NCBI GenBank assembly: GCA_020050835.1
Contig: JAGVKB010000139.1
Location: 62,001-126,000 of the forward strand
Length of the DNA stretch: 64,000 bases
Source of the DNA: Candidatus Obscuribacterales bacterium
GTDB lineage: Bacteria; Cyanobacteriota; Vampirovibrionia; Obscuribacterales; Obscuribacteraceae
Direction: 5' to 3'
In this document: positions 1 to 64,000 of the stretch, piece by piece
How positions within the stretch are numbered: position 1 is the first letter of the stretch
Layout of the letters: each line of letters starts with the position of its first letter
Notes under the pieces: model-generated
What the model was told of the DNA's origin: nothing
The model's input: the letters and a program-made list of their open reading frames with translations, nothing else
Databases searched by the model: none
Translations under genes and position numbers: made by a program

Positions 1-69
1 TAAATCCTGGGATTAAAACGGGCAAACCCACAAGCACCATATTTAGTATCAGCAGAATCCGTACCAGCG

Positions 70-1167
70 CTACTCTGCTCGATGAACTCGAACGTAATCG
101 CCCTTGAATGTTTTGTCTTCTTCCAGCGACAGTCCGTCGCCCGGTCTTCCATCCCTATGCATTGATCCGATTATCTTGTACTGAATGCTATGACCGATAG
201 CTCCCGAGTCCACATCAGTAAAGTTAATCGATTGAGTACCTTCAATGTTACCGGGCATATCCCACTTGTTCTCATCCTTGGTGAGGTCGGCGCCAGTTCT
301 AGGACTTCCATGAACGAACTTGGACAGTCGGAGAGGAATGTCTTTTGAAGAAACATAGATGCGCGTCTTGTCGGCGTTTGCTGCGACCTTGAAAAAATAA
401 TTCTTGAAGGTTGCCCGATCAATGTCTGGAGACGTGAGCACCACCTCGCGGAATCGATCAGGACTTCCGTTCTTCTTGTCGTATCTCGACTGGAGATACC
501 AGTTAACAAGCCGGTTTCCCATGCTATGCGAGACCGTCATGAGATGTTTGCTGTCGAAAAACTGTTCCATCCCTTGCATGAATACCTGGAACGGGCGTAC
601 GCTCCATTCCGCATTACATTCGTCGACGGTGTACCCTTTAAGTTTAGCGGCCGACGGCCATGAGAAGAGAACAACAGGCTCTTTGAGCGCAAGTTCCAAC
701 CTCGCCGCTGACCCGGCGGCTCCGGAAAACTTATTGTTGTAGCCGTGGACAAAAACGCAAGTTTCTTCGTACTTCGTGATCTGATGCCGACCTTGCAGAG
801 CCTTGTAAAAATCGTCGCGCGAAAGTTTTTCGATTTTTACTTCCTTGCGTTTCTTTTTCTCTGAATCTTTCCAGCCCAATTTAACCATCGAAGTTTTGTC
901 GACGTCTGTTGCGGTTTCTGCCGGAATCGTCACGGTGACAATTCCGTATTCCACACCCTGATCGTCTTTGGCTAAGTTGCGGGCACCTGAATAGTCTTGC
1001 TTGCCGTCTACTGCACTACGAGTTGTCGCAAAAAATACTGGGACGGAAACCCAAGTTCCAGACTTCTTATCGGCAGCCAGACAAGGTTGCTGGTATAAGC
1101 AAATCAAGATCACTAGGATAACTTGCCATTTGACAGGGAGCAAAGTAGAGAACAACGACAAGGACAT
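70..1167 (-). CDS. Exported alpha/beta hydrolase, DUF900 type
   Basis: A 365-aa protein with an N-terminal hydrophobic signal segment (residues about 14-31), so it is probably exported or membrane-tethered. The alpha/beta-hydrolase core shows the oxyanion-region motif FVHGYNN (139-145) and the nucleophile elbow SHSMGNR with Ser215. A later Asp in TSPDID and a His in IGHS could complete a Ser-Asp-His triad. This combination matches the DUF900 family of esterase-like proteins, whose substrates are mostly unknown. The ATG at 1167 leads straight into the signal segment. It stands alone, divergent from the radC-like gene. Family assignment is fairly secure; substrate is unknown. Confidence 0.8.
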   Translation of the reverse strand: MSLSLFSTLLPVKWQVILVILICLYQQPCLAADKKSGTWVSVPVFFATTRSAVDGKQDYSGARNLAKDDQGVEYGIVTVTIPAETATDVDKTSMVKLGWKDSEKKKRKEVKIEKLSRDDFYKALQGRHQITKYEETCVFVHGYNNKFSGAAGSAARLELALKEPVVLFSWPSAAKLKGYTVDECNAEWSVRPFQVFMQGMEQFFDSKHLMTVSHSMGNRLVNWYLQSRYDKKNGSPDRFREVVLTSPDIDRATFKNYFFKVAANADKTRIYVSSKDIPLRLSKFVHGSPRTGADLTKDENKWDMPGNIEGTQSINFTDVDSGAIGHSIQYKIIGSMHRDGRPGDGLSLEEDKTFKGDYVRVHRAE

Positions 1168-1492
1168 TAGCTAGGTCCTCCCGACCGACAATTACAACCG
1201 GGATCATAGCCGCTGTGCAGCCCTAACAGATCTTGACTTCTTTTGCGTGTTCATGCGCCATTGCCGAAAAAATGACGCAGCAATTCTTTGCCCCGCACGG
1301 TCTGGGCTGGTACCGGAAATAGACAAAGTGCATTCCTCGTGGACGCTCCATTCTACGGGGGCAGCACCACCGCGCATCAAGCGCACCTGAGTACAGCAAA
1401 GAGAAGCAAGCACCCACCGCTTGACTCGCAGAGCCGCCCCCGTACCCCGATTTGCGTTAGGCGAAAGCCGCAACATAACCGGAGGTATTGGT
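1168..1492. other. Intergenic region between divergent genes
   Basis: About 325 bases separate the starts of the hydrolase and the radC-like gene, so promoters for both must lie here. I see no near-consensus promoter, long repeat or RNA gene. Longer frames through this stretch have no protein-like composition. Confidence 0.4.
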
Positions 1493-1960
1493 ATGAATAG
1501 CAGAACGTTGAAAAAACATCTTAGATACATCGTTCCAGAAATGCGCCTGGCACTGATAAGAGAGCCCGGTCCTAACCCGCTCCCAGTCAATTGTCCCGAT
1601 GACATCGAAAGATTTGTAGAACCTCTTCGGCGTTATTCTGAAGAATATTTCGTTGTCTTTCATCTCTCGGCGCGCAATGAAATTTGCAATTATCAAATTG
1701 TGTCACATGGCAGTCTCGCGGCATCTTTAGTGCATCCGCGTGAAGTGTTTAAAGGCGCTTTGATCGCAAATTCGTTTGCAATAATTGTCGCTCACAATCA
1801 TCCAGGCGGATCGCTAACGCCTAGTCGAGAAGATCTCGAAACCACGGAAACGCTCATCAAAGCTGGCGATTTACTGGGAGTGAAAGTGATCGACCATATC
1901 ATTGTCAGCTCAAATGGATTGAGCAGTCTCCGAGAGACTCATGGCTACATGTGGCAATAG
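1493..1960 (+). CDS. RadC-like JAMM/MPN domain protein
   Basis: This 155-aa protein contains the RadC JAMM metal-binding signature AHNHPGGS followed seven residues later by Asp (SLTPSREDLE), typical of the C-terminal MPN domain of RadC. The N-terminal helix-hairpin-helix region of full RadC (about 220 aa) is missing, as in the short RadC copies carried on plasmids and islands. The ATG at 1493 is chosen because GGAGG lies seven bases upstream (1481-1485); an in-frame start at 1421 lacks such a site. The biochemical role of RadC proteins is unsettled despite the old DNA-repair name. The island context fits a mobile-element accessory gene. Confidence 0.85.
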   Translation: MNSRTLKKHLRYIVPEMRLALIREPGPNPLPVNCPDDIERFVEPLRRYSEEYFVVFHLSARNEICNYQIVSHGSLAASLVHPREVFKGALIANSFAIIVAHNHPGGSLTPSREDLETTETLIKAGDLLGVKVIDHIIVSSNGLSSLRETHGYMWQ

Positions 1961-2014
1961 AACTGGCTAAAGCAAGCTCAAAGTGTTTTTTATGCTTTGG
2001 GCTTGTTTCCTAAT

Positions 2015-2809
2015 TTATGCGCCGTCAACCAGCTCCATCGAGGAATGTGACCAGGGATCACCATCAACAGGAATTATAACGTCAAGGCATGGGTGCCCAA
2101 CAATTTGCTTGTTTTTGTCAACCTTACCGACATGTACATCGACAATCGCACTAACAAGTGCCAATGGAAACGTTGAAGAAGTATATCGGCCATTCACACT
2201 AGGCAGTGCTTCACCGAACAACTCAGGTTGCCCATTGCAATAGTGAAACCCGCTTCCAGAGCGCAGTTCATTAGCAACCTTTATCCTGTATTCTGCCAAG
2301 TGGTGCTTCTCAAAGGCATAGTCGGTCTCGCTTGACAGGGTAAAGAACGTCTGCCTCTGTGCAGCGAACTCAGGAGCTGCCGAATAGTCCCCTCGAAAGT
2401 TTGTGATTAGGAACAGCTCCGGTACGTCCCCGATCCCCTCCACTGCCTCAAACGCGGAGAAGTGAATTCCGACTCCCCTATTTTGAATGCGAGTGTCTTT
2501 AAACCTAGCATTCATCTCATCCGACAGCTCATTCATGTAATCATCTAAATTGATTGAGCCTGAATACGATGAGAGGGCTTTGGCGCGGTCTATCAAGATC
2601 GTTCTAAGATCCACCATGCCGAAACCTTTTTGAGCGGTCACGCTGCCCCAAAAGGAAGCACATCCGCGCAATTTCGAAAAGAGTATCGCCTTTGCTCTGC
2701 CACTCTCGCTAGAAGCAACTCTGTTGCCACTTTCGTCTTCAATACTGAGTAGAGAATCAGTTGCGTGAACACAATATCCCGCCTCTATAATTGCACTAAT
2801 CACGGTCAT
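2015..2809 (-). CDS. Possible Ntn-hydrolase (proteasome/HslV-like) protein
   Basis: A 264-aa protein without signal peptide or membrane segment. The first 25 residues (TVISAIIEAGYCVHATDS) resemble the start of proteasome beta/HslV-like N-terminal-nucleophile hydrolases: Thr2 in the nucleophile position after Met removal, then a G-x-x-x-x-A-x-D-S strand. A later KAILFSKLRGCASFWG segment resembles the second core strand. The rest is not recognised. It follows the gene at 2843-3652 after 33 bp on the same strand, so the two probably form an operon. The family call is a pattern-based guess; a structure-based search would decide it. Confidence 0.4.
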   Translation of the reverse strand: MTVISAIIEAGYCVHATDSLLSIEDESGNRVASSESGRAKAILFSKLRGCASFWGSVTAQKGFGMVDLRTILIDRAKALSSYSGSINLDDYMNELSDEMNARFKDTRIQNRGVGIHFSAFEAVEGIGDVPELFLITNFRGDYSAAPEFAAQRQTFFTLSSETDYAFEKHHLAEYRIKVANELRSGSGFHYCNGQPELFGEALPSVNGRYTSSTFPLALVSAIVDVHVGKVDKNKQIVGHPCLDVIIPVDGDPWSHSSMELVDGA

Positions 2810-2842
2810 GGAAGCGGAACCTCTTCTTTGCCATAGCTGCTT

Positions 2843-3652
2843 TCAATTCGCTGGTAATTCCCAAAAGATTGCTTCGTATTTCAAAGAACCGCGAAGCCAC
2901 GCAGCTTTCACTACTATACTTCCGAGAAGGTCTTTGAGTTCTATCGAGTGAACTTTGCAAATATCATCTTCTTTGGGCGCCTCCAGTTCGTGAACTTCGC
3001 TTTCCTTAGGCAACCAACTCTTATACGATACATCCAGCTTGTCCTTTCGCTGATCTAAATAGAAATCAAAATTAAGAAAGCCATCGTATTTTTTGTCCAA
3101 CGTAATAAGTTGATGTTCAGCATCTTTTACAGCACTGCTGAATCGCTCGGCTCGTCGCGTTCCATCTTTTTCCGTAGTAGAAACGCTCATCTCAATTAGC
3201 TCTGGAGTCTGTTCCAATGAATTGGTGCTACGCACACTCATGGAGAACAAATGATATAAATCTGGCTCTAAAAGCCGCGTCTTACCAATCGTCTCATGGT
3301 GTTTGGAATTGGCAGTTGTCGCATGCCAGTCTTTAAGATCTGGCTCGACTGAAATATGATGGATGGGTTTGCCCATCACAGCGCCATTCTTCGGCGTCAT
3401 CGTGGCAGTCCGGTCGCGCAATCCAGGAAAGAAGATTATCCGCTTCCCCAAAGAGTAAAGAATCACTCCAACAACGTGACTCGGGACTTCGGTCGCCGGT
3501 GACTGAACAAACATTATTTTGATGGGTTCCTGCGGTACGCTTTGGGCCGTTAGCCTGTCAAATGGTCTCAAAAGTACGTGCGCTTCATCTCTACACTCGC
3601 CTTTGCCAAAAGGAGACTCAAATTTTCCCTGCACCACTATCGTGCGGTCCAT
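2843..3652 (-). CDS. Unknown protein, partner of Ntn-like gene
   Basis: I do not recognise this 269-aa soluble protein. It has no evident signal peptide, transmembrane helix or nucleotide-binding motif, and looks like a mixed alpha/beta protein with a charged C-terminal half. The ATG at 3652 is preferred because GAGAGG lies seven bases upstream; the longer frame to 3709 adds a basic stretch with no ribosome-binding site. It is the first gene of a likely two-gene operon with the proteasome-like gene downstream. Confidence 0.5.
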   Translation of the reverse strand: MDRTIVVQGKFESPFGKGECRDEAHVLLRPFDRLTAQSVPQEPIKIMFVQSPATEVPSHVVGVILYSLGKRIIFFPGLRDRTATMTPKNGAVMGKPIHHISVEPDLKDWHATTANSKHHETIGKTRLLEPDLYHLFSMSVRSTNSLEQTPELIEMSVSTTEKDGTRRAERFSSAVKDAEHQLITLDKKYDGFLNFDFYLDQRKDKLDVSYKSWLPKESEVHELEAPKEDDICKVHSIELKDLLGSIVVKAAWLRGSLKYEAIFWELPAN

Positions 3653-3843
3653 AAAACAACCTCTCAGTAAGCGTATGCCAAGCTTAAACGCACGAACAAT
3701 GTTCAACAAACCCTTGGCTATCCTTTACCCCATTGTCAAGTCATACAATTTCCCATTACGCGATAACCGGGAACAAAGATATACTAGTATCGTCGACTAC
3801 AAATGGTAGCGATTGCCGCTGATGCGCAACCTACCATTAAAAT

Positions 3844-3858
3844 GATCAGTAACTGATC
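3844..3858. promoter_or_regulatory. Palindrome GATCAGT-A-ACTGATC
   Basis: A perfect 7+1+7 inverted repeat in the non-coding region upstream of the mobilization module. A near copy lies at 4019-4035. It looks like an operator for a dimeric repressor, but no cognate regulator is identified. Confidence 0.45.
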
Positions 3859-4018
3859 TTTCTTCCCGCTTATTTTTCTGCTGTTACTTCGAAAATACAG
3901 CTTCTAACATTCTTCTTTTAGCTCTGAGTTTCGTTAACCGGTGCCTGGACAGGCTGCCGTGACAAACCAGACCAAACCGAAAAAGGAAAACATTCAAGAG
4001 CGATTTATCAACACTCCT

Positions 4019-4035
4019 GATCAGCAGTACTGATC
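4019..4035. promoter_or_regulatory. Palindrome GATCAG-CAGTA-CTGATC
   Basis: Second GATCAG/CTGATC inverted repeat, with a 5-bp centre, about 120 bases before the Xis-like gene. It shares its arms with the palindrome at 3844-3858. Confidence 0.4.
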
Positions 4036-4156
4036 TCTCGATTTTCGTTTGTTAGCTGCCCAGTGCAGCCATCAACTTTCAAGTTTTCAATTTCCGTCCG
4101 CCAGCGCGTCACAACAATTGCTGGTGAGAGACGATAACCAATAAGGAAAAATAATA

Positions 4157-4372
4157 ATGACACAAGAAACTCCCTACGGAGCTGCCTTCGTGCGCTCCGA
4201 GCTTCTCACACGCAGAGAGGCAGCTACTTATCTCGGCATCTCTGAACAGACCCTTGCAATTTGGAAATGTACAGGCAGATACAACCTCCCTTACATTAAG
4301 ATCGGCAGACTTGTGAAATACAAGAAATCTGATCTCGATGCCTTCATCGAAAAAAATCACAAGACAGCGTAA
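4157..4372 (+). CDS. Excisionase-like HTH DNA-binding protein
   Basis: A 71-aa protein of the MerR-like HTH_17/excisionase family. The core is LLTRREAATYLGISEQTLAIW followed by the wing YIKIGRLVKYKKSDLDAFIE, the usual layout of small DNA-binding domains that bend DNA in excision or act as regulators. An AAGGA precedes the ATG. It heads the mobilization module, while the integrase is 16 kb away, so it could be either the recombination directionality factor or a transcription regulator of the mob genes. The sequence cannot separate these roles. Confidence 0.8.
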   Translation: MTQETPYGAAFVRSELLTRREAATYLGISEQTLAIWKCTGRYNLPYIKIGRLVKYKKSDLDAFIEKNHKTA

Positions 4373-4380
4373 GTAACCGA

Positions 4381-4462
4381 AGACCCAAGAACAGTAAGAA
4401 TCCCTCCGGGGACGAACCCTGAAAACAGGGCCGTGACACGTTCGAATGGCTGGCTTCTTGGG
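4381..4462. other. Possible structured RNA or DNA element
   Basis: Nested inverted repeats. An outer 8-bp arm pair CCCAAGAA (4384-4391) and TTCTTGGG (4455-4462) encloses hairpins TCCC-tccg-GGGA (4401-4412) and CCCTG-aaaa-CAGGG (4417-4430). The multi-branched layout directly downstream of the Xis-like gene could be a small RNA, a structured leader of the next gene, or a replication/transfer element. No known RNA family is recognised. Confidence 0.35.
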
Positions 4463-4645
4463 CTAACCCTGCTAAGGCGCAAACTAGAAAAACATAGACG
4501 CACCACGGCCGGTGTTACCCAGTCTTTGAATCTGTCTTGCCCAAACATATAAAACAACATTTAGTCACCTGGTGAGTTCGCGAGATGACATGGACGGCCG
4601 CGTGCCTCCTACTCTCAAGACTCACCGGTGGCAGGAGATGAAACA

Positions 4646-4918
4646 ATGACACCGACCTCATCACCGCTTGGCGGAATAGAGCAGGTTCTCTTACTTCTCT
4701 TCATGTTGATGGTTCTTGTCGGTATTGCCGGAGGTAATCCGAGCATGGTTCTGAATCCAGTGTTCGACATTGTCGGGCAGATGGTAAGGGCTCTTCTTAG
4801 CCTGCTCAGCACCCTTCTAATCACTCTGTTTAGAGTCTTGGGTAATGTTCTCGTGTCCGGAGTAAGTCTCCTGGCAGAGACGCTCAAAAATGGCTCTGGA
4901 AGACAGAACAAAAGATAG
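4646..4918 (+). CDS. Small hydrophobic membrane protein
   Basis: A 90-aa protein that is largely hydrophobic. One transmembrane segment lies near residues 13-30 (VLLLLFMLMVLVGIAG) and a second hydrophobic stretch at about 45-75. The ATG at 4646 follows AGGAG by eight bases. It lies between the Xis-like gene and the putative transfer origin. No family is recognised; the location suggests a membrane component of DNA transfer or entry exclusion, which is inference only. Confidence 0.55.
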   Translation: MTPTSSPLGGIEQVLLLLFMLMVLVGIAGGNPSMVLNPVFDIVGQMVRALLSLLSTLLITLFRVLGNVLVSGVSLLAETLKNGSGRQNKR

Positions 4919-5221
4919 AAAGCACCAGACCAAGTGCCAATAACATCAGTAACAGTAGAACACACCATCAACACACAGTAACCACATACGGTGTCGCCGC
5001 GAGGAGGTGGCACCGACGCGCAACAAACAACCGAGCGCAGCGAGACATTACCGGGAGGCTTGACCGTACGGTAATGCAAGATACATATGACTAGGTCAAA
5101 CCCGGAAAGTGGCTTCACTAGAGGGGTTTAGGTGTTAGTCAAGAACGCGCGCTCGGTTTATGTTCATAGTCAGTCCAGCAATCGCCCATGGGGCGGAACT
5201 TTTAAGGATGAGTACAAGCAA
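4919..5221. other. Candidate oriT region
   Basis: About 300 non-coding bases directly upstream of the relaxosome and relaxase genes, the usual place for an origin of transfer. They contain an inverted repeat CATTACCG/CGGTAATG (5046-5053 and 5069-5076, 15-nt loop) and AAACCC/GGGTTT arms (5098-5103 and 5124-5129). No established nick consensus can be assigned, so the oriT call rests on position and the repeats. Confidence 0.4.
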
Positions 5222-5662
5222 ATGCCTAGAACAAAAACGTTTCATCAAATCTACGTCGGATTAAGTGCCGAGGATAGGGAGCGACTCGCTCAAAAAGCCA
5301 AGGCAAAAAATCTGGCAACAACAGAATTAGCCCGAGAGGCAATTCGATGGTATCTAGACAACCACGAAAAAACAGGAGGAAAAGCAAAGGAAGCAGAAGT
5401 ATCTCAAGCAATCAAGTATGCCACTGATGGACTAATCAAAGCAATCAACAGTGGCGTCGACAGAATCTGCAAGATGCTCTCTCGACAGGGTCGAGCAATC
5501 GGAACACTGTACGAGCTGAGCTGGATGTCTCTGCCAGACGATGAGAATGCTCGCAAAGCATTCGAAGCGGCAGCAACCAGAGCAAAACAGAGAATGGCTC
5601 GCCACGTCGAGAACGACGAGCGAGAAATTGCTGAAACGATGAAGAAGGTGGTGAACGGCTAG
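5222..5662 (+). CDS. Relaxosome accessory protein, MobC-like
   Basis: A 146-aa basic protein directly upstream of the relaxase. The N-terminal region (IYVGLSAEDRERLAQKAK then TTELAREAIRWYLD) has the strand-helix-helix pattern of ribbon-helix-helix DNA-binding proteins such as MobC/NikA, which bind oriT and recruit the relaxase. The C-terminal half is helical and charged. The ATG at 5222 starts the conserved-looking domain; a longer frame to 5132 would run through the putative oriT. Its stop codon overlaps the relaxase GTG by one base (TAGTG), which implies translational coupling. Confidence 0.7.
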   Translation: MPRTKTFHQIYVGLSAEDRERLAQKAKAKNLATTELAREAIRWYLDNHEKTGGKAKEAEVSQAIKYATDGLIKAINSGVDRICKMLSRQGRAIGTLYELSWMSLPDDENARKAFEAAATRAKQRMARHVENDEREIAETMKKVVNG

Positions 5663-7206
5663 TGAACGTTGTCATCCACGGTTATATTTCAGCAAGGGAT
5701 AAGAAAAGTCGGGTACCTGGTCGCTCACCAAAGGTCGTAGCGGTCGGTCGAGCCCTAGCCCATGTGAAATACATCCAGCACAGACCCGGCGATGACAAAC
5801 CTCCAGACGGCAGAACATTCTTCGACGAAACAGAAGAGAACCTCGATGGCCGATCTCTCCGAAAGGCCATCAAGGAACTCGAAGACAGCAAAGTGGTGGC
5901 GCATAAGTTAACGCTCTCTCCTGAAGTTGAACCACTCAACAAGAAAGAGTACACGCGAGAAATAATGCAGCAACTGTCCGATGAAAAAGGGCTCGATCTC
6001 AAATGGGTGGCAGTTGAACACAACAACACCGCGCACCACCACATTCATGTCGTCATCCTCGGAAAGGACAAGAATGGCAAAAGCGTGCGAATCGACAACG
6101 ACGATTATCCAAAACTAAGGGAATGGGGCGACAGACATTTAGAACGCACCCGACCAATTGAATTTGCATACGCCCGAGAAGAGCGCGAACGAAAAGACAG
6201 GGAGCGGATCGAAACTCGCAAGAAGGAACGAGAGGCGCAGCGCCAGGAGCGAATCAAGGACGGACTCGAACTTCCCTGGCTGCACAAGAAAATCATCAGA
6301 GAACAATACGAACCCTATAACAAATGGAAAAACGAACAGAAGCAAAAAGAAAGTCCTGAAAAAACGCCTGATGGAAAAAGAGAGCAACCTCAAATTCACG
6401 AAACGATTCAGGCAGCAGGCAAAGAATGGTCCAAGCAAAACACAATCGCCGAACTCAAAGAACTAAACACACATCTATGGGATAACCACGACGAAAGAAT
6501 ACCGGCGCCGGAGTATAAGAAGCTCATAGCCTGGATCAAAGAGAAGGAGCGCTCACGGCAGCCGGACCAAACCGAACAACGAAAGACGCCAGACAAAGAG
6601 AATCCGAAAAAAGAAAAGGACTCATTCGAGTATCAAGGTCAGAAATACGACAAGAACAGTTCGTATGAGAAGCTGGCAAAGCTCGATAGCAAACTAAGAG
6701 AAGCGAAAGCAGAGCGCCTACCGATTGACCAGTACCAGAAGTTTAGAGGCTGGATAGAAAACGCCGACCGAGCGCGATGGGCTGGAGTCACCGACCGGCA
6801 ACTGCAAATGTCGAAAGACAAATTCGCACGCCAAGGCGCTGCGGAAGCATCGCCCAACGCCAACCGCTACGTGAATCCGATGCAACAGCAGATGATGTCC
6901 AACCCAGTGGTTGGCCTCTTCATGCAAGGCGCATCAATCGCCAACGAACTTGTTAAGTTGGTCGATTTGCGCGATCACCGAGACCGATTAAAGGAGGCAA
7001 AAGACGGCCTCGAAGAGGCGAAGCTAAACAAGCACCAAGACTACGTCAAACCTGAACGAACTCACGAACAAAGAGCGCGAGATCAGGAGACTATCGAAGA
7101 CATAGACAAGGCAATAGACGAAAACAAAGACGAGCGCGAAAGACGTCGAAAGGAGAAAGACAAAGAGCGCAGAAAACGAGACGACGGCCTTGATTACATG
7201 AGGTAA
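5662..7206 (+). CDS. Relaxase, MobA/VirD2 family
   Basis: A 514-aa protein with a relaxase domain in the first 170 residues. It would nick the transfer origin and stay covalently attached to the transferred strand. The metal-binding histidine cluster reads VEHNNTAHHHIHVVI (about 118-132), matching motif III of MobA/VirD2-type relaxases. Tyr37 in HVKYIQHR is a candidate catalytic residue. Residues from about 175 onward are strikingly charged and rich in Glu, Lys, Arg and Gln, with two related blocks (near 275-300 and 345-375) that look like an internal duplication. Translation starts with GTG overlapping the preceding stop. No primase or helicase domain is visible. Confidence 0.85.
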   Translation: MNVVIHGYISARDKKSRVPGRSPKVVAVGRALAHVKYIQHRPGDDKPPDGRTFFDETEENLDGRSLRKAIKELEDSKVVAHKLTLSPEVEPLNKKEYTREIMQQLSDEKGLDLKWVAVEHNNTAHHHIHVVILGKDKNGKSVRIDNDDYPKLREWGDRHLERTRPIEFAYAREERERKDRERIETRKKEREAQRQERIKDGLELPWLHKKIIREQYEPYNKWKNEQKQKESPEKTPDGKREQPQIHETIQAAGKEWSKQNTIAELKELNTHLWDNHDERIPAPEYKKLIAWIKEKERSRQPDQTEQRKTPDKENPKKEKDSFEYQGQKYDKNSSYEKLAKLDSKLREAKAERLPIDQYQKFRGWIENADRARWAGVTDRQLQMSKDKFARQGAAEASPNANRYVNPMQQQMMSNPVVGLFMQGASIANELVKLVDLRDHRDRLKEAKDGLEEAKLNKHQDYVKPERTHEQRARDQETIEDIDKAIDENKDERERRRKEKDKERRKRDDGLDYMR

Positions 7207-7213
7207 CAAACAC

Positions 7214-9190
7214 GTGAAAGCAAATGATTCCGGCATAGTCGAAACTAATGCCCAAGACTTTCCGGTGTTAGCTGTGAATGTGCTCGACCGGCTTGGATAC
7301 CAGGTCTCAAGAGCCAGCAAACAGCTAGATCAAATACTCGCCGTCGAGCGACTCGACGAGCAAATAGGGCGAGACTGGTGGCGGCATGAATACCGCGTAG
7401 TGGTGCGATGGAGGCGCACCGCCCGCGATGACATGCTTGTCACAATCGAAATCGAAGAAAGGAAAGGAGCGGGTACGCAGAGTGATTGTCAGAAACGATG
7501 CGACCAAATACTTCTCGAACTTCAAAAGGACGCAAGAAGGGCTTCCGAAGCCAAACAACACAAAGAGCCAAGCACGGTATACGGCGCCGCCCGATGGGGA
7601 ACCGTGAACGAACTAAAAACAGCAGGTTACATCCAACCAAAGGCGGACGCGAAGAGACTAATCATAGGGAGGACAAACGACAATCAATACATTCAAGTAC
7701 CGGAGCTTTGGACCCATGCCCACGCTCTAGTATGCGGAAGAACCGGCGTCGGTAAATCGCGAGGATTCTTCATTCCACAGCTCATCGAGCGACTCGGAAC
7801 CAGCATGGTTGTAACAGAGGCAACACCCGGATACGAAACTGGCGAACTCTACAAACTGACGGCAGGATGGCGAAAGCTCGCAGGACACAAAATCTACTGC
7901 TTTAACGCCTCTGACCTGACCTCACACAGAATCAATCCAATTGACCGGGTGAGGCGAGCGCCCGAGGAGATGAAAGCACAACTCGCCGAAAAGTTAGCCG
8001 ACCTGATCATCATGAACGGAGAATCAAGCGAAGCGAAACATGAGCAAACTTGGAACCGATCAGAAAAACTGCTGCTGATTCCACTGATACTGCATGCGGG
8101 CGCAGGACCTAAAGAGTATGGACACTTCGGCGCTCTGCGCTGGCTCCTCCTAACAGGACCAGACCGACTAGCCAAGGTTCTGAAGAACAGCCCATCGCAA
8201 GTAGCGCAAATGGAATTCGAAGGATGGTTGAGGCTCAGTGGAGAAACAGACTTCCGATACGGAGTTTTCTCCGGTCTCATCACAAAGCTGAATCCATGGA
8301 TGACCGATCAAATGGTGACGCTCACTGAAACCACAGACATCGATCTGGATGCGCTAAAGGACCAGCTCTTCACCTTTTATCTAGCGGTTCCGAGCCGCAG
8401 TCGAGACAGCAAGCTTATCGGTTCACTGATGGTGAACTTCCTCCTGGACCACATCCTTGAGACCAGAGAGCAGATGAAATACCCAATCACCATGCTGCTT
8501 GATGAATTCACCAACTTCGGCAAGATATCTGGCATCGGAGACACACTCTCAATTATCCGAAAGAACAAGATCGGCTTAATCCTCGGCTTCCAGAACTACT
8601 TCCAACTAGAGCAGGTGTACAGCAGAAGGGAGGCGCAAATAATCATCGACATGCCTGCAACGCAAGTGTACTTCAAACAAAAGACATTCATTGAAGCCAG
8701 GGAACTGAGCGAGGCAATAGGACGAACGACGATTGAGGAGGCAACCGTAAACGACAACGGCAGAGTACACGAGATGATTCAGGGGCGCGCTCTGATTACG
8801 CCAGACGAGCTGATAGGACTGAATAACGAAGTCATAATCTTCGCACCAGATACGAATCCACTCAAGCTGCCTCTGACGTCTCCAATCGCATACAACCAAG
8901 CGCTGGAATACGACCCACCAGATCGCGTTCAGCACAAAGTGAGTGACTTCGTCCGCAAGCGCGGTCGTACACAAAACCGAGTAGAAGACGAATCGGAAGA
9001 AGAAGATCCGCCTCGAAAAAGGACTTGGAAAAATGACAAGTCACAGAAACAGAGGCGGTTTGAGCAAAACAAACCAAAACCCGCTCCAAAACCCACCTCC
9101 AATGAAACAAAGAATCGCAACACTGAACCCACACCAAGTCGGCAAGAGAAGAACCCGTCTGACGGAGTTCCTCCCGATTATGCCGATTAA
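7214..9190 (+). CDS. VirD4/TraG-type coupling ATPase without membrane helices
   Basis: A 658-aa type IV coupling-protein homologue, the hexameric ATPase that delivers relaxase-bound DNA to a transfer channel. Walker A is GRTGVGKS (175-182) and Walker B is MLLDEFTNFG (about 430). Unlike classical VirD4/TraG there is no pair of N-terminal transmembrane helices; the first 170 residues are soluble. The C-terminal 80 residues are basic and low in complexity. The GTG start lies eight bases after the relaxase stop. The separate membrane protein encoded at 9766 may supply the anchor. A broken homologue exists at 25603-26990. No VirB4 or other channel gene is present, so the element is probably mobilizable rather than self-transmissible. 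Confidence 0.88.
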   Translation: MKANDSGIVETNAQDFPVLAVNVLDRLGYQVSRASKQLDQILAVERLDEQIGRDWWRHEYRVVVRWRRTARDDMLVTIEIEERKGAGTQSDCQKRCDQILLELQKDARRASEAKQHKEPSTVYGAARWGTVNELKTAGYIQPKADAKRLIIGRTNDNQYIQVPELWTHAHALVCGRTGVGKSRGFFIPQLIERLGTSMVVTEATPGYETGELYKLTAGWRKLAGHKIYCFNASDLTSHRINPIDRVRRAPEEMKAQLAEKLADLIIMNGESSEAKHEQTWNRSEKLLLIPLILHAGAGPKEYGHFGALRWLLLTGPDRLAKVLKNSPSQVAQMEFEGWLRLSGETDFRYGVFSGLITKLNPWMTDQMVTLTETTDIDLDALKDQLFTFYLAVPSRSRDSKLIGSLMVNFLLDHILETREQMKYPITMLLDEFTNFGKISGIGDTLSIIRKNKIGLILGFQNYFQLEQVYSRREAQIIIDMPATQVYFKQKTFIEARELSEAIGRTTIEEATVNDNGRVHEMIQGRALITPDELIGLNNEVIIFAPDTNPLKLPLTSPIAYNQALEYDPPDRVQHKVSDFVRKRGRTQNRVEDESEEEDPPRKRTWKNDKSQKQRRFEQNKPKPAPKPTSNETKNRNTEPTPSRQEKNPSDGVPPDYAD

Positions 9191-9232
9191 CCACCGAACA
9201 CAATCTATCTCAATAAAAGGAGAACAATAAAT

Positions 9233-9766
9233 ATGCAACCTGAGACATACACATTGATGCACAGAATGTATTGCGTAGCATCAAGCAAAAGTGAAATCGA
9301 AATAGTGCTCCGCCGATTCAAGGAAATATTCGATGCCACCAAAAACAGTGGCAAGCGAGATGACCAATTCGACGCCGCGTGGGCACTATCCTGCACGGCT
9401 GGTCTGTATGCGAGGCTCTGTGAGCCGTATTTGGCAGAGCAAAGCTACCGAGAGGCAATAAAGCTCTTCGACAAAAACAGAATGGCAATGAATGCAGCCA
9501 CCATATGCGTCGCTCTCGCGACATTCTTCTGGGAGCAAGGACGAATCCACGAGGCGGAGGCGATGCTTAAACAAAATATCGTCTACCTAATACGACACTG
9601 GGGAAGCGGCAACCGGCACGTGCTCGCAGCAGAGGAGGAGCTGATGCACTTTCAACTCACCGAACAAATAATCGAAGCCAGCCGACACCGCTGGTGTAAA
9701 GCCTGCAATGTCGATGACTACGGAGTGGGATTCGATTTCGAAGATACAGATAAGGCAGAAAGATAA
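9233..9766 (+). CDS. TPR-like protein of mobilization operon
   Basis: A 177-aa helical protein. The centre (AWALSCTAGLYARLCEPYLAEQSYREAIKLFD, followed by ATFFWEQGRIHEAEAMLKQN) reads as two tetratricopeptide-like helix pairs, so it is probably a protein-protein adaptor. A good ribosome-binding site (AAAGGAG) precedes the ATG. Its TAA overlaps the next ATG (TAATG), placing it in a translationally coupled block with the membrane protein and the J-domain protein. The corresponding gene is absent from the decayed copy of the module at 25 kb. No family beyond TPR is recognised. Confidence 0.6.
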   Translation: MQPETYTLMHRMYCVASSKSEIEIVLRRFKEIFDATKNSGKRDDQFDAAWALSCTAGLYARLCEPYLAEQSYREAIKLFDKNRMAMNAATICVALATFFWEQGRIHEAEAMLKQNIVYLIRHWGSGNRHVLAAEEELMHFQLTEQIIEASRHRWCKACNVDDYGVGFDFEDTDKAER

Positions 9767-10437
9767 TGGGATTCGGAATAACACTCGGCGTATTCGTTTT
9801 CCTGCTCACAGGAGCTTTCCTCGGGCAGCTGGTGCTTCATAACAACGAAGCAGGTCTTTTCCCTGGTCTGGTAGCAGGCGTATGGGCAGCATGGCCATTT
9901 CTCCACCAGGCTCGCGTCACAAGATACAACTTCTTACATCCGGTACCGCGAGAATACAAGGTCCCGGTCAAACAAGCTTTCGCCAAAGTTAGAGACTTAC
10001 TGGCAGACACCTCATATAACTTCGGTGACAAATGGCACATAGCCAGCGCTGATACAACGAGCGGACGAATAACCGCCGATCTCAGATTCACCGACGAACA
10101 GATTCATCACGACATGGACCAAAGAGGGCAGATACACACTCGGAAAGAGCGTCTTCAAAGATACTTGGCGCTGGAAATCACAATAAGTGATACCGGCAGA
10201 GATACCGCTCTGGTCCAAATGGACTTCGCTCCCAAAGTTGAAGGTGTTCAATTTCAAGCCTGCGATTCGATAGTGACAGGCTTGATCGACTCAATCGAAA
10301 ACCGCATCGGAACCGGCGTCCAAGTTGGCGATCCAGCAGATACGAGAATCCCAGCCCCACCTTGGTGGCTCATCTCCCTAAGCGCACTCGCATTATTCGC
10401 TCTACTGAGCGACATTCAAAAGGCAATATTCCAATGA
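9766..10437 (+). CDS. Membrane protein paired with VirD4-like ATPase
   Basis: A 223-aa protein with N-terminal hydrophobic segments (about 3-25 and 32-50), a soluble central domain (PREYKVPVKQAF through about 180), and a C-terminal transmembrane helix (about 200-215). It is clearly homologous to the 188-aa product at 25049-25615: both share PREYKVP, SYN-GDKWH, TSGRITA/QTGRITA and QIHTRKERLQR. Both copies lie just downstream of a virD4-like gene, so the pairing is conserved between two elements. That suggests it works with the coupling ATPase, perhaps as its missing membrane part. The ATG overlaps the previous stop, and its TGA overlaps the next ATG. Confidence 0.65.
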   Translation: MGFGITLGVFVFLLTGAFLGQLVLHNNEAGLFPGLVAGVWAAWPFLHQARVTRYNFLHPVPREYKVPVKQAFAKVRDLLADTSYNFGDKWHIASADTTSGRITADLRFTDEQIHHDMDQRGQIHTRKERLQRYLALEITISDTGRDTALVQMDFAPKVEGVQFQACDSIVTGLIDSIENRIGTGVQVGDPADTRIPAPPWWLISLSALALFALLSDIQKAIFQ

Positions 10438-11510
10438 ACGAACTACACAAGGCCTATCAGGCACTCGGTCTAGAACCCGGTGCCTTGTTCGACACAATCA
10501 AACGTCGATATCGAAGACTAGCTCTCGTATGGCACCCAGACCGCATGTCCAGCGCCGATGCAAAACGAGAAGCCGAAGAGGAACTAAAGAAAATCAACAA
10601 CATGTTCGAGAAACTAAAAAAGCACTTTGAGAACGAACACACATCGGGACCGAGCTGCTGCTGCAAACCAGCGGCAGCCGGCCCACCGCCGAACAATTCG
10701 CAGAATACAAACGCCAATCAAAACACCGGCCCCAATGCATCATCTGGACCAACAGAAGCAGAAAGAAAACGCCAGGAGGAAGAGGCAACACGAAAACGAA
10801 CTGAAGAACGACAGAGACAAGCAGCGGAAGCGGAGGCGGCCCAACGAGCCGCCGAAGCCGCACAAAGAGCGCAACAAAAACACCAGGCAGCCGAGGACGC
10901 GATCAAGAGTGAGTCCGAGCGAAAGGAGGAAGCGCTCAGGTGGAAATGTAGTCTCGCAGTCGGAGTCACATTCATCGCACTGATTGGTTACTGTTGGGTC
11001 GGATGCGCCGCACGAGATGTTGTCCACTGGACCGGCAAACGATGGGATGAATTCCAATCGCAATTCAAGCCAAAACAAGAAAGTCCTTCTGCTCCACCCT
11101 CATATGCACCGGAGGAACCTAGCCAACAGACCGAACCATACATCCCGCCATACGAGCGATTCCCCGGAGGAAATCCGACCTTATGGCGACAATTTCACGA
11201 GGAGCAAGAGCAGCGCCGAAAGTCCGAGGAAGAAAGACAGCGCCAGCAAGACATCTACTTCGCCAAGCTCCAAGTTGATCGTGCACAAAAGGCAATCGAG
11301 CACTGTAATCACGACATCGCACAGATGGAGCTAAAACTCACTGATTCCTATCTCAGTGAATTTGAGAAAAACAAAATTCGAGAAATGCGCGATTTCCAAC
11401 AACACAATCTTGAAGCAGCCCACGAGGAGCTGCGCAGCGCACAGGACAAACTGAACTCATTGGACAACAGATGGCCATTTTGCCCTCCGCAGCCTCCTCC
11501 AACAAGCTAG
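10434..11510 (+). CDS. Membrane J-domain (DnaJ-like) protein
   Basis: A 358-aa protein with an N-terminal J domain. The HPD tripeptide lies at residues 34-36 (LVWHPDRM), preceded by the basic helix IKRRYRRLAL, so it should stimulate an Hsp70/DnaK ATPase. A Cys-rich/Pro-Asn linker follows, then a long Glu/Arg/Ala coiled coil, one transmembrane helix (about 180-202), a Pro-rich stretch and a second coiled coil. The ATG at 10434 overlaps the upstream TGA (ATGA). A J-domain protein in a mobilization operon is unusual; it could recruit chaperone activity to the transfer apparatus or the relaxase. Confidence 0.75.
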   Translation: MNELHKAYQALGLEPGALFDTIKRRYRRLALVWHPDRMSSADAKREAEEELKKINNMFEKLKKHFENEHTSGPSCCCKPAAAGPPPNNSQNTNANQNTGPNASSGPTEAERKRQEEEATRKRTEERQRQAAEAEAAQRAAEAAQRAQQKHQAAEDAIKSESERKEEALRWKCSLAVGVTFIALIGYCWVGCAARDVVHWTGKRWDEFQSQFKPKQESPSAPPSYAPEEPSQQTEPYIPPYERFPGGNPTLWRQFHEEQEQRRKSEEERQRQQDIYFAKLQVDRAQKAIEHCNHDIAQMELKLTDSYLSEFEKNKIREMRDFQQHNLEAAHEELRSAQDKLNSLDNRWPFCPPQPPPTS

Positions 11511-11550
11511 CCGATACCAAAGCCTCGTTCTGCCGGGCTTACTGTAGGTA

Positions 11551-11586
11551 CAGCGGAATGCGACAGCACCATTGAGCATTCCGCTG
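11551..11586 (+). terminator. Strong hairpin after mobilization operon
   Basis: A perfect 11-bp stem (CAGCGGAATGC at 11551-11561 with GCATTCCGCTG at 11576-11586) and a 14-nt loop, 41 bases after the J-domain gene. It has no uridine tract, so it may be a stabilising or weak terminator hairpin. Confidence 0.45.
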
Positions 11587-11685
11587 CCTATATATTGAAC
11601 GCCAAAGATTAAATCGCATTCGACTTTTCCGGCATGCAAAGGGGTAAAACTGGGAAAACGCAGTCACGGCTTACCAGCAACCATT

Positions 11686-11704
11686 TTAGTCAGCGCCTGA
11701 CTAA
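11686..11704. promoter_or_regulatory. Operator-like palindrome of restriction operon
   Basis: Perfect inverted repeat TTAGTCAG-CGC-CTGACTAA. The half-site motif reappears as TTGACTAA at 11720-11727, overlapping the predicted -35 element. A repressor bound here could control the restriction-modification operon. Confidence 0.5.
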
Positions 11705-11719
11705 GCTTTGCACAGTGTC

Positions 11720-11749
11720 TTGACTAATTCATTTCACCGGTGGTACTAT
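11720..11749 (+). promoter_or_regulatory. Predicted promoter of restriction operon
   Basis: TTGACT (11720-11725), an 18-bp spacer and TACTAT (11744-11749), placed about 30 bases before the GTG of the 90-aa gene. Sequence and position fit a sigma-70-type promoter. Confidence 0.6.
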
Positions 11750-11779
11750 TGACGGCATGCAGATGAATGAGGTACAACC

Positions 11780-12052
11780 GTGAGTCGCACAAGACACATG
11801 CAAACACGAATGTCGCAACGGGCGATCAACCAAACAATGGTTGACCTGGCGGCGGAATATGGAGTCACTGAGAACGATAAAATCGTTCTGTCCGAAAATC
11901 AATTGAAAGCGCTAATTGCCGAATTGGACGGAATTCGCCGCAAAGCCGTCAAAGCACTAGATAAGGGTGGACTTGTGCTTGTCAGCGCGCCTGATACGGG
12001 AGCTTACATAACCACTTACACGCTCGAAAGCTATAGACGCACCGCCAGCTAA
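11780..12052 (+). CDS. Small conserved-looking protein, first gene of RM operon
   Basis: A 90-aa basic protein starting with GTG, with GAGG about eight bases upstream. The N-terminus RHMQTRMSQRAI and the C-terminus AYITTYTLESYRR give it the look of small RelE/ParE-fold or DUF4258-like proteins, but the match is weak. It ends four bases before the degenerate methylase-specificity gene and lies behind the operon's predicted promoter and operator. It could be a regulator, a toxin-like factor or a cofactor of the pseudo-methylase. Function unknown. Confidence 0.55.
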   Translation: MSRTRHMQTRMSQRAINQTMVDLAAEYGVTENDKIVLSENQLKALIAELDGIRRKAVKALDKGGLVLVSAPDTGAYITTYTLESYRRTAS

Positions 12053-12055
12053 GCC

Positions 12056-14017
12056 ATGAATATGAGTCAATCAAGAATGGACGAAGTATCAAAACTAGCC
12101 GCAACTAACGAAGGGTCGAGGCACGCGTATGGCGCTCACGATAGCGAGACATTACGGCGCGTTCTGTATGGCTGCTTTGACAGATTGCGTGCCACTTCTC
12201 TATCATCAGATGAAGGTGTCGTCGCCGTGACGCAGCTTTTGGCCTGGCTCAAGCTAAGTGATTCCGAAATAATTCCAGTACAATACCAGGCGCCTCATAC
12301 AGGTATGCGCGTCGGGCTAGAGCAATTCGAAGATGCCGAAGACTTCTTCAGGAAATCACCGAATGACTTGTGGGTAACTGCTTTCACCGGTATGTCGAAT
12401 CGATTCCGCGCGTTGGATTCATACACGATTCATGAACTCGTCGGAAGAGTAAGTTCCTTAGCTACTACCGAAAAGGCAGACTACACGGTGCTTGCCGAGA
12501 GCCTGCTAAGCGAATGGTATCCAAATCATCTCTTTTCGCTGATACCAAATGAAGTGGCAGAACTGGGAATGAGAATACTCGATATAGCCCCACAGGATTC
12601 CGTCTATTGCCCGTTCGTGGGAAGCCTAAGATTCGCATTAGCGTGCGCCGATAAAGTTGAGAAGGTATTTGTAGAATTGCCTCACCGTGATCAATTCATG
12701 GCGAGCATTCTGGTTCTAGTAAATGCGAACATCGAAGTCCGATTCTCTGATCCTATTCTGTCTCCTGCTTACTTGGATGGACGCAAACTTAGACAGTTTG
12801 ATGTATCGTTCGCGTGTGGGGCTTTCAACCTAAAGCGTCAGCTCCCAGACTTCGATGTATTCGGTCGCTTTGCTGGAAAAATGGCGTTCAGCGACGTCGT
12901 CGACGCACAACACATTATTTCGCAATCCGCTAGACGCGCCGTTTCCGTTGTGGCAAGCGGACTTCTATCTCGAAACGGAATTGCTGAGCGGCAGTTTCGA
13001 GAAGAGGTTGTGATGAGTGGACTGCTCAGAGCAGTAATTGCATTGCCTGATGGCTTGTTGACGGGAACTAATATTCCAGTGAATTTGCTGGTCTTCGACA
13101 AAAAAGAACACACTGATAGCATTGTCTTTATTGATGCAAGAAGTGAGCAATTCTTTGAACCACGAAAGGAACGGCGCGGTTCGAAAAACAGACTTACTGG
13201 GATCGAGTCAATTACCGAGTTATTCAGTCAACCGAGGGATGGTGTTACCTCCAGAATCGTCTCTCGGGAGGAGTGCCGTAATCGAGATTTCGATCTTTCT
13301 GTTGGTCAATATGTCATCAGTAATGAGTTGGCTGTCCTTCAGGGCGGATTGGACACAGGTCAGCATGTGCCTCTTGAAAGAGTGACATCCCTCATAATCA
13401 GAGGGCAGTCGCCGCCTGTGGGCGAAGACAAAATCCAATTGCTTTTCTATGAAATCGGCGCTGCCGATATCGGCCCCGATGGGATAGTGCGGACACCAAA
13501 GAAAGAGGTTTTCGTCGACGAGAAAGATTTGCACGGAGCTTTCTCTAAACAGATCCTGAGGCCTGGAGACATTGTAATGGCCGTAAAGGGAAGCGTAGGA
13601 ACTGTTGGTCGTGTAGAGCAGGATGGATTGTCGGACGATTGGTCTATACCAATGATTCGTGTACTTGACGGCACGGACGTGACATTGTCTCCAAGTGTTG
13701 TACCAGCTATAGCGTCCACAAATTGGATTGTCGGCCAATCATATGTACTGATTAGAGCTAATGAACAGATAGATCCAATCGTTCTTTTCATGTATTTAAG
13801 GTCAAAAGTAGCGCAAAGCTGGATCAAATCTAAAGCGACAGGCACCACGGTTCCAAACCTACAAAAGCAATACATTCAAAGTCTTCCTGTAATCCTTCCC
13901 TCGCTAGAAGAACAGGCATCCATCAAAGCTCGATATTCGCAGATCATGGAAATCGTAAGCAATATCGAAAATCTTCAAAAGCAGCTAGAGGACTTACTCG
14001 ACGAAGACTGGCTCTAA
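12056..14017 (+). CDS. Methylase-specificity fusion with dead methylase motifs
   Basis: A 653-aa protein that aligns by eye with the N6-adenine methylase fold of HsdM (residues about 150-430), followed by one HsdS-like target-recognition domain and coiled coil (about 430-650, ending [17 protein letters not shown]). The SAM-binding motif that should read D-P-x-x-G-S-G-G is [10 protein letters not shown] (184-193). The catalytic NPPF is FACGAFN (252-258). Downstream landmarks ([38 protein letters not shown]) are preserved. The protein is therefore homologous but almost certainly catalytically inactive as a methylase. It precedes an intact hsdM-hsdS-hsdR set and may be an accessory or regulatory subunit. 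Confidence 0.75.
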
Positions 14018-14069
14018 CTGTGTCCATCAAGCTCTTTCATCAGACAAAATGCGCAAACGGAGAAACGTA

Positions 14070-15707
14070 ATGAACCCTAGCCAATTGACAGTCTCTACAG
14101 ACATTGAAACTCAAAAAGGAGTAGTCAGCAAAGTGCGCAGTAATCAGTCCGAAATCGAAAAAAGACTCTGGGCGGCCGCGGATGAGCTAAGGGCGAACAG
14201 CAAACTCAAGTCATCGGAATATTCGGTGCCGGTCTTGGGTCTGATCTTCCTGCGCTACGCCGATCATCGCTTCGCTCTTGCCGAGAAAGAATTGGCAGGA
14301 AAAGGGACTGGGCGACGGTCTATCGGAAAGGAAGATTATCAAGCAAAAGGGATCATGTTCCTTCCGCCACACGCCCGCTTCTCACACTTGTTGGGACTGC
14401 CCGAAGGGGAAAACATTGGCAGAGCCATTAACGAAGCGATGAAAGCCGTGGAGAGTGAGAATGAAGAACTTAAGGGGGTTCTCTCAAAAAGCTACACAAA
14501 AATAGAAAACTCCACACTGGTTGCGCTGCTGAAAAATCTTTCTGCCATCCCGGTCGATGCGGAAGGGGACACTTTCGGCAAAATATACGAATATTTCTTG
14601 GGAAACTTCGCACGGGCTGATGGACAAAAGGGCGGCGAGTTCTTCACACCAACGTCTCTCGTAAAACTTATAGTTCAAGTCATTGAGCCATATCACGGGC
14701 GCATTTTCGATCCAACCTGCGGTTCGGGCGGCATGTTCGTCCAATCAGCCGATTTTATCAAAGCCCACCGCAATAACCCCAGCGTAGACATCTCCGTCTA
14801 TGGGCAAGAGCGAGTGGATGAAACCAGGCAGTTGTGCCTTATGAACCTTGCTGTACATGGACTATCGGGGGACATTCGGCAAGGCAACAGCTATTACGAG
14901 GACCTTCATGAATGTGTCGGCAAGTTTGACTTCGTAATGGCAAATCCGCCGTTCAACGTCGATAAGGTCGACAAAGAAAAAATCAAAGACGATCCGCGAT
15001 TCCCGCTTGGAATGCCCAAGGCCGACAATGCCAACTACCTTTGGATTGAGTTGTTTTTTTCGGCCCTTAACGAAAAGGGGCGAGCAGGGTTCGTCATGGC
15101 CAACAGTGCCACCGATGCGCGGCAATCTGAGTTAGAAATTCGCAAGAAACTGCTGCTTGCAAACGTGGTCGATGTGATGATTGCTGTTGGCCCAAACTTT
15201 TTTTATACAGTCACGCTGCCTTGCACACTGTGGTTCTTGGACCGTGGCAAGATCAATTCCGACCGCAAAAATAAACTGTTGTTTGTCGACGCGCGACATA
15301 TTTTTCGCCAGGTGGACCGTGCACACCGGAAATTTAGCCCCAAACAGATTGAGTACATCGCTAACATTGTGCGCCTGTACCGTGGTCAAAGTCCCGAATT
15401 CACCGCAGGGGATGACGATGAATCGACAGGTCCCGACCCCGATCTTAATCAGACCTTTCCCGGTCTTCAGTACGCAGACATTGCCGGGCTGTGCAAAATA
15501 GCCACTCTCAAGGACATCGAAGCCCAAGGTTGGAGTCTCAACCCCGGTCGCTACGTTGGCGTCGCCGACAAGGGAGAAGATGATTTTGATTTCGCTGAAC
15601 GGTTGGAAGAACTGCATGAAGAGTTGGAAGTTCTCAACAGCGAAGCTCGTGAATTAGAAGAAAAAGTTGCCAACAATGTTGCCGCGCTGCTCGGACAGGT
15701 ACCTTAG
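14070..15707 (+). CDS. hsdM: Type I restriction-modification methylase subunit
   Basis: A 545-aa HsdM, the SAM-dependent N6-adenine methyltransferase subunit of a type I restriction-modification complex. SAM motif I is [10 protein letters not shown] (214-223) and the catalytic NPPF is at 292-295, with the HsdM N-terminal helical domain before them and GEFFTP just upstream of motif I. The ATG at 14070 has CGGAG seven bases upstream and is preferred over 14049. The stop lies one base before the hsdS ATG, so the genes are co-translated. All motifs are intact, in contrast with the upstream fusion. Confidence 0.95.
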
Positions 15708-15708
15708 C

Positions 15709-16926
15709 ATGACAAAAAATATGACTGTGGTCCAAATTAAAGACCTAGGGAAGATACTCACGGGTTCGACACCCCCAACGGTTCGACCTGAGTTATTCGG
15801 AAACGAATTCCTATTCATAAAGCCGTCCGACATGTCGCTGGGTAACCGGAGGGTATTTGACACTGAAACAAAGTTGTCTGAGCAGGGTAGACAATATCAA
15901 AACAGTAGAATTTTGCCGAAAGATACAACCTGTGTCGTTTGCATTGGAACGATTGGAAAGCTTTGCCTTACAAGTCGCACTTCCTTCACGAATCAACAGT
16001 TAAATGCAGTCATACCTAATACCGATTTCTATGATCCAATTTACGTATTTTATCTACTTTCAACGATAATTCCAAAGTTGCAGAAGCTTCAAGGTGGATC
16101 AGCTTCCGGCCGTGAACACGTAAACAAATCAAACTTTCAAGAGATTCATGTCAGGGTTCACCCGCTGGATGAGCAGCGCAAGATTGCCGGTATCCTTAAT
16201 GCATATGACGATCTAATTGAAAACAATGCCCAGCGAATCGTCGTCTTGGAAGAGATGGCCGAAGCTATTTACCGGGAATGGTTCGTCAACCTTCGGTTCG
16301 TCGGCCACGAAAAAGTAAAATTGATCAACTCCTCGCTGGGAAGGATTCCAGAGGGGTGGAAAGTAACAAACATTGGAGAGGTAGCCACAAATTTTGATCG
16401 GCTTCGTAAGCCCCTATCGTCAATGCAGCGCGCCGACATGAAGGGTGGGTACCCCTACTACGGTGCGGCAAAAATCTTCGATTACATTGACGATTACATC
16501 TTTGACGGCAAGTATCTTCTCGTTGCGGAAGATGGCAGTGTTATCACGCCGAGCCGTAAGCCGGTTTTGCAGATGGCTTACGGCAAGTTCTGGGTCAACA
16601 ACCACACTCACATTCTTCAGGGCAAACATCCGGTTAGCACCGAGCATCTTTACCTCTCGCTTTCCTTTACAGATGTGTCGGGATGTGTGACTGGGGCCGC
16701 ACAGCCGAAAATCACACAGGCCAACATGAACCGTATTCCCTTCATCATGGCGACGGAGAACGTTCAATCGGCATTCTCAGATTTGGTCGTTCCTCTCTTC
16801 GACGAGATTCATCTGTTAAATCGTAAGACTGCCAACCTTCACAGAACACGAGATCTGCTCTTGCCCAAGTTGCTTAGCGGACAACTCAACGTGGAAAAAC
16901 TCGACATTGAAACTATGGAACAGTAG
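15709..16926 (+). CDS. hsdS: Type I restriction specificity subunit
   Basis: A 405-aa HsdS with the usual two target-recognition domains, each followed by a conserved spacer helix: first TRD about 1-160 with LDEQRKIAGILNAYDDLIENN, second about 205-370 ending with RTRDLLLPKLLSGQL. The TRDs choose the two halves of the bipartite DNA target for HsdM and HsdR. The ATG at 15709 follows the hsdM stop by one base. The recognition sequence cannot be read from the protein by eye. Confidence 0.93.
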   Translation: MTKNMTVVQIKDLGKILTGSTPPTVRPELFGNEFLFIKPSDMSLGNRRVFDTETKLSEQGRQYQNSRILPKDTTCVVCIGTIGKLCLTSRTSFTNQQLNAVIPNTDFYDPIYVFYLLSTIIPKLQKLQGGSASGREHVNKSNFQEIHVRVHPLDEQRKIAGILNAYDDLIENNAQRIVVLEEMAEAIYREWFVNLRFVGHEKVKLINSSLGRIPEGWKVTNIGEVATNFDRLRKPLSSMQRADMKGGYPYYGAAKIFDYIDDYIFDGKYLLVAEDGSVITPSRKPVLQMAYGKFWVNNHTHILQGKHPVSTEHLYLSLSFTDVSGCVTGAAQPKITQANMNRIPFIMATENVQSAFSDLVVPLFDEIHLLNRKTANLHRTRDLLLPKLLSGQLNVEKLDIETMEQ

Positions 16927-16937
16927 GACTCTAAAGA

Positions 16938-19900
16938 ATGACCAGCATCGACTACTCTGAAAACGCCTTGGTCGAGAAACCTGCAATTGCACTCTTTGAA
17001 GAGTTGGACTACCGCCATGCAAATTGCTTCTACGAAAGAGTCGGTGGTGCGACATCCACCTTGGGAAGGGAAACGACAAACGATGTAATACTTTGGCCGA
17101 GACTTAGGGCCGCACTGGAAAAACTCAACTATGGTATCGCCCGCGATGCTATAAAATTAGCAATTGATGAAATTGCCAAGGATCGTAGTGCCATGAGTAT
17201 GGCGCATGCCAACCGCGAAATATACAAGTTGCTAAAGGATGGTGTAAAAGTAACTTTCCAGAACGACGAGGGCGAAGAAGCCGATGAAACCGTGCGGATA
17301 ATGGATTGGAATGAACCAACAAACAATGATTTCTTTTTGGCCTCACAGTTCTGGATATCCGGCAACATCTATAAGCGTCGAGCCGATCTTGTTGGATTCG
17401 TTAACGGGCTACCAATGTTGTTTGTTGAACTTAAGAAATCGCACGGCAAGCTGGAACACGCATACAAGCACAATTTAAAGGATTACAAAGCTACCATTCC
17501 GCAACTATTCTGGTACAACGCGTTGATCATTTTGTCCAATGGAAGCGAAGCCAAGATCGGCAGTATGACAGCAGGATGGGAGCACTTTTCAGACTGGAAG
17601 CGAATCAACGACGAGGGTGAACAGGGGATCATTTCGCTGGAAACTGTGATTAGAGGTACTTGTGAAGAATCTCGTTTTCTAGACCTAATAGAAAACTTCA
17701 CTGTCTTTGATGAGTCAAAGGGTGGATTGGTAAAAGTCACAGCGAAGAACCATCAGTACTTGGGCGTAAACAACTCTGTTGCAGCCCTGCGAAAAATTAA
17801 AACTAATCAGGGAAAACTTGGGGTGTTCTGGCACACTCAAGGAAGTGGTAAATCATTTTCAATGGTGTTCTTCTCTCAAAAGGTATTCCGTAAGATTCCC
17901 GGTAACTGGACTTTCCTTGTTGTCACCGACAGAGACGATTTGGATAATCAGATTTACAAAAACTTCCGCAATACTGGAGCCGCAACCCAGGAGTGCCAAG
18001 CTGAGAGTGGAGAGCATCTCAAGCAATTGCTTACCGAAGACCATCGCTTCATATTTACGCTAATTCAAAAATTTGGGACCCCAAAAGGTGAAAGATACCC
18101 AGAGCTCAGCGATCGTAGTGACATCATCGTGATGACCGATGAAGCCCATCGTTCGCAATACGACACGCTGGCTCTCAATATGCGGAACGCCTTACCCAAG
18201 GCTGCGTTTATAGGGTTCACGGGAACACCTTTGATGGCGGGTGAAGAAAAGACAAAAGAGGTCTTTGGTAACTACGTTAGCATTTACAATTTCCGTCAGT
18301 CCATCGAAGACGGAGCTACAGTGCCCTTGTTCTATGAGAACCGAATCCCCGAACTTCAACTTGCTAATGAGAACTTCAAGGAAGAATTGGAAAGCTTGAT
18401 CGAACAGGCTGAACTGGATGACCGGCAAGAAAAAAAAATGGAGCGTGAATTCGCTCGTGAGTATCACCTGATCACTCGGGAAGATCGTTTGGAAAAAGTG
18501 GCTGAAGATTTAGTAGCACACTTTATGGGTCGGCAACAGGGCGGCAAGGGCATGGTCATTTGCATAGATAAGCTTACGACCGTAAAGATGTATGAAAAGG
18601 TGCGGAAGTACTGGTTCGCTTACATTGAGGATCTCAAGGCGGCACGTTCAAACGATCTTAATCGTCCAGTCCTAGAGCAAAAGATAAGCTACATGGAACA
18701 TACCGATATGGCCGTGGTGGTGTCCCAGCAACAGAACGAAGTGGATTACTTCAACGAGAAAGGATTCGACATCACGAAACATCGCGAACGAATAGTAAAG
18801 GAGGATTTGGAAAGCAAGTTCAAAAACCCCGATGATCCTTTTCGACTGGTTTTTGTCTGCGCGATGTGGTTGACCGGCTTCGATGCGCCGTCTGTCTCTA
18901 CAATCTACCTCGACAAGCCGATGAAAAACCACTCGCTCATGCAGACAATTGCGCGGGCGAACCGAGTCTTCGGAGAAAAGAACAACGGACTAATTGTCGA
19001 TTATGTTGGAGTCTTTCGTGACCTGCAAAAAGCCCTGTCCATCTACGGTTCGTCGTCTGGCGGTGGAGTGAAGCCGGGCGAGTGCCCAATTCAGAAGAAG
19101 GAAGAACTGGTCACTGCCCTTAAGGAAGCCATTGCCAAAGCAACAACCTTTTGCGCAGAAAGAGGTGTCAGTCTTGACTCTATTCTGAAGTCCGAAGGTT
19201 TCCAGCGCGTCGCATTCTTGGATGACGCCACGACACACTTGGTTGACATCCAAGTAGTCACAGCTATCGACGACTCGGTTGAAAAAATCATCCTGAACGA
19301 TGACCTAAAGAAAAAGTATCTATCGCTCGTTGCTCTCGTGGTCCGACTTTATAAAGCAATTTTGCCAGACCAAAAAGCAAACGAATTTGCTCCCATCAAA
19401 ACATGTCTTGCGGTGCTAGCAGACAAGATTCGATCATTGACTGAAGAAACCGACATCGATGACTTAATGGATAAAGTGGACAAGCTCCTTGATGAATCTA
19501 TCGCGACGGTGGGCTATGTCATTCACGAGAGCGAGGGGTCATATCTCGTGGACCTAGGCCAAATCGATTTCGAGGCGTTGAAGGCTCAATTTGCTGCGGG
19601 TCGCAAGCACACTGAAGCAGAGAAATTGAAGGGATTCGTCAGCAAGAAGGTAACACGCATGGTGCAGCTCAATAAGAGCAGAACCGATTTATTGGAGAAG
19701 TTCAAAAAACTGATCGAAGAGTACAACAGTGGTTTGAATGTTGACTTGTTCTTCACCAAGCTTATGTCATTTGCAAAGGAATTGAACGAAGAGGAGAAGC
19801 GGGGCGTATCTGAGCAATTGACAGAAGAAGAACTAGCGATTTTTGATATCCTAATGAAGCCTGACCTTGAAATTACTACTAAGGAACGGAAAGAAGTAAA

Positions 19901-20129
19901 AGCAGTTGCTCGGAAGCTACTGCAAACCCTCAAGCAAGCGAAACTGGTGCTGGACTGGCGGAAAAAATTGCAGACTAGGGCTGACGTGTATTCTACAGTC
20001 AAGACCGTCTTGGACGAACTCCCCCGTATCTTCACGCCTGAGTTGTATGAAACTAAATGTGACTGCATATATCAACACGTTTATGACTGTTACCAGGGCG
20101 AAGGAGAGAGCATTTACCAAAGTGCCTAA
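16938..20129 (+). CDS. hsdR: Type I restriction endonuclease subunit
   Basis: A 1063-aa HsdR, the translocating ATPase and nuclease. The PD-(D/E)xK nuclease site is visible as RAD150 and VELKK (E164, K166). Walker A is TQGSGKS (300-306), the DEAD-like box is TDEAHRSQYD, and a later helicase motif reads QTIARANRVFGEKNNG. Length and order match functional HsdR proteins. It begins 11 bases after hsdS with AGGA upstream and closes the operon. Together with hsdM and hsdS the type I system looks complete and intact. Confidence 0.95.
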   Translation: MTSIDYSENALVEKPAIALFEELDYRHANCFYERVGGATSTLGRETTNDVILWPRLRAALEKLNYGIARDAIKLAIDEIAKDRSAMSMAHANREIYKLLKDGVKVTFQNDEGEEADETVRIMDWNEPTNNDFFLASQFWISGNIYKRRADLVGFVNGLPMLFVELKKSHGKLEHAYKHNLKDYKATIPQLFWYNALIILSNGSEAKIGSMTAGWEHFSDWKRINDEGEQGIISLETVIRGTCEESRFLDLIENFTVFDESKGGLVKVTAKNHQYLGVNNSVAALRKIKTNQGKLGVFWHTQGSGKSFSMVFFSQKVFRKIPGNWTFLVVTDRDDLDNQIYKNFRNTGAATQECQAESGEHLKQLLTEDHRFIFTLIQKFGTPKGERYPELSDRSDIIVMTDEAHRSQYDTLALNMRNALPKAAFIGFTGTPLMAGEEKTKEVFGNYVSIYNFRQSIEDGATVPLFYENRIPELQLANENFKEELESLIEQAELDDRQEKKMEREFAREYHLITREDRLEKVAEDLVAHFMGRQQGGKGMVICIDKLTTVKMYEKVRKYWFAYIEDLKAARSNDLNRPVLEQKISYMEHTDMAVVVSQQQNEVDYFNEKGFDITKHRERIVKEDLESKFKNPDDPFRLVFVCAMWLTGFDAPSVSTIYLDKPMKNHSLMQTIARANRVFGEKNNGLIVDYVGVFRDLQKALSIYGSSSGGGVKPGECPIQKKEELVTALKEAIAKATTFCAERGVSLDSILKSEGFQRVAFLDDATTHLVDIQVVTAIDDSVEKIILNDDLKKKYLSLVALVVRLYKAILPDQKANEFAPIKTCLAVLADKIRSLTEETDIDDLMDKVDKLLDESIATVGYVIHESEGSYLVDLGQIDFEALKAQFAAGRKHTEAEKLKGFVSKKVTRMVQLNKSRTDLLEKFKKLIEEYNSGLNVDLFFTKLMSFAKELNEEEKRGVSEQLTEEELAIFDILMKPDLEITTKERKEVKAVARKLLQTLKQAKLVLDWRKKLQTRADVYSTVKTVLDELPRIFTPELYETKCDCIYQHVYDCYQGEGESIYQSA

Positions 20130-20388
20130 TCCTCAGGTTTAGTCACGCATATGTTAAAGCAAAGCGATTGCACGATACCACATATAGTACCAATAATTTC
20201 ATGTCCGCAAGATCGACTTGACGTCGGGTCCCCTTGCGCCCGCTATTTCGGCAGCGCCGCAGCAGGGGTGCGCCGAACCTTAGACGAAATACGTGAACTC
20301 GGAGCGCATCGGCGCTTCCCTGGCTGCCCGGCGACAAGCCTAGCGGACGCAAGCCCAGCGTCAAGTCACCGCGACAGAAAGTTACTAA

Positions 20389-21660
20389 CTATACGGGCTT
20401 ACCGTCCTGATTCTCTTCTTGAGCAGCCTTTGCCGCCGCTTCAAACCAAGCTTCCTGAGCTTTCTTCCTGGCTTCCAATTGCGCCTGCCTATTTGTCCTA
20501 ATGTATGCGCGCATCGTCGTTCGTTCGTCCGTATGAGCAAGTGCCTGCTTCACGATGGCGACGCTGGCGCCAGTGTTGGCCATCGCCGACGCCAGACTCC
20601 TCCGCAGATCATGAATCCACACGTCGTCTAATTCGAGCTTCCCTCGCAGCGTTTCCCACGCGTTTCCAGGATCTTGAATGTGCCCACTTGCACTTTTATC
20701 GCTTGGAAACACAAAATCTGTCAGCTTTTCGGCAGCCTCCAGCAGTTTCTTTCGTCGCGTCAAAATGTCAATTTCCGCCGGACCGAGCAGAATCTCCTGC
20801 GTTTTCCGCCCCTTCATCTTAGCGGCGGGAATAACCCACACCCATCCATCTTCATCTATTTCCGACCATTGCATGCTCAGCATCACAGCCTTGCGCACAC
20901 CAGTGAGCAGCCAAAGCATGATCATATCGGCTAGTGTGCGCTCCTGACAGTGTTTCAGCGGAACGTCACTAATCGCCTGAATCAGCTTACCAGCCTCTTC
21001 GTCAGAAAGGACGCGGTCTCGCTGGTTTTCGTGGAACAGAGAAACGCCTGCAAAAGGATTGTCTGTGCGCTCAATAAAGCGCGTCTTGATGCCGAAGTTG
21101 AACATTGCTCTGCCAAGTTGAATCGCTCTGTTCGCACTGCCCGGTGTCTTCTCCATCTGCGTATGCAGTCGCGAAGCGTCATCGTGCGAAAAATCTGCCG
21201 CTTTTTTCTTTCCAAGATTGCGTTTGCCAAACCAGCGATTGAAGTTGTTCACGTTGTCGTCCACCCGCTTACCTCTTTTCTCCAGGTGCTGGGCTTTGTA
21301 GTGCTCGAACAGCTCGTCCAAAGTAGGAGAATTAGCAGCCTTTACTTGCTCGAAAACGTTTTCGCCTCTGTTCCGGCGAGCGGTCAATTCAGCGGCTCTT
21401 GTCTGAGCTTCAATCATCGATCTACGCGCGAGAGTGTCGGGCAGAGAATCATCAAATTTGCAGTCCAGGTCCAGCGTTTTCCAGTTGCCATTTTCCTTGC
21501 AGCGGAAACAGAACGCCTTAGTGCCGCCCCGCCCCACAGATACATACAGGTGCACATTTGGAAGCACCGCCACAGGGCACTGCTTCATGTGCGCAGGACA
21601 AGTCAAGGAGCGGATGAACTTGGCTGTGAACGTTTTTCCAGTTGTCTCGTTCTTTGTCAT
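20389..21660 (-). CDS. int: Tyrosine recombinase / integrase
   Basis: A 423-aa phage-type tyrosine integrase with the full catalytic set: Arg256 (LLTGVRK), a Lys in AAKMKGRK (about 282-284), His350-x-x-Arg353 (IHDLRR), His376 (LAHTDERTT) and nucleophile Tyr386 (RAYIRT). An N-terminal Cys-containing region (CPAHMKQC, CFRCKENG) may form a small metal-binding or arm-binding domain. The gene starts 244 bases from the tRNA-fMet-derived att repeat, reads away from it, and its upstream region carries paired GCCTTACCC repeats. It most likely drives integration and excision of the island at the initiator tRNA gene. Confidence 0.92.
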   Translation of the reverse strand: MTKNETTGKTFTAKFIRSLTCPAHMKQCPVAVLPNVHLYVSVGRGGTKAFCFRCKENGNWKTLDLDCKFDDSLPDTLARRSMIEAQTRAAELTARRNRGENVFEQVKAANSPTLDELFEHYKAQHLEKRGKRVDDNVNNFNRWFGKRNLGKKKAADFSHDDASRLHTQMEKTPGSANRAIQLGRAMFNFGIKTRFIERTDNPFAGVSLFHENQRDRVLSDEEAGKLIQAISDVPLKHCQERTLADMIMLWLLTGVRKAVMLSMQWSEIDEDGWVWVIPAAKMKGRKTQEILLGPAEIDILTRRKKLLEAAEKLTDFVFPSDKSASGHIQDPGNAWETLRGKLELDDVWIHDLRRSLASAMANTGASVAIVKQALAHTDERTTMRAYIRTNRQAQLEARKKAQEAWFEAAAKAAQEENQDGKPV

Positions 21661-21664
21661 TCTT

Positions 21665-21768
21665 GCCTTACCCTGCGATTTTGCCTTACCCTAAATGACC
21701 TTTGGGTTTCGCTACAAGCGGTAGGCTGTCATTTTCGGGGGCAAAACGCCTTACCCTTTGCCTTACCC
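21665..21768. repeat. Two pairs of GCCTTACCC repeats before int
   Basis: GCCTTACCC occurs at 21665-21673 and 21683-21691 (18 bp apart), and at 21748-21756 and 21760-21768 (12 bp apart), between int and the att repeat. The same 12-bp-spaced pair recurs at 27101-27121 beside the second att copy, and a single copy lies at 22154-22162. The position fits integrase arm-type or directionality-factor binding sites. Confidence 0.6.
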
Positions 21769-21903
21769 AAATTAAGTATAAATCGAAAAATTTGAGTGCG
21801 CTAGAATTACAATGAAATCGTCACAAAGCCTGACAGAGATAAGGATAGCGAGAATTAAGAAAGGTCCGAAAAAAGCCGGAAAAATGGTAACCTTTAGACT
21901 CAT

Positions 21904-21945
21904 AACCCAAAGGTCGTAAGTTCAAATCTTACCCCCGCAACCAAT
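21904..21945 (+). repeat. att copy 1: 3' half of initiator tRNA-fMet
   Basis: A 42-bp sequence identical to 26991-27032. With the preceding CTCAT (from 21899) it reads as an initiator tRNA from the CAU anticodon loop through the T arm (GTAAG-TTCAAAT-CTTAC) to CCCCGCAACCA. The 5' half (acceptor strand and D arm) is absent upstream, so this is an attachment-site remnant, not a working tRNA. A terminator hairpin follows at 21953-21986. Confidence 0.82.
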
Positions 21946-21952
21946 CTACATG

Positions 21953-21986
21953 AGGCTTTCGGCGATTCGTACCCGAAAGCCTTTTT
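21953..21986 (+). terminator. Terminator after att copy 1
   Basis: Stem AGGCTTTCGG (21953-21962) with CCGAAAGCCT (21973-21982), followed by a run of five T. It lies ten bases after the tRNA CCA end, as expected for a former tRNA terminator. Confidence 0.75.
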
Positions 21987-21992
21987 GTTTCT

Positions 21993-22240
21993 CTATCGTT
22001 TTTCTATCGCGATTCGCAGCCCGCTTGAACGCGAACAAATTTGCATGCAGAATTCTTGCTAAACCAGCTCTGACAGCCAGACTTGGCAATGTACTGAACA
22101 ATCGAAAAACCCAAGCCAACTGCGCAATATAGCCTCCAGCTTGCCTTTTCCACGCCTTACCCTTCGCCAGCAAGAATGCTGAAACACTCCGCGCGATGTT
22201 TTTGCCTTCTATCGCAGCCTCTATCGCATCCCTCTATCGC
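21993..22240. repeat. CTATCG direct repeats
   Basis: CTATCGT/C occurs at 21993 and 22004 (11 bp apart), and CTATCGC at 22209, 22221 and 22234 (12 and 13 bp apart). These share the roughly one-turn spacing of the GCCT repeats that follow. Confidence 0.45.
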
Positions 22241-22277
22241 GCCAACTGGCTGGCATGAAGACTGTGGCGATTTCCGC

Positions 22278-22385
22278 GCCTAATGCAATGCCTAATGCAG
22301 CGCCTAACGCAATGCCTAACGCAGTGGCTGCGGAACGCCTAGCGCAATGCCTAGCGCAGTGCTTGCCTAACCCATTGCCTAACCC
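22278..22385. repeat. Eight iteron-like GCCTNNNSC units at 12-bp spacing
   Basis: Nine-base units start at 22278, 22290, 22302, 22314, 22337, 22349, 22365 and 22377. They come in identical pairs: GCCTAATGC twice, GCCTAACGC twice, GCCTAGCGC twice, GCCTAACCC twice. Members of each pair are exactly 12 bp apart. The array lies inside the second island next to att copy 1. It could bind the integrase arm domain, a replication initiator or a partition-like protein. No gene is credible in this stretch (21946-22689). Confidence 0.7.
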
Positions 22386-22689
22386 ACACATCGGCGATTC
22401 GCCACTGTGACGCGGATTGGCGTCTCTTTGCTGACGCTTCAATGGAAAATGTCATCGAATGTTTGTCTCGCAAAAGCATTCAGGTTCTGGATTTCACGAG
22501 ATGTATTATGATTGGCATTATGAAAATCCGTCTGACAATACAAACGACCGTCGATGCAATCCCAGCCAATAGAGGCTAGGAAGCAGTCTCGTCGTGTATT
22601 AGGACCGGATCAAAATCTTTCGACTCCAAATTTGCCGACGAAGCTGCTCATAGAAGCACCGGAATCAACGCAGCTAGGAGGGAGAATCA

Positions 22690-23295
22690 ATGGCTATCTG
22701 GTTTACGTCCGACCATCACTTCGGACATACAAACATCATCAAATACTGCGACCGCCCATTTGGCACAACGCATGAGATGAACGTGGCTATGGAAGCTGCT
22801 TGGAACCGAGTCGTCGACAAAGATGATGTTGTTTATTATCTCGGTGATTTCGCAATGGACGTTCGACTGGTGCCGTTGCTCGTCGAGCGATTGAAAGGCG
22901 CGAAAATTCTGGTCCCTGGCAATCACGATAAGTGCTGGCAAAAGAAGGATACTTCACATCGTTGGGTGAAACACTACTTGGATGCTGGCTTTCAGTCGGT
23001 AGAGCAGTCGATGCGCCTGGAGATCGCGGGGCAATCCGTGTTGCTAAATCACCTACCTTACCGCAACGAAGCCGACCCGCAGCAGCGTTACTTCCTACAA
23101 CGCCCCATCGATGATGGCGGCTGGTTAATTCACGGACACGTCCACAATCGCTGGAAAGTATCTGGTCGCCAGATCAATGTAAGCGTCGAGATGTGGGACT
23201 TCGAGCCGGTGAGCCTCGATTGCATCGCGAGAATAATTGGAGCGGGTCCGGCAACAAGAGCGGAAGGCAGCAACGAGACCTACGCAGAAAGCTAG
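22690..23295 (+). CDS. Calcineurin-like metallophosphoesterase
   Basis: A 201-aa phosphoesterase with the complete metal-binding set: DHHFGH near the N-terminus, YYLGDFA, GNHDK, and GHVHNRW near residue 150. Such short YfcE/MJ0936-like enzymes hydrolyse phosphodiesters or phosphomonoesters, but the substrate here is unknown. An AGGAGG lies about ten bases before the ATG. A broken relative sits at 30922-31375 with nearly identical wording around the GHVHNRWKVSGRQINVSVE block. It is cargo of the second island, beside the AbiE pair. Confidence 0.85.
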   Translation: MAIWFTSDHHFGHTNIIKYCDRPFGTTHEMNVAMEAAWNRVVDKDDVVYYLGDFAMDVRLVPLLVERLKGAKILVPGNHDKCWQKKDTSHRWVKHYLDAGFQSVEQSMRLEIAGQSVLLNHLPYRNEADPQQRYFLQRPIDDGGWLIHGHVHNRWKVSGRQINVSVEMWDFEPVSLDCIARIIGAGPATRAEGSNETYAES

Positions 23296-23298
23296 TCG

Positions 23299-24243
23299 TC
23301 AGAGGCGGTCGATATATTCTTTGATCTTGTCGGCGATTTCGGCAAGCGATGGTTGTCCTGCATAGTAAAGCGCTTGCGTTCCTTTGTACTCTCTTTCTAA
23401 CTTTGCCACTTCTTCCGCATTCTCGAATTGGAACGCTGGGTTAGCCGCTATGCGCAGTTCGTCTGCCTTTGGAAAGCGCTGTTTCTTTCTCTCTTCGTAC
23501 TTGTCCGTTCCTATGAAATCCTTCACTGCATCAATATCAAGCAGGCAATATACATCGTAGTAATGGCGAAGGAAATTGGTCGGCAATTTCCCTGTCTCAC
23601 GAAACTTCCGAAACTTCGTAGTGATCGTTTGGAGTTTTTCAACGAAGGTAAAGGCAGGGTTATAGCAGGGAATGCCGAGCGCACGATTGTCGATGACATC
23701 GACTTTGCTCGCTTTAGCCGCTTCCATTGCCCAAGATGAAATGTCCACTGGTGTATTGGGCGTGGTGTCGTCAAACCCAATCTCTAACAGGATGCCGGGC
23801 TTTACTCCAACTAGTTCTTCAGTCTTGGTTTCATAAGTTAGCCTGATGCCACCATTGCGAAGTCGCTCGTCATCATATTCGGTGGCACGCGAGACGGTTA
23901 CATCAGGAACTTTTATCTCTGCGGCTAGCCAGTCATAAAACTTTCGACGCGATTCTATATGAATGTCCTTGTCGTGATTCTTGCCCGTTTTCACATCCAT
24001 GTCGGGCGGAGGTTCAAATCGAATATCGATGTCTTCCGAAAAGCGTTTGATGATTCCGAATCCCTTCGATAGAGAGGTTCCGCCTTTCAACTCGAAAGTG
24101 AAACTCTGACCCTTTAGTCCCCACAGGCAGTGCATGATCCAATAGTCTTTCTCGACCAAGGTCGGCGTGATGCTGTCCCGCTCTGCGACAATTCGCAACA
24201 GGTCCGCGAAATCTGCGCGCTTGTGCAGGAATTCAGGCATCAA
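23299..24243 (-). CDS. AbiEii-type nucleotidyltransferase toxin
   Basis: A 314-aa protein of the AbiEii family, the toxin of type IV-like AbiE abortive-infection and toxin-antitoxin systems. The nucleotidyltransferase signature is ELKGGTSLSKGF (51-62) followed by SEDIDIRF (69-76), with EKDYW upstream. A C-terminal helical region including PTNFLRHYYDVYCLL completes the family pattern. It overlaps the AbiEi-like gene by 11 bases and is co-transcribed with it. Family members block growth by nucleotidyl transfer, in some cases to tRNA. Confidence 0.9.
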   Translation of the reverse strand: MMPEFLHKRADFADLLRIVAERDSITPTLVEKDYWIMHCLWGLKGQSFTFELKGGTSLSKGFGIIKRFSEDIDIRFEPPPDMDVKTGKNHDKDIHIESRRKFYDWLAAEIKVPDVTVSRATEYDDERLRNGGIRLTYETKTEELVGVKPGILLEIGFDDTTPNTPVDISSWAMEAAKASKVDVIDNRALGIPCYNPAFTFVEKLQTITTKFRKFRETGKLPTNFLRHYYDVYCLLDIDAVKDFIGTDKYEERKKQRFPKADELRIAANPAFQFENAEEVAKLEREYKGTQALYYAGQPSLAEIADKIKEYIDRL

Positions 24244-24835
24244 GCCATTCGTTGATCAGTTTTTTCGTTCCTACAGTTCCGAATTTTGAGGCGGCCTGTA
24301 GCAACTTGTGACGATCAAACTGATGCGATTTCGCTTGAGCATTGCGCATCAAGTCATCACGTTCTTCAGCGAGTTCATTCAGATTATTGAGCAAATCAAC
24401 CAACAGAAACTCTGAGGAAAGCTTGTTCGGAAAACGCGGTTTCATTCGGAAGTCAAACGTGCGATTGCCAAACGTGAACCTACCGTGTCTTTTGTGGTTA
24501 TAGACAACGGTGCGATTGTAGAGCTGAGTTCCACCCAATCCAAGGGTGTTGTAGCTGGCTGGTGACAGCAACAAGAAATCGTCGTCACGCAAAAATGCAG
24601 CAACAAGCTCGCTGTCCTCTGGTGGAACCGGTCCAAATGCGGACTGGCGAGGAACGTAATACAACCCTTGGGCAAGCTTTCTTAGCCGCCCAGAGTCTTG
24701 CAACTGTTTCAAATGTCGATCTACTGCATTCGAAGCCGGTGCGAGATCTTCCCGCCGGTATACGCCGCCAGCTCGAAGTCGCCGGGACAGAAGGGCCGCG
24801 GCGGTAGGTTTTGGTGTAGTAGCCAATGCGTTCAT
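24233..24835 (-). CDS. AbiEi-like antitoxin
   Basis: A 200-aa basic protein upstream of and overlapping the AbiEii toxin. The N-terminal winged-helix region reads GGVYRREDLAPASNAVDRHLKQLQDSGRLRKLAQGLYY, the usual layout in which an HTH domain ends in a G-L-Y-Y turn. The rest resembles the AbiEi C-terminal domain (LLSPASYNTLGL, TVVYNHKRHGRF). AbiEi antitoxins repress their own operon by binding inverted repeats. A near-consensus promoter with CCCAAT/ATTGGG arms lies just upstream (24869-24915). Confidence 0.82.
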   Translation of the reverse strand: MNALATTPKPTAAALLSRRLRAGGVYRREDLAPASNAVDRHLKQLQDSGRLRKLAQGLYYVPRQSAFGPVPPEDSELVAAFLRDDDFLLLSPASYNTLGLGGTQLYNRTVVYNHKRHGRFTFGNRTFDFRMKPRFPNKLSSEFLLVDLLNNLNELAEERDDLMRNAQAKSHQFDRHKLLQAASKFGTVGTKKLINEWLDA

Positions 24836-24868
24836 CGGATGCCTGAATTTTCATTGAAGTTTCATGCA

Positions 24869-24915
24869 CCCAATATAGCATACACGCCGAATATATGTCA
24901 AATATACCGATTGGG
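24869..24915 (-). promoter_or_regulatory. abiE promoter flanked by inverted repeat
   Basis: On the minus strand TTGACA (24896-24901), an 18-bp spacer and TATATT (24872-24877) form a near-consensus promoter for the abiE pair. CCCAAT (24869-24874) and ATTGGG (24910-24915) are inverted arms bracketing it, a plausible autoregulatory operator. Confidence 0.7.
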
Positions 24916-25005
24916 CAATAAAGAGATAGCCTCAGGTCTGCTACCCATTATGGGGGAGCCTGCGGCTGAGCCTCAATTTTGCCCGCACATGGACGGATAG
25001 CGAAC

Positions 25006-25027
25006 GGGGCGCCCTTGCGGACGCCCC
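25006..25027 (-). terminator. GC-rich hairpin after membrane-protein gene
   Basis: GGGGCG (25006-25011) pairs with CGCCCC (25022-25027), 22 bases beyond the stop of the leftward membrane-protein gene. No T tract is seen, so termination strength is uncertain. Confidence 0.4.
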
Positions 25028-25048
25028 ATTTGAATTGATTCGCAGTGC

Positions 25049-25615
25049 TTAAATCACTGCCACAGCGCCACCGAGCGCGGACTCGATGTTGGCTGTTAAC
25101 GAGGAGATTATCGAATCACACGCCGCGTAGTTAACGCCTTCCACAGTGGGTCTGAAGTCCACTAGGACAGCTGTTGTTCCACGTTCGGTTGGCTGGACTT
25201 GTATCTCGACTGCAAGGAAGCGCTGTAGGCGCTCCTTTCGTGTGTGAATCTGTCCGCGCGCGTCGCCTTCGAATCTTGTAAATTCATCAATGAAGCGAAG
25301 ATTCGCTGTGATTCTGCCCGTCTGTGTATCCGCCGTTACGACGTGCCACTTGTCGCCATAGTTGTATGAGATTTCCGCGATAATGTCGCGAATTTTCGCG
25401 AATGCGATCTTTGCCGGAACCTTGTATTCTCGCGGTTGAGGATGGAGAAATTTCGCGCGTTCTTCGCATGCGCTTTTGAAGATTGGAATTGCGGCGAGTA
25501 TGCCGAGCACTAGTCCAGGCACTACGCCTGCTCCTGCATCATGCGATGCTTCGCCGATGAGTGCTCCTGTTAGAAGGAACACGAATGTTCCGACAATGAT
25601 TGCTACGATGGCCAT
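25049..25615 (-). CDS. Membrane protein, second copy paired with virD4 remnant
   Basis: A 188-aa protein homologous to the 223-aa protein at 9766-10437. It shares the N-terminal hydrophobic segments (VGTFVFLLTGALIGE, PGLVLGILAAI) and the central PREYKVP, SYNYGDKWH, TQTGRITANLRF and QIHTRKERLQR blocks. It lacks the C-terminal transmembrane helix of that copy. Its start overlaps the 3' end of the broken virD4 by 13 bases, so in the ancestral element the two were translated as a pair. The TPR and J-domain genes of the intact module are missing here. Confidence 0.7.
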   Translation of the reverse strand: MAIVAIIVGTFVFLLTGALIGEASHDAGAGVVPGLVLGILAAIPIFKSACEERAKFLHPQPREYKVPAKIAFAKIRDIIAEISYNYGDKWHVVTADTQTGRITANLRFIDEFTRFEGDARGQIHTRKERLQRFLAVEIQVQPTERGTTAVLVDFRPTVEGVNYAACDSIISSLTANIESALGGAVAVI

Positions 25616-26990
25616 ACGTCATCAACCTCCGGTGAGTCTTGTTGTTGAAAGTCATTAGTGTTGTTTTCGTGCATGCGTTCTTGCTGGCTGCGTCGATTTG
25701 AATTCCGCTTCTTATCGTTGCGGCGATTGTGGCGGCTTCGGTTCTTTCCTTCAGGTTTGCTCTCCTCTTTCGGCTGGCTCGTCTCTGGTCGCTCAGTTCT
25801 TTCGCGCTTTCGAATTGATTCGGAAATTTCGTGCGTCGCTCGTTCCGGCGGCGGATACGCGAGAGCGTGGTGATAGGCAGTCGGCGATGTCAGCGCAATC
25901 TTGAGCGGCCAGGTGTCATTCGTGAAAGCGATGACCTCGCCGCTTAAGTTGATCAGTTCATCCGGTGTTGCAAGCGATCTTCCTTGAATGAACTCCTGAA
26001 CTCGTCCGGTATCGCTTACGCTGACCTCTTCGATGGTCGTTCTTCCGAGTGCTTCGCTCAGTGCACGAGCCTCACGAAAGTTCTTCTGTCGGAAGTAGAT
26101 TTGCGTTGCCGGTTGATCGAAGATTATTTGCGCCTCCTTTTGTGAGTACACTCGCTCAAGCTGGAAATAGTTTTGAAACCCGAGCACTAGACTTAGCTTG
26201 GCTTTTCTGACGATTGATAGAACATTCGCAATGTTTGCGATCTTGCCGAAGTTTGTGAATTCATCGAGAAAGAGCGATGTTGGATACTTCATCGCCGATT
26301 TTGTATCGAGCAGGTAATCGAGGAGAAAGTTGACCAGGAGCGATCCGATTAGTTTGCTATCGCGAGAGCGGCTTGGAATGGCTATGTAGAAGGTGAAGAG
26401 CTGTTTCTTCAGTGCTTCAAAATCGACATCTGTCTTTTCAGTCAGTGCGACCAGTTGATCCGTGATCCATGGATTCAACTTTGTCATTAGCCCCGACAAG
26501 ACCCCGAATCGGAAGTTCTCTGAGGTTGACCCTAGCCATCCTTCAAACTCCTTTTTGAGCGAGTTCTGAGGGGCTTCTGGCGAGTTCTTGGCGTACCTTA
26601 CTCACGCCCGATAGCAGCAGCCATCTGAGAGCGCCGATATGTCCCCTCTCTGGTTCGCTTGCCGCCGCATGCAGTATCAGTGAAACGAGGAGTTGTTTCT
26701 CGGACCTGTCCCATGTTGGGTCGATTCTTCCTTCCTCGCCGCTGCCATTCATGATGATCAAGTCGGCTAGTTTTTCGGCTTCTTTTGCTTTCTCCAGTGG
26801 TGGAGCCCATTTCACCCGGTCTACTGGATTGATTCGGGTTGATGACATATCAGCGGGATTGAAGGAGAAGATTGTGTGACCTGCTTGTTTACGCCATCCC
26901 GCAGTTAACGTGTACAGTTCGCCCGGTTCGTAACCTGGAGTTGCCTCCGTCACGATCATGTTGCTTCCGAGCCTTTCGATAAGGCTTTGG
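25603..26990 (-). pseudogene. Truncated, frameshifted virD4-like gene
   Basis: Homologue of the VirD4-type ATPase at 7214-9190, broken in two ways. First, the 5' part including Walker A is missing: homology starts at LIERLG exactly where the second tRNA-fMet att repeat ends (26991). Second, the frame shifts near 26550 in a run of five A. The upstream part ends ELAQKGV, while the other frame continues EFEGWLGSTSENFRFG into the intact C-terminal half with Walker B (LFLDEFTNFG). Reading the antisense of the att repeat adds an artificial N-terminus (MVAGVRFELTTFGF). It marks the decayed relative of the mobilization module. Confidence 0.88.
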
Positions 26991-27032
26991 AACCCAAAGG
27001 TCGTAAGTTCAAATCTTACCCCCGCAACCAAT
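26991..27032 (+). repeat. att copy 2: 3' half of initiator tRNA-fMet
   Basis: Identical 42-bp copy of 21904-21945 in the same orientation, again without the 5' tRNA half. It cuts off the virD4 remnant and is followed by a terminator hairpin (27048-27078) and a 12-bp-spaced GCCTTACCC pair (27101-27121). It marks one end of the 5-kb second island. Confidence 0.82.
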
Positions 27033-27047
27033 TAAAAGCCTAGAAGG

Positions 27048-27078
27048 ACCGGCAGTTTCGAGAGAAGTGCCGGTTTTT
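27048..27078 (+). terminator. Terminator after att copy 2
   Basis: Stem ACCGGCA (27048-27054) with TGCCGGT (27068-27074) followed by a T run, shortly after the CCA end of the tRNA remnant. Confidence 0.7.
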
Positions 27079-27100
27079 ATTGGGGTAGCCTACAGAGCGC

Positions 27101-27121
27101 GCCTTACCCTCTGCCTTACCC
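27101..27121. repeat. GCCTTACCC pair beside att copy 2
   Basis: Two GCCTTACCC units at 27101 and 27113, exactly 12 bp apart, matching the pair at 21748/21760 next to the integrase. Confidence 0.6.
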
Positions 27122-27289
27122 TGATGAAGATCAGGATTAATCCATCTGGAGACAGGTAAGGAAAACCGCGCAGTTACCCATCCGCCAATGGCGGCACAGA
27201 TCAAATAGCGACACCGCATATGGTGCCATGCACACCAGCCATCAAAGCTGGTGACTGGACAGGCTACACGACTGCGACTACCCGCCTGA

Positions 27290-28858
27290 CTATGAGTGTA
27301 GATTTGCTCCAGGCGCCGAATCGAAACCATCGAATGCGCCTCGAACTATTTCTTCCAACTCGGACAGCTCTTCATCTGTCAAGGCAGCGAATTCGCTCAT
27401 TCTTCTCTTATTCGGAAGCATGCCACCATTTCTGTGTACAAACAGCACAAACTGTTCAGCAATGAGATCCGGCATCTCAACAACGTTCATGACGTCCCTT
27501 ACAGCTTGATCGCGGCGTGTGAGATAGTCAATTTCTCTCGGCAGGTCGGCATCTATAGTGCGCTTCACACAGCTATAGAGAAACTCCGCAGCCTCAGTGC
27601 AATCGAAGTATCTATAGAGGTCGGCAGTGTCATTTAAGACGTGTACATTCCCCTTGACCGTTGGTTCCCATTCAATAAACTCCATGAGCCGACCGGAATG
27701 CGCCTGAAGCATTTCACGATACTTATCTATCCAATCCAACATTACGGATGAAACAGGGAAAAGCATTCCAGGCGGCGCAAACTGCCGATCTGATAGGCTG
27801 TGATGAATTAGACATCGGTGAAGTCTTCCGTTCCCGTCAGCGAATGGGTGAACGTAGACAAATCCAAAAGCGGTTGCAGCGGCTTGAAGAACAGGATCTA
27901 AATTACCTTCCTTCATGATGGCATTAGATTCGATTAGCGAACTGATCAGATGCTCAACGTCCTCCGGCTTGGCACCTATGAACTCGGGAAGCGGCTCACC
28001 ATCAGGAGTGTGTTCGCCGAGAAAAACACCCTCAGTACGCAATCCGCCTTGTACGAAACGGTTGTCTTCAATAAGAATTCCATGAAGACGAATCAATTCT
28101 CCCACTGACAGAGGGTTCTTACCCGCCTGCATGACGGCTCGCCCCCATCGTTCGATTCGATTTCGAGGCGGCCGCTCTCCTTCTATTTGAAAACTAGCCT
28201 GACTGTCTGCCAGGAGCAAAAAACTTGCAGCGCGAGAAATGACGGACTTGCTCACGCGTCCAATGACATTTAGTGCGGATTTCGAGAGGTCGCTCTCAGA
28301 GTAGGACTTTAACGTTTCCGTCTTTCTGATAATAGGACAAAAACTGGAAGTCCCCAAAAGGTTGTCACGCACTTTATGCCGACGCGATAGCGTGCCACTA
28401 GATTTGGTGAAATACTTGTCGTTATCGAGCAAATCAACCGATGTGACATTAGGCGCATCTGGAACTGCAAGCTTATTTCCAGTCAGCAATTCATAGAGGT
28501 ACCAGGCGCGACGCGTCAGCACACTGTTGGGCGCGGACAACACATATTGCTCAATTGCTTCCGCTGGCAGAGAAATGAACACCCGCTTTAGAACAAGTAG
28601 ATCTATGTTTTCGTACCGCATTGCGAAATTTAGGTGTGCCTGAACAGTGGGTTCAAGCTCGTGCCGTTTGCTATAGATTTTCCAACCGCGATCTTGTCTT
28701 ATGTGTCCTTTTATATTTTGCTCTGAGATACAACTAGGTTCTCGAACAGGAGCCGGAACATCAAAGGCATGAACGAGGGCAGATAGTCCGGCAAGGCTAG
28801 TGAGGGACGGCAAAGCCGATTCTTGAAACAGGGCTGGTTTTTGGCTGGGCAAGTCCAT
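27290..28858 (-). CDS. Fic-domain AMP-transferase with autoinhibitory motif
   Basis: A 522-aa Fic protein. The catalytic motif HPFADGNGRLHR (337-348) is complete, so the enzyme should transfer AMP (or another phosphate-containing group) from a nucleotide to protein hydroxyls. An inhibitory-helix motif S-x-x-x-E-G is present upstream as SFQIEG (222-227), the arrangement of class II Fic proteins that are self-inhibited. The first 190 residues are of unknown type; the C-terminal 120 residues may be a winged-helix or partner-binding region. The promoter region carries six phased repeats (28863-29022). Target proteins are unknown. Confidence 0.85.
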   Translation of the reverse strand: MDLPSQKPALFQESALPSLTSLAGLSALVHAFDVPAPVREPSCISEQNIKGHIRQDRGWKIYSKRHELEPTVQAHLNFAMRYENIDLLVLKRVFISLPAEAIEQYVLSAPNSVLTRRAWYLYELLTGNKLAVPDAPNVTSVDLLDNDKYFTKSSGTLSRRHKVRDNLLGTSSFCPIIRKTETLKSYSESDLSKSALNVIGRVSKSVISRAASFLLLADSQASFQIEGERPPRNRIERWGRAVMQAGKNPLSVGELIRLHGILIEDNRFVQGGLRTEGVFLGEHTPDGEPLPEFIGAKPEDVEHLISSLIESNAIMKEGNLDPVLQAAATAFGFVYVHPFADGNGRLHRCLIHHSLSDRQFAPPGMLFPVSSVMLDWIDKYREMLQAHSGRLMEFIEWEPTVKGNVHVLNDTADLYRYFDCTEAAEFLYSCVKRTIDADLPREIDYLTRRDQAVRDVMNVVEMPDLIAEQFVLFVHRNGGMLPNKRRMSEFAALTDEELSELEEIVRGAFDGFDSAPGANLHS

Positions 28859-28862
28859 TTTC

Positions 28863-29022
28863 GGTTCCAGATCGTTCTTTTTGGCTCCAGATGTATATAT
28901 TTTATCAATAGAGGTTCCAGATTGCTCAAAAATTCATATCCAAGTTCCGATTTTCTCACGTTAGGCTAAATTGCCGCAAAAACACCGCAACAGGTTCCAA
29001 TTTCTTCAATATGGTTCCAAAC
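28863..29022 (-). promoter_or_regulatory. Six GGTTCCARAT repeats on 10-bp phase upstream of fic
   Basis: The pentamer GTTCC (GCTCC once) inside GGTTCCARAT-like units starts at 28864, 28884, 28914, 28944, 28994 and 29014. The distances are 20, 30, 30, 50 and 20 bp. The first unit ends 12 bases before the extended leader of fic. The array fits cooperative binding of a regulator to one face of the helix, most likely controlling fic. Confidence 0.7.
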
Positions 29023-29122
29023 TTCTCTTTTTCACCATCCACGCTCCATTTTGACTGGGTGACAACAAACAAACCACAAGAAGGAGTTGACGCGCATTCA
29101 ATGCTTCGATAATCTTGGAAAT

Positions 29123-29422
29123 ATGAAAACGCAAAACGCAGTCACGGCTCTAGCCGCACTTGCACAGGAAACACGCCTAGAAATATTTCGACTTTTGGTC
29201 AGAAAAGGAGCTGCCGGAATGGCAGCCGGCGATCTGAGTACTCATTTTGGCATGCCACCAGCTACGATGTCATTCCACTTAAAGGAACTCACAAATGCTG
29301 AATTGATCGTTTCGCGACGCGAAAGTAGATCGATTATCTATTCAGCGAACTATGACCAAATGCAAGAGTTGCTCGGCTTCTTGATGAAAAACTGCTGCGC
29401 AGATAACGGAGGCAAATGCTAA
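29123..29422 (+). CDS. arsR: ArsR-family arsenic-responsive repressor
   Basis: A 99-aa winged-helix protein of the ArsR family: ALAQETRLEIFRLLVRKG, then AGDLSTHFGMPPATMSFHLKELTNAELI (recognition helix) and a wing SRRESRSIIYSA. The C-terminal CC and a final Cys (NCCADNGGKC) are likely As(III) ligands, an arrangement seen in C-terminal-site ArsR proteins. It should repress the ars operon until arsenite binds. The ATG at 29123 is preferred; an upstream TTG at 29087 abuts its own AGGAG with no spacing. It overlaps the next gene's possible start. Confidence 0.85.
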   Translation: MKTQNAVTALAALAQETRLEIFRLLVRKGAAGMAAGDLSTHFGMPPATMSFHLKELTNAELIVSRRESRSIIYSANYDQMQELLGFLMKNCCADNGGKC

Positions 29423-29895
29423 TGAAGAGATTCCATGTACATGTTGCTGTGGCAAATTTGTCCCAGTCAATTCAGTTCTATTCGACGTTTTTCAACACTC
29501 CGCCTTCCGTCGAAAAGGAAGATTATGCGAAGTGGATGCTGGAAGATCCGCGCATAAATTTCGCGATTTCAACCAGAGGCAGAGAGCCCGGTTTAGATCA
29601 CCTGGGAATACAGGTTGAAACTTCAGATGATCTCAAAGAAATTTCAGTGCGCCTAAAAGCGGCTCAGCAGCCAATCTTGGAACAAGATCAAACCACGTGT
29701 TGCTACGCCAAAGCTGATAAAACTTGGGTGCAGGATCCACAAGGAATTGCGTGGGAAAGCTTTTACACAACCGGAGCCGCAACCACCTATGGCGAGGATG
29801 CTCAATTCGAAACTCAGACAAGTTCCGCCTGCTGTTCGCCTATGCCCGAAGTTATTCCTGTGAGTTTTGGAAAGAAGAAGGACGGTTGCTCGTGA
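29422..29895 (+). CDS. arsI: ArsI-type organoarsenical C-As lyase
   Basis: A 157-aa vicinal-oxygen-chelate (glyoxalase-fold) protein. The vicinal cysteines of ArsI are visible as TTCCYAKADKTWVQDP (Cys93-Cys94), with metal ligand candidates His5 or His7, His60 (LDHLG) and Glu112 (WESF). ArsI is an Fe(II) dioxygenase that removes the methyl group from trivalent methylarsenicals; close CadI relatives exist, so the precise activity is inferred. GGAGG (29408-29412) lies nine bases before the ATG at 29422. The GTG of arsC overlaps its stop. Confidence 0.85.
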   Translation: MKRFHVHVAVANLSQSIQFYSTFFNTPPSVEKEDYAKWMLEDPRINFAISTRGREPGLDHLGIQVETSDDLKEISVRLKAAQQPILEQDQTTCCYAKADKTWVQDPQGIAWESFYTTGAATTYGEDAQFETQTSSACCSPMPEVIPVSFGKKKDGCS

Positions 29896-30317
29896 AGAAA
29901 GTGATTTTCGCCTGCATCCACAATGCAGGACGCTCACAAATGGCGGCAGCGTTTTTCAATCAATCTGTCGATCAGAGGAAAGCTCATGCGGTTTCGGCTG
30001 GTACACAGCCTGCGGAAAAAGTCCATGACTGCGTCGTCAAGGCAATGCAACAATTGGATATTGATCTTTCCGATGTAAAACCCCAACTTCTTACGGAGGA
30101 GTTGGCAAACGATGCCGCTCTTCTCGTAACGATGGGCTGCGGAGAAGCCTGTCCCTATGTGCCTGGGCTTCGCCGAGAAGATTGGCCACTGCCAGATCCT
30201 AAGGGCAAAGCCGACGACGAAGTCTGCACAATCCGCGACGGAATTAAGACTCGCGTGCTCAGGCTGCTCGATGATCTGGGGGCACTAGATTGTTGCTCTG
30301 AGGCTTTAGAGGCGTAA
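29892..30317 (+). CDS. arsC: Thioredoxin-type arsenate reductase
   Basis: A 141-aa low-molecular-weight-phosphatase-fold arsenate reductase. The P-loop is C-x5-R (CIHNAGR, Cys8-Arg14), and the redox pair used in the thioredoxin-coupled mechanism is MGCGEACP (about 80-87). It reduces As(V) to As(III). The GTG start at 29892 overlaps the arsI stop by four bases (GTGA), so the operon is translationally coupled. An As(III) exporter would be expected next, but the operon appears truncated there. Confidence 0.88.
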   Translation: MKKVIFACIHNAGRSQMAAAFFNQSVDQRKAHAVSAGTQPAEKVHDCVVKAMQQLDIDLSDVKPQLLTEELANDAALLVTMGCGEACPYVPGLRREDWPLPDPKGKADDEVCTIRDGIKTRVLRLLDDLGALDCCSEALEA

Positions 30318-30319
30318 CT

Positions 30320-30367
30320 ATGGAAACACTTAAAGCCGAAAGCGCGCCGGTCTCTTCCTTCTGCTGA
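30320..30367 (+). pseudogene. Truncated start of a fourth ars gene
   Basis: Two bases after arsC an ATG opens a 15-codon frame (METLKAESAPVSSFC) that ends at TGA. Position and spacing suggest the first codons of another ars gene, for example an efflux permease or methyltransferase, cut by a rearrangement. It is too short to identify. Confidence 0.3.
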
Positions 30368-30457
30368 CCCATGTACGGCAATGGTAAGACTCTTATTGGT
30401 GTTTAGGCACTTATGCGATGAAATTTATCGGCGCGCCTTGAAGTACGAGGCGGACGT

Positions 30458-30820
30458 CTACACTAACAGTGCATTCTCTTGTATCGCTGTAAGCTTGAAC
30501 GGGAGCACCGGGGACGCCAGTCGATTTCTACAGGCTGAGATGATTATTGAATACATGCGCTCAGCATCGCCATAGCGTTTCTCTGTTCTATATGCTTCTG
30601 CTGTCGACATGCGAAGACTTAGCGTGCCTAGAGTCTCCCCGCCCCCCGTACTACTCAAAGTCCGGTCCAACGTACGCTGGTATTCGTCAGCATTCATCGA
30701 TTCTGCAGATTGTTGGAGACATACCAGCGCCAATACAGAAAGCAACAAGGAAATCACGGGTAAGGGAAGAACAGAATTTTCATACAAACATTTGCCCTTA
30801 AAATTGCTCGCTCCGATCAT
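30458..30820 (-). CDS. Truncated-looking exported TPR protein
   Basis: A 120-aa product with a signal or anchor segment (LPLPVISLLLSVLALVCLQ) followed by helices that look like the beginning of a TPR domain (AEAYRTEKRYGDAERMYSIIIS). The start at 30820 is chosen because GGGG lies five bases upstream. The downstream repeats one would expect, as in the protein at 35514-36938, are missing, so it is probably a 3'-truncated remnant. Confidence 0.45.
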   Translation of the reverse strand: MIGASNFKGKCLYENSVLPLPVISLLLSVLALVCLQQSAESMNADEYQRTLDRTLSSTGGGETLGTLSLRMSTAEAYRTEKRYGDAERMYSIIISACRNRLASPVLPFKLTAIQENALLV

Positions 30821-30921
30821 GCTCACCCCAATAGATCTTCCCCACACTATTTTGCGCAGAACCATTATGGATACGTCCTCACAATGTTCAATACGAACGG
30901 GGGCCACGTTCATCGGATTAC

Positions 30922-31375
30922 GCAACACTGTATATTACCTGGGCGACTTTGCTATGCTACCACATTTAGTGGCAGATGTCTTGCCTCAATTGAATGGCAA
31001 AAAGCATCTCATAGCAGGAAATCATGACCGCTGCCACCCGAAGATTGGCGCGAGTAAATGGCTCCAGGCATGTATTGATGCCGGGTGCGTGTCTGTGCAG
31101 ATTGATATGCAAACGGAAATTGCTGGCGAGATGGTCTTGTTGCACCATTTCCATATCGCGCAGAAACCGAACCAAAGCAGAAGTATTATGGTCAGCGTCC
31201 TGTCGATGGCGGTGGTTGGTTAATTCACGGACACGTTCATAATCGCTGGAAAGTCTCTGGGCGGCAGATCAATGTCAGCGTCGAGAACTGGAATTTCGAA
31301 CCGGTTGGACTGGAAACAATAGCTTCCATCATCAAGGTTGGTCCCCAGCTTGCAGCCGAGGGACGCTACGATTAG
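30922..31375 (+). pseudogene. Broken metallophosphoesterase copy
   Basis: Homologue of the intact gene at 22690-23295. The 5' third is missing (homology starts at TVYYLGDFAM). GNHDRC follows, then a single-base loss near 31150 shifts the frame, after which GGGWLIHGHVHNRWKVSGRQ and the C-terminus continue to TAG at 31375. The 3' region is closest to the intact copy in DNA sequence. It is evidence of duplication and decay of accessory genes. Confidence 0.85.
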
Positions 31376-31399
31376 AGCGCTTTCCAGTTGACGGGCATT

Positions 31400-31467
31400 T
31401 TCTCGCGCGAGAATTCAGTCACAAACAAGAAATTTCCGATTGGCCCCACTTTTCTCGCGCGAGAAAA
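31400..31467. promoter_or_regulatory. Twin palindromes TTCTCGCGCGAGAA
   Basis: The 14-bp palindrome occurs at 31400-31413 and 31452-31465; the second extends to an 18-bp perfect palindrome (31450-31467). Their centres are 52 bp apart, about five helical turns. They precede the broken AbiEi-like gene and probably form its autoregulatory operator. Confidence 0.6.
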
Positions 31468-31480
31468 TGAGGTGTAATAG

Positions 31481-32577
31481 GAAATTACGGAAGCAGAGAA
31501 AGACATTCTTGAATATGTACAGTCCGGCAAGCTAGAGCTGCCGCCGCTCAGATTCATGCCAACAGCTGAGTCGATTGAAAGAGGCGACATTGAGCCTGAT
31601 GTGCTGGTTCAGACGAGTTGGCAAGGAAGGACGTATGCCTTTGTCGGCGAGGTAAAGCGGTACGGTAGCGACAAGTCTGTCAGTGAGGCGGCAGAACAGG
31701 CTCGGAAGTACGCAGAACGGCTGCAAGTCAACCCGCTCGTGATAGTGCCCTGGCTTTCTAACGAGCAGCTTCTTTCTCTTGAACAGAGGAATATCAGTGG
31801 CGTCGATCTCTGCGGCAACGGAATTGTACTCGTGCCGGGCGAACTGCTGGTGTTCAGGACCGGGCTGCCAAACAAGTTTCCGACATCCAGTCTAATGCGG
31901 CGAGTCTACGAGAGGACAAGTTCTCTCGTAGACTCGCCTTTCTGCTGCGGCCGCAATATAACTCTGTCTCCGAAATTCTCGATGAGATAACAGCGAGAGG
32001 CGGAAGCATTACTCTTCCCACTGTCTCCAAGGCGCTGAAGCAGTTGGAAGAGGACGTAGTAATCGAAAAGTCGTCGAAGAGTATCCGCACATTGCAGTCA
32101 GACAAATTATTGGACCGGCTGAAGTCAAACTATGAGCCGCCGAAGCCGCGCGGTTTTGTTCGATGTAAGCTAACCACCAAAAACAACGCCAGTATCGGCG
32201 CAATCCTCTTCGAAGCTGCCAAACAGGCGGGTGAGCGAATTGTGCTTTCAGGAGAAAGTTCGGCGAACTTCTATGCAACTATGGCGAAGGAACCGATTGA
32301 CACTTTCTATTGCACCGAGACTACGTCGCTACAGCTGGAAGAATTGAATGCTGAGATGGACGTCTTCAGCAGATTTCCGAACGTCGAGCTTAAGAAGTGC
32401 GACGCGGAGATTGTTTACTTCGATATGCGAAACATGAACGGCTACAATGTTGCCTCTCCAATTCAGGCTTACCTTGAGCTAGCGAATTCAGACAAGCGCG
32501 GCCAGGAAGTTGCAGAACAGATCCGCAAGAAGATCATTCAAGATATGCAAGATCTTCAGGAGAAATCTGGCAAATGA
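31481..32577 (+). pseudogene. Frameshifted AbiEi-like antitoxin gene
   Basis: Two frames together give one AbiEi-family protein. The first (from 31481) contains a DUF-like region with VLVQTSWQGRTYAFVGEVK and LVIVPWLS, up to FRTGLPNKFPTSSLMRRVYERTSSL. The second resumes near 31930 with RLAFLLRPQYNSVSEILDEI and a winged helix (TLPTVSKALKQLEED), continuing to 32577. A one-base deletion near 31930 explains the shift. There is no convincing ATG for the first part. Its end overlaps the following nucleotidyltransferase by four bases (ATGA), as expected for an AbiE operon. Confidence 0.7.
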
Positions 32578-33134
32578 GCGACTTAGATCTCTTCAACACC
32601 TTTATTGATTTGCATGAGAAGCTCTCAGGCAGAGGAATTTCAACAATTTTAGGCGGCGGTCTGGGATTGTATCTAAAGCAACTCCACTTAATGGAAAGCC
32701 CTGTCAGAACACTGATAGATGCAAGCGGATGGCCTCAACCGCGAAGCACATCGGATATTGATGTTTTCTTCCCGTTGGAAGTGCTCGTTAGTTTAGACGA
32801 AATGAAAGCAGTGCGATCCATAATCGATGAAATGCACTTCGAAGCCATCTCTGGCTCTGAATATTGGCGCTTTAACTTGCCCCAAAACGAGGTCAAGATA
32901 GATCTGTTAACCGGTCCAATAGACGACACAGTGAAAAATCAGTTGAAGAGCGATTCTCGTAGAGCGCGACCAAAAGGGGATTTGCAACTCCATGCGCATC
33001 CTGTGCCGGAGGTGCGTTTTCCGGGCGCGCGTGGCCCCCGACTCCGGAGCAAAGTGGACCCTACGCAACGACAGCGCATGAAACTAAAGAGAAAGAGGAA
33101 AGCTATCCAAGCGACGTCTCAATGTTCGCAATGA
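32574..33134 (+). CDS. Truncated AbiEii-like nucleotidyltransferase
   Basis: A 186-aa product with the nucleotidyltransferase signature: GGGLGLYLK (residues about 23-31) and STSDIDVFF (about 59-67). Residues up to about 143 (RARPKGDLQLHAHPVPEV) look like the family. The last 40 residues (PGARGPRLRSKVDP and a Lys/Arg-rich tail) do not, and family members are usually near 280 aa. It is therefore probably a 3'-truncated, inactive toxin gene whose end runs 32 bases into the opposite-strand HipA gene. Confidence 0.65.
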   Translation: MSDLDLFNTFIDLHEKLSGRGISTILGGGLGLYLKQLHLMESPVRTLIDASGWPQPRSTSDIDVFFPLEVLVSLDEMKAVRSIIDEMHFEAISGSEYWRFNLPQNEVKIDLLTGPIDDTVKNQLKSDSRRARPKGDLQLHAHPVPEVRFPGARGPRLRSKVDPTQRQRMKLKRKRKAIQATSQCSQ

Positions 33135-35016
33135 CTGCATCGCGATATCTTTGCGAGAGCTCTTCTGAGAGTCGTGACTGCTCCAAGACTTCATCAACAT
33201 TTTCTTGAATGCTTTTCGCCAGATCTTGCATGATCTGCAAGACTCGCTCTTTGGCGCCGCCCCAACTATCTGCGACAGCCGCGAAATCCTTCCGCTTTAT
33301 TTTGTCGTTTCGTCCATTTATTGTGATCGCAAACTTGTCGCCAGCCAGATAAATCCTAGTGTTCACCAGGTCATAGATTGGTGAGTAGGCTATATCAGCA
33401 AGCTCAGGGTAGAGCCCCAATTTGCCCGGTCTGAGCCACTTGATCACTGATATGTTTTTTGCATGCAAATCGCCATTTGCAACGAACCACGAAAAAATCA
33501 GGTGGTTCATATAAAGCCAAAGGTCTGCTTCACTCAATTTGAGATCGACCAACGTCTTCGCTACTCGCTCTGCTGATGTTCCGTATTTGTCTGCTCGTGA
33601 TAGATAGAGCAATGATGCAGCGTCCTCTTGCAACGCCAGCTTTAGGCTGTGATGCATCTCTTGCAAGTCTCGCTTGCCCGGCACGTCGTAGCGTTCGATT
33701 AAAAGAGCCCGACCTGGAAAGAGATCGGTTTTGTTAGTAGCGTCTATCATTCGCACGGTAGCTACATTGAGTCCTGCACGCCGAGCTAGTTCCATTGTGG
33801 CCCATTCGTTTTCGACCATATTCGAAAACGTGGGCGACTGGTATTTGAGGATATGGCTGCAAGAATTTGCCAGAACTCCAAGTTCTAGCTTGGGCTGTCC
33901 TTTATGCATACTTAGCACCACCGGCAATTTTGCTTGGACACCCGAGACGCGGACGGGACCTTTTGAGCCGAGCCCCCGCATGACGTCTTGAAGCGTCTTT
34001 TCATCGACTATATGATCCTCGACTTCAAGGATTGTTTGCGGCTCCGGCGCTAAATCAGCGAGCTTCAGTTGCAATGTGTCAAAAGTAATTTCGGAATCCT
34101 GTGAGGTCGCTGTTCTCAGAGTGAGATTAGACAGATACTTTTGGCTGGTTGCTAGCAGTGCAAGTTTGTCTTCCTTTGCGATTTTGAAGGTCGCTTGTAG
34201 CTGACTCTCCATCCAGCCTTCGGGCAGCAAGTTCTCAAAGAAGGCTGGCATTTGCCTGCCTTCGTAAGCTGTTTGAGCTTTGAGCGGCAGCTGAGGAGAG
34301 AGTTCGACCTTCCAATTAGGCGAATATTCAAATCGATATTCGCTAGACAATCCAACAAGTTGACCTATTTCCCAACCGTAGAAATAAACTTGAAACTCGC
34401 GGCGCTTCGCGATTTGAACTTTGGCGATGAACTCGTGTTTATCCATCAGTTCGGTCAGTCGCCAATATTCTGGCTTTAAATCATTGCGGGCGGCGAATGC
34501 CTGAGCTCGTTCGCGATCTACTTGACCGAGACCTTGTATCAATTCGGATAATTTTGATTCGGGCAGAGACTTCTCTGCATAAGACTTCGATGCAGAGAGG
34601 CACTCAAAGACGGTTTGAAGCGGGCTGGATACAGCCACCTTTACAGCCTGAGGCTCTTCCTTCAAGCGTGAAGCAATGAGCTTTGGCGCTTGTATCCAAT
34701 CAACCTCGGGGTATGGAAGATCTCTATTACGCACGATCCTGAGTCCCGGCAATGCAACTGGCGAATGTGTAGAACTCCTGGAAGAGATGAACGCAAAACC
34801 ATTGATCGGGCTGAGCGTTGCGGCAGTGCTGAACGAAAGATGCCAGTCGGGAAAGAGCCTTGCTATGATAGCTAGTAGGTTTGTTTGAATTAGTTGCTCG
34901 GGATCGGCATCAGGCTCATCGCAGTAGACTCCCCGCGTGAGCGCAACGAGCTGTCCGCGATGCGCAGCTACTCTGAGGGCATTCTTGTCGTCTGGGGTAA
35001 TTCCGATATAGAGCAT
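33103..35016 (-). CDS. AbiEi-like domain fused to HipA kinase
   Basis: A 637-aa protein. Residues 1 to about 200 look like an AbiEi-type winged-helix/antitoxin module (VAAHRGQLVALTRGVYC, LSFSTAATLSPING, LRIVRNRDL, SPLQTVFECLSA). Residues about 205-637 are a full HipA-type Ser/Thr kinase: N-subdomain YGWEIGQLVGLSS, FFENLLPEG, SGVQAKL (358-364), HILK (388-391), catalytic NGDLHAKN (514-521) and metal-binding Asp549 in SPIYD. HipA kinases phosphorylate targets such as glutamyl-tRNA synthetase and normally need a separate HipB antitoxin; none is seen nearby. The fusion may carry its own DNA-binding and restraint module. A multi-site operator lies upstream. Confidence 0.82.
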   Translation of the reverse strand: MLYIGITPDDKNALRVAAHRGQLVALTRGVYCDEPDADPEQLIQTNLLAIIARLFPDWHLSFSTAATLSPINGFAFISSRSSTHSPVALPGLRIVRNRDLPYPEVDWIQAPKLIASRLKEEPQAVKVAVSSPLQTVFECLSASKSYAEKSLPESKLSELIQGLGQVDRERAQAFAARNDLKPEYWRLTELMDKHEFIAKVQIAKRREFQVYFYGWEIGQLVGLSSEYRFEYSPNWKVELSPQLPLKAQTAYEGRQMPAFFENLLPEGWMESQLQATFKIAKEDKLALLATSQKYLSNLTLRTATSQDSEITFDTLQLKLADLAPEPQTILEVEDHIVDEKTLQDVMRGLGSKGPVRVSGVQAKLPVVLSMHKGQPKLELGVLANSCSHILKYQSPTFSNMVENEWATMELARRAGLNVATVRMIDATNKTDLFPGRALLIERYDVPGKRDLQEMHHSLKLALQEDAASLLYLSRADKYGTSAERVAKTLVDLKLSEADLWLYMNHLIFSWFVANGDLHAKNISVIKWLRPGKLGLYPELADIAYSPIYDLVNTRIYLAGDKFAITINGRNDKIKRKDFAAVADSWGGAKERVLQIMQDLAKSIQENVDEVLEQSRLSEELSQRYRDAVIANIETSLG

Positions 35017-35126
35017 GTAATGATTCCGCGCACAAAAGGGGCATTCTAGAGCGATTTCATTACAAGCATACCACGCGCGTAATGAAATCGCGCATCAATC
35101 AGGTACATCGAGCGCGATTTCATTAC
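35017..35126 (-). promoter_or_regulatory. Operator array of the HipA fusion gene
   Basis: The 13-mer GCGATTTCATTAC occurs at 35051-35063 and 35114-35126 and inverted at 35079-35091; a weaker inverted copy (GTAATGATTCCGCG) at 35017-35030 abuts the start codon. The arrangement fits autorepression, as in hip operons. The rest of 35127-35513 shows no clear feature. Confidence 0.65.
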
Positions 35127-35513
35127 GCTCGGACCTAGCAAGCCATACGTATGCAACAATAAGTTGCGAAACGGTCGAGAACCGCTGACTTGCCCGCAGT
35201 TCTTTTGCAGCGATGTTCCACCGACTGACAAAAGATTGATAGCTTTTATCAAAGAGCATGGAACCAAGCGCATTCCATATCCAACTCCAATGCCAGCTCC
35301 AACGCGCCGATGAGTGACAAAATCCTTGTGGGGAGTGTCTTCAGAGCCAGTCAGAATGACTCAACCATTATCAAGACGCAACACGCCAATAATCTAGAAG
35401 CTATCAGAGAATCGTGTTTGCCTCACTGGCTCCACCATCAGCCTATCGGCGCTAATATGGATTTATCCAGTCTGCTCCATATGAGCGTACTCCGAAAGCA
35501 GCAAGGTTGGTCC

Positions 35514-36938
35514 ATGCTCACCAATCTAAAGAGCGACTCAACACGCCCGCCCAAGCAAGCGCTCGGCAACTCTCAGCTTGCTTTCCTGGCCGCCTCACTG
35601 TTGATCGGCATCAGCACCGCTGGCTCTGCCGGTTCGCACGAACAGTCAGAAGATAAAGAGCTCTACAAACTAAAGGCGACCGCCCCGGACCAGGCACTGA
35701 GCGATACGGTCTACCGATATTTAAGCGAGCGCGCCGCGGCTGCTTATGCAAACAAGCATTTCAAGGAAGCTGAGTTGCTTTATTCGAGCGCGCTTACCAA
35801 CGCCGAGAAAGCCCACGCAACTGCCTGCGATGTTGCCATTCTTACCGCAAATCTAGCATCTGTCTATCGAGACAGCTCTCAGTTCGACCGAGCGAAACTT
35901 TTATTCAGCAAAGCGCTGCAATCAAGTTCTAATCAAGGAGGCGACACTTACAAATATGTGTTGCGGCAGTATGCCCTCTTTCTAGAGAGAACCGGACGGA
36001 CAGAAGAAGCCAAATTCACCTTCGACGCCGCCCGGCATGGACACAAGTTAGTGCCTGGTTCTGGGACCTTAGCCAATCAATCGGCAAGACGCGGTGGAGA
36101 TCGTTCGCCAGTACTGCTCATTCAGCATACGCCATTAGCTGCGGTGCCTACCACCAATCAAAACGACCCATACCTGGACGTCAGCCTGCCGCTGCCGGAG
36201 CAGCTGAGCGCCGGCGGCCGCCCGTGGACATTTCACTTGCAGTTTGCTGAATGTCCACCCCGAGAACGCTGGTCTGCATTCGACACCGAACAGCGCAGCA
36301 CGCTCAATCGAGAATGGGCAGACTGGCTAAAGAAAATGAAGAATGCTTTGGAATCAGCAATCGTTGAATCACCGGATCTACCTAAGCAAGGACGTTACCA
36401 TTTAGTTGTTACTCGCTCCGGCTGCATTAATAATGTCGAGACGCTTTCAAATCCGGCCTTCAGTGAAGATTACCTGCAGTCAATAGGAGCAGCGATCTCC
36501 CGACTGAACAACTGTACTTCGGTGTCGTTTCCGGACAGATCTCACATGGAAGAGATTCACGTTGTCTTGAACTTCGAAAAACCAGAGCCCGACAAGCCGG
36601 AGGTAGATTGGTCTCAGTTCAAGCCACAGGTTTCAAACGGGTATACCGTCATCTATCCAATTGCTGGAGCCGGTTGGGTTGGTCGCCCCTGGTACAGCTA
36701 TCCACAATCTGCAACCGGCCAAGGCGCCCAGGCACCGGCAAGACCGAATTCAATCCAGCCCACCTTGGCCGGAACTTTGTCGGGACCAGTACCGCAAAAC
36801 ACAGCGGCAACGCTGCCTATTAATGCCGCTCAGCCAATCGCTCCGAGATCAGCTCTCAACGGGCTACCACCAGCAGTGCTAAACCCGCTCAATATTCCAG
36901 GCGTTCTTTTGCCGGGTAGACCGCCCACCGGCAAGTAA
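35514..36938 (+). CDS. Exported TPR protein with TonB-like C-terminus
   Basis: A 474-aa protein with a signal or anchor segment (LAFLAASLLIGISTAGSAGS) followed by TPR helices (AAAAYANKHFKEAELLYSSAL, ILTANLASVYRDSSQFDRAKLLFSKAL, KYVLRQYALFLERTGRTEEA). A C-terminal domain (WADWLKKMKNALESAI, GRYHLVVTRSGCINNVET) resembles TonB/energy-transducer C-termini, and a Pro/Ala-rich tail ends the protein. The ATG at 35514 has AAGG seven bases upstream and leads directly into the signal segment; a frame from 35310 is longer but lacks a ribosome-binding site. It probably marks the return to chromosomal genes. Function unknown. Confidence 0.65.
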   Translation: MLTNLKSDSTRPPKQALGNSQLAFLAASLLIGISTAGSAGSHEQSEDKELYKLKATAPDQALSDTVYRYLSERAAAAYANKHFKEAELLYSSALTNAEKAHATACDVAILTANLASVYRDSSQFDRAKLLFSKALQSSSNQGGDTYKYVLRQYALFLERTGRTEEAKFTFDAARHGHKLVPGSGTLANQSARRGGDRSPVLLIQHTPLAAVPTTNQNDPYLDVSLPLPEQLSAGGRPWTFHLQFAECPPRERWSAFDTEQRSTLNREWADWLKKMKNALESAIVESPDLPKQGRYHLVVTRSGCINNVETLSNPAFSEDYLQSIGAAISRLNNCTSVSFPDRSHMEEIHVVLNFEKPEPDKPEVDWSQFKPQVSNGYTVIYPIAGAGWVGRPWYSYPQSATGQGAQAPARPNSIQPTLAGTLSGPVPQNTAATLPINAAQPIAPRSALNGLPPAVLNPLNIPGVLLPGRPPTGK

Positions 36939-36940
36939 GC

Positions 36941-37942
36941 CTATAGCCCTCTCGATTTCTGAAACTGAGCGAAGCAAAGATCGTGCCAGATCTCCCGGGC
37001 GATATTGCCGCCACAGATCAAAACACCGACTTTGTCGCCCGGCACAATGCCGATCATCTTACGAGAAACCGCAGCTACTGCCACCGCCGCCGCTCCCTCG
37101 ATCACCATACCTTCATTGTCCAAGAACTCGAAGATGGTAGATAGAATGTCTTGCTCGTCGATCGCCACCCACTCGTCTACGACTTCTCTGGCGATTGGAA
37201 AGGTGATGGTGTCCGGATCTATCCGGCCGGCAATACCATCGGCGACCGTGCTGTCCGTGAACACCGGTGTGATTCGACCGGCCTTGACGCACTCCATCAT
37301 TACCGGTGAATTGGCGGCTACCGCTCCAACCACCCTGATGTTCGGATTGATCGCCTTGGCTACCAAGCCCACTCCGCTCACCAGCCCGCCACCGCCAACA
37401 GCCACTACAAGCGTGGTCAGGTCCGGTCGAGCCGCCAACATCTCTAATGCGATTGTGCCCTGCCCGGCAATTACTTCGGCATTATTGTACGGCGAAACAT
37501 AGAATGCCTTCTTCTCTTTGGCCAAGCGGCGCGCATAGTTCTCGGCCACTTCGCAATCTTCGCCATGCTGAATCACACCGACGTTGTAGGCGCGCAAGCG
37601 CTCCCGTTTCAAAGGCGAGGCAGTGGCCGGAAGACAGACTGTTACTTCACTGTCTGTAAAGCGGCAAGCCTCCGCAACACCCAGTCCGTGATTACCCGCC
37701 GATGCAGTCCAGATCTTATGAATGCCGTTCTCTTTAGCCCAGGTCAGCGCATTGAGCGCACCGCGAAACTTGAAGGAACCGCCAACCTGTAAATTCTCAT
37801 GTTTCAGCAGTACCTCAACACCCGCCAGATCGCTCAACCAGCGGCTCTCTCGCAATGGGGTTTCGAGCGCTTTGCCGGCCAGTCGTCTTTGCGCTAGCAG
37901 GACATCACTTAGAGATACGGAAGTCTTTTCCAGCGACAACAC
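36941..37942 (-). CDS. Threonine/serine dehydratase
   Basis: A 333-aa fold-type II PLP enzyme. The PLP-binding lysine lies in GGSFKFRGA (about 55-63), with the substrate loop TASAGNHG and the phosphate-binding glycine loop VGGGGLVSG (about 180). The length without a C-terminal ACT domain matches catabolic threonine ammonia-lyase or serine dehydratase, which deaminate Thr to 2-oxobutyrate. Serine racemase is a close alternative. Convergent with the TPR gene, with only two bases between the stops. Confidence 0.85.
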   Translation of the reverse strand: MLSLEKTSVSLSDVLLAQRRLAGKALETPLRESRWLSDLAGVEVLLKHENLQVGGSFKFRGALNALTWAKENGIHKIWTASAGNHGLGVAEACRFTDSEVTVCLPATASPLKRERLRAYNVGVIQHGEDCEVAENYARRLAKEKKAFYVSPYNNAEVIAGQGTIALEMLAARPDLTTLVVAVGGGGLVSGVGLVAKAINPNIRVVGAVAANSPVMMECVKAGRITPVFTDSTVADGIAGRIDPDTITFPIAREVVDEWVAIDEQDILSTIFEFLDNEGMVIEGAAAVAVAAVSRKMIGIVPGDKVGVLICGGNIAREIWHDLCFAQFQKSRGL

Positions 37943-37994
37943 AGAGCCTCCGGATTTATTGTTGAAAGGGAACGAATCGCTTTATTTTTGTTAA

Positions 37995-38068
37995 TGGAGC
38001 GGGTAGCGGGAATCGAACCCGCGTGTGCAGCTTGGAAGGCTGCCGTTCTACCATTGAACTACACCCGC
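37995..38068 (-). tRNA. tRNA-Gly (anticodon TCC)
   Basis: On the minus strand a complete 74-nt cloverleaf. Acceptor GCGGGTG pairs with TACCCGC, the D arm is GTTCAATGGTAGAAC, the anticodon arm GCAGC-CTTCCAA-GCTGC gives anticodon TCC, the T arm contains GGTTCGATTCC, and CCA is encoded. It reads toward the dehydratase gene. Confidence 0.96.
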
Positions 38069-38348
38069 GTGTTTAGTCATGGTATCACAATTTCCGCTAA
38101 GCGCAGAACCTGATCTCTGGCAGGTTTTAAGGAGTGGTTAACACCTTGGGCGGAAGGCGCGACCTTGTTTGCGATTCGTTTTCAAGCACGACCATTTGCC
38201 TAAAGCGGTTGTCACGAGAGCAATCTCAGCATCTTGTACTTCTCATTACGAAATGTTACTTTACGCCTATCGGTAAATCCATCCCACCTCGGGAAGCCTT
38301 TCCTGGCTTGCCGGGACTCTTAGGCATCCCACAAAACTGGTGTAGATT

Positions 38349-39515
38349 ATGCAAAGCTTTATCGAGCGACTCGCACAGATGACCGACTCTAATCAGATGG
38401 CATTTCAACAAGCCGGCGGCTCTACTCCCAAAAGACTCGTGCCGCGGCATGTGGAAATGCTCAAGCCCTATCAGCCCGGCCGACCGCCGGAAGAGTTAAT
38501 GGAAGAGCTCGGGCTGACCAGATTTACGAACCTGGCATCAAACGAAAATCCGCTTGGTCCGCCGGAAAGCGCTCTGCAAGCGATGTACGAGGCGTTTCCG
38601 CAGGTCAATCGCTATCCGGAATCCGGCGGACTAAATTTAAGACGCGCATTGGCAGAGAGATACAACGTCAAGCTGGAAAATGTCGCGATCGGCAGCGGCT
38701 CCGAAAGCATCATGGCCAACATCATTCGCGCCTTTCTTCATGATGATGATGAGGCGCTTACATCCGAAGGGACATTCATCGGATTCCTGGTGCTGGTGCG
38801 AGCCCAGGGCGTAAAACTCACCCAGATTCCGCTCAAGAACTACCACTTCGATTTAGAAGGGATAGCGGATGCAATCAATGAAAAAACGAAGATAGTCTAT
38901 CTCTGCAATCCGAACAACCCAACTGGCACAATTTTTACTCGAGCCGAATTCGATGCATTCGTCCGTCGAGTGCCTGACCATGTTTTGATCATTCTCGATG
39001 AGGCATACCATGAGTTTAGCTTGGGAGATCCGGATTTCCCCGACTCGATGAGCTACAGATACGACAACGTTCTTACCCTTAGAACGTTTTCAAAAGCTTA
39101 TGGAATGGCCGGCATCAGACTCGGATACGGACTCGGTCACGATTATTTGATCGGCTTTGTCAACCGGATTAAATTGCCCTTCGAACCGAATGCTCTGGCG
39201 CAAGTAGCTGGACTGGCAGCGCTGGCGGACGACGATTATCTCGAACGCTCACTAACTAATAACCGCCAGGGCATGGCCATGCTTTCCAACGAAATGGATA
39301 GGCTCGGTCTCAAACAGGTCCCCTCACATGCGAATTTCCTGATGGTGGATTTCGCTAGCGAAGAACGCGTGAAATCACTCCATGCTGCTCTTCTCCAACG
39401 CGGTATCGCCATTCGCCCGCTGGTCGCCTTCGGCTTGCCCCACTGCTTCCGCGTAACAGTCGGGTTGCCGGAGGAGAATGAAGCGCTCATCAAGGCCTTG
39501 CGCATGCTTCTTTAG
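38349..39515 (+). CDS. hisC: Histidinol-phosphate aminotransferase
   Basis: A 388-aa class I/II PLP aminotransferase of the HisC family, catalysing the glutamate-dependent transamination in histidine synthesis. Visible marks: LASNENPLGPP, CNPNNPTGT, IILDEAYHEF and the PLP-lysine block TFSKAYGMAGIRLGYG. Some family members act on aromatic amino acids instead. The start is uncertain (ATG at 38349 or 38379), as neither has a strong ribosome-binding site. It is isolated from other his genes. Upstream, 38069-38348 holds no other gene. Confidence 0.85.
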   Translation: MQSFIERLAQMTDSNQMAFQQAGGSTPKRLVPRHVEMLKPYQPGRPPEELMEELGLTRFTNLASNENPLGPPESALQAMYEAFPQVNRYPESGGLNLRRALAERYNVKLENVAIGSGSESIMANIIRAFLHDDDEALTSEGTFIGFLVLVRAQGVKLTQIPLKNYHFDLEGIADAINEKTKIVYLCNPNNPTGTIFTRAEFDAFVRRVPDHVLIILDEAYHEFSLGDPDFPDSMSYRYDNVLTLRTFSKAYGMAGIRLGYGLGHDYLIGFVNRIKLPFEPNALAQVAGLAALADDDYLERSLTNNRQGMAMLSNEMDRLGLKQVPSHANFLMVDFASEERVKSLHAALLQRGIAIRPLVAFGLPHCFRVTVGLPEENEALIKALRMLL

Positions 39516-39969
39516 TCACTGGCTTAAAACAGATCGCTTTCGGGTCGGATCTGCGTGCGGCCGGATTGATGCAACGGAATCTAACGAAAAGTCTTCGTAT
39601 ATTCACCACTGTCGCGTTGACACTAGATCAGCGCGGCCTTATTTTATGGTAAGGCTGGCGCCTGACAAGTTCTGTGTTGTACCAAACTTCGCGGTCTTGA
39701 CGAAACGCTGAGCGATATTCAGCGGACACCGCCCGGTGTCGCGTGCCATTAAAATGTCACGTCCGTTCACACACAACACGCTACAGAGGCAGGCTTGGTA
39801 CAAGATTCGGAAACTCACAAATTGATAGGATTGGCACCACCGGTCTGATTGTTTGAGAAAAGATTGTCACATCGTTTAATCCACTACCAGAGCAGTGGAT
39901 TGCCGGTTAGAACACGAGTGGTATGAGATCGAGTCACCAATTACAGCCGCATTTCACAGGAGAACAACC
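39516..39969. other. Intergenic region with two hairpins
   Basis: No gene is credible in these 454 bases. Two inverted repeats stand out: GACACCG-cc-CGGTGTC (39725-39740) and AATCCACT/AGTGGATT (39878-39885 and 39894-39901). The region must carry the promoter of the small exported protein that follows. Confidence 0.4.
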
Positions 39970-40323
39970 TTGCGCCCGTTTACTTCCAATTCACTGACAG
40001 TCGGTATCCTGGTGGCGCTGGCAGCAGTCGCAACAACAGCTCCGGCGGTGTCCGCGAGCCAAGTGTTGCTCGGGCAGATAGAGATGATTGACGCGCCACG
40101 CGTCGACCAGTTCGAAGATGCCGTCCGCCATGATGGTGGCTTGCCCTGCTGGGTAAAAGCCGCAATGCCCAGGCTATTTCGAGTCGCTCACGACGAAAGA
40201 ATGCGGCCGATCGTCTGGAAGCGAATGTGCCGGCAAGAGCTTCTCATGGTCGACCACAAGCTGCTGGTTCGAATTGAGCATCTTGCCGAAGCTTGCAACA
40301 TGCCGCTTCATACTCCGATCTAG
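39970..40323 (+). CDS. Small exported protein with TTG start
   Basis: A 117-aa protein. The best start is TTG at 39970: CAGGAG lies eight bases upstream and the product then begins with a classical signal peptide (LTVGILVALAAVATTAPAVSA). A longer frame from 39895 would bury it. The mature part has conserved-looking Cys and Trp (GGLPCWVKAAMPRLFRVAHD, WKRMCRQELLMVDHKLL) but no recognised domain. Probably periplasmic; function unknown. Confidence 0.55.
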   Translation: MRPFTSNSLTVGILVALAAVATTAPAVSASQVLLGQIEMIDAPRVDQFEDAVRHDGGLPCWVKAAMPRLFRVAHDERMRPIVWKRMCRQELLMVDHKLLVRIEHLAEACNMPLHTPI

Positions 40324-40405
40324 CGTCCGCCAAAGCAGTCTCCGCTCTCCTTAAGGAGATAGATTGATCTCTTAAAATAGAGCTTTCAAGCTCAATCTAA
40401 GCTCC

Positions 40406-40434
40406 TTGACACGACTGCTCGCCGAAGCTAAGAT
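40406..40434 (+). promoter_or_regulatory. Near-consensus promoter of aspS leader
   Basis: TTGACA (40406-40411), a 17-bp spacer and TAAGAT (40429-40434). Transcription would start near 40441, about 20 bases before the leader peptide ATG. Confidence 0.75.
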
Positions 40435-40459
40435 TTCTCAATCAAACGCAGGTACCATT

Positions 40460-40594
40460 ATGGCTCCCACTCACATAATAGCCATACGAGCGCTCTCCGC
40501 AGCCGCAAGCACGGCGGCGGCTTCGTCCTGCGTTGACCGCAACAATAATAATGACAATCGGGCGTTCTTGCGGTCTTTCGGTATGAGCTTCTGA
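40460..40594 (+). CDS. Leader peptide of aspS attenuator
   Basis: A 44-codon frame with ATG at 40460 and TGA at 40592-40594, placed between the promoter and the terminator hairpin upstream of the synthetase gene. Codons 26-33 read D-R-N-N-N-N-D-N, a run of five Asn and two Asp codons (40535-40558). Such runs stall ribosomes when the matching charged tRNA is scarce. The N-terminal half (MAPTHIIAIRALSAAA) has no obvious role. An AGG lies seven to eight bases upstream. The peptide itself is probably not functional after synthesis. Confidence 0.8.
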   Translation: MAPTHIIAIRALSAAASTAAASSCVDRNNNNDNRAFLRSFGMSF

Positions 40595-40649
40595 GTTAAT
40601 CAAGCACTAATTACTCCGACCGCAAGATTCATCAATCTTGCGGTCTTTT
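40535..40649 (+). promoter_or_regulatory. Transcription attenuator with alternative hairpins
   Basis: Four segments: 1 = GACCGCAA (40535-40542), 2 = TCTTGCGGTC (40566-40575), 3 = GACCGCAAGATT (40618-40629), 4 = AATCTTGCGGTC (40634-40645) followed by TTTT. Segments 3 and 4 form a 12-bp terminator; 2 and 3 can form a 10-bp antiterminator; 1 and 2 can pair over 8 bp. A ribosome stalled on the Asn codons would cover segment 1 and free 2 to pair with 3, allowing read-through into the synthetase gene. Confidence 0.85.
40618..40649 (+). terminator. Intrinsic terminator of the attenuator
   Basis: Perfect 12-bp stem with CATC loop and four T, ending only six bases before the synthetase ribosome-binding site GAGAGG (40655-40660). 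Confidence 0.85.
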
Positions 40650-40668
40650 GTGATGAGAGGTTTCAATC

Positions 40669-42006
40669 ATGGAGACAGTGGAGATCCAAGCGAGTCAAGC
40701 CGAGGCGGCCATAGGCAGCCACGCTCGCTTGCGCGGGCATGTCTACGCAATGCGCCGACTCGGCAATCTGGCATTCATAGTTTTGCGCGACCCGACCGGC
40801 ACCATTCAGCTCGTTGTAGAAGACCCCAAGCTGCTCGAAGCTACCAGCTTACTGACCGCTGAAACTCCGATTGTAGTAAGCGGAAAACTGGTTAGAAACC
40901 GAAAACCAGGCGGTAAGGCAGAATTGCAATTGCAAGAGCTGGCAATCCTCAGCACACCGGGCAACACGCTACCGGTCGAGATTGGGAAAGACCAGCGGAT
41001 CGAAGCGTTGTCTCTGGCAAGCATGCTCGATTACCGGCCGCTCACACTGAGAAATGAAAGGACCAGAGCGATTTTCAAGATAGAAGCCGCTTTGTGTGCG
41101 GCATTTCGTCACTTCCTGTCACAGAATCGGTTTACCGAAATTCACTCACCGAAGATAGTTTCCACCGGAACGGAAGGCGGCGCACAGCTATTCAAACTCG
41201 ACTACTTTGGCCGCCCGGCCTTTCTAGCACAGAGCCCACAGTTCTACAAACAGATTATGGTTGGCGTTTTCGAGCGAGTTTTCGAGATTGGCCCGGTCTA
41301 CCGTGCCGAAGAGCACGATACCTCCCGCCACCTCAATGAGTACGTGAGCATGGACCTCGAGTTCGGGTTTATCAGTAGCGAGCAAGACATCATCGATTTG
41401 CAAGTCGGTCTGCTGGCGCACATGTTCGAGCATCTTCAGGCTACCTGCTCACGCGAGCTTGCCATGCACGGCGCAACCGTGCCGACAGTGACCGCCATTC
41501 CGCAAGTCACCTTAGAGGAAGCGGCAAGAACCCTGATCGATAGGCTCGGCTGGCAGCCGACCGACGCCGCCGGCAGGAAGCTGGCGGCCTCCGAAGTGGA
41601 AGATCTCGACCCGGACGGTGAGCGTCTTCTCTGCCAGTACTTCGGAAAGACGGAGAACTCCGAGCTCGTTTACGTCACGCATTATCCGCTCAAAGTGCGG
41701 CCATTCTATGCCATGCCGCTGGCTGAAACCACTTTGAGTCGCAGCTTCGATCTACTTTTCCGCGGACTCGAGATTACGACGGGCGGACAGCGTATCCACG
41801 ATTACGATCAATTAATCGGCAACATGACCGGCCGAGGGCTGGTTGTCGACAACTTTTCGGACTATTTGCAATGCTTTCGATACGGTATGCCGCCGCACGG
41901 CGGTCTGGCCATCGGGCTGGAGAGATTGGCCAAACAACTGTTGGGTCTGCCCAACGTCAAGCTCGCGGCCCTTTTCCCTCGCGACCGCAATCGCCTCAGC
42001 CCCTGA
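40669..42006 (+). CDS. aspS: Aspartyl-tRNA synthetase, archaeal/non-discriminating type
   Basis: A 445-aa class IIb synthetase. The N-terminal OB-fold anticodon domain (RLRGHVYAMRRLGNLAFIVLRD) precedes a catalytic domain with AQSPQFYKQIM, motif 2 RAEEHDTSRHLNEY and motif 3 GLAIGLERL. It lacks the GAD insertion of typical bacterial AspRS (about 590 aa), placing it in the short AspRS2 group. Members in bacteria often also charge tRNA-Asn with Asp, which GatCAB then amidates. The Asn-rich leader peptide upstream supports that role: low Asn-tRNA would raise expression. The ATG at 40669 has GAGAGG eight bases upstream. Confidence 0.9.
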   Translation: METVEIQASQAEAAIGSHARLRGHVYAMRRLGNLAFIVLRDPTGTIQLVVEDPKLLEATSLLTAETPIVVSGKLVRNRKPGGKAELQLQELAILSTPGNTLPVEIGKDQRIEALSLASMLDYRPLTLRNERTRAIFKIEAALCAAFRHFLSQNRFTEIHSPKIVSTGTEGGAQLFKLDYFGRPAFLAQSPQFYKQIMVGVFERVFEIGPVYRAEEHDTSRHLNEYVSMDLEFGFISSEQDIIDLQVGLLAHMFEHLQATCSRELAMHGATVPTVTAIPQVTLEEAARTLIDRLGWQPTDAAGRKLAASEVEDLDPDGERLLCQYFGKTENSELVYVTHYPLKVRPFYAMPLAETTLSRSFDLLFRGLEITTGGQRIHDYDQLIGNMTGRGLVVDNFSDYLQCFRYGMPPHGGLAIGLERLAKQLLGLPNVKLAALFPRDRNRLSP

Positions 42007-42032
42007 GTACCTAAACAGCTAAACGCTGATGT

Positions 42033-42857
42033 TCAGCGCATCTCGACCATGCGAAACGATTTGCCGCCGGACCATATGAAATGCGGCTCGCCCGCACTGG
42101 CCGGAGCCTCAATCTCCGGAGCAACCGCAGTGCTAATCATGCGGCCGAGCAACTGCAACAATAACAGAGCGAGCACCAGCGATAACAACACCACGCCACC
42201 GGTCTGCCAGACAGGAAACTTTCGCGGAGCTCTTACCCGCCTCACGATCTGCGCGCGCTCGGCCGGCGAAAGCTCCAAAGTGCAGTCCATAGTCAGCTTG
42301 GCACTGCGATTGTCAAAAATGGAAGAAGGCTCCTCGCAAATCGAAGCCCGCTCTTTCGCCATCTGATAAAAAAGCTGCTCGACATCAGGATGAAGCCACA
42401 TTCCGCCGTTGCTTACTGAAGTAATAGCCATTCTGAGCAGCGCCGGCTCTGACTCCCTCAAAAGACAACCTCTTGCTCCCGACGCTAGTGCGGCAAGCAC
42501 GGAGGCATTATCAGTGCTTGCCGCCAGCACGATCACACCACATAGCGGATGAAATTCCCTAATCTGTCCGACCAACTCAGCCACATTACAGCCGCTGATC
42601 GGCAAGCAAAGCAAGACTATTTGAGGCTTCCTTTCGGCCACGCGCCAAAGAATCTCCGCTGCCGAATCCGTCCTGCCGACAAGCTCGTAGCGCCCCGAAC
42701 GGCTGAGATATTCATGCAGCTGCTGAGACGAATTGCTGCTGTCAGCCAAGAATATACTTACTCTCGCTTGGCGATTCTTTTCAGTCTGTTGGTGGAAGTC
42801 CTCTGGTTGAGACAAATATGCTGACATACGGAGCCCAATCGAATCAATTTCGCGCAT
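42033..42857 (-). CDS. Membrane-anchored pseudo-receiver protein
   Basis: A 274-aa protein whose residues about 32-155 align with a NarL-type receiver domain (SGRYELVGRTDSAAEILWRV, QIVLLCLPISGCNVAELV, ASVLAALASGARGCLLRES). The phosphoacceptor Asp position is Cys (LLC), the acidic pair is reduced (LADSS) and the conserved Lys is Arg, so phosphorylation is unlikely. A short ELSPAERAQIVRRV may be the remnant of the LuxR HTH, which is replaced by one transmembrane helix (about 222-243) and a short exterior tail. Role unknown, perhaps a membrane-bound interaction domain. Confidence 0.65.
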   Translation of the reverse strand: MREIDSIGLRMSAYLSQPEDFHQQTEKNRQARVSIFLADSSNSSQQLHEYLSRSGRYELVGRTDSAAEILWRVAERKPQIVLLCLPISGCNVAELVGQIREFHPLCGVIVLAASTDNASVLAALASGARGCLLRESEPALLRMAITSVSNGGMWLHPDVEQLFYQMAKERASICEEPSSIFDNRSAKLTMDCTLELSPAERAQIVRRVRAPRKFPVWQTGGVVLLSLVLALLLLQLLGRMISTAVAPEIEAPASAGEPHFIWSGGKSFRMVEMR

Positions 42858-43306
42858 CTTCCTATTGTCATCATATCACCGCCCAATTGCCTGCCCATCC
42901 CTTATAAGTGTGACTGACTGATAGTAAGCTCGGATGAGCCAATGGTCACACTTATCCTGCTGCAGCACCGTCAGCCAGCTCACGCCTTCAGTAGCTTTTG
43001 ATTTCGCCCGGCAATCAAGTCGACGCTCGCTCCTTACAAAACTTCTTACAACTGCGCGCCTCTTTTGCGCAAGCGCTCGACACCATATACAGTGGCATCT
43101 CCAAAACTTGCCGCAATCGACCCTAAAGAATAACTTGCAGCACTTCGTCTCAGATTATTCCGGACAGCCCGACTCGGTTGACGCCGATCTTCCACGCCCA
43201 GGGACGAACTCGAGAATCCTACCCGACAATCAATTGCACCAATCCGAAACAAGACTTCAAAATCATTCTTTTGTGCCAGCCCGTTTGATTAGACACTCTT
43301 TGCACG
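42858..43306. other. Intergenic region with long inverted repeat
   Basis: No convincing gene in about 450 bases. The notable feature is a perfect 11-bp inverted repeat ATAAGTGTGAC (42904-42914) and GTCACACTTAT (42945-42955) enclosing 30 bases, close upstream of the pseudo-receiver start. The CDS frames that cross the region lack protein-like composition. Confidence 0.45.
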
Positions 43307-43729
43307 CTATCGGCGATTGGCACGGTCAGCCTCGTAGCTTCCGGTGGCAGTCGACCAAAGAATCGCGGCGATCAAAATGAATTGCAAGGGCAATCGAACC
43401 CAGAGCCACCCCGGCGCGACAGCCGGATAGAGCTGGCTATTGATCGCCATGTGAATATTGACCGGAAAGACCGCCAACAGAAAGAGCGCAAGCGATCGCG
43501 CCGATAACTGCCTGAACCGCCGAAGCAGCAAGCCGATTGCTCCGAGAATTTCACATACTCCGGTGAACAGCACCAGCGAATAATGGGCCGGTATCCAATC
43601 AGGCATAGCACGGTCAAAAGCCGCCGGATAAATGAAGTGACAGCTGCCAGCAAACAAAAACAAGCAGGCGCAACCGCATCTAATCAGGCTGCGTACAAGA
43701 TTCGTGTTAGACTTCTGCTCGCCGGTCAA
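43307..43729 (-). CDS. DoxX-like small membrane protein
   Basis: A 140-aa protein with four predicted transmembrane helices and the DoxX-family pattern: FLFAGSCHFIYPAAF near the N-terminus, LFTGVCEILGAIGLLL, and a final helix LQFILIAAILW. DoxX proteins are small membrane proteins, some linked to redox or sulfur metabolism, with no fixed activity. Its 5' end points toward the divergent yaiI-like gene 62 bases away. Confidence 0.75.
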   Translation of the reverse strand: MTGEQKSNTNLVRSLIRCGCACLFLFAGSCHFIYPAAFDRAMPDWIPAHYSLVLFTGVCEILGAIGLLLRRFRQLSARSLALFLLAVFPVNIHMAINSQLYPAVAPGWLWVRLPLQFILIAAILWSTATGSYEADRANRR

Positions 43730-43791
43730 ATGCCTGGTAAATCCTCTTTCGTGTTGTCGTCCTTATACCCGCTGGGGAGAAGTAGTTACGC

Positions 43792-44265
43792 GTGAAAATC
43801 TGGGTAGACGCCGATGCCTGTCCCGTGCCGATTCGCGAAGTAATTGTGCGTGCCGCCAACCGGCTGAATGTCGACACCGTTTTTGTCGCCAACAAACCGG
43901 TGGCTCTGCCCGCCCATCCGCATCTGTCCTTCGTGCCCGTGGAGCGCGGCAGCGATATCGCCGATGCCTACATTTTAGCTAACGCCGGCGCTGGCGATCT
44001 CGTCATCACTCAAGACATTCCACTGGCAGCACAGTTGGTGCCCGGCGGCATCACGGTTATCAGCCCACGCGGCGATAGCTACAACGCAGACAACATCGGC
44101 GACGTTCTAGCCAGCCGCAATCTGATGCAAGATCTTCGCGACAGTGGCACCATTACTGGTGGCCCGGCTCCCTTTGACGAAAAGCTGAAGCGCAAGTTTT
44201 CCAGCCTTTTCGATGCGGCTTTGCACAAGCTCAACCAAAGAAGCGGAGGCGATGGGACCCGATGA
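43792..44265 (+). CDS. YaiI/YqxD (UPF0178) family protein
   Basis: A 157-aa protein with the family signature at its start (IWVDADACPVP), followed by GSDIADAYI, DLVITQDIPLA, SPRGDSYNADNI and a conserved GTITGGPAPF. These proteins have a PIN-like nuclease fold with acidic residues, but their role is not established. The GTG at 43792 is preceded by GGGGAG about 12 bases upstream. Convergent with hmgA, six bases apart. Confidence 0.9.
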   Translation: MKIWVDADACPVPIREVIVRAANRLNVDTVFVANKPVALPAHPHLSFVPVERGSDIADAYILANAGAGDLVITQDIPLAAQLVPGGITVISPRGDSYNADNIGDVLASRNLMQDLRDSGTITGGPAPFDEKLKRKFSSLFDAALHKLNQRSGGDGTR

Positions 44266-44271
44266 AAGCAC

Positions 44272-45573
44272 TCAGTTGACGCCAGTGAAATTAGCCTGCA
44301 ACCCCTGCCAGCAATCAAGATAGTCCATTTGCAATAGCTTTGATTCTGCGGCAAATCGAGTCGGGTGAAAAACCAGCGAACTTTCGAACATAAAAGCCAG
44401 CGTGTCTCCGAGATAGCTCGGTTTAAGATCCACAGTCGATGCTCGGCTGAAGGTTTCGGCATCGGGACCGTGCGCTGACATACAGTTATGCAAACTCGAG
44501 CCGCCCGGAACAAAACCCTCTTTCTTCGCATCATAGGTGCCGAAAATTAACCCCATGAACTCGCTCATCACGTTGCGATGATAGTAAGGCGGTCTGAAGG
44601 TATGCTCGCCAACTTGCCAACGCGGCGGAAAGATAGCGAAGTCGACATTAGCCACACCAGGAAATTCGGAGGGCGACGTCAAAACTGTAAAGATGGAAGG
44701 GTCGCTGTGATCGAAGCTAACGGTGTTGACCGATTGAAAAAAACTGAGATCGTATTTGTACGGTGCATAGTTGCCGTGCCATGCCACCACATCAAACGGC
44801 GAGTAGCGGATCTCCGACTGCCAGAGGTTGCCTTCAAATTTAGCTACCAGCTGAAACTCGCCGCTGCGTTCCTCAAAGCTCGCTACCGGAGTCAAGAAAT
44901 CGCGCGGATTGGCCAAACCGTTAGCTCCGATCGGACCAAGTTGAGGCAGCTTGAACGGCGGTCCGTAGTTTTCGCAAATGTAACCGCGAGCCCGCCCTTC
45001 ATCCGGAGTGACTTGAAATCTGATCCCGCGCGGAATAACGGCGATCTCGCCGGGCTTGATGCGGATTGCACCAAATTCGGTGCCAAGCACAAGGCTGCCC
45101 GTCTCCGGCACAAACAGAAAGTCGCCGTCTGCGCAGTAGAAGAAGCGATCGGTCATCGGCTTGTTGCAGGCATAGATATGCGCGGCACATCCTTTGTAAG
45201 AACCATAGCCACCGCTGCCCGCAAACGTAACCAGCCCTTCGACGAAATCAGTTGGCACAGTTGGAATGGGAACAGGATCCCAGCGCATCTGATCCGGAGA
45301 AGCCGGAATCTCGGTAAACGGCTTGCCTCTAAGCAAGCGCTTATCAATCTCTGCGGACCGGCCGGCATGGAGCACCGACGGACGTATGCGATAAACCCAG
45401 CTGCGCAGACACTCGCTGCGATCAACTGTAAAGGCGCTGCCGCTTATCTGCTCGGCATAGAGCCCGAACGGACATTTCTGAGGCGAGTTCTGCCCCAGAG
45501 GCAGCGCATTTTCAATCGCTTCGGTGGCAAAATGATTGCCGAACCCGCTCTGGTATTTGAGTTGCTCGGCCAT
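44272..45573 (-). CDS. hmgA: Homogentisate 1,2-dioxygenase
   Basis: A 433-aa HmgA, the Fe(II) enzyme that opens the ring of homogentisate to maleylacetoacetate in tyrosine breakdown. The start YQSGFGNHFATEA, the GYGSYKGCAAHIY block and the iron-site region RPPYYHRNVMSEFMGLI match the family, and length is typical. It begins three bases after the hppD stop, so the two catabolic genes form one operon. Later pathway genes (maleylacetoacetate isomerase, fumarylacetoacetase) are not in the window. Confidence 0.95.
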   Translation of the reverse strand: MAEQLKYQSGFGNHFATEAIENALPLGQNSPQKCPFGLYAEQISGSAFTVDRSECLRSWVYRIRPSVLHAGRSAEIDKRLLRGKPFTEIPASPDQMRWDPVPIPTVPTDFVEGLVTFAGSGGYGSYKGCAAHIYACNKPMTDRFFYCADGDFLFVPETGSLVLGTEFGAIRIKPGEIAVIPRGIRFQVTPDEGRARGYICENYGPPFKLPQLGPIGANGLANPRDFLTPVASFEERSGEFQLVAKFEGNLWQSEIRYSPFDVVAWHGNYAPYKYDLSFFQSVNTVSFDHSDPSIFTVLTSPSEFPGVANVDFAIFPPRWQVGEHTFRPPYYHRNVMSEFMGLIFGTYDAKKEGFVPGGSSLHNCMSAHGPDAETFSRASTVDLKPSYLGDTLAFMFESSLVFHPTRFAAESKLLQMDYLDCWQGLQANFTGVN

Positions 45574-45576
45574 CGC

Positions 45577-46707
45577 TTACAGATTTCCCCGCATCGCTTG
45601 CTCCCGCTCGATTGCCTCGAACAGAGCCTGGAAATTGCCCTGCCCAAAACCGCTGGCACCATGCTTGCGTTGAATCACTTCGAAGAAAAACGTCGGTCGG
45701 TCCTGAATCGGCTTGGTGAAAATTTGAAGCAGGTAACCTTTGTCTTCACTGTCGATCAATATTCCTTGCTGTGCCAGCTCTTCGAGATTCTCGTCGATTT
45801 GGATATTGCGCTCGATCAACGCGTCATAGTACGACCTGGGAACATTCAAAAACTCAATGCCACGTTGGCGCATCTCCGCTACGGTGGCGATAATGTCTCG
45901 GGTAGTTATAGCCACATGTTGAATGCCCTCGGCCAGGTAATAGTCGAGATATTCTTGAATCTGCGATCGGCGCAAACCTTCGGCCGGCTCATTGATCGGC
46001 ATCTTGACGGAACCGCTCTTGTTCTTCATCACCTTCGATTGCAGAGCGGAGTACTGCGTGGTGATATCTTCCTTGTCGAAATAGCGGTCAACATAAAAAC
46101 CAAAAGTCGATTGATAGAAGTTAGCCCAATAATCCATCCGGCCCAGCTCGACGTTGCCAACCACATGATCGACAGACACCAATCCAACCGGCTTGGCAGC
46201 TGCCTTCTTGATTCCTGTAAAGCCCGGGGCAAACACGCCTTTAAAATTGTGTCGCTCGACGAACGTGTGGACGGTATCGCCATAGGTCTTGATCGAAGCT
46301 GAAACGAATTCACCATCTTCGTCTTGATAGACTTGCGGCTCGCCGGCGCTCTTAGCCCCACGAGCGACAGCCGTATCGAATGCCTGGCGTGCATCTTTGA
46401 CCCGGAAAGCGATCGTTTTCACGCCATCACCATGCTGATGGACATGCTCGGCTACATCAGATCGGGAGCTAACCGCACCGCTCAACACGACAAACGTATG
46501 ATCCTGCTTCATCACATAGGAGACCTTGTTTCTGTCTCCGGTTTCCAATCCGCGGTAACCCACCAGGTCGAAACCAAGCCCTTTCTGGAAGTAATAGCTG
46601 GCTTGCAGCGCATTGCCGACGTAAAACTCGACATGGTCGAAACCATCGACAACCAGCTCTTCTACTGCACTTGTCCCCGGCTCGACTTCGGCTTTATTTT
46701 TCACCAT
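45577..46707 (-). CDS. hppD: 4-Hydroxyphenylpyruvate dioxygenase
   Basis: A 376-aa HPPD, converting 4-hydroxyphenylpyruvate to homogentisate. It shows two vicinal-oxygen-chelate halves (FDHVEFYVGNALQASYYF and VDHVVGNVELGRMDYWANFY), a His in EGIQHVAITT as iron ligand, and the C-terminal block FFFEVIQRKHGASGFGQGNF with the Glu ligand. The ATG at 46707 begins the family-like N-terminus; an in-frame start at 46770 adds a non-conserved stretch. First gene of the hppD-hmgA operon. Confidence 0.95.
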   Translation of the reverse strand: MVKNKAEVEPGTSAVEELVVDGFDHVEFYVGNALQASYYFQKGLGFDLVGYRGLETGDRNKVSYVMKQDHTFVVLSGAVSSRSDVAEHVHQHGDGVKTIAFRVKDARQAFDTAVARGAKSAGEPQVYQDEDGEFVSASIKTYGDTVHTFVERHNFKGVFAPGFTGIKKAAAKPVGLVSVDHVVGNVELGRMDYWANFYQSTFGFYVDRYFDKEDITTQYSALQSKVMKNKSGSVKMPINEPAEGLRRSQIQEYLDYYLAEGIQHVAITTRDIIATVAEMRQRGIEFLNVPRSYYDALIERNIQIDENLEELAQQGILIDSEDKGYLLQIFTKPIQDRPTFFFEVIQRKHGASGFGQGNFQALFEAIEREQAMRGNL

Positions 46708-46867
46708 GACAGTTAACCCCGTGCTACCAGACAATCGCACTCCCGGCATCAGACAAGAATCAGCCCGCATATGCCAAGAGTCTATTATAAGCTAACTCGA
46801 ACTCGAGAGATTATGCCTCTTTGCGACACCCGCCCGGGCCGCCGGATATGACGTCTAAATCAACGAA

Positions 46868-48217
46868 CTACAATGACAGCTCATTAATAGACTCTTTGAG
46901 CGACTCCTCCAGAGCGCTTAGAAACTGATCAAGCTGCTGGTAGGCGATCACAAGTGGCGGCTCTACTCTAAGCACCCTGGCATTGATGTAAGTTCCTGAA
47001 ATCAAGATGTTCCTGGCAAATAGATTCTTCGCAACCGCATAACCGACTTCATGACTGGCAAACTCCATACCCAGCATCAGACCCCTTCCGCGAACGCTGC
47101 TCATCGCCTGAGGATAACTCGCGGCCAGCGCGTTTAACCTGGGCAACAGGTAATCACCTTTTTCTGCGGCCTCATTGGCGAGATCGTCTTCGAGCAAGAC
47201 ATTGATAGTGGCAATCGCCGCGGCGCAAGCCAGCGGATTACCACCAAATGTGGTGGTATGCAAGAACGGATTTTCGATATATTTCTGCCAGGTCTCGGCC
47301 GTTCCCACGCAGGCGCCAATCGGCATCACGCCCCCGCCGAAGCCTTTTCCCAGAGCCAACAAATCGGGCGTCACACCATCATGCTCGCAACAAAACATCC
47401 GGCCAGTGCGGCCCATTCCGCATTGGATTTCATCAAAAACCAAAAGCGCTCCGTACTGTGAGCAAAGCTCGCGCGCCGCCGCCAGATAGCCGGGCGGCGC
47501 CACATTGATGCCGCCTTCACCTTGAATCGGCTCGAGCACCACTGCCGCCACCCGATTGCCGGAAAAATCGGCAGAATGCAAGATCATCTTCAAGGCATCA
47601 ACATCGCCAAACGGCACATGCGTCCAATGCATAAGTGGAAGAAACGGCTCGCGAAATACCGATTTGGACGTTCCTCCGAGCGACCCCAAACTCTTGCCGT
47701 GAAAGCCGCCGAGCGCGCCCACAAAATGATGACGCCCGGTCGTAAGAATGGCCATTTTCAGACAACATTCCACCGATTCCGTACCGGAATTAGTCAAAAA
47801 TGCATATTGCAGGTCGCCCGGCGTAATCAATGACACAAGATGGGCAAGATAAGTTCTCAGCGGATCGATCAGCTCTTGCGAATGAATAGCCTGGCGCTCG
47901 AGTTGCTCTCTTACAGCCTTGAGCACCTTCGGATGGCGATGCCCGACATTATAAATGCCAAAACCGCCGAGCATATCGATGAACTCTTTGCCATTGACGT
48001 CGCGAAAAACGGCACCTTCATCGTCCCACTCAACAGCGGTGTAGTCCGTACTCACCGACTTTCGATACTGCAAGAACCCGGCGTTGACATGATCGGCCCA
48101 GTACTGGACCGATTCTTGGACGACAGTTTGCCTCTCCTGAGGCGACAGCTCCTTCTTGCCGATCAGGTCAAGAACATAAGCCGATCGGGATTTCGCTGCC
48201 AAAAGATCTTGCGACAT
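46868..48217 (-). CDS. Class III aminotransferase, putrescine type
   Basis: A 449-aa PLP enzyme close to putrescine aminotransferase PatA/YgjG: HVNAGFLQYRKSVS near the start, FLTNSGTESVE for phosphate binding, FDEIQCGMGRTG, and the PLP lysine in LALGKGFGGGVMP. It probably transfers an amino group from putrescine or a similar omega-amine to 2-oxoglutarate; ornithine aminotransferase is an alternative. The ATG at 48217 has GGAG ten bases upstream and avoids overlap with the preceding TPR gene, unlike the longer frame to 48382. Confidence 0.82.
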   Translation of the reverse strand: MSQDLLAAKSRSAYVLDLIGKKELSPQERQTVVQESVQYWADHVNAGFLQYRKSVSTDYTAVEWDDEGAVFRDVNGKEFIDMLGGFGIYNVGHRHPKVLKAVREQLERQAIHSQELIDPLRTYLAHLVSLITPGDLQYAFLTNSGTESVECCLKMAILTTGRHHFVGALGGFHGKSLGSLGGTSKSVFREPFLPLMHWTHVPFGDVDALKMILHSADFSGNRVAAVVLEPIQGEGGINVAPPGYLAAARELCSQYGALLVFDEIQCGMGRTGRMFCCEHDGVTPDLLALGKGFGGGVMPIGACVGTAETWQKYIENPFLHTTTFGGNPLACAAAIATINVLLEDDLANEAAEKGDYLLPRLNALAASYPQAMSSVRGRGLMLGMEFASHEVGYAVAKNLFARNILISGTYINARVLRVEPPLVIAYQQLDQFLSALEESLKESINELSL

Positions 48218-48296
48218 TAACACTTTGCTCCATACTATGGTTTCAGACGAAGTATAGCGCAGCCAGACCGTTAGCTTGTTACGGCCGATCACACCA

Positions 48297-49523
48297 CTAT
48301 CGCTTTTGCGATTTAGCCGGCGGCACCGCCAATTCAGTCTGTTCGAAAATCCGCCAGTGTCGATCGTAATCAGGCTTGACAAACCACTCCACTTTGGCGG
48401 TGACTTGAGGATCGACCCGCGTAAAACATACTTTCACGCCATTGCGCTCGACCTTGTAAATGACATTTTCAAAGCGATCCTTATTGTTAAGCACACCGTC
48501 TTTTCTCTGCCTGGTGAGATAACGCTCCTTCCATTGCTCGATCGGCACCTTCAACTTAGCCGTCAAAGAATGTGGATCTGAGCCGCCCATCGAAAGAGTC
48601 GCGTCCTTGGCGTAAAAATTGACCAGGCCAGGATTATGCGAATCACTTGCCAAAACATACTGATCGAACAGCTCCTTGGCGCGCTGCAAAAAAACATCTT
48701 GCCGGGAGCTCTCCACACTGCCGGCAGGCTCACCGGTAGCCATTGTCGATGAAGCCAGCCCCGGCTTGCTCTCGCTCACCTTCGGCAACGACCGCACAGC
48801 AACCTGCCAGTATTCAGCGCCAGGCATAGTTTCGGCACCGGCCGCAATCGCCAATCTGCGGCGGGCGCTCTTGAGCTTACCGGCAACCTGCTCATCTGGC
48901 TTCAGCCGCAATGCCATCACGTATTCGACCACGGCACCACACCAATCGCCAGCGGCGAAAGCCTTGTCTCCCAGAGCCACTCTGTCGCTTGCTTGCTCCG
49001 GATTCCGGTGCATCAATTTGATCATCGCATTGAGATTGCCTTGCGTCGTGGCATTCTGCGGATCCAGATAAAGAGCCTTATGAAACTGTTTGAGCGACTC
49101 AAAAGGCTTCGACTGCAGCTGCATTCCAAAATTGTTGTAAGCGATTCCAAGATTCTCCACGGCGGTTTTGTATGCTGGGCACCGCCTAACAGCGTCCTCG
49201 AGTTTAGCGATCGCCAGCTTGAAGTCTTTGCGTTCAAGCGCTCTTACTCCCGCGTCATTGAGTGCAACCGCCTGCTCGGGCACCGGGTCGTCCGCCGAGC
49301 TAGTTACCGCCTGCAATTGAGCGATTGAAGTGCAGCGTCCGAACCTTTCAAACTCGCCCGCTTTACAAGCGCTGTCAGCTTTGCTGTTACTTACGTCTTT
49401 CCAGGCTTGCCGATTTGGTCCGGCAATCGCCTCAGAGCCTTGTTTCTGGGCGATAGCCGGGCTGACAGCAGCGATGCCGAGCGCCGACAGGACAAACAGC
49501 AGACCGATTCCTCTATCGCCCAT
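48297..49523 (-). CDS. Exported TPR protein with NTF2-like C-terminus
   Basis: A 408-aa protein with a signal peptide (GLLFVLSALGIAAVSPAIA), TPR repeats (ALNDAGVRALERKDFKLAIAKLEDAV, AVENLGIAYNNFG, FHKALYLDPQNATTQGNLNAM) and a C-terminal segment (about 285-400; ELFDQYVLASDSHNPGLVNFYAKDATL) that resembles SnoaL/NTF2-like folds. The start at 49523 leads directly into the signal peptide. It lies between an FAD oxidoreductase and an aminotransferase on the same strand. Function unknown. Confidence 0.65.
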   Translation of the reverse strand: MGDRGIGLLFVLSALGIAAVSPAIAQKQGSEAIAGPNRQAWKDVSNSKADSACKAGEFERFGRCTSIAQLQAVTSSADDPVPEQAVALNDAGVRALERKDFKLAIAKLEDAVRRCPAYKTAVENLGIAYNNFGMQLQSKPFESLKQFHKALYLDPQNATTQGNLNAMIKLMHRNPEQASDRVALGDKAFAAGDWCGAVVEYVMALRLKPDEQVAGKLKSARRRLAIAAGAETMPGAEYWQVAVRSLPKVSESKPGLASSTMATGEPAGSVESSRQDVFLQRAKELFDQYVLASDSHNPGLVNFYAKDATLSMGGSDPHSLTAKLKVPIEQWKERYLTRQRKDGVLNNKDRFENVIYKVERNGVKVCFTRVDPQVTAKVEWFVKPDYDRHWRIFEQTELAVPPAKSQKR

Positions 49524-49628
49524 CCGCAAGCCGTCAGTCTCCAGCACTTTGAGGGATTCACAATTACAAACCGGCACCAGTCGAATCTTATCATGCCACC
49601 AAGCAACAGGCTTCCCGCAATCATGCAT

Positions 49629-50822
49629 CTAAAGTTGCGACGCCAGCTCCTTTCCCGCTCGACGGCCAAGCACGATGCCGGGCAGAACTCCAAGCGCGCC
49701 GAGCCCTTCGATCGCCAATCCCGTTGCCGACCCGGATAGTAAACGCAGGTTAGGAAGCAGCTCGGAGTCGATCTTGAGATCAACCGCCCAAGCATGACTC
49801 GGCTCGGCCGAGCTAAGCTCAGGCAACCAGCGCCTGGTCTCTTCCGCCATCCGCCGATGATAACGCCGGTCACGCTCGACAGCCCCGGCTCGACCGTAGC
49901 GGCCACCGCTTACTACCAGCCGGGAGCTGCCCGGTCGAAAGTCGTAATAGACGTAAGGAGCGGCATCCCAGAACAGCGGAAAGTCGTCGGGAAAGCAGGC
50001 ATCGAATGCCAGCGCATAAAGTCGAGCACTGGGGGCGACACCAGGACCAACCGCCCGCACCAGGGCGCGGGCCTTGATTGTCCGGCCATTGGACAGCGTT
50101 AACTGCCAGCCAGACCGGAAAGCGCCACCGTCGTTCTCTTCGGTCTTAACCACCGGCGCCCCGCCGGCCAGCACGCAACCGAGACGGCGCGCCTTCTGGG
50201 CCAGATGAGCTAAGAGCGTAAGCGGCTGAATCCGTCCTTCATCAGGCAACCATAGAGCCAGCTCGACTCCCGCCAGATTCAGGCGACCGGCGGTCGCATT
50301 GGCTACGAACGACGGACCGCACGGCTCTGCCAGCAGAGACTTCGAGACGCGCGCCCGCGCTTCTTGAATCAGCCGTTTGGCAGCGCTGCGGTTGCGACCT
50401 AGCACGAACGCTCCGGTCAGTTTAGCTTCCAGCAGGCTGCCCGGCTGGTTTGCTTCGCTGATCAGTTCGTGCAGCAAGTCGCTTGTCTGCAACCAGAGCG
50501 CCGCGGCCGGCGAATCACAAGGAGTATCAATCAGCGGCATATTGACACCGGGGCTTAAAATCCCGGCATTTCTTCCGGATGCGCCCAAGCCCAGCGACGG
50601 TGCCGATTCGAGCAACAACACGCGCGCGCCGGCTTGGGCCGCAGACAGGGCCGCACTTAAGCCGGCAATGCCACCACCGATAATGGCAACCTCGACCGCT
50701 TCGCATGCCTCCGCGGAAAGCGACTCAAGTCGGGGCAGTTCGAGCGCCGACGCGACTTGCGGAGAGAGCGACTCTCTCCAGGGCGCTTGCGTTTGGGTGG
50801 TCAGACAGGCCTCTGCCTGCAT
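49629..50822 (-). CDS. FAD-dependent amino-acid oxidase/dehydrogenase-like
   Basis: A 397-aa DadA/glycine-oxidase-like flavoprotein. The N-terminal dinucleotide-binding motif is VAIIGGGIAGLSAALSAAQAG followed by LLLES, and SGRNAGILSPG is the usual FAD-proximal block. The C-terminus has SGSATGLAIEGLGALGVLPG, which again contacts FAD. Such enzymes oxidise amino acids or secondary amines. The ATG at 50822 has AGGAAG about ten bases upstream; 50891 is a possible longer start. Confidence 0.78.
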   Translation of the reverse strand: MQAEACLTTQTQAPWRESLSPQVASALELPRLESLSAEACEAVEVAIIGGGIAGLSAALSAAQAGARVLLLESAPSLGLGASGRNAGILSPGVNMPLIDTPCDSPAAALWLQTSDLLHELISEANQPGSLLEAKLTGAFVLGRNRSAAKRLIQEARARVSKSLLAEPCGPSFVANATAGRLNLAGVELALWLPDEGRIQPLTLLAHLAQKARRLGCVLAGGAPVVKTEENDGGAFRSGWQLTLSNGRTIKARALVRAVGPGVAPSARLYALAFDACFPDDFPLFWDAAPYVYYDFRPGSSRLVVSGGRYGRAGAVERDRRYHRRMAEETRRWLPELSSAEPSHAWAVDLKIDSELLPNLRLLSGSATGLAIEGLGALGVLPGIVLGRRAGKELASQL

Positions 50823-50903
50823 GCTGGTCCGCTTCCTTTGTCCGAGCAATCGGCCGACATTGTCGGCGCTAGTATAACCGCCGAGCGGCAATTTGCAAGG
50901 CTG

Positions 50904-51542
50904 CTACTTGCCCGATGCCAGCCCAGCCAAGAGGCTCTTCACCTCTTGATTATCCTGCTCCAAACGCTGGGCCTGCTCCAGCTGCTCTTTGGCCTCGGCG
51001 GAGCTACGGTCGGACATTAACAACACTTTTGACAATCCAATTTTGGCCGGAACAAACCTCGGGTAGCACCCCAGAATTTTTCTGTACTCGACGATTGCGG
51101 CTTTGGTATCACCACTGGTGCGCAGCGCTTCGGCCAGCTTGAACAGATAGAGTGAGTTTTGTTGTTGTTGCTTGCTTAGTGCTTCACGATAGAACTTCAC
51201 CGCATCAGATTTCTTGCCGAAATGCTCCATCACCTGACCCATCATGAAGCGCACGGTCGTCTGCCTGGGATACTGCCTGTCGAGCTCCTCCAGCTGTTTC
51301 ATCGCAGCAGACTGCTCACCTTTAACTGCCTGCCGCCAGGACTTGAGGCATCCCTCCGAAACAGCCTCTTCGGAAGCAAGGTCGACAGACTCACCAGAGA
51401 TAGCCACCGCACCGGCACTACCGTTGCCATCGACAACCGCCGTTTGCTCCAATCCAGCCGGCGATCGCAGCTGACTGGAACAAGCACCAAGCGCCAATGT
51501 CAACGCCACAAAACTCAGAGCCAACCAAATCCTGTTCTGCAT
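50904..51542 (-). CDS. TPR lipoprotein
   Basis: A 212-aa lipoprotein: signal segment LSFVALTLALGACSS with lipobox LGAC, so the Cys would be lipidated. TPR helices follow (AAMKQLEELDRQYPRQTTVRFMMG, DAVKFYREALSKQQQQNSLYLFKLAEAL, AAIVEYRKILGCYPRFVPAKIGL, EQLEQAQRLEQDNQEV). Probably a periplasmic scaffold. It belongs to a leftward cluster with a GntR-like regulator and another TPR protein. Confidence 0.8.
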   Translation of the reverse strand: MQNRIWLALSFVALTLALGACSSQLRSPAGLEQTAVVDGNGSAGAVAISGESVDLASEEAVSEGCLKSWRQAVKGEQSAAMKQLEELDRQYPRQTTVRFMMGQVMEHFGKKSDAVKFYREALSKQQQQNSLYLFKLAEALRTSGDTKAAIVEYRKILGCYPRFVPAKIGLSKVLLMSDRSSAEAKEQLEQAQRLEQDNQEVKSLLAGLASGK

Positions 51543-51560
51543 CTTACCTCCGCTCCCGCC

Positions 51561-52484
51561 TTATCCCCACTTGCTCAAACGGTCCTTGACGAGATCAATC
51601 GTCGACTGCGAATAGAGCTGAAAGACTCTGTCCGGCGGCTTGCCTCGCAATTTGGTTACGGTCGCTCGACTCGGCCCGTCGCAGATAACCGCATCAGCAT
51701 ATGGCAGAACGTACGTAAGCTCCTTTTGGTCGTCCAGCGGGACGGTTCGCACGGCTATCTCTTCACCGCGCACCGCTGCCACTACATTCGTAGCCATTCG
51801 AAGCAAGGTTGGACTGACCGACACCAGTAGGATCAAGCTGCCGGAAGGCATTCCGGAAACCAACTCCATCTCCGCTCTGGCCGGCTCGACATGACAGACT
51901 ACCAACCGCGTAGGCTCGATCCCCATAGCTTGCAAAGAAAAGACATGATACAAACTAGTGACTATCAAAGAATCATCAATCAAACCGCGCTCGAGACTCA
52001 ACTGCTCAGCCGTTGTCGTTTCGACCGGTAGCTTGAAATGTGGCTTGAGTTCAGCCAACAGCAGCTTGTGAAAGTCCGGATTGCGGTCGACGACAAGTAA
52101 TCTGACCGCCGGTTTGGCATCGAGCACTTTTGCAAAGCGGGTCTTGAGCTCAGTTCGCGTGTAGCCATGCTCGGCTGCAATCGCCAGAAAGTCCTTGAGC
52201 AGATCGTCCAGCCCTGCCTCCTCGAGCTCCATCGCGCGTCGCCTGACTTTGCTGGCGACTCGGACACCGCTACCTTGACGGATGTCCAGCAGTCCGACCT
52301 CGGCTAAATGCGTGTAGGCGGAGCTGACCGTATTGTAGTGAATGCCCAACCGCTGCGCGAGCGCTCGAATGCTTGGCAACTTCTCTTCACCGCGCAGCAA
52401 CCCCGCTGCAATCTGCAAGCCAATCTGCTCGATCAACTGATCGCGAATCGGCACCGGACTTTCTCGGCTAATGGCAATTTTCAC
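51561..52484 (-). CDS. GntR-family transcription regulator
   Basis: A 307-aa protein with an N-terminal GntR winged helix (PIRDQLIEQIGLQIAAGLL, LPSIRALAQRLGIHYNTVSSAYTHL, GLLDIRQGSGVRV), typical of the YtrA type. The 190-residue C-terminal part is not a recognised effector domain; it contains VRLLVVDRNPDFHKLLLAEL, resembling a receiver-like or periplasmic-binding-like fold. It starts inside the stop of the TPR gene upstream (4-base overlap), so the two are coupled. Effector and targets unknown. Confidence 0.8.
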   Translation of the reverse strand: MKIAISRESPVPIRDQLIEQIGLQIAAGLLRGEEKLPSIRALAQRLGIHYNTVSSAYTHLAEVGLLDIRQGSGVRVASKVRRRAMELEEAGLDDLLKDFLAIAAEHGYTRTELKTRFAKVLDAKPAVRLLVVDRNPDFHKLLLAELKPHFKLPVETTTAEQLSLERGLIDDSLIVTSLYHVFSLQAMGIEPTRLVVCHVEPARAEMELVSGMPSGSLILLVSVSPTLLRMATNVVAAVRGEEIAVRTVPLDDQKELTYVLPYADAVICDGPSRATVTKLRGKPPDRVFQLYSQSTIDLVKDRLSKWG

Positions 52485-53227
52485 GGCAAAAGTGGCGCGT
52501 GCCCGACACCGCGCATTACTCGTGATTCCTTCAGGCGGGAAGCCGACATCTCTTTATGCAGGGTAGCCTCCGGCAGTGGTGGCGGCAAAGTGTCGAGCTC
52601 CTCTTCGGAAAAGCCGGCTGCCTTGTCCGTCTCCTTGCTGTCACGCGACTTGGCCAGCAGGTAATGAATTCTCGAATTCACCTTAGGCAGATACTTATCC
52701 GGCACCGCATTTTGATAAACGAGATCAACCAACACGCGCGCACCTTCATAATACTTGCCACACTTCTCGAGCAGCTCGGACAAGGCGATGCGAAGCAACA
52801 TGTCTTTCGGCTTTTCATCTTTGAGCCGGTTGAGTTTCGCAATTGCATCATCAATTTGAGCTTCGTCCGCGTTGATGGTCGAGAGCTGGTGATAGGCGAC
52901 GTAGAAGGTTGGGTCCTGTTCGACCGTGTAAATATATTCCTCGGCCGCTTCGCGATATCGTCCAGACTTTCTCAGCAGCTCTGCCAGAGCATAATGAGCT
53001 TTTGAATCAGCCGGATTAGACCGGACCAGATCACGCGCAGCTTGAAGTTGAGCTTGAGGGTCCGCTTGTCCCTGCACAAACATGGCAGGCGGATCGGCAC
53101 CATTTTGCCCCTGCGCGCGACCACTCAATGCCGGCCCGCCGAAAAAAACAGCTGCAGCCAGCAAGCTGGTTGTAAACGCGAATCGCGAAGCCCTTAAAGC
53201 CGGCTTCGTCTTTATCAGCAACAACAC
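52481..53227 (-). CDS. Exported TPR protein with GTG start
   Basis: A 248-aa protein with a signal segment (RASRFAFTTSLLAAAVFFGGPALSGRAQ) and at least three TPR units (DSKAHYALAELLRKSGRYREAAEEYIY, YVAYHQLSTINADEAQIDDAIAKLNRL, LRIALSELLEKCGKYYEGARVLV). The GTG at 53227 is chosen because GGAG lies six bases upstream and it removes the overlap with the TusA-like gene. Its TGA overlaps the GntR gene's ATG. Possibly an envelope scaffold co-expressed with the regulator. Confidence 0.65.
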   Translation of the reverse strand: MLLLIKTKPALRASRFAFTTSLLAAAVFFGGPALSGRAQGQNGADPPAMFVQGQADPQAQLQAARDLVRSNPADSKAHYALAELLRKSGRYREAAEEYIYTVEQDPTFYVAYHQLSTINADEAQIDDAIAKLNRLKDEKPKDMLLRIALSELLEKCGKYYEGARVLVDLVYQNAVPDKYLPKVNSRIHYLLAKSRDSKETDKAAGFSEEELDTLPPPLPEATLHKEMSASRLKESRVMRGVGHAPLLP

Positions 53228-53300
53228 CTGAAACTCCAATCTAATCCTGAATGGAGCGTATCGTCCAACGTCCCCTGTCCTTTTGTCAACAGGTACGCTC

Positions 53301-53540
53301 TCATACTTTGCGAATGCTGACCCGATAGAAACCGAGAGCGTCCTGAACATTTTCTAAGATTTCATGTCCTTCGGCAACCACACTGGCTGAAACGGACTCG
53401 ACCGGTTCACCGGCATCGAGCAAAACTCTAACCATCTGTCCAACTCCCATCTTGTCGAGAAAGAGTTTTGTCTTAACGAAATTCATCGGGCAGGGCAGCC
53501 CTCGGTAATCCAACTCGAAGTCCGGTTTCAAATCGCTCAT
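53301..53540 (-). CDS. TusA/SirA-family sulfur carrier-like protein
   Basis: A 79-aa protein of the TusA fold: LDYRGLPCPMNFVKTKLFLDKM, then VRVLLDAGEP and an amphipathic C-terminal strand. TusA passes persulfide sulfur on the Cys of its CPxP motif; here Cys17 is kept but the motif reads CPMN, lacking the second Pro. It is the second gene of a pair with the Cys-rich protein at 53588. Probably a sulfur or redox carrier. Confidence 0.78.
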   Translation of the reverse strand: MSDLKPDFELDYRGLPCPMNFVKTKLFLDKMGVGQMVRVLLDAGEPVESVSASVVAEGHEILENVQDALGFYRVSIRKV

Positions 53541-53587
53541 TGCACGCACACCTTAACCAACGACCCAAATCAGGATACAAGACGAAG

Positions 53588-53908
53588 TCAACTATTAGCT
53601 GCAAAGCAGGCAGCCGGAAAACATCCCAACGGATCCGGACAAAAGCTGTCATCGGCATAACGCTGCCATTGCTTGGCAAAGCAGTCACGGCTGAGCAAGT
53701 AAGGCTGGATGCCGGCAAGCACATCAATTGCTTTCTGGGAGCTGTCTTTACCCAAACACTCCAGACAGAGCATATCATCCGTGTTTCCGAGCGCTAGATT
53801 AATCACCTGCTTGCGCAAACACAGCGGCGCCTTGCACTGAACGCAACTGGTTGGCGCCTCTGCTATAAGCAGGCCTCTTTCATTTGCTTCGCTACCCAAG
53901 CCGGTCAT
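53588..53908 (-). CDS. Cys-rich zinc-ribbon-like protein upstream of TusA-like gene
   Basis: A 106-aa protein with clustered cysteines: SCVQCKAPLC, LCLECLG, RDCFAKQW and FCPDPLGCFPAAC, nine in total. The CxxC pairs suggest a zinc ribbon or a metal/persulfide-binding module. It is followed by the TusA-like gene 47 bases later on the same strand, suggesting joint function in sulfur transfer. No named family is recognised. Confidence 0.55.
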   Translation of the reverse strand: MTGLGSEANERGLLIAEAPTSCVQCKAPLCLRKQVINLALGNTDDMLCLECLGKDSSQKAIDVLAGIQPYLLSRDCFAKQWQRYADDSFCPDPLGCFPAACFAANS

Positions 53909-54294
53909 CTGCTGCCTTTTACAACTACCTCATCAATTTAGCAGATCGCCTGCTGCGCATCCTCCGTTTACCAGCAAAGCCCGGTTCACACCGGCACGAT
54001 GCCTGTCCACCGCCGCCCGTGAGCGCTCTGCTATTCTAGGGAAGAGGTAACAATAGTCTCACCCATCTGATTGTGATGAAAAACTTCAAGACGGTGCTTT
54101 CGTGGTGCGGAAAGTCACTTTCGTGCATACGGCGGGGCATGACTGGCATGCTCTCTTCAACCAGTACCCTGCGATACTCTCACCACATTGAGTCTTCACG
54201 CATCCATCGGCTTGCATTGCCGATGCCTTGCCGACTGCCTATCCGGGCGATGCCGTGCTGCGCCCGGATAGCTAAGCGAGCTTCTCGTTTAGCT
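53909..54294 (+). promoter_or_regulatory. Structured leader with three successive hairpins
   Basis: Upstream of the TPR gene three hairpins follow one another: CATCGGC/GCCGATG (54205-54211, 54219-54225), TATCCGGGCG/CGCCCGGATA (54240-54249, 54261-54270) and AGCTAAGCGAG/CTCGTTTAGCT (54270-54280, 54284-54294, one G-T). The last ends at the base before the ATG at 54295. A frame from 54073 crosses this region but has poor protein-like composition. The hairpins may regulate translation. Confidence 0.45.
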
Positions 54295-55053
54295 ATGAGA
54301 TATCACACTTCCTACAGCCTGGCACTACCGACAGTATCACTTTTGCTATTAAGCACGGCGGCTGCTCTCGGCCAAAATACCAGCGCACCGCAAGCGGGAG
54401 GCGCAGCTTCGGCTCGGCCGCCTCAGAGCAGGCAATACGCGCCGTCTACGATGCTCGGCAACGCCAAACATCTCCTTAAGAGCGGTCGAGCCGCAGACGC
54501 CGTTTCACTGTTGCAAAAATACACAGCCGAGCATCCGAGCGACCCCGACGGACCCTTCTGGCTCGGACTTGCTTTCGATGAAACAGGCGAACCCAAACAA
54601 GCGATTTGGGCTTACAGCCGTTGCCTCGATCTGGCGACGAAATCCGGAATGGATAGCCCGGAGCTGCGCGTAAACATCGGCAATACACTCCTCAAGCTGG
54701 ACAGGCCGGTCGATGCCATTTTTAACTACAAGCGGGCGATCGCAATCGACTCCAAGCTGCCGCACGCCCATTTCAATCTTGGTCGAGCCTTGCTGGACCA
54801 AGGAGACACAGAAGCTGCTCTCGCTGAATTCAATCGCTTCTATGAGTTAGGAGGTAGCGACACCGCACTCTTCTTTTACAAAGCGCTGGCATTTCGAACG
54901 CTCGGCAAACGCGACGATGCAAAGGTACAGCTCGAGCTCTTTTTGAACTCCTTAGCTGACACGCCCAAGAATCAGCCTGCGAAGAAGCGATCGCAAGCGA
55001 TTCTGAGAGAGCTTTCACAAACCGTCAACACGATTGAAGCTCCCGCCCACTGA
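54295..55053 (+). CDS. Exported TPR protein
   Basis: A 252-aa protein with a signal peptide (YSLALPTVSLLLLSTAAALGQ) and four or more TPR units (LKSGRAADAVSLLQKYTAEHP, FWLGLAFDETGEPKQAIWAYSRCL, RVNIGNTLLKLDRPVDAIFNYKRAI, HFNLGRALLDQGDTEAALAEFNRFY). The start at 54295 leads directly into the signal peptide. It precedes the aspartase/fumarase-like gene, possibly in one transcript. Function unknown. Confidence 0.7.
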   Translation: MRYHTSYSLALPTVSLLLLSTAAALGQNTSAPQAGGAASARPPQSRQYAPSTMLGNAKHLLKSGRAADAVSLLQKYTAEHPSDPDGPFWLGLAFDETGEPKQAIWAYSRCLDLATKSGMDSPELRVNIGNTLLKLDRPVDAIFNYKRAIAIDSKLPHAHFNLGRALLDQGDTEAALAEFNRFYELGGSDTALFFYKALAFRTLGKRDDAKVQLELFLNSLADTPKNQPAKKRSQAILRELSQTVNTIEAPAH

Positions 55054-55197
55054 AGTTTGAGATTTGTTTTAAACGCTAAACCACTCCAGCCCGGTATTCA
55101 CGCGGTAAGCTTAGGAAAGTCAGCTTACAGTCAATTTAGATTTGTTCTTAGCCGGCGCTCATCCAGCTTCCCTCTGCCGAACTCTTCCGGAATTTTA

Positions 55198-56643
55198 GTG
55201 AACAAGAGAGTCGAAGTCCGTGTCGAACGAGACCTGCTGGGCGAGATGCAGTTGCCGGCTGGCGCGTACTGGGGCATTCAGACCATGCGCGCGCGCGAAG
55301 GCTTCAGTATAAGCGGGTTAAGGCCACACCACCGACTGGTGGAAGCGACTGTCTTAATTAAGAAGGCCGCTGCCTTCGTAAATCTAGAAAGCGGCAGATT
55401 GAGCGGCGAGATCTCTCAAGGCATAACACAAGCCGCCGACGAAATCTTAGGCGGACAGTGGCGGGATCAATTCGTCGTGGACCCGTATCAGCCCGGCTGC
55501 GGTTTTGCTCATAACGCCAATACCAATGAAGTACTGGCCAATCGCGCCGCCGAGATTCTGGGCGGACAGGTAGGCACGTACGCAGTAGTGCACCCGGCCG
55601 ATCATGTCAATCTGTGCCAGTCGGCCAATGACGTCTTTCCCAGCTCGATGAGAATAGCGATCCTCCTTGAGCTCAAGGAGATGGAGCATGTTCTTTTAGA
55701 TCTCGAAAGACTCCTCAGGCGCAAAGCGCTCGAATTCGATCGGATCGTGAAAGTAGCCCGACCGCAGCTGAGAGATTCGGTACCGATTACACTCGGTCAG
55801 GAGTTCAATGCTTACGGCTCTTCGGTCGAAAGAAGCTGCCGCCGACTGAGAGAAGCCAGCCAGAGCCTGCTGGAACTCAATATCGGTGCAACGATAGTAG
55901 GCTCGGGAATCATGACCGACTCCGCCTATGGCGGCAAAATGATCGAACGACTGTCGCAGATGACCGGATTTCGTTTGAGAGCAGGCGAAGATCTCTTCCG
56001 TTTGAGCCAGTCGGCATCCGACTTTCTTGAATTCTCAGCGAGCCTGAGAGAGCTCGCCGTTGAGCTGATCAAGATTAGCAATGATCTTCGCTTATTAAGC
56101 TCCGGTCCCCGCACCGGGCTCTTTGAGATTTCGCTTCCGCCGGCCGTATTGGAACCAAATCCACTGTCACCCCAACTGTTGCCACCGACCGCCACCCCCG
56201 GGCATCCTGAATGCCTATGCATGGTTGCTTACCAGGTAATCGGCCACGACACAGCCGTGATGCTGGCCGCCCAGTCCGGACAATTGGAAGTAAACATCAT
56301 GACACCGCTGATCATTCACAATATCCTGCAGTCAATGGACATCTTGCGGCAAGCGCTCGGCTCCTTCAATCAGCATTGCGTCGCTGGCATTACGGCCAAC
56401 CCAGGGCGATGCAAAGAGTTTCTCGACTCCACCGAAGCACAGATGCTAGCTCTGGCTACCGTAATCGGAATGACGCGGGCCAAGGCTCTGGCCGACGAAG
56501 CTCCGGTTACCGGCAAGACTCTCAAACAGCTCGTGCTCGAGCAAGACCTGCTACCTAAAGACCAAGTCGACAAGCTCCTGACCTGCCGGCAAGTCACTCA
56601 ACCTGGCACCACCTTTGATACCAGCTCCGGCGCCAGATTCTAG
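55198..56643 (+). CDS. Aspartase/fumarase superfamily protein lacking the SS loop
   Basis: A 481-aa homologue of aspartate ammonia-lyase and class II fumarase: RVERDLLGEMQLPAGAYWGIQT at the start, NANTNEVLANRA, SANDVFPSSMRIA and a C-terminal helical bundle. The superfamily signature loop G-S-S-x-M-P-x-K-x-N-P, which bears the catalytic serine, should lie between LFEISLPP and GHDTAV. In its place is a proline-rich stretch, LPPTATPGHPECLCM. Ordinary lyase activity is therefore doubtful. The GTG start at 55198 has CCGGA about eight bases upstream and gives the family's usual length. The preceding frame to 55057 is unsupported. Confidence 0.75.
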   Translation: MNKRVEVRVERDLLGEMQLPAGAYWGIQTMRAREGFSISGLRPHHRLVEATVLIKKAAAFVNLESGRLSGEISQGITQAADEILGGQWRDQFVVDPYQPGCGFAHNANTNEVLANRAAEILGGQVGTYAVVHPADHVNLCQSANDVFPSSMRIAILLELKEMEHVLLDLERLLRRKALEFDRIVKVARPQLRDSVPITLGQEFNAYGSSVERSCRRLREASQSLLELNIGATIVGSGIMTDSAYGGKMIERLSQMTGFRLRAGEDLFRLSQSASDFLEFSASLRELAVELIKISNDLRLLSSGPRTGLFEISLPPAVLEPNPLSPQLLPPTATPGHPECLCMVAYQVIGHDTAVMLAAQSGQLEVNIMTPLIIHNILQSMDILRQALGSFNQHCVAGITANPGRCKEFLDSTEAQMLALATVIGMTRAKALADEAPVTGKTLKQLVLEQDLLPKDQVDKLLTCRQVTQPGTTFDTSSGARF

Positions 56644-56854
56644 AACGGCAATTCGCCAAACATAACAGCTGGGGATGCGCAAGCCTCAGCTCGACTTCTT
56701 ACGCACAAGTAATGTGAAGAAACGTGAATATATACCAGCAAAACAGTCGACCTGACCTGCGGTTACCATTAGATCCTTGTTCAAAATCTCTTGCGATTGT
56801 TTGATATAACAACCGCCTTGCATCTCCCTTTTGAACTCAGAGTCAGGTGTCTTT

Positions 56855-57475
56855 ATGCTGAATGGATATCGCTTCGAAATGATCATCGGCTGTATGAGCG
56901 CCGGCAAGTCAAGCGAGTTGATTCGCCGAATCGAACGCGCTCGCCTCGCTTACTTGCCAACTATCATTTTCCGCTCAGCGACTGATACTCGCTCCAAACC
57001 CAACCACGTTGAATCGCGCAACGGATTAGCCTCTCAAGCAATCGTGGTGGACTCTGCGCGCGAGATGCTCAAGTATTCGACTCAAGCTGTCGTGATCGGC
57101 ATAGATGAATGTCAGTTCTTCGATGAAGATCTGGTAGATGTCGTCCAACTGCTCTTGCGGCAGAAGAAGAAAGTAATCGCCTCCGGCTTGGATCTCGACT
57201 ATCGCGGCAAACCGTTCGGTTCGGTGCCCTATCTTCTTGCTCTGGCGGACCGGATAGACAAACTGCTGGCTGTTTGTCGTAAATGCGGTTCGGATTTCGC
57301 TTGCCGCACACAGCGGGTGGTGCAATCCAGCGAGCAAATCTTGGTCGGCGATTCGCAATACGAAGCTCGTTGCATTCATTGCTTTGAACCGCCATTCGAG
57401 TATCAGCTCAAACTGGAGCTGCCTGAGCTCGTCACAGTAAAACCGCAAATCGTCATGCTGGAATCAGGTTCCTAG
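56855..57475 (+). CDS. tdk: Thymidine kinase
   Basis: A 206-aa type II thymidine kinase that phosphorylates thymidine with ATP in nucleotide salvage. P-loop GCMSAGKSSE lies near residue 11, DECQFF is the catalytic-site block, the lasso region is LDLDYRGKPFGSVPYL, and a zinc site is formed by CRKCG and CIHC. The ATG at 56855 follows AGGTG by seven bases; an upstream TTG at 56831 is less likely. Stands alone. Confidence 0.93.
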   Translation: MLNGYRFEMIIGCMSAGKSSELIRRIERARLAYLPTIIFRSATDTRSKPNHVESRNGLASQAIVVDSAREMLKYSTQAVVIGIDECQFFDEDLVDVVQLLLRQKKKVIASGLDLDYRGKPFGSVPYLLALADRIDKLLAVCRKCGSDFACRTQRVVQSSEQILVGDSQYEARCIHCFEPPFEYQLKLELPELVTVKPQIVMLESGS

Positions 57476-57554
57476 CAGCCGAATTGCCGGGCGCCTTACC
57501 GGCACACACCATCTGCAGTGCGTGCTCGTCGCTATCGTTTCGGACAGAAACGGT

Positions 57555-57800
57555 TTAGTGAAACTGAAATCCTTCTTCAGCATTGCGGGCAGCAATGCTG
57601 GGATCTTCCGGCAGGCTGAGCAGCCACAGGCCACCACCGGTCAGGACGACAGTGGCGGCGATTAAGGCATACTTCCAGCAGTCGACCTTGCTCTTAGCCA
57701 TCGTGTTGAAGGGCGGGCTGGACATCCAAACTACTCTCACCAGCAAGGCCGTAAAAGCCAGACCCATCAAGCTGCATCCAATCGCGTGATTTCCGTCCAT
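57555..57800 (-). CDS. Small two-helix membrane protein
   Basis: An 81-aa protein with two predicted transmembrane helices (GCSLMGLAFTALLVRVVW and ALIAATVVLTGGGLWLL) and a short polar C-terminus. The ATG at 57800 has GAGGG nine bases upstream. No family is recognised. Confidence 0.5.
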   Translation of the reverse strand: MDGNHAIGCSLMGLAFTALLVRVVWMSSPPFNTMAKSKVDCWKYALIAATVVLTGGGLWLLSLPEDPSIAARNAEEGFQFH

Positions 57801-58005
57801 TTTGTCAAACCCTCGATGACTTAGAAGAACCCGCCTCTTCGGCAATCTTACGGTAAGGATTGGCATTGTCGCATATCAAAAGGAGCTGTTAGCGACACCG
57901 ATTATTAACCAGAGTCAATCTAAAACGCGCCTAAGGAGCGGCTTTTTTCGGTTATCTATTCCACAGGGGGGGCATACAACAGGTGACAAAGGAGCTCGCA
58001 AAGCC

Positions 58006-58404
58006 ATGTTAACCTTCATCCGTATTCATCTGCCCGACTTAAGACCGACCCATCCTGGCATGCTCAGAAGGATACGCGCACTGGGAACGCGCAAACCGGC
58101 CGACAAGCAGGCGCCGATACCGCCCAATCCCTGGCATTGTGAGCTGGAAAGACTGCAGCGCGGACTGCGAAGCGAGACGGACCAGGTCCGCTTCGGCGTC
58201 ACCGCCAGCACCACATCGTCCGAACCACCACCACCGCCACCGCCGCCGCTGCCGGCCGCTCAACCGGCAAACAAGCAAGGCACATTGACTGATTTGAAGA
58301 TCTGGTGGGGTAAAGCGACCATTTACAAGACGCCAGAACCAAGCGAGCTGGCTAAGTTTGCTCCTGCCCAGCAAAGAAAACGCAATCGCTGGATGCAGTT
58401 CTGA
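58006..58404 (+). CDS. Proline-rich hypothetical protein
   Basis: A 132-aa basic protein with a run of eight prolines near the middle and no signal peptide or membrane segment. AAAGGAG ten bases before the ATG and a strong terminator hairpin after the stop (58431-58462) support it as a real gene. The C-terminal 45 residues (LKIWWGKATIYKTPEPSELA) are more structured. Function unknown. Confidence 0.55.
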   Translation: MLTFIRIHLPDLRPTHPGMLRRIRALGTRKPADKQAPIPPNPWHCELERLQRGLRSETDQVRFGVTASTTSSEPPPPPPPPLPAAQPANKQGTLTDLKIWWGKATIYKTPEPSELAKFAPAQQRKRNRWMQF

Positions 58405-58430
58405 TTTTCGGCTTTTAACCGAGCGCCAGG

Positions 58431-58466
58431 CGAACGACGGATCCCGACCGTCGTTCGCTCCCCTTT
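58431..58466 (+). terminator. Rho-independent terminator
   Basis: Perfect 10-bp stem CGAACGACGG (58431-58440) and CCGTCGTTCG (58448-58457), followed closely by a run of five T. Confidence 0.8.
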
Positions 58467-58575
58467 TTCGGGGGGGGTTGTCAGCAAACGATTTTGACCT
58501 AGATGATAGAATCGGGGTATGTCGGTTTTTCGTTATGCTCTCTCGACTCTCCTGGAGTCGATCGGCGGTATCTGA

Positions 58576-58917
58576 ATGAGTTCAAGAATCAAACTAGTTG
58601 TAACCCTCATTGCAGGCGTGTCTCTCTTGCCTGCAGCGCCGCCGGCATCGGCAAAAGCCAAGCATCACAAACAAACTCATGCTATTCAGCCGCATAGTAA
58701 GCGGTACAACTCTTATCTGGTTCCACCACCGCCTGCATACATGCCCTCGATCCTTCCTGAGCTGCAAACAGCCGAGAACCCGGATCCGGTCGATCCGGTG
58801 GAACCGGAGAAGCCGGCTAATCCATATAAGAAATACGTTTACACTCGAGAAGGTCACGAGGACCCCGCTCCCAAACAGCCCAACAAGTACGTCACTTACT
58901 GGAACAACAAGGGCTAG
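58576..58917 (+). CDS. Small secreted proline-rich protein
   Basis: A 113-aa protein with a signal peptide (KLVVTLIAGVSLLPAAPPASAKA) and a mature part rich in Pro, Tyr and Lys (YLVPPPPAYMPS, DPVDPVEPEKPANPYKKYVYTREG, NKYVTYWNNKG). Low-complexity exported protein, perhaps cell-wall associated. No domain is recognised. Confidence 0.6.
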   Translation: MSSRIKLVVTLIAGVSLLPAAPPASAKAKHHKQTHAIQPHSKRYNSYLVPPPPAYMPSILPELQTAENPDPVDPVEPEKPANPYKKYVYTREGHEDPAPKQPNKYVTYWNNKG

Positions 58918-58928
58918 CGCGCAAGCCT

Positions 58929-60107
58929 CTAAAGCCGCTCGATTACCATCGCAATGCCCATGCCACCGCCGACGCAGAGACTTACCAAACCGTAGCGGGC
59001 GTTGCGTTTCTTGAGTTCGATCGCCAGAGTCAATATCAAGCGAGTTCCCGAAGCGCCGAACGGGTGGCCGAGCGCAATCGCTCCACCATTGACGTTAACC
59101 TTCTCGCGATCGAGCTTGAGATCCCGTTCGCAGGCTATGTATTGTGCAGCGAACGCTTCGTTGATTTCAATCAAGTCAATCTGCTCGAGCTTGAGCCCTG
59201 CCTTCTCGAGCGCTTTTGGAACTGCCGCCACCGGACCGATGCCCATGATCTCCGGAGGCACGCCTTCGACGGCCCAAGATAAGACGCGACACAAAGGTGA
59301 GAGTCCAAGCCTTTCCGCATTGCCGGCGGTGGTGACTACGACCGCTGCTGCACCATCGACGATACCGCAAGCGTTGCCGGCCGTGACAGATCCCTCTTTC
59401 TTGAAAGCTGGTCTAAGTTTAGCCAACCCTTCGATGTTGGTCTCCGGACGCAAATGCTCGTCTCTCTCAACAAAAACTGTCTTGCCCTTCTTGTCGACCA
59501 GCTCGACCGGAACAATCTCTTGGGCCAGCCGGCCTGTGTCCTGTGCCTGCTTGCACAGCAGTTGACTTCTCAGCGCAAACTCGTCTTGATCCTCTCGGCT
59601 CACGTGATAGCGAGACTGCAGCTCTTCGGCGGTCTCACCCATCGATTTCTTGGCGACCGTATCCCGAATGTCCAATCCGTCCCACATTTCGAGATGTCCC
59701 ATCCGGGCCCCCCAACGCATCCCCCAATTGATGTAAGGAGTCATCGATAAGGAGTCGGTACCGCCGGCCACCACTACGCTGGCCTGCTTGCCAGCCATCA
59801 GCATTCCGGCCGTCGCCACTGAATAGACGCCCGAGCCGCAAAGCAGGTTCAAGATCAGGCCCGGCGTCCCCATTTTCAAGCCAGCTCTCAGGGCCACGTG
59901 CCGGCCCAGATAAATGGAGTCCTTGCTTGTCTGCAAGACATTGCCCATTACTACATGATCGACCAGCTCAGGATCGATGCCAGCCCGTTTAATCGCCCCC
60001 CTGGTCGCCACTACTGCCAGATCGGTGGCCGTCTGGGTGGCCAGCCCGCCACCGAAAGCGCCAAATGGAGTCCTTGCCCCTTCCACGATAACCAGTTCGT
60101 CACTCAT
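58929..60107 (-). CDS. Acetyl-CoA acetyltransferase / thiolase
   Basis: A 392-aa thiolase. The acyl-accepting Cys is Cys90 in LNLLCGSGVYSV, the His is in NGGAIALGHPFGASG (about 349), and the second Cys is in CVGGGMG (about 379). Length is typical of biosynthetic or degradative thiolases, which condense two acetyl-CoA or cleave 3-ketoacyl-CoA. Context does not settle which direction. Convergent with the secreted-protein gene. Confidence 0.92.
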   Translation of the reverse strand: MSDELVIVEGARTPFGAFGGGLATQTATDLAVVATRGAIKRAGIDPELVDHVVMGNVLQTSKDSIYLGRHVALRAGLKMGTPGLILNLLCGSGVYSVATAGMLMAGKQASVVVAGGTDSLSMTPYINWGMRWGARMGHLEMWDGLDIRDTVAKKSMGETAEELQSRYHVSREDQDEFALRSQLLCKQAQDTGRLAQEIVPVELVDKKGKTVFVERDEHLRPETNIEGLAKLRPAFKKEGSVTAGNACGIVDGAAAVVVTTAGNAERLGLSPLCRVLSWAVEGVPPEIMGIGPVAAVPKALEKAGLKLEQIDLIEINEAFAAQYIACERDLKLDREKVNVNGGAIALGHPFGASGTRLILTLAIELKKRNARYGLVSLCVGGGMGIAMVIERL

Positions 60108-60251
60108 GATTCGCTGCCTTCCTGCATCAGATGTTGGTCTAAGAGAATTCTAAAACAAGTAATAAGGGTGTATATACTTCTTAATTGTCGGGCTAGAATT
60201 GGCGCATCCGCTTATTCACAAGCTTTTGATTATTATATGGAGGGGTGAACC

Positions 60252-61352
60252 TTGGCTAAGGTTGGTGTTCCCAAAGAGATCCTCGATAACGAGTTCAGAG
60301 TGGCGTTGACATTGGCTGGAGCGACTGCTCTTGTTTCCGATGGACACACTGTCTACGTTCAAGCCGGAGCCGGCCTCGGCAGCGGTATTACGGACGAAGA
60401 GTACAAGCAGGCCGGAGCGAAAATCCTCCCTGATGCTCAAAGCATCTTCGCGGAAGCTGAGCTCATTTTGAAGGTCAAAGAGCCTCAAGCCTCTGAAGTT
60501 CCGCTTCTGCGCAAAGGGCAATTGTTGTTTACCTACCTCCATCTGGCAGCTCACCCCAAATTGACTCACGACCTGTGCAAAACAGGCGCGACCTGCATCG
60601 CATACGAAACGGTTCAAACCGAATCCGGCTACCTACCTTTGCTGACGCCGATGAGTGAAATCGCCGGCCGGCTGGCTACCCAGATCGGCGCCAACTACCT
60701 GGAAAGACCGATGGGAGGCCGTGGCGTACTGTTGGGTGGTGTGCCGGGAGTCGAACCTGGCGAAGTAATCATCATCGGTGGTGGCGTGGTCGGCACCAAC
60801 GCCGCCAAAATAGCGCTCGGACTTGGCGCCCGCGTAACCATCTTCGATCGCTCGATCGAACGATTGCGCTACCTGGATGATGTGTTCAACGGACAGCTCA
60901 GAACGGTGTTTTCAATCGGGCATTACTTGAACAACCTCCTGCCAACGGCCGACCTGGTCGTAGGAGCGGTATTAATCCCCGGCAAACAAGCACCGCGCGT
61001 CGTCACTGCCGAAATGGTCAAGAAGATGAAGCCCGGCTCCGTGATCGTCGATGTGAGCGTAGACCAAGGTGGCTGCATCGAAACCATCAAGTCGACGACC
61101 CATTCCTCTCCGACTTACCTCTGGGAAGGAGTCGTTCACTACGGAGTAGCCAACATTCCTGGCGCAGTACCCTGGACATCCACCAGAGCGCTCACCAACG
61201 CCACGCTTCCCTACGTCTTAAAACTGGCTAAGTTCGGCTATCAAGCCGTCCTCGACGATCCTTCCCTCAATCGTGGCGTAAACATCCACGAAGGTCAGAT
61301 CGTTCACGCCGGAGTAGCTGAAGCGGTTGGAGTAGCAGCCGTAACGGCATAA
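60252..61352 (+). CDS. ald: Alanine dehydrogenase
   Basis: A 366-aa alanine dehydrogenase, interconverting L-alanine and pyruvate with NAD. The start AKVGVPKEILDNEFRVAL, the pyruvate-binding region LLFTYLHLAAHPKL, the Rossmann motif VIIIGGGVVGTNAA and DVSVDQGGCIET are all characteristic. Translation starts at TTG (60252), supported by GGAGGGG six bases upstream. A GC-rich hairpin follows at 61420-61457. Confidence 0.95.
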   Translation: MAKVGVPKEILDNEFRVALTLAGATALVSDGHTVYVQAGAGLGSGITDEEYKQAGAKILPDAQSIFAEAELILKVKEPQASEVPLLRKGQLLFTYLHLAAHPKLTHDLCKTGATCIAYETVQTESGYLPLLTPMSEIAGRLATQIGANYLERPMGGRGVLLGGVPGVEPGEVIIIGGGVVGTNAAKIALGLGARVTIFDRSIERLRYLDDVFNGQLRTVFSIGHYLNNLLPTADLVVGAVLIPGKQAPRVVTAEMVKKMKPGSVIVDVSVDQGGCIETIKSTTHSSPTYLWEGVVHYGVANIPGAVPWTSTRALTNATLPYVLKLAKFGYQAVLDDPSLNRGVNIHEGQIVHAGVAEAVGVAAVTA

Positions 61353-61419
61353 TCACATGCAGAGCCTGCAGTCGCTCGGGTCTAACCCGGAAGATTGCCG
61401 CTCAAGCACCACCAATGGA

Positions 61420-61460
61420 GCGCGAGTCGGACAAACAGCATTGCTGCCGGCTCGCGCCCT
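61420..61460 (+). terminator. Hairpin after ald
   Basis: GCGCGAGTCGG (61420-61430) pairs with CCGGCTCGCGC (61447-61457) with one G-T pair, followed by CCTTT. Likely terminator of ald. Confidence 0.55.
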
Positions 61461-61542
61461 TTCAGGTTAAGGCTGAGGCTGAATCACGGCCGCCGACTGC
61501 AACAGCCAAGCAATCACGCGGAAAATCAGAAAGGGAGCTGGC

Positions 61543-62316
61543 ATGTCTACCATAAAACTAGCCTGCTGGAACGTAAATGGCGTACGCTCCATTTCAAAGA
61601 AGGGTTTCTTTGATTGGCTGGAAGCCGAAAAGCCGGATATCGTCGGCCTGCAAGAAACAAAAATCGACGGCAGTCAATTGACAGCGGAGCTCTCCGCTCC
61701 CAGAGGCTATGTCAGTTATTGGAGCCATGCCGAGCGGAAAGGGTACAGCGGAGTAGTCATCTATGCTCGCGAAAAGCCTCTATCCGTAAAGGAGGGCTTG
61801 GGAATAGGACGATTCGATGTCGAAGGACGGGTGCTCACAGCCGATTTCGGCGATTTCACATTGATGAACATCTACTACCCGAATGGAAAGGCAAGCCCGG
61901 AACGTCTTCAATACAAAATGGACTTTTACGAGTCCTTCTTGAAGCAGGTCAACAAATTGAAGAAAGCAGGCAAAAGGCTGATCATCTGCGGCGACTTCAA
62001 CACGGCCCATAAGGAAATCGATCTTGCCCGCCCCAAAGACAATCAAGCTGTCTCGGGATTTCTCCCCCAAGAACGAGATTGGATGGACCGCTTCGTCGAC
62101 AGCGGCTACATCGACACTTTCCGGGCATTCAACGGCCAGGCTCATAATTATACCTGGTGGCATCTGGTGACTCGAGCGCGGGAACGGAACGTAGGTTGGC
62201 GCATCGATTACTTCTTCGCCTCAGACAACCTGAAGGAACAATTGATCGACGCCGGCATCCAGACTCAAGTGCAGGGCTCCGATCATTGCCCGGTAACCTT
62301 GCGGCTTCGCCTTTAG
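61543..62316 (+). CDS. xthA: Exodeoxyribonuclease III
   Basis: A 257-aa AP endonuclease/exonuclease III for base-excision repair. Conserved blocks: LACWNVNGVRS, LQETKIDG with the metal-binding Glu, GDFNTAHKEIDLA, YTWW, and the C-terminal GSDHCPV with the catalytic His. GGGAG lies a few bases before the ATG. Length and motifs are complete. Confidence 0.95.
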   Translation: MSTIKLACWNVNGVRSISKKGFFDWLEAEKPDIVGLQETKIDGSQLTAELSAPRGYVSYWSHAERKGYSGVVIYAREKPLSVKEGLGIGRFDVEGRVLTADFGDFTLMNIYYPNGKASPERLQYKMDFYESFLKQVNKLKKAGKRLIICGDFNTAHKEIDLARPKDNQAVSGFLPQERDWMDRFVDSGYIDTFRAFNGQAHNYTWWHLVTRARERNVGWRIDYFFASDNLKEQLIDAGIQTQVQGSDHCPVTLRLRL

Positions 62317-62343
62317 AGACCTGCTTAGCCTCCCGCTTACCTC

Positions 62344-62820
62344 TCACAACGAAATCAAGACCAATTGAATCGAGCTGCCAATGCCCTTCTTGCCCGCGAC
62401 AGAATAGTTGGCACCGACCTTTGTGATGCTAATATTTACCTTCGACTTCTCTCTTTGCGCCTCGATGCTCAGCAAAGATCCGCTCGTCGTCATCTGCGTA
62501 ATCTTCCAGTTGCCTTCAATCAGCTTCTCTTGATAAAACTTGGCGATCTGGAAGATGTCGTCTTGCGAGGCCAGAACAATTGCTCTCGCTTCCTTTCCAC
62601 CGCTGGCAAGCGCCGAGCTGCTGGTGGTTGTCAGCCCAGAGCCGGGGTACTGTGGAATCGGAAAACCGAACGGATAGAGCGCGCCAGTGCTCGGCCCGGC
62701 GCCGGGCACCGGCTCCTGAACCACAATCGCCGGCAGCTTTTCCTCCTGCTGGGAGCAGCCGGAAAGAGTGAGCAAAAATGCACCCAAACAAAACATCTTT
62801 CGGCTCTGAAATCGCGGCAT
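62344..62820 (-). CDS. Lipoprotein of unknown function
   Basis: A 158-aa lipoprotein with lipobox LSGC in FCLGAFLLTLSGCSQQ. The mature part begins with a Pro/Gly-rich stretch followed by a compact domain (DDIFQIAKFYQEKLIEGNWKIT, LLSIEAQREKSKVNISITK) resembling small periplasmic proteins that bind or sense at the envelope. No named family is assigned. Confidence 0.7.
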   Translation of the reverse strand: MPRFQSRKMFCLGAFLLTLSGCSQQEEKLPAIVVQEPVPGAGPSTGALYPFGFPIPQYPGSGLTTTSSSALASGGKEARAIVLASQDDIFQIAKFYQEKLIEGNWKITQMTTSGSLLSIEAQREKSKVNISITKVGANYSVAGKKGIGSSIQLVLISL

Positions 62821-62973
62821 CGGTAATCTTCCTCTATGAGCGGAGGAGCTCCCCTCGATTCATTATAAGTCCGCCGCCCCCAAGCCGGGGTCGAGACAGC
62901 CCGGCGCCACCAGCCAGCCGCGCCAAGAGCGCTGCGTGTACTTTCTTTTAGAATGCGGTATCCGGTTCTCAAA

Positions 62974-63056
62974 TATAATATTCATCTATGGCAAACCGCT
63001 TTATCAGCCAGATCCGTCGGAGCATTGCAAGATGGTACTCGAAAAAACTGTTGTAG
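62974..63056 (+). promoter_or_regulatory. -10 element and short upstream frame before aminotransferase gene
   Basis: A perfect TATAAT (62974-62979) lies before a 22-codon frame from ATG 62988 to TAG 63054-63056 (MANRFISQIRRSIARWYS...). The frame overlaps the start of the aminotransferase gene in another frame and contains its ribosome-binding site. No clear -35 is seen. The short frame might couple or modulate translation. Confidence 0.4.
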
Positions 63057-64000
63057 ACAGAGCGCAGGAATTCCTGGTCAGGGACGAAAAGCACATTGCG
63101 GCAGCCAACTCACGATACTTCGAGCTGGTCGCTGAAAAGGCTGCCGGCAGTTATCTCTGGGACGTCAATGGCGTTCGCTATCTCGACTTTGCAATGGGCA
63201 TCGCCGTCAACAACGTCGGGCACTGTCATCCGAAAGTGGTAGAAGCAGCGCGCCAGCAGATCGGAAAGTTGATTCACTGCTCGGCGGTCACTCATCACAC
63301 TCTCAACATCGAGCTGGCAGAAAAACTGGCAGCCATCACGCCCGGTCGTCTCGACTGCGTGTTTTTCAACAATAGCGGCGGCGAGGCCGTCGATGCCGCT
63401 CTCAAACTTGCGCGATTCGCCACCGGACGACCTAATATTGTCGCCTTCAACGGCAGTTTTCACGGCCGTACCTTGCTGGCAACCGCGCTGACGACCTCAA
63501 AAGTTCATTACCGGGAAGGCTATGAGCCGCTGCCCAGCGGCATTTTTCACGTCGATCACCCGTACTGCTACCGTTGCCCGGTCAAGCAAAACCCTGATTC
63601 GTGCGACCTGGAATGTTTCGACCTTTTCGATCGCTTGTTCAAGCACGTCGTCAAGCCTAACTCAGTAGCCGCTATCATCCTCGAGCCGCTGCTGGGAGAG
63701 GGTGGAGTAGTAGCTCCGGCAGTCGGGTATTCGAAAGGCACCGGCTATCTGAAGCGTTTGAGGCAATTGTGTGACGAGCACGGCATCATGCTGGTTTTCG
63801 ATGAGGTGCAGACCGGTTTCGGCCGAACCGCCCGGTGGTTTGCCTGCGATCATTGGGCTGTCGAGCCGGACATCATGATCATGGCAAAGGGCATAGCCAG
63901 CGGCTTTCCAATGGCCGGAGTGATAGCCCGCAAGGAGATAATGGACCGCTGGACAGCCGGCCGTCACGGCAGCACTTACGGCGGCAACCCGGTGGCTTGC
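63032..64000 (+). CDS. Class III aminotransferase (GABA/acetylornithine type), partial
   Basis: A reading frame open from ATG 63032 (CGGAG nine bases upstream) to the window end: 323 codons seen, 3' end missing. It is a PLP aminotransferase: AMGIAVNNVGHCHPKV, NNSGGEAVDAALKLAR, FNGSFHGRTLLA, FDEVQTGFGRTA and the PLP lysine in MAKGIASGFPMAG. A Cys-containing insertion (CYRCPVKQNPDSCDLEC) is like that of 4-aminobutyrate aminotransferases. GabT is the best guess; acetylornithine aminotransferase ArgD is an alternative. Confidence 0.85.
   Translation, partial: MVLEKTVVDRAQEFLVRDEKHIAAANSRYFELVAEKAAGSYLWDVNGVRYLDFAMGIAVNNVGHCHPKVVEAARQQIGKLIHCSAVTHHTLNIELAEKLAAITPGRLDCVFFNNSGGEAVDAALKLARFATGRPNIVAFNGSFHGRTLLATALTTSKVHYREGYEPLPSGIFHVDHPYCYRCPVKQNPDSCDLECFDLFDRLFKHVVKPNSVAAIILEPLLGEGGVVAPAVGYSKGTGYLKRLRQLCDEHGIMLVFDEVQTGFGRTARWFACDHWAVEPDIMIMAKGIASGFPMAGVIARKEIMDRWTAGRHGSTYGGNPVAC

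Follow-up and report, generated by a model that had tools for sequence, protein, structure and literature searches.

We found that the only initiator tRNA gene detected in this Obscuribacterales genome carries what we judge, at a probability of roughly 80%, to be a tandem array of three units of lambda-type tyrosine-integrase elements with putative paired arm sites and codes. The window, that is, the whole stretch of 64,000 nucleotides analysed here, corresponds to C149:62001-126000 of the genome (G000), and the array is ordered tRNA, element A, att1, remnant B, att2, remnant C and chromosome (Table 1). Element A (26.0 kb) contains an integrase, a relaxase, a coupling protein and a type I restriction-modification system, and is the only unit with an integrase; remnant B (5.1 kb) has none. 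Tandem tRNA islands are of an already-known kind, and the arm with several codes is what is new.

The first-pass annotation of the window had predicted an intact tRNA-fMet gene to its left. Such a gene was found there in the correct orientation, a tRNA-Met(CAT) at C149:57837-57913, 4.1 kb from the window, which we take to be of the initiator class from its GGG-CTCATAA-CCC anticodon stem. The 42-bp direct repeat reported earlier is present as exact copies at 21904-21945 and 26991-27032, both identical to the 3' half of this gene. As had been stated, neither copy possesses a 5' half, and both are followed by a hairpin and a T run; ARAGORN detected no fMet gene inside the window. At att1, the identity with the tRNA extends over 47 bp from tRNA position 33 (CTCATAACCC...CCAAT; 21899-21945); at att2, it runs from AACCC onward, and the left boundary lies inside the anticodon loop, which is atypical for an att junction. 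We also considered att2 as a secondary integration site within a VirD4 gene and sought a native att-like sequence; by our own reading only TT is common at the junction, the remaining sequence bears no resemblance to the core, and this candidate was rejected.

Table 1 Features of the fMet array (window coordinates; arm sites are candidates).
Feature	Position	Strand	Evidence
Relaxase (MobA/VirD2 nuclease) of A	5662..7206	+	Pfam 3e-8; RlxS-like match below cut-off
VirD4-type coupling protein of A	7214..9190	+	
Type I restriction-modification genes of A: two N6-MTase ORFs, specificity subunit, HsdR	12056..20129	+	
Tyrosine integrase of A, 423 aa	20389..21660	-	Pfam Phage_integrase 1.2e-21, complete ORF
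Candidate P-arm pair of A, code TTACCC x2, -158 from core	21748..21768	+	
att1, tRNA-fMet 3' half from anticodon loop; boundary between A (on its left) and B (on its right)	21899..21945	+	
Terminator hairpin right of att1	21953..21987	+	Sequence
Candidate P' arm of B, inner: CTATCG pair (+87/+98), single TTACCC (+248), CTATCG triplet (+303 to +328)	21993..22240	+	
Candidate P' arm of B: TAATGC pair	22278..22298	+	
Candidate P' arm of B: TAACGC pair	22302..22322	+	
Candidate P' arm of B: TAGCGC pair	22337..22357	+	
Candidate P' arm of B: TAACCC pair	22365..22385	+	
Calcineurin-like phosphoesterase, B cargo	22690..23295	+	Pfam
AbiEii nucleotidyltransferase and DUF6088-like partner, toxin-antitoxin-like, B cargo	23299..24835	-	Pfam; DUF6088 just under cut-off
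VirD4/TraG coupling-protein remnant of B, truncated at att2 (first 184 residues missing) and frameshifted internally	25603..26990	-	
att2, tRNA-fMet 3' half	26991..27032	+	
Terminator hairpin right of att2	27048..27079	+	Sequence
Candidate P' arm pair of C, TTACCC x2, at +108	27101..27121	+	
Remnant C cargo: Fic, glyoxalase, LMW phosphatase, phosphoesterase-like DNA, AbiEi-like, HipA	27290..35016	.	Pfam
Chromosomal right flank: PALP-family gene (read as cysteine-synthase type) and tRNA-Gly(TCC)	36941..38068	-	

Element A has the layout of a tRNA island, with the intact tDNA at one end, a fragment in the same orientation at the other and an integrase between them. The latter was correctly described as an intact tyrosine integrase beside the first repeat, being a complete Phage_integrase ORF about 240 bp from att1. 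Its residues R256, K283, H350, R353, H376 and Y386 are invariant in an alignment of 11 integrases, and its fold matches those of Tn1549 Int (Z 17.6) and lambda Int (Z 16.5) from residue ~106 onward; the catalytic R-K-H-R-H-Y set and the core-binding plus catalytic fold are those of a lambda-type enzyme. For the N-terminus, where an arm-binding domain would be expected, strands at residues 27-69 and a helix at 76-97 are predicted with modest confidence. A PDB profile search and NCBIfam named the protein only as a general tyrosine recombinase, and no relatives were found among viral contigs. With both an integrase and a relaxase of its own, A is a putative integrative and mobilizable element; a search of the whole own genome with one family model for the mating-pore protein VirB4 (PF03135) gave no match, and A does not qualify as an ICE.

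Between att1 and att2, a profile search found no integrase ORF. The virD4 homologue there is indeed truncated at the second repeat: the remnant ends at att2, and its homology starts at residue 185, just past the Walker A motif. Remnant B keeps a conserved tRNA-side arm; its right end, the VirD4 stump, has no arm pair, and B would thus be unable to excise alone by the lambda scheme. Having neither an integrase nor complete transfer genes, it is a candidate cis-mobilizable element. B did not prove to be the copy of a single intact element: its matches to G072:C497, G009, G030 and G026 are partial, and it is therefore a mosaic.

To the right of att2, 134 nt align at 87% with the tRNA 3' half together with the sequence that follows the intact tRNA on its right. 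Because this is an element end again, the array consists of three units rather than the two related elements proposed at first. Successive insertion at the same tRNA gene stands, and so does the relatedness for C, whose arm code is the same as that of A (TTACCC), while the tRNA-side arm of B is of another class. The cargo segments of C have counterparts downstream of fMet in different relatives. A search for a right-hand fMet copy for C (word size 5) found none, giving just exact matches of 8-11 nt and one inexact match of 15 nt that we judged to be chance. In uninterrupted relatives, the tRNA-Gly of the right flank is found directly to the right of fMet, and it is close to fMet where relatives lack arm sites.

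These features are best explained by lambda-type integration and accretion of elements at tRNA-fMet, and position and decay suggest that C inserted before B and B before A. Every element would bring its own version of the tRNA 3' half, followed by a terminator; once strands are exchanged in the anticodon loop, the product would be an intact tRNA on the left, with the element's 3' half and terminator, and the displaced 3' half would stay on the right, where the next unit begins. In this scheme, mobile elements would supply an essential translation gene with its 3' half, T stem included.

The fMet hotspot is widely used across the host family (Obscuribacterales), and more than one fMet copy occurs in 14 of 50 genomes. 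We compared nine full-length relatives of the integrase (at least 63% identity). An exact fMet 3' half lies about 180-250 bp upstream of eight of them, indicating the same att core that had been expected, and in the ninth (G009) this half is decayed. For seven of these eight copies, the identity with the tRNA begins 0-2 bases left of CTCATAA, and for G026 it begins 7 bases left, that is, in the anticodon loop, where the crossover had been placed from the window alone. Moreover, among the relatives, the congeners G060 and G062 form an occupied/empty pair, in which the empty G062 aligns with G060 at 95% over 806 bp at the right junction and at 84% over 1576 bp on the left side.

The integrase would probably bind the core via the anticodon-stem inverted repeat and, on the arms, paired 9-bp sites made of GCC and a 6-base code with a 12-bp period. 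Judged by sequence, the pairs are likely to be integrase arm sites, and we infer that the code sets integrase specificity. Arm-type repeats are present on both sides of the core, as in a lambda-type element, and the pair positions are fixed at -158 beside the integrase (common to seven elements with a pair) and +109 on the tRNA side. In the 50 family genomes, the arm-pair pattern had 46 matches versus 4 for the reversed pattern, and all eight matches in the own genome fall inside the array. We removed G026:C210 and G007:C509 (unrelated places) as well as three readings that overlapped others within the same stacks; 37 of the remaining 41 pairs were homotypic (shuffled mean 11.4, maximum 21). 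Counting any repeated 8-mer gave 43 pairs over 25,177 bp of right-flank sequence versus 36 over 250,000 bp of control; the left-flank lines for G072 and G007, being indexing artefacts, were ignored. One code is found at both ends of six of the seven assignable elements, on one contig each for our A, G026 and G009 and on separate contigs for G005, G064 and G022; G060 breaks the match, with TAACGC at the integrase end and TTACCC-like codes in the two tRNA-side arms seen, an assembly gap lying between. G066, whose tRNA was not parsed, was left out of one comparison. Outside the family, 332 class members yielded nine pattern matches, none being a pair of the listed codes.

The tRNA-side arm of B contains stacked sites with six or more codes. 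Three or more code groups occur in 9 of 52 family flanks versus none of 2000 control windows, arm columns are identical at 66 of 70 positions among three B-type arms versus 137 of 243 elsewhere, and 21 of 24 distal pairs have codes also found at the first position. We tentatively propose that the B-type arm may be a composite "skeleton key", a selected array with one pair per integrase specificity at this tRNA, by which an integrase-less or tRNA-proximal element could be excised and carried by any of several array integrases, the address code evolving by arm-pair exchange on a fixed tRNA core. Arms of this kind would let several integrases excise one element, and B could be cis-mobilised by whichever integrase occupies the array. 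If codes are integrase specificities, about seven natural arm-site specificities exist for a single fixed core, and integrases are available for five of them; integrase arm recognition would then be decodable, and the joint or separate movement of tandem islands explained.

The distal pairs might instead be extra sites of the element's own integrase, tolerant of all GCC-NNNNNN variants, with the codes reflecting drift. Pixie and L5 carry several arm sites on one side (PMC3203893, in excerpt), and a GCC[T/G] frame is common to all codes but CTATCG. We nevertheless consider this rather unlikely given the homotypy (37/41) and the single code at both ends (6/7), and given five class II flanks (G009, G010, G016, G022 and G023) in which the first-position code varies while the site at about +237 is constantly TAACCC (TAACC in the second unit of G022). 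Relics of earlier elements' tRNA-side arms, stacked by successive insertion and deletion, would fit the frequency of tandem insertion (14/50 genomes) and the decay evident in B and C; yet intervals of 24-35 bp separate the outer B pairs, neither a tRNA 3' half nor a terminator precedes them, and three genera retain their order and spacing despite diverged DNA between pairs, which makes relics improbable.

We give an equally small chance to the distal pairs being bound by a directionality factor or regulator and not by integrases. Excisionase sites are often tandem repeats, and the 50 genomes yielded no integrase whose own arm bears a TAACCC or CTATCG pair. However, TAACCC is also found at the first, cognate position (+110) in G030, and TTACCC is present at first as well as distal positions; a separate factor would leave this unexplained. 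We rejected the idea that CTATCG pairs mark one integrase throughout the genome, since their 16 matches versus 15 in the control are no excess (9 of the 16 are at fMet flanks), and the TAACCC pair had no match in viral contigs. As for the repeat copies themselves being duplications or assembly artefacts instead of element ends, the assembly is MAG-like and contigs of some relatives break at the repeat, but the three own copies (tRNA, att1 and att2) lie in one orientation on one contig with different flanks, and an occupied/empty pair exists in relatives; this explanation is extremely improbable.

In the open-licence literature, we found nothing on fMet islands in Obscuribacterales or on arms with several specificities, and excerpts of PMC10865867, PMC9897764 and PMC4741004 contained no closer case. 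The Dehalococcoides islands, as excerpted in PMC3146451, are likewise tandem at one single-copy RNA gene (ssrA) and marked by direct repeats of its 3' end, and 15 islands without an integration module were proposed there to be cis-mobilizable elements; unlike the fMet array, they involve a serine recombinase, another gene and another phylum, and the excerpt describes no arm sites or codes. Islander lists, among 3919 islands, 125 tandems with at least two members and 4 with at least three (PMC4383910, in part); its tRNA/tmRNA islands with anticodon-centred attP share the 3' tDNA fragment, the anticodon-loop crossover and the restored tRNA, but an integrase is required in each tandem member, whereas B and C have none. 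No arm with multiple specificities appears in the available part of PMC5704250 on streptococcal CIME/IME accretion, and B also lacks a right-hand arm; that system resembles ours in that a decayed element keeps its att sites and a new element inserts there, with possible co-mobilisation. In Cluster K and related mycobacteriophages, arm-site pairs flank a tRNA/tmRNA core with a terminator between core and arm, as in the fMet elements, and a single arm combining the arm sequences of several phages, the situation proposed for B, is not described in the excerpt (PMC3203893); Pixie and Tweety share their attP core but differ in their arm sequences (same excerpt).

The 42-bp repeat noted in the first-pass annotation was borne out, with both copies exact (table below), and the intact tRNA-fMet that it had placed to the left of the window was found there as a complete tRNA-Met(CAT); a tRNA search of the window itself gave no fMet gene. 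In the whole genome (7.0 Mb, 154 contigs), a pattern search gave exactly three copies of the 3' half, all on contig C149, of which the window covers 62001-126000. A BLAST query made of the tRNA plus flanking DNA returned the same three copies only from this 95.7% complete assembly, and thus one intact initiator gene is seen. The array reads tRNA-fMet, unit A (26.0 kb), att1, unit B (5.1 kb), att2, unit C (about 8-10 kb), a PALP-family gene (by our reading of the cysteine-synthase type) and tRNA-Gly. The earlier claim of two successive elements holds for their succession but not for their number, which is three; the finding itself is confirmed, and the reading of it is largely correct.

Coordinates of the array features and compared segments (window positions unless a contig or stretch is named)
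Feature	Position	Remark
Complete tRNA-Met(CAT)	C149:57837-57913	leftmost 3'-half copy
att1	21899-21945	exact 42-bp repeat at 21904-21945
att2	26991-27032	exact 42-bp repeat
B arm	+87 to +480 from the att1 core	right of att1
B segment	23056-23219	around phosphoesterase gene; 75% identical to C segment
C segment	31151-31314
Palindrome and repeats in C	31381-31486	contain CTCGCGCGAG
Distant integrase, genome G030	L201:6897-8192	contig C26

Unit A carries an integrase, an SSB, a relaxase, a VirD4-type coupling protein and a type I RM system, and looks mobilizable rather than self-conjugative because the one VirB4 model used, PF03135, had no match anywhere in the genome. Unit B contains a phosphoesterase, an AbiEii/DUF6088 pair and a VirD4 stump, the last agreeing with the truncation described earlier at the second copy. 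The VirD4 of A has nine matches in the genome, two being halves of this stump; several coupling proteins are present without a recognised mating pore (VirB4 by PF03135). Unit C, with Fic, glyoxalase, LMW phosphatase, AbiEi-like and HipA genes, is a mosaic of hotspot cargo, because different segments match DNA just downstream of fMet in differing family (Obscuribacterales) genomes: the Fic segment in G060 and G030, and in G072 next to a copy, the others in G069, G027, G023 and G009, with one piece past the second att in G026. In G060 (L110 on C63), a 3.1-kb unit without an integrase is flanked by the tRNA and a further 3' half, its sole recognised content being a Fic-region homologue. The B/C likeness suggests cargo in common. 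Chromosomal sequence returns with the PALP gene and tRNA-Gly, which match one and the same G017 stretch; in relatives including G019, G008, G006 and G021, fMet is closely followed by tRNA-Gly. From position and decay, the insertion order is C, then B, then A.

The relatives by integrase are MAGs named Ca. Obscuribacter, Melainabacteria or Obscuribacterales. The 3'-half pattern was present in 43 of the 50 family genomes; 14 had two or more copies, which is a maximum because some contig ends overlap. A close integrase (E<=1e-60) was found in 12 of the 50, nine of which have full-length proteins with at least 63% identity; an exact 3' half lies about 180-250 bp from int in eight of these nine and is decayed in G009, so relatives with this integrase share its att core. 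Seven of the eight copies become identical to the tRNA at 0-2 bases left of CTCATAA, and the eighth, in G026, at 7 bases left; the identity runs throughout to the right in all eight, which supports the proposed crossover in the anticodon loop. Moreover, G062 has an empty site where G060 is occupied: the right junction of G060 is matched at 95% over 806 bp by the G062 tRNA with its downstream DNA, and the left side of G060 at 84% over 1576 bp by the upstream DNA of G062 with the tRNA. The distant tyrosine integrase of G030 (about 25% identity) adjoins an fMet 3' half and has a differing pair, TAGCCGATT, at -215, indicating that the site is used by more than one integrase lineage.

Reading of the element flanks revealed tandem 9-bp units, 12 bp apart, as putative integrase arm sites (GCC plus a six-base code). 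A degenerate pair pattern gave 46 matches in 21 of the 50 family genomes versus 4 control matches; all eight in the array's genome fall inside the array. By eye, 42 of the 46 have an fMet 3' half no more than 500 bp away (a decayed one in a single case); of the other four, two are at contig ends and two at unrelated places. No pair of the codes given below occurred among 332 class members outside the family. The pair beside int sits at -158/-159 from the core in seven elements (-170 and -146 for the G064 sites; in G009 it precedes the decayed core), and the first tRNA-side pair at +108 to +110. ATTGGGGTAG follows the terminator (+80 to +95) in most TTACCC- and AAYGC-type flanks irrespective of code, and is perhaps another binding site.

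Both sites share one code in 37 of 41 pairs, compared with a shuffled mean of 11.4 (maximum 21). Identity to the integrase of A is 72-77% for integrases in the TTACCC/GTACCC group and 62-65% in the AAYGC/AGCGC group. When G063 and G015 are left out, the two ends carry one code on the same contig in A, G026 and G009 (its second tRNA-side unit imperfect) and on separate contigs in G005, G064 and G022; those of G060 disagree. For TAACCC and CTATCG, no integrase was found in the 50 family genomes.

The B arm contains CTATCG sites, one TTACCC, and TAATGC, TAACGC, TAGCGC and TAACCC pairs. Arms of this class are also present in G001, on the right of the intact tRNA, and in G072 (C497), on the right of the copy, with the sites in the same order and at near-same spacing; B has one more block of pairs. 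Across the three, 66 of 70 arm columns are identical in all, versus 137 of 243 elsewhere. In a motif-free search, 25 kb of flanks yielded 43 pairs, compared with 36 from 250 kb of control DNA; the codes of 21 of 24 distal pairs were also found as first pairs. Of 60 copies examined, 52 had at least 200 bp of flank: 18 contained no code group, 17 the TTACCC group only and nine at least three groups, as against 0 of 2000 control windows.

In the mechanism that we propose, recombination between the tRNA junction and att1 would release A. A distal integrase excising a tRNA-starting block would need its own sites on the tRNA-side arm, and a multi-code arm would supply these for several integrases, permitting mobilisation by each. 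The same accretion/cis-mobilisation logic is described for CIMEs (PMC5704250), and cis-mobilisation is suggested for the Dehalococcoides ssrA islands (PMC3146451). Pixie and Tweety share one core with differing arm sequences (PMC3203893). No description of one arm stacking several codes was found in the literature searched; tandem tRNA islands are already known, and the putative arm codes and composite arms at fMet are a new variation that merits testing.

The initiator T stem varies inside five of the eight genera with at least two parsed tRNAs, the 5' half being constant in those, a pattern consistent with integration replacing the 3' half; the 5' half varies in two others of the eight. In G071 (C234 and C179; L099 and L098), the tRNA has the T stem GACAG/CTGTC and the displaced copy GTAAG/CTTAC.

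Follow-up and report, generated by a model that had tools for sequence, protein, structure and literature searches.

An Asn/Asp-codon leader, probably a ribosome-mediated transcription attenuator, upstream of archaeal-type aspartyl-tRNA synthetase genes in Obscuribacterales

The aspS2 locus and its leader

The window, by which we mean the whole stretch of 64,000 nucleotides analyzed from a Candidatus Obscuribacterales bacterium, a member of a family with large genomes that is related to cyanobacteria, carries on its plus strand the gene aspS2 (40669 to 42006, ATG at 40669). Its product of 445 amino acids matches NF003483 (517.7 bits; cutoff, 353) and, narrowly, TIGR00458 (373.9; cutoff, 368.4), both of which are named aspartate--tRNA(Asn) ligase. 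The best solved structure is 1n9w, the AspRS2 of Thermus thermophilus, for which the PDB entry gives a non-discriminating enzyme of the archaeal type, and the closest relatives come from Obscuribacterales/Melainabacteria assemblies. Judged by these matches, aspS2 encodes an archaeal-type aspartyl-tRNA synthetase of the Asn pathway (AspRS2), which would load Asp onto tRNA-Asn. Residue 26 (40744 to 40746) aligns with Trp26 of the archaeal enzyme of Thermococcus (1b8a); in the clade of AspRS2 proteins described below, this position is mostly Gln, otherwise His or Tyr, rarely Glu or Leu, and never Trp, and a residue other than Trp is possibly a marker of relaxed tRNA specificity. A loop proline known from the literature, however, is mostly absent from the clade. 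The gene 3′ of aspS2 lies on the opposite strand, and therefore, the transcript probably carries aspS2 alone. Elsewhere in the window, a tRNA gene was detected on the minus strand (38000 to 38068, 64.7 bits), truncated by the boundary of the region scanned.

Upstream of aspS2, and on the same strand, lies a leader that starts with a sigma-70-type promoter (40406 to 40434), made up of TTGACA (40406 to 40411), a 17-base spacer, and TAAGAT (40429 to 40434). A scan of upstream DNA revealed a TTGAC-N17/18-TANNNT site 5′ of the codon run in nearly all of 42 relatives. The promoter is followed by a frame of 44 codons (40460 to 40594; ATG at 40460, TGA at 40592 to 40594) encoding the leader peptide MAPTHIIAIRALSAAASTAAASSCVDRNNNNDNRAFLRSFGMSF, in which codons 26 to 33 (40535 to 40558) read GAC CGC AAC AAT AAT AAT GAC AAT, that is, D R N N N N D N. 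Four segments can form alternative hairpins. Segment 1 (GACCGCAA, 40535 to 40542) may pair over 8 bp with 40568 to 40575 in the predicted fold. Segment 2 (TCTTGCGGTC, 40566 to 40575), which lies inside the leader frame and covaries with segment 3, is the 5′ arm of the antiterminator. Segment 3 (GACCGCAAGATT, 40618 to 40629) is the common arm and serves as both the 3′ arm of the antiterminator (10 bp, through its part 40618 to 40627) and the 5′ arm of the terminator. Segment 4 (AATCTTGCGGTC, 40634 to 40645), followed by TTTT (to 40649), is the 3′ arm of an intrinsic terminator with a 12-bp stem and compensatory changes in relatives. Compared with shuffles, the terminator region folded with a z-score of −6.6 and the antiterminator region alone with a z-score of only −2.1. 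The ribosome-binding site of aspS2, GAGAGG (approximately 40654 to 40659), is located 3′ of the terminator and outside its stem. A preliminary description of the locus, made from the window's sequence, had listed the promoter, the 44-codon frame, codons 26 to 33, the four segments, helix lengths of 8 bp (1:2), 10 bp (2:3), and 12 bp (3:4), and the ribosome-binding site, all of which match the sequence to the base. In two of the relatives (L126 and L132), the leader ATG is only 9 nt past the −10 box, and their leader peptides may therefore be translated from leaderless or nearly leaderless RNA.

Conservation of the codon run and the competing helices

AspRS2 of this kind is present in 44 of the 53 Obscuribacterales genomes examined, and class-wide, in a sample of 289 genomes, it occurs in only one family. 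One of the 44 genes (in G010) is located at a contig end; of the remaining 43, which have upstream DNA, 42 are preceded by an Asn/Asp-rich leader frame. These 42 genes form one clade (support, 0.78), and the exception, the AspRS2 of genome G013, falls outside it, grouping with clostridial and other sequences in a separate clade; hence, the presence of the leader follows the AspRS2 gene lineage exactly. The G013 gene, for which the best 8-codon window upstream holds three Asn/Asp codons, was probably gained separately. A T-box suspected by eye upstream of it had no Rfam match even at an E value of 0.1. The G013 genome (71% complete) has no match to AsnRS either.

A covariance model built from 37 leaders matched 41 genomes with one strong match each, always upstream of aspS2; since the sources of the model are among the 41, the informative part of this search is the absence of other strong matches. 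There were no matches in the nine genomes without AspRS2, and one further weak match was partial (34 positions; E value, 0.03). The AspRS2 genomes missed by the model are G010, G013, and G020, the last of which has a leader (L133) that was found by its codons and pairing instead. A self-search of the genome at the DNA level returned the locus alone, together with the terminator stem matching itself on the opposite strand, and no attenuator was seen upstream of the genome's own asnS, aspS1, gatB, and asnB-like genes. Among the AspRS2 loci of other phyla in the search, the leader was not found, with the exception of L066 (Caldilineaceae). Upstream of this AspRS2, at 2528 to 2870, a weak T-box match (55 bits, below the cutoff) precedes a short frame, MDDDNDDNNAFQLIESGVR, and then a GC-rich hairpin of considerable length that adjoins the ribosome-binding site, and L066 is possibly a tandem of a T-box and an Asp/Asn leader.

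The Asn/Asp-codon run is present in all 42 leaders of the clade. Its 350 codons comprise 222 Asn and 104 Asp codons, that is, 326 RAY codons, and a single Lys or Glu (RAR) codon, and T and C both occur in the third positions (AAT and AAC, GAC and GAT). This combination argues that selection acts on the amino acid and not on a DNA repeat, and the RAY codons appear to be held in frame by almost complete purifying selection. An AAT microsatellite, considered as a source of the run, is ruled out by the same codon counts. The best window of 8 codons contains 8 Asn/Asp codons in 17 leaders, 7 in 13, 6 in 9, and 5 in 3, and thus at least 6 in 39/42, with a range of 5 to 8. Shuffles of the same upstream regions gave 2 to 6, mostly 2 to 4, and reached 6 in 3 of 1,290 cases.

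An antiterminator helix between the run and the terminator is likewise found in 42/42 leaders, with a mean z-score of 4.7 against shuffled segment 2 (range, 1.5 to 9.5; weak in L095, L099, and L124). Segment 3 pairs with both segment 2 and segment 4, and compensatory Watson-Crick changes were counted at 9 of 12 positions of helix 2:3 and 10 of 13 positions of helix 3:4, counts that are biased towards structure by an alignment laid out by the helices themselves and for which the shuffle test of segment 2 is the independent control. Pairing is kept through changed sequence, as in CTTGCGGTT with GACCGCAAG, GCGGTCGTC with GACGACCGC, GCTGGTGG with CCACCAGC, and GGGTTGC with GCAACCC. Terminators between leader and gene were scored automatically in 38 leaders; those of L119, L122, L128, and L130, which automatic scoring missed owing to a gene start placed too far upstream, were read from the sequence. 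Spacings are constant, with 26 to 43 nt from the run to segment 2 and mostly about 21 to 44 nt from the stop codon to the terminator. In most leaders, the stop codon lies 13 to 36 nt past the start of segment 2, and therefore, a ribosome at the stop codon would cover segment 2 only partly.

Alternative-structure folding of the 38 leaders predicted the required switch in every case. With the run masked and segment 4 absent, the antiterminator was predicted in 38/38 leaders, and with the RNA masked to 12 nt past the stop codon, the terminator was predicted in 38/38, each with a mean probability of 0.96. With all of the RNA present, the terminator was predicted to be more stable than the antiterminator in 30/38 leaders; on these folds, the outcome must be set kinetically while the RNA is still being transcribed, as it is in classical attenuators. 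As for the four alternative segments of the preliminary description, helices 2:3 and 3:4 are general, but the 1:2 hairpin, although present in the predicted fold of the window, is not. Some 1:2 hairpin, varying in position, is seen in many leaders but is not conserved as a class, and since the antiterminator is still predicted in 31/38 leaders when the RNA is untranslated, we leave the hairpin out of the parts that we regard as general. The check in relatives that the preliminary description proposed supports its central claim of an Asn/Asp-codon attenuator upstream of an archaeal-type AspRS gene: the relatives keep the codon run and the two competing hairpins, with covariation.

The Asn-tRNA pathway and the proposed mechanism

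The source genome encodes AspRS1, AsnRS, GlnRS, GatA, and GatB, the last two above cutoff. Its tRNA-Asn has the acceptor stem TCCCGAG/CTCGGGA with U1-A72 as the first pair, which is required by bacterial GatCAB (PMC4206432). With GatCAB (expected by the preliminary description and known here from GatA and GatB) and such a tRNA-Asn, the genome appears to be equipped for tRNA-dependent Asn synthesis. With GlnRS in the genome, Gln does not depend on GatCAB, which is therefore likely to serve the synthesis of Asn. The preliminary description had expected asnS to be absent and had named a separate asnS, which would make the logic unnecessary, as a refutation; asnS is present, which by the letter counts against the proposal, and AsnRS was found in 45 of the 53 Obscuribacterales genomes examined. 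Two AsnB-like proteins pass the general asparagine-synthase cutoff (TIGR01536) and score higher against a polysaccharide-linked amidotransferase model. Asn-tRNA could therefore also be supplied otherwise. The logic of Asn sensing survives the presence of asnS because GlnRS is present too, as in Deinococcus and Thermus, which keep AspRS2 and GatCAB to synthesize Asn on tRNA (PMC4206432), and by its gene content our genome has the same arrangement.

In our model, transcription would start from the promoter at 40406 to 40434, and a ribosome would follow, translating the leader peptide. If Asn-tRNA (and probably also Asp-tRNA) is scarce, the ribosome would stall on the Asn/Asp codons, some 30 nt short of segment 2, leaving segment 2 free to pair with segment 3 before segment 4 is made; helix 2:3 would prevent formation of the terminator, and aspS2 would be transcribed. 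If Asn-tRNA is plentiful, the ribosome would pass segment 2 to the stop codon, helix 3:4 would form, and transcription would stop about 20 nt before the start of aspS2. AspRS2 would load Asp on tRNA-Asn and GatCAB would amidate it to Asn; since the two make Asn-tRNA, the sensed molecule would be the pathway's own product, and control would be exerted by the end product. The anatomy of the leader, its conservation and covariation, its single copy per genome, and its gene partners, all observed here, are taken as a whole best explained by a ribosome-mediated transcription attenuator, which we regard as very probable; stalling, termination in the cell, and the specificity of the enzyme are inferred. 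That such attenuation works by ribosome stalling is a part of the model that we put forward with great confidence, and it is probable that Asn is the main signal. Points against the model are the greater predicted stability of the terminator in the full RNA of most leaders, the lack of a general 1:2 hairpin, the other possible sources of Asn-tRNA, and the partial cover of segment 2 by a ribosome at the stop codon.

The share of Asp in the signal is a closer question. At least two Asp codons stand beside Asn in every one of the 42 leaders, and Asp codons outnumber Asn codons in four, among them L092, which is the nearest relative (DRDDDN), and L133, which is divergent (NDDDD), as would be expected if the leader sensed both amino acids equally, that is, tRNA-Asn and tRNA-Asp of a non-discriminating AspRS and not Asn alone. 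However, Asn codons outnumber Asp codons in 34/42 leaders, and Asn usually comes first in the run, where a stall would best free segment 2; the genome has a separate AspRS1 for tRNA-Asp; and GAY and AAY are one base apart, so that drift between them is easy. Equal sensing is therefore a serious but somewhat disfavored reading. A lesser role of Asp beside Asn as the main signal is slightly favored: the Asp codons persist, and Asp-tRNA, which a non-discriminating AspRS also makes, may be sensed.

The remaining readings dispense with charged-tRNA shortage as the cause of a stall, or with the ribosome altogether. Short leader frames combined with hairpins are also used in peptide-dependent arrest, as known for drug-resistance leaders, and it is imaginable that stalling is caused by the N/D-rich nascent peptide or by an effector bound to it. 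In arrest peptides, certain residues are usually invariant, whereas here the leaders differ freely in how many N and D they have and in what order, and the leader peptide outside the run, both before and after it, is variable in length and not conserved in the 42 orthologous leaders, which makes arrest improbable. Direct sensing of tRNA by a T-box-like RNA, with the frame being incidental, is brought to mind by the T-boxes that the same search showed upstream of clostridial and Chloroflexota AspRS2 genes (L049, L078, and L083), but is very improbable: no Rfam family matches the leader, the leader region of the window being unmatched by the T-box model (RF00230) at E values up to 1, and a T-box would not need RAY codons kept in frame. 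Least credible, and only barely so, is an ordinary terminator of an upstream transcript next to a low-complexity AAT repeat. In a single genome the run is indeed AT-rich and repeat-like, but the ratio of RAY to RAR codons, the antiterminator in 42/42 leaders, the three-way covariation, the single copy per genome tied to aspS2, and the conserved promoter upstream all speak for regulation, and thus for the attenuator.

Comparison with known control systems

Ribosome-mediated transcription attenuators are known for trp, his, leu, thr, ilv, and pheST. The aspS2 leader resembles the trp/his/pheST type in having a leader peptide with control codons, an antiterminator that competes with an intrinsic terminator, and a structural gene downstream. 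It departs from that type in using Asn and Asp as control codons, in serving an archaeal-type AspRS2, in occurring in Obscuribacterales, in having segment 2 within the leader frame, and in lacking a general 1:2 protector hairpin. Among synthetase genes, trpS and leuS of Streptomyces have attenuator candidates (PMC1262725). The preliminary description knew of no standard account of attenuation for AspRS2, and we too found no description of an attenuator for Asn, Asp, or AspRS, or in Obscuribacterales, in the open literature searched. The mechanism is thus known for other amino acids, and what appears to be new is the use of Asn/Asp codons and AspRS2 as the target. If the model is true, Asn and Asp join the amino acids sensed by attenuation, and Obscuribacterales join the lineages that use it.

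The AspRS2/GatCAB route to Asn on tRNA is widespread, and why it is kept by cells that also have AsnRS is a standing question. The closest parallel is the two-route system of Deinococcus radiodurans and Thermus thermophilus, which likewise has AspRS1, AspRS2, AsnRS, GlnRS, and GatCAB (PMC4206432), and the closest solved AspRS2 structure, 1n9w, is that of Thermus. An attenuator is not mentioned for these organisms in the text of PMC4206432 consulted, whereas in Obscuribacterales a dedicated Asn-codon attenuator is kept in all 42 related genes, which suggests that AspRS2 serves these cells as an inducible enzyme of biosynthesis that is turned on by a shortage of Asn-tRNA.

In Clostridium acetobutylicum, AspRS2/GatCAB is under T-box control (Saad et al. 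2012, J Biol Chem 287:20382, as cited in PMC4206432). The enzyme is of the same kind, and in both cases its expression would follow the charging of Asn-tRNA; in the clostridial system, the RNA binds the tRNA directly, whereas here the ribosome would read Asn codons, and the two RNAs are unrelated. T-boxes lie upstream of AspRS2 in two clostridial loci (L078, 2635 to 2873; L083, 2634 to 2880) and one locus of Chloroflexota (L049, 2692 to 2958), with an apparent AAC (Asn) specifier in L078 and L083 and GAC (Asp) in L049, as read by eye from the alignment. Two unrelated RNA devices therefore appear to serve the same enzyme. We tentatively propose, with just under an even chance of being right, a family-specific class of attenuators that reads the codons of both tRNAs of a non-discriminating AspRS, controls the pathway by its own end product on tRNA, and is independent of the clostridial T-box solution. 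If the attenuator model is true, the leader does by means of a reading ribosome what the T-box does for this enzyme in clostridia.
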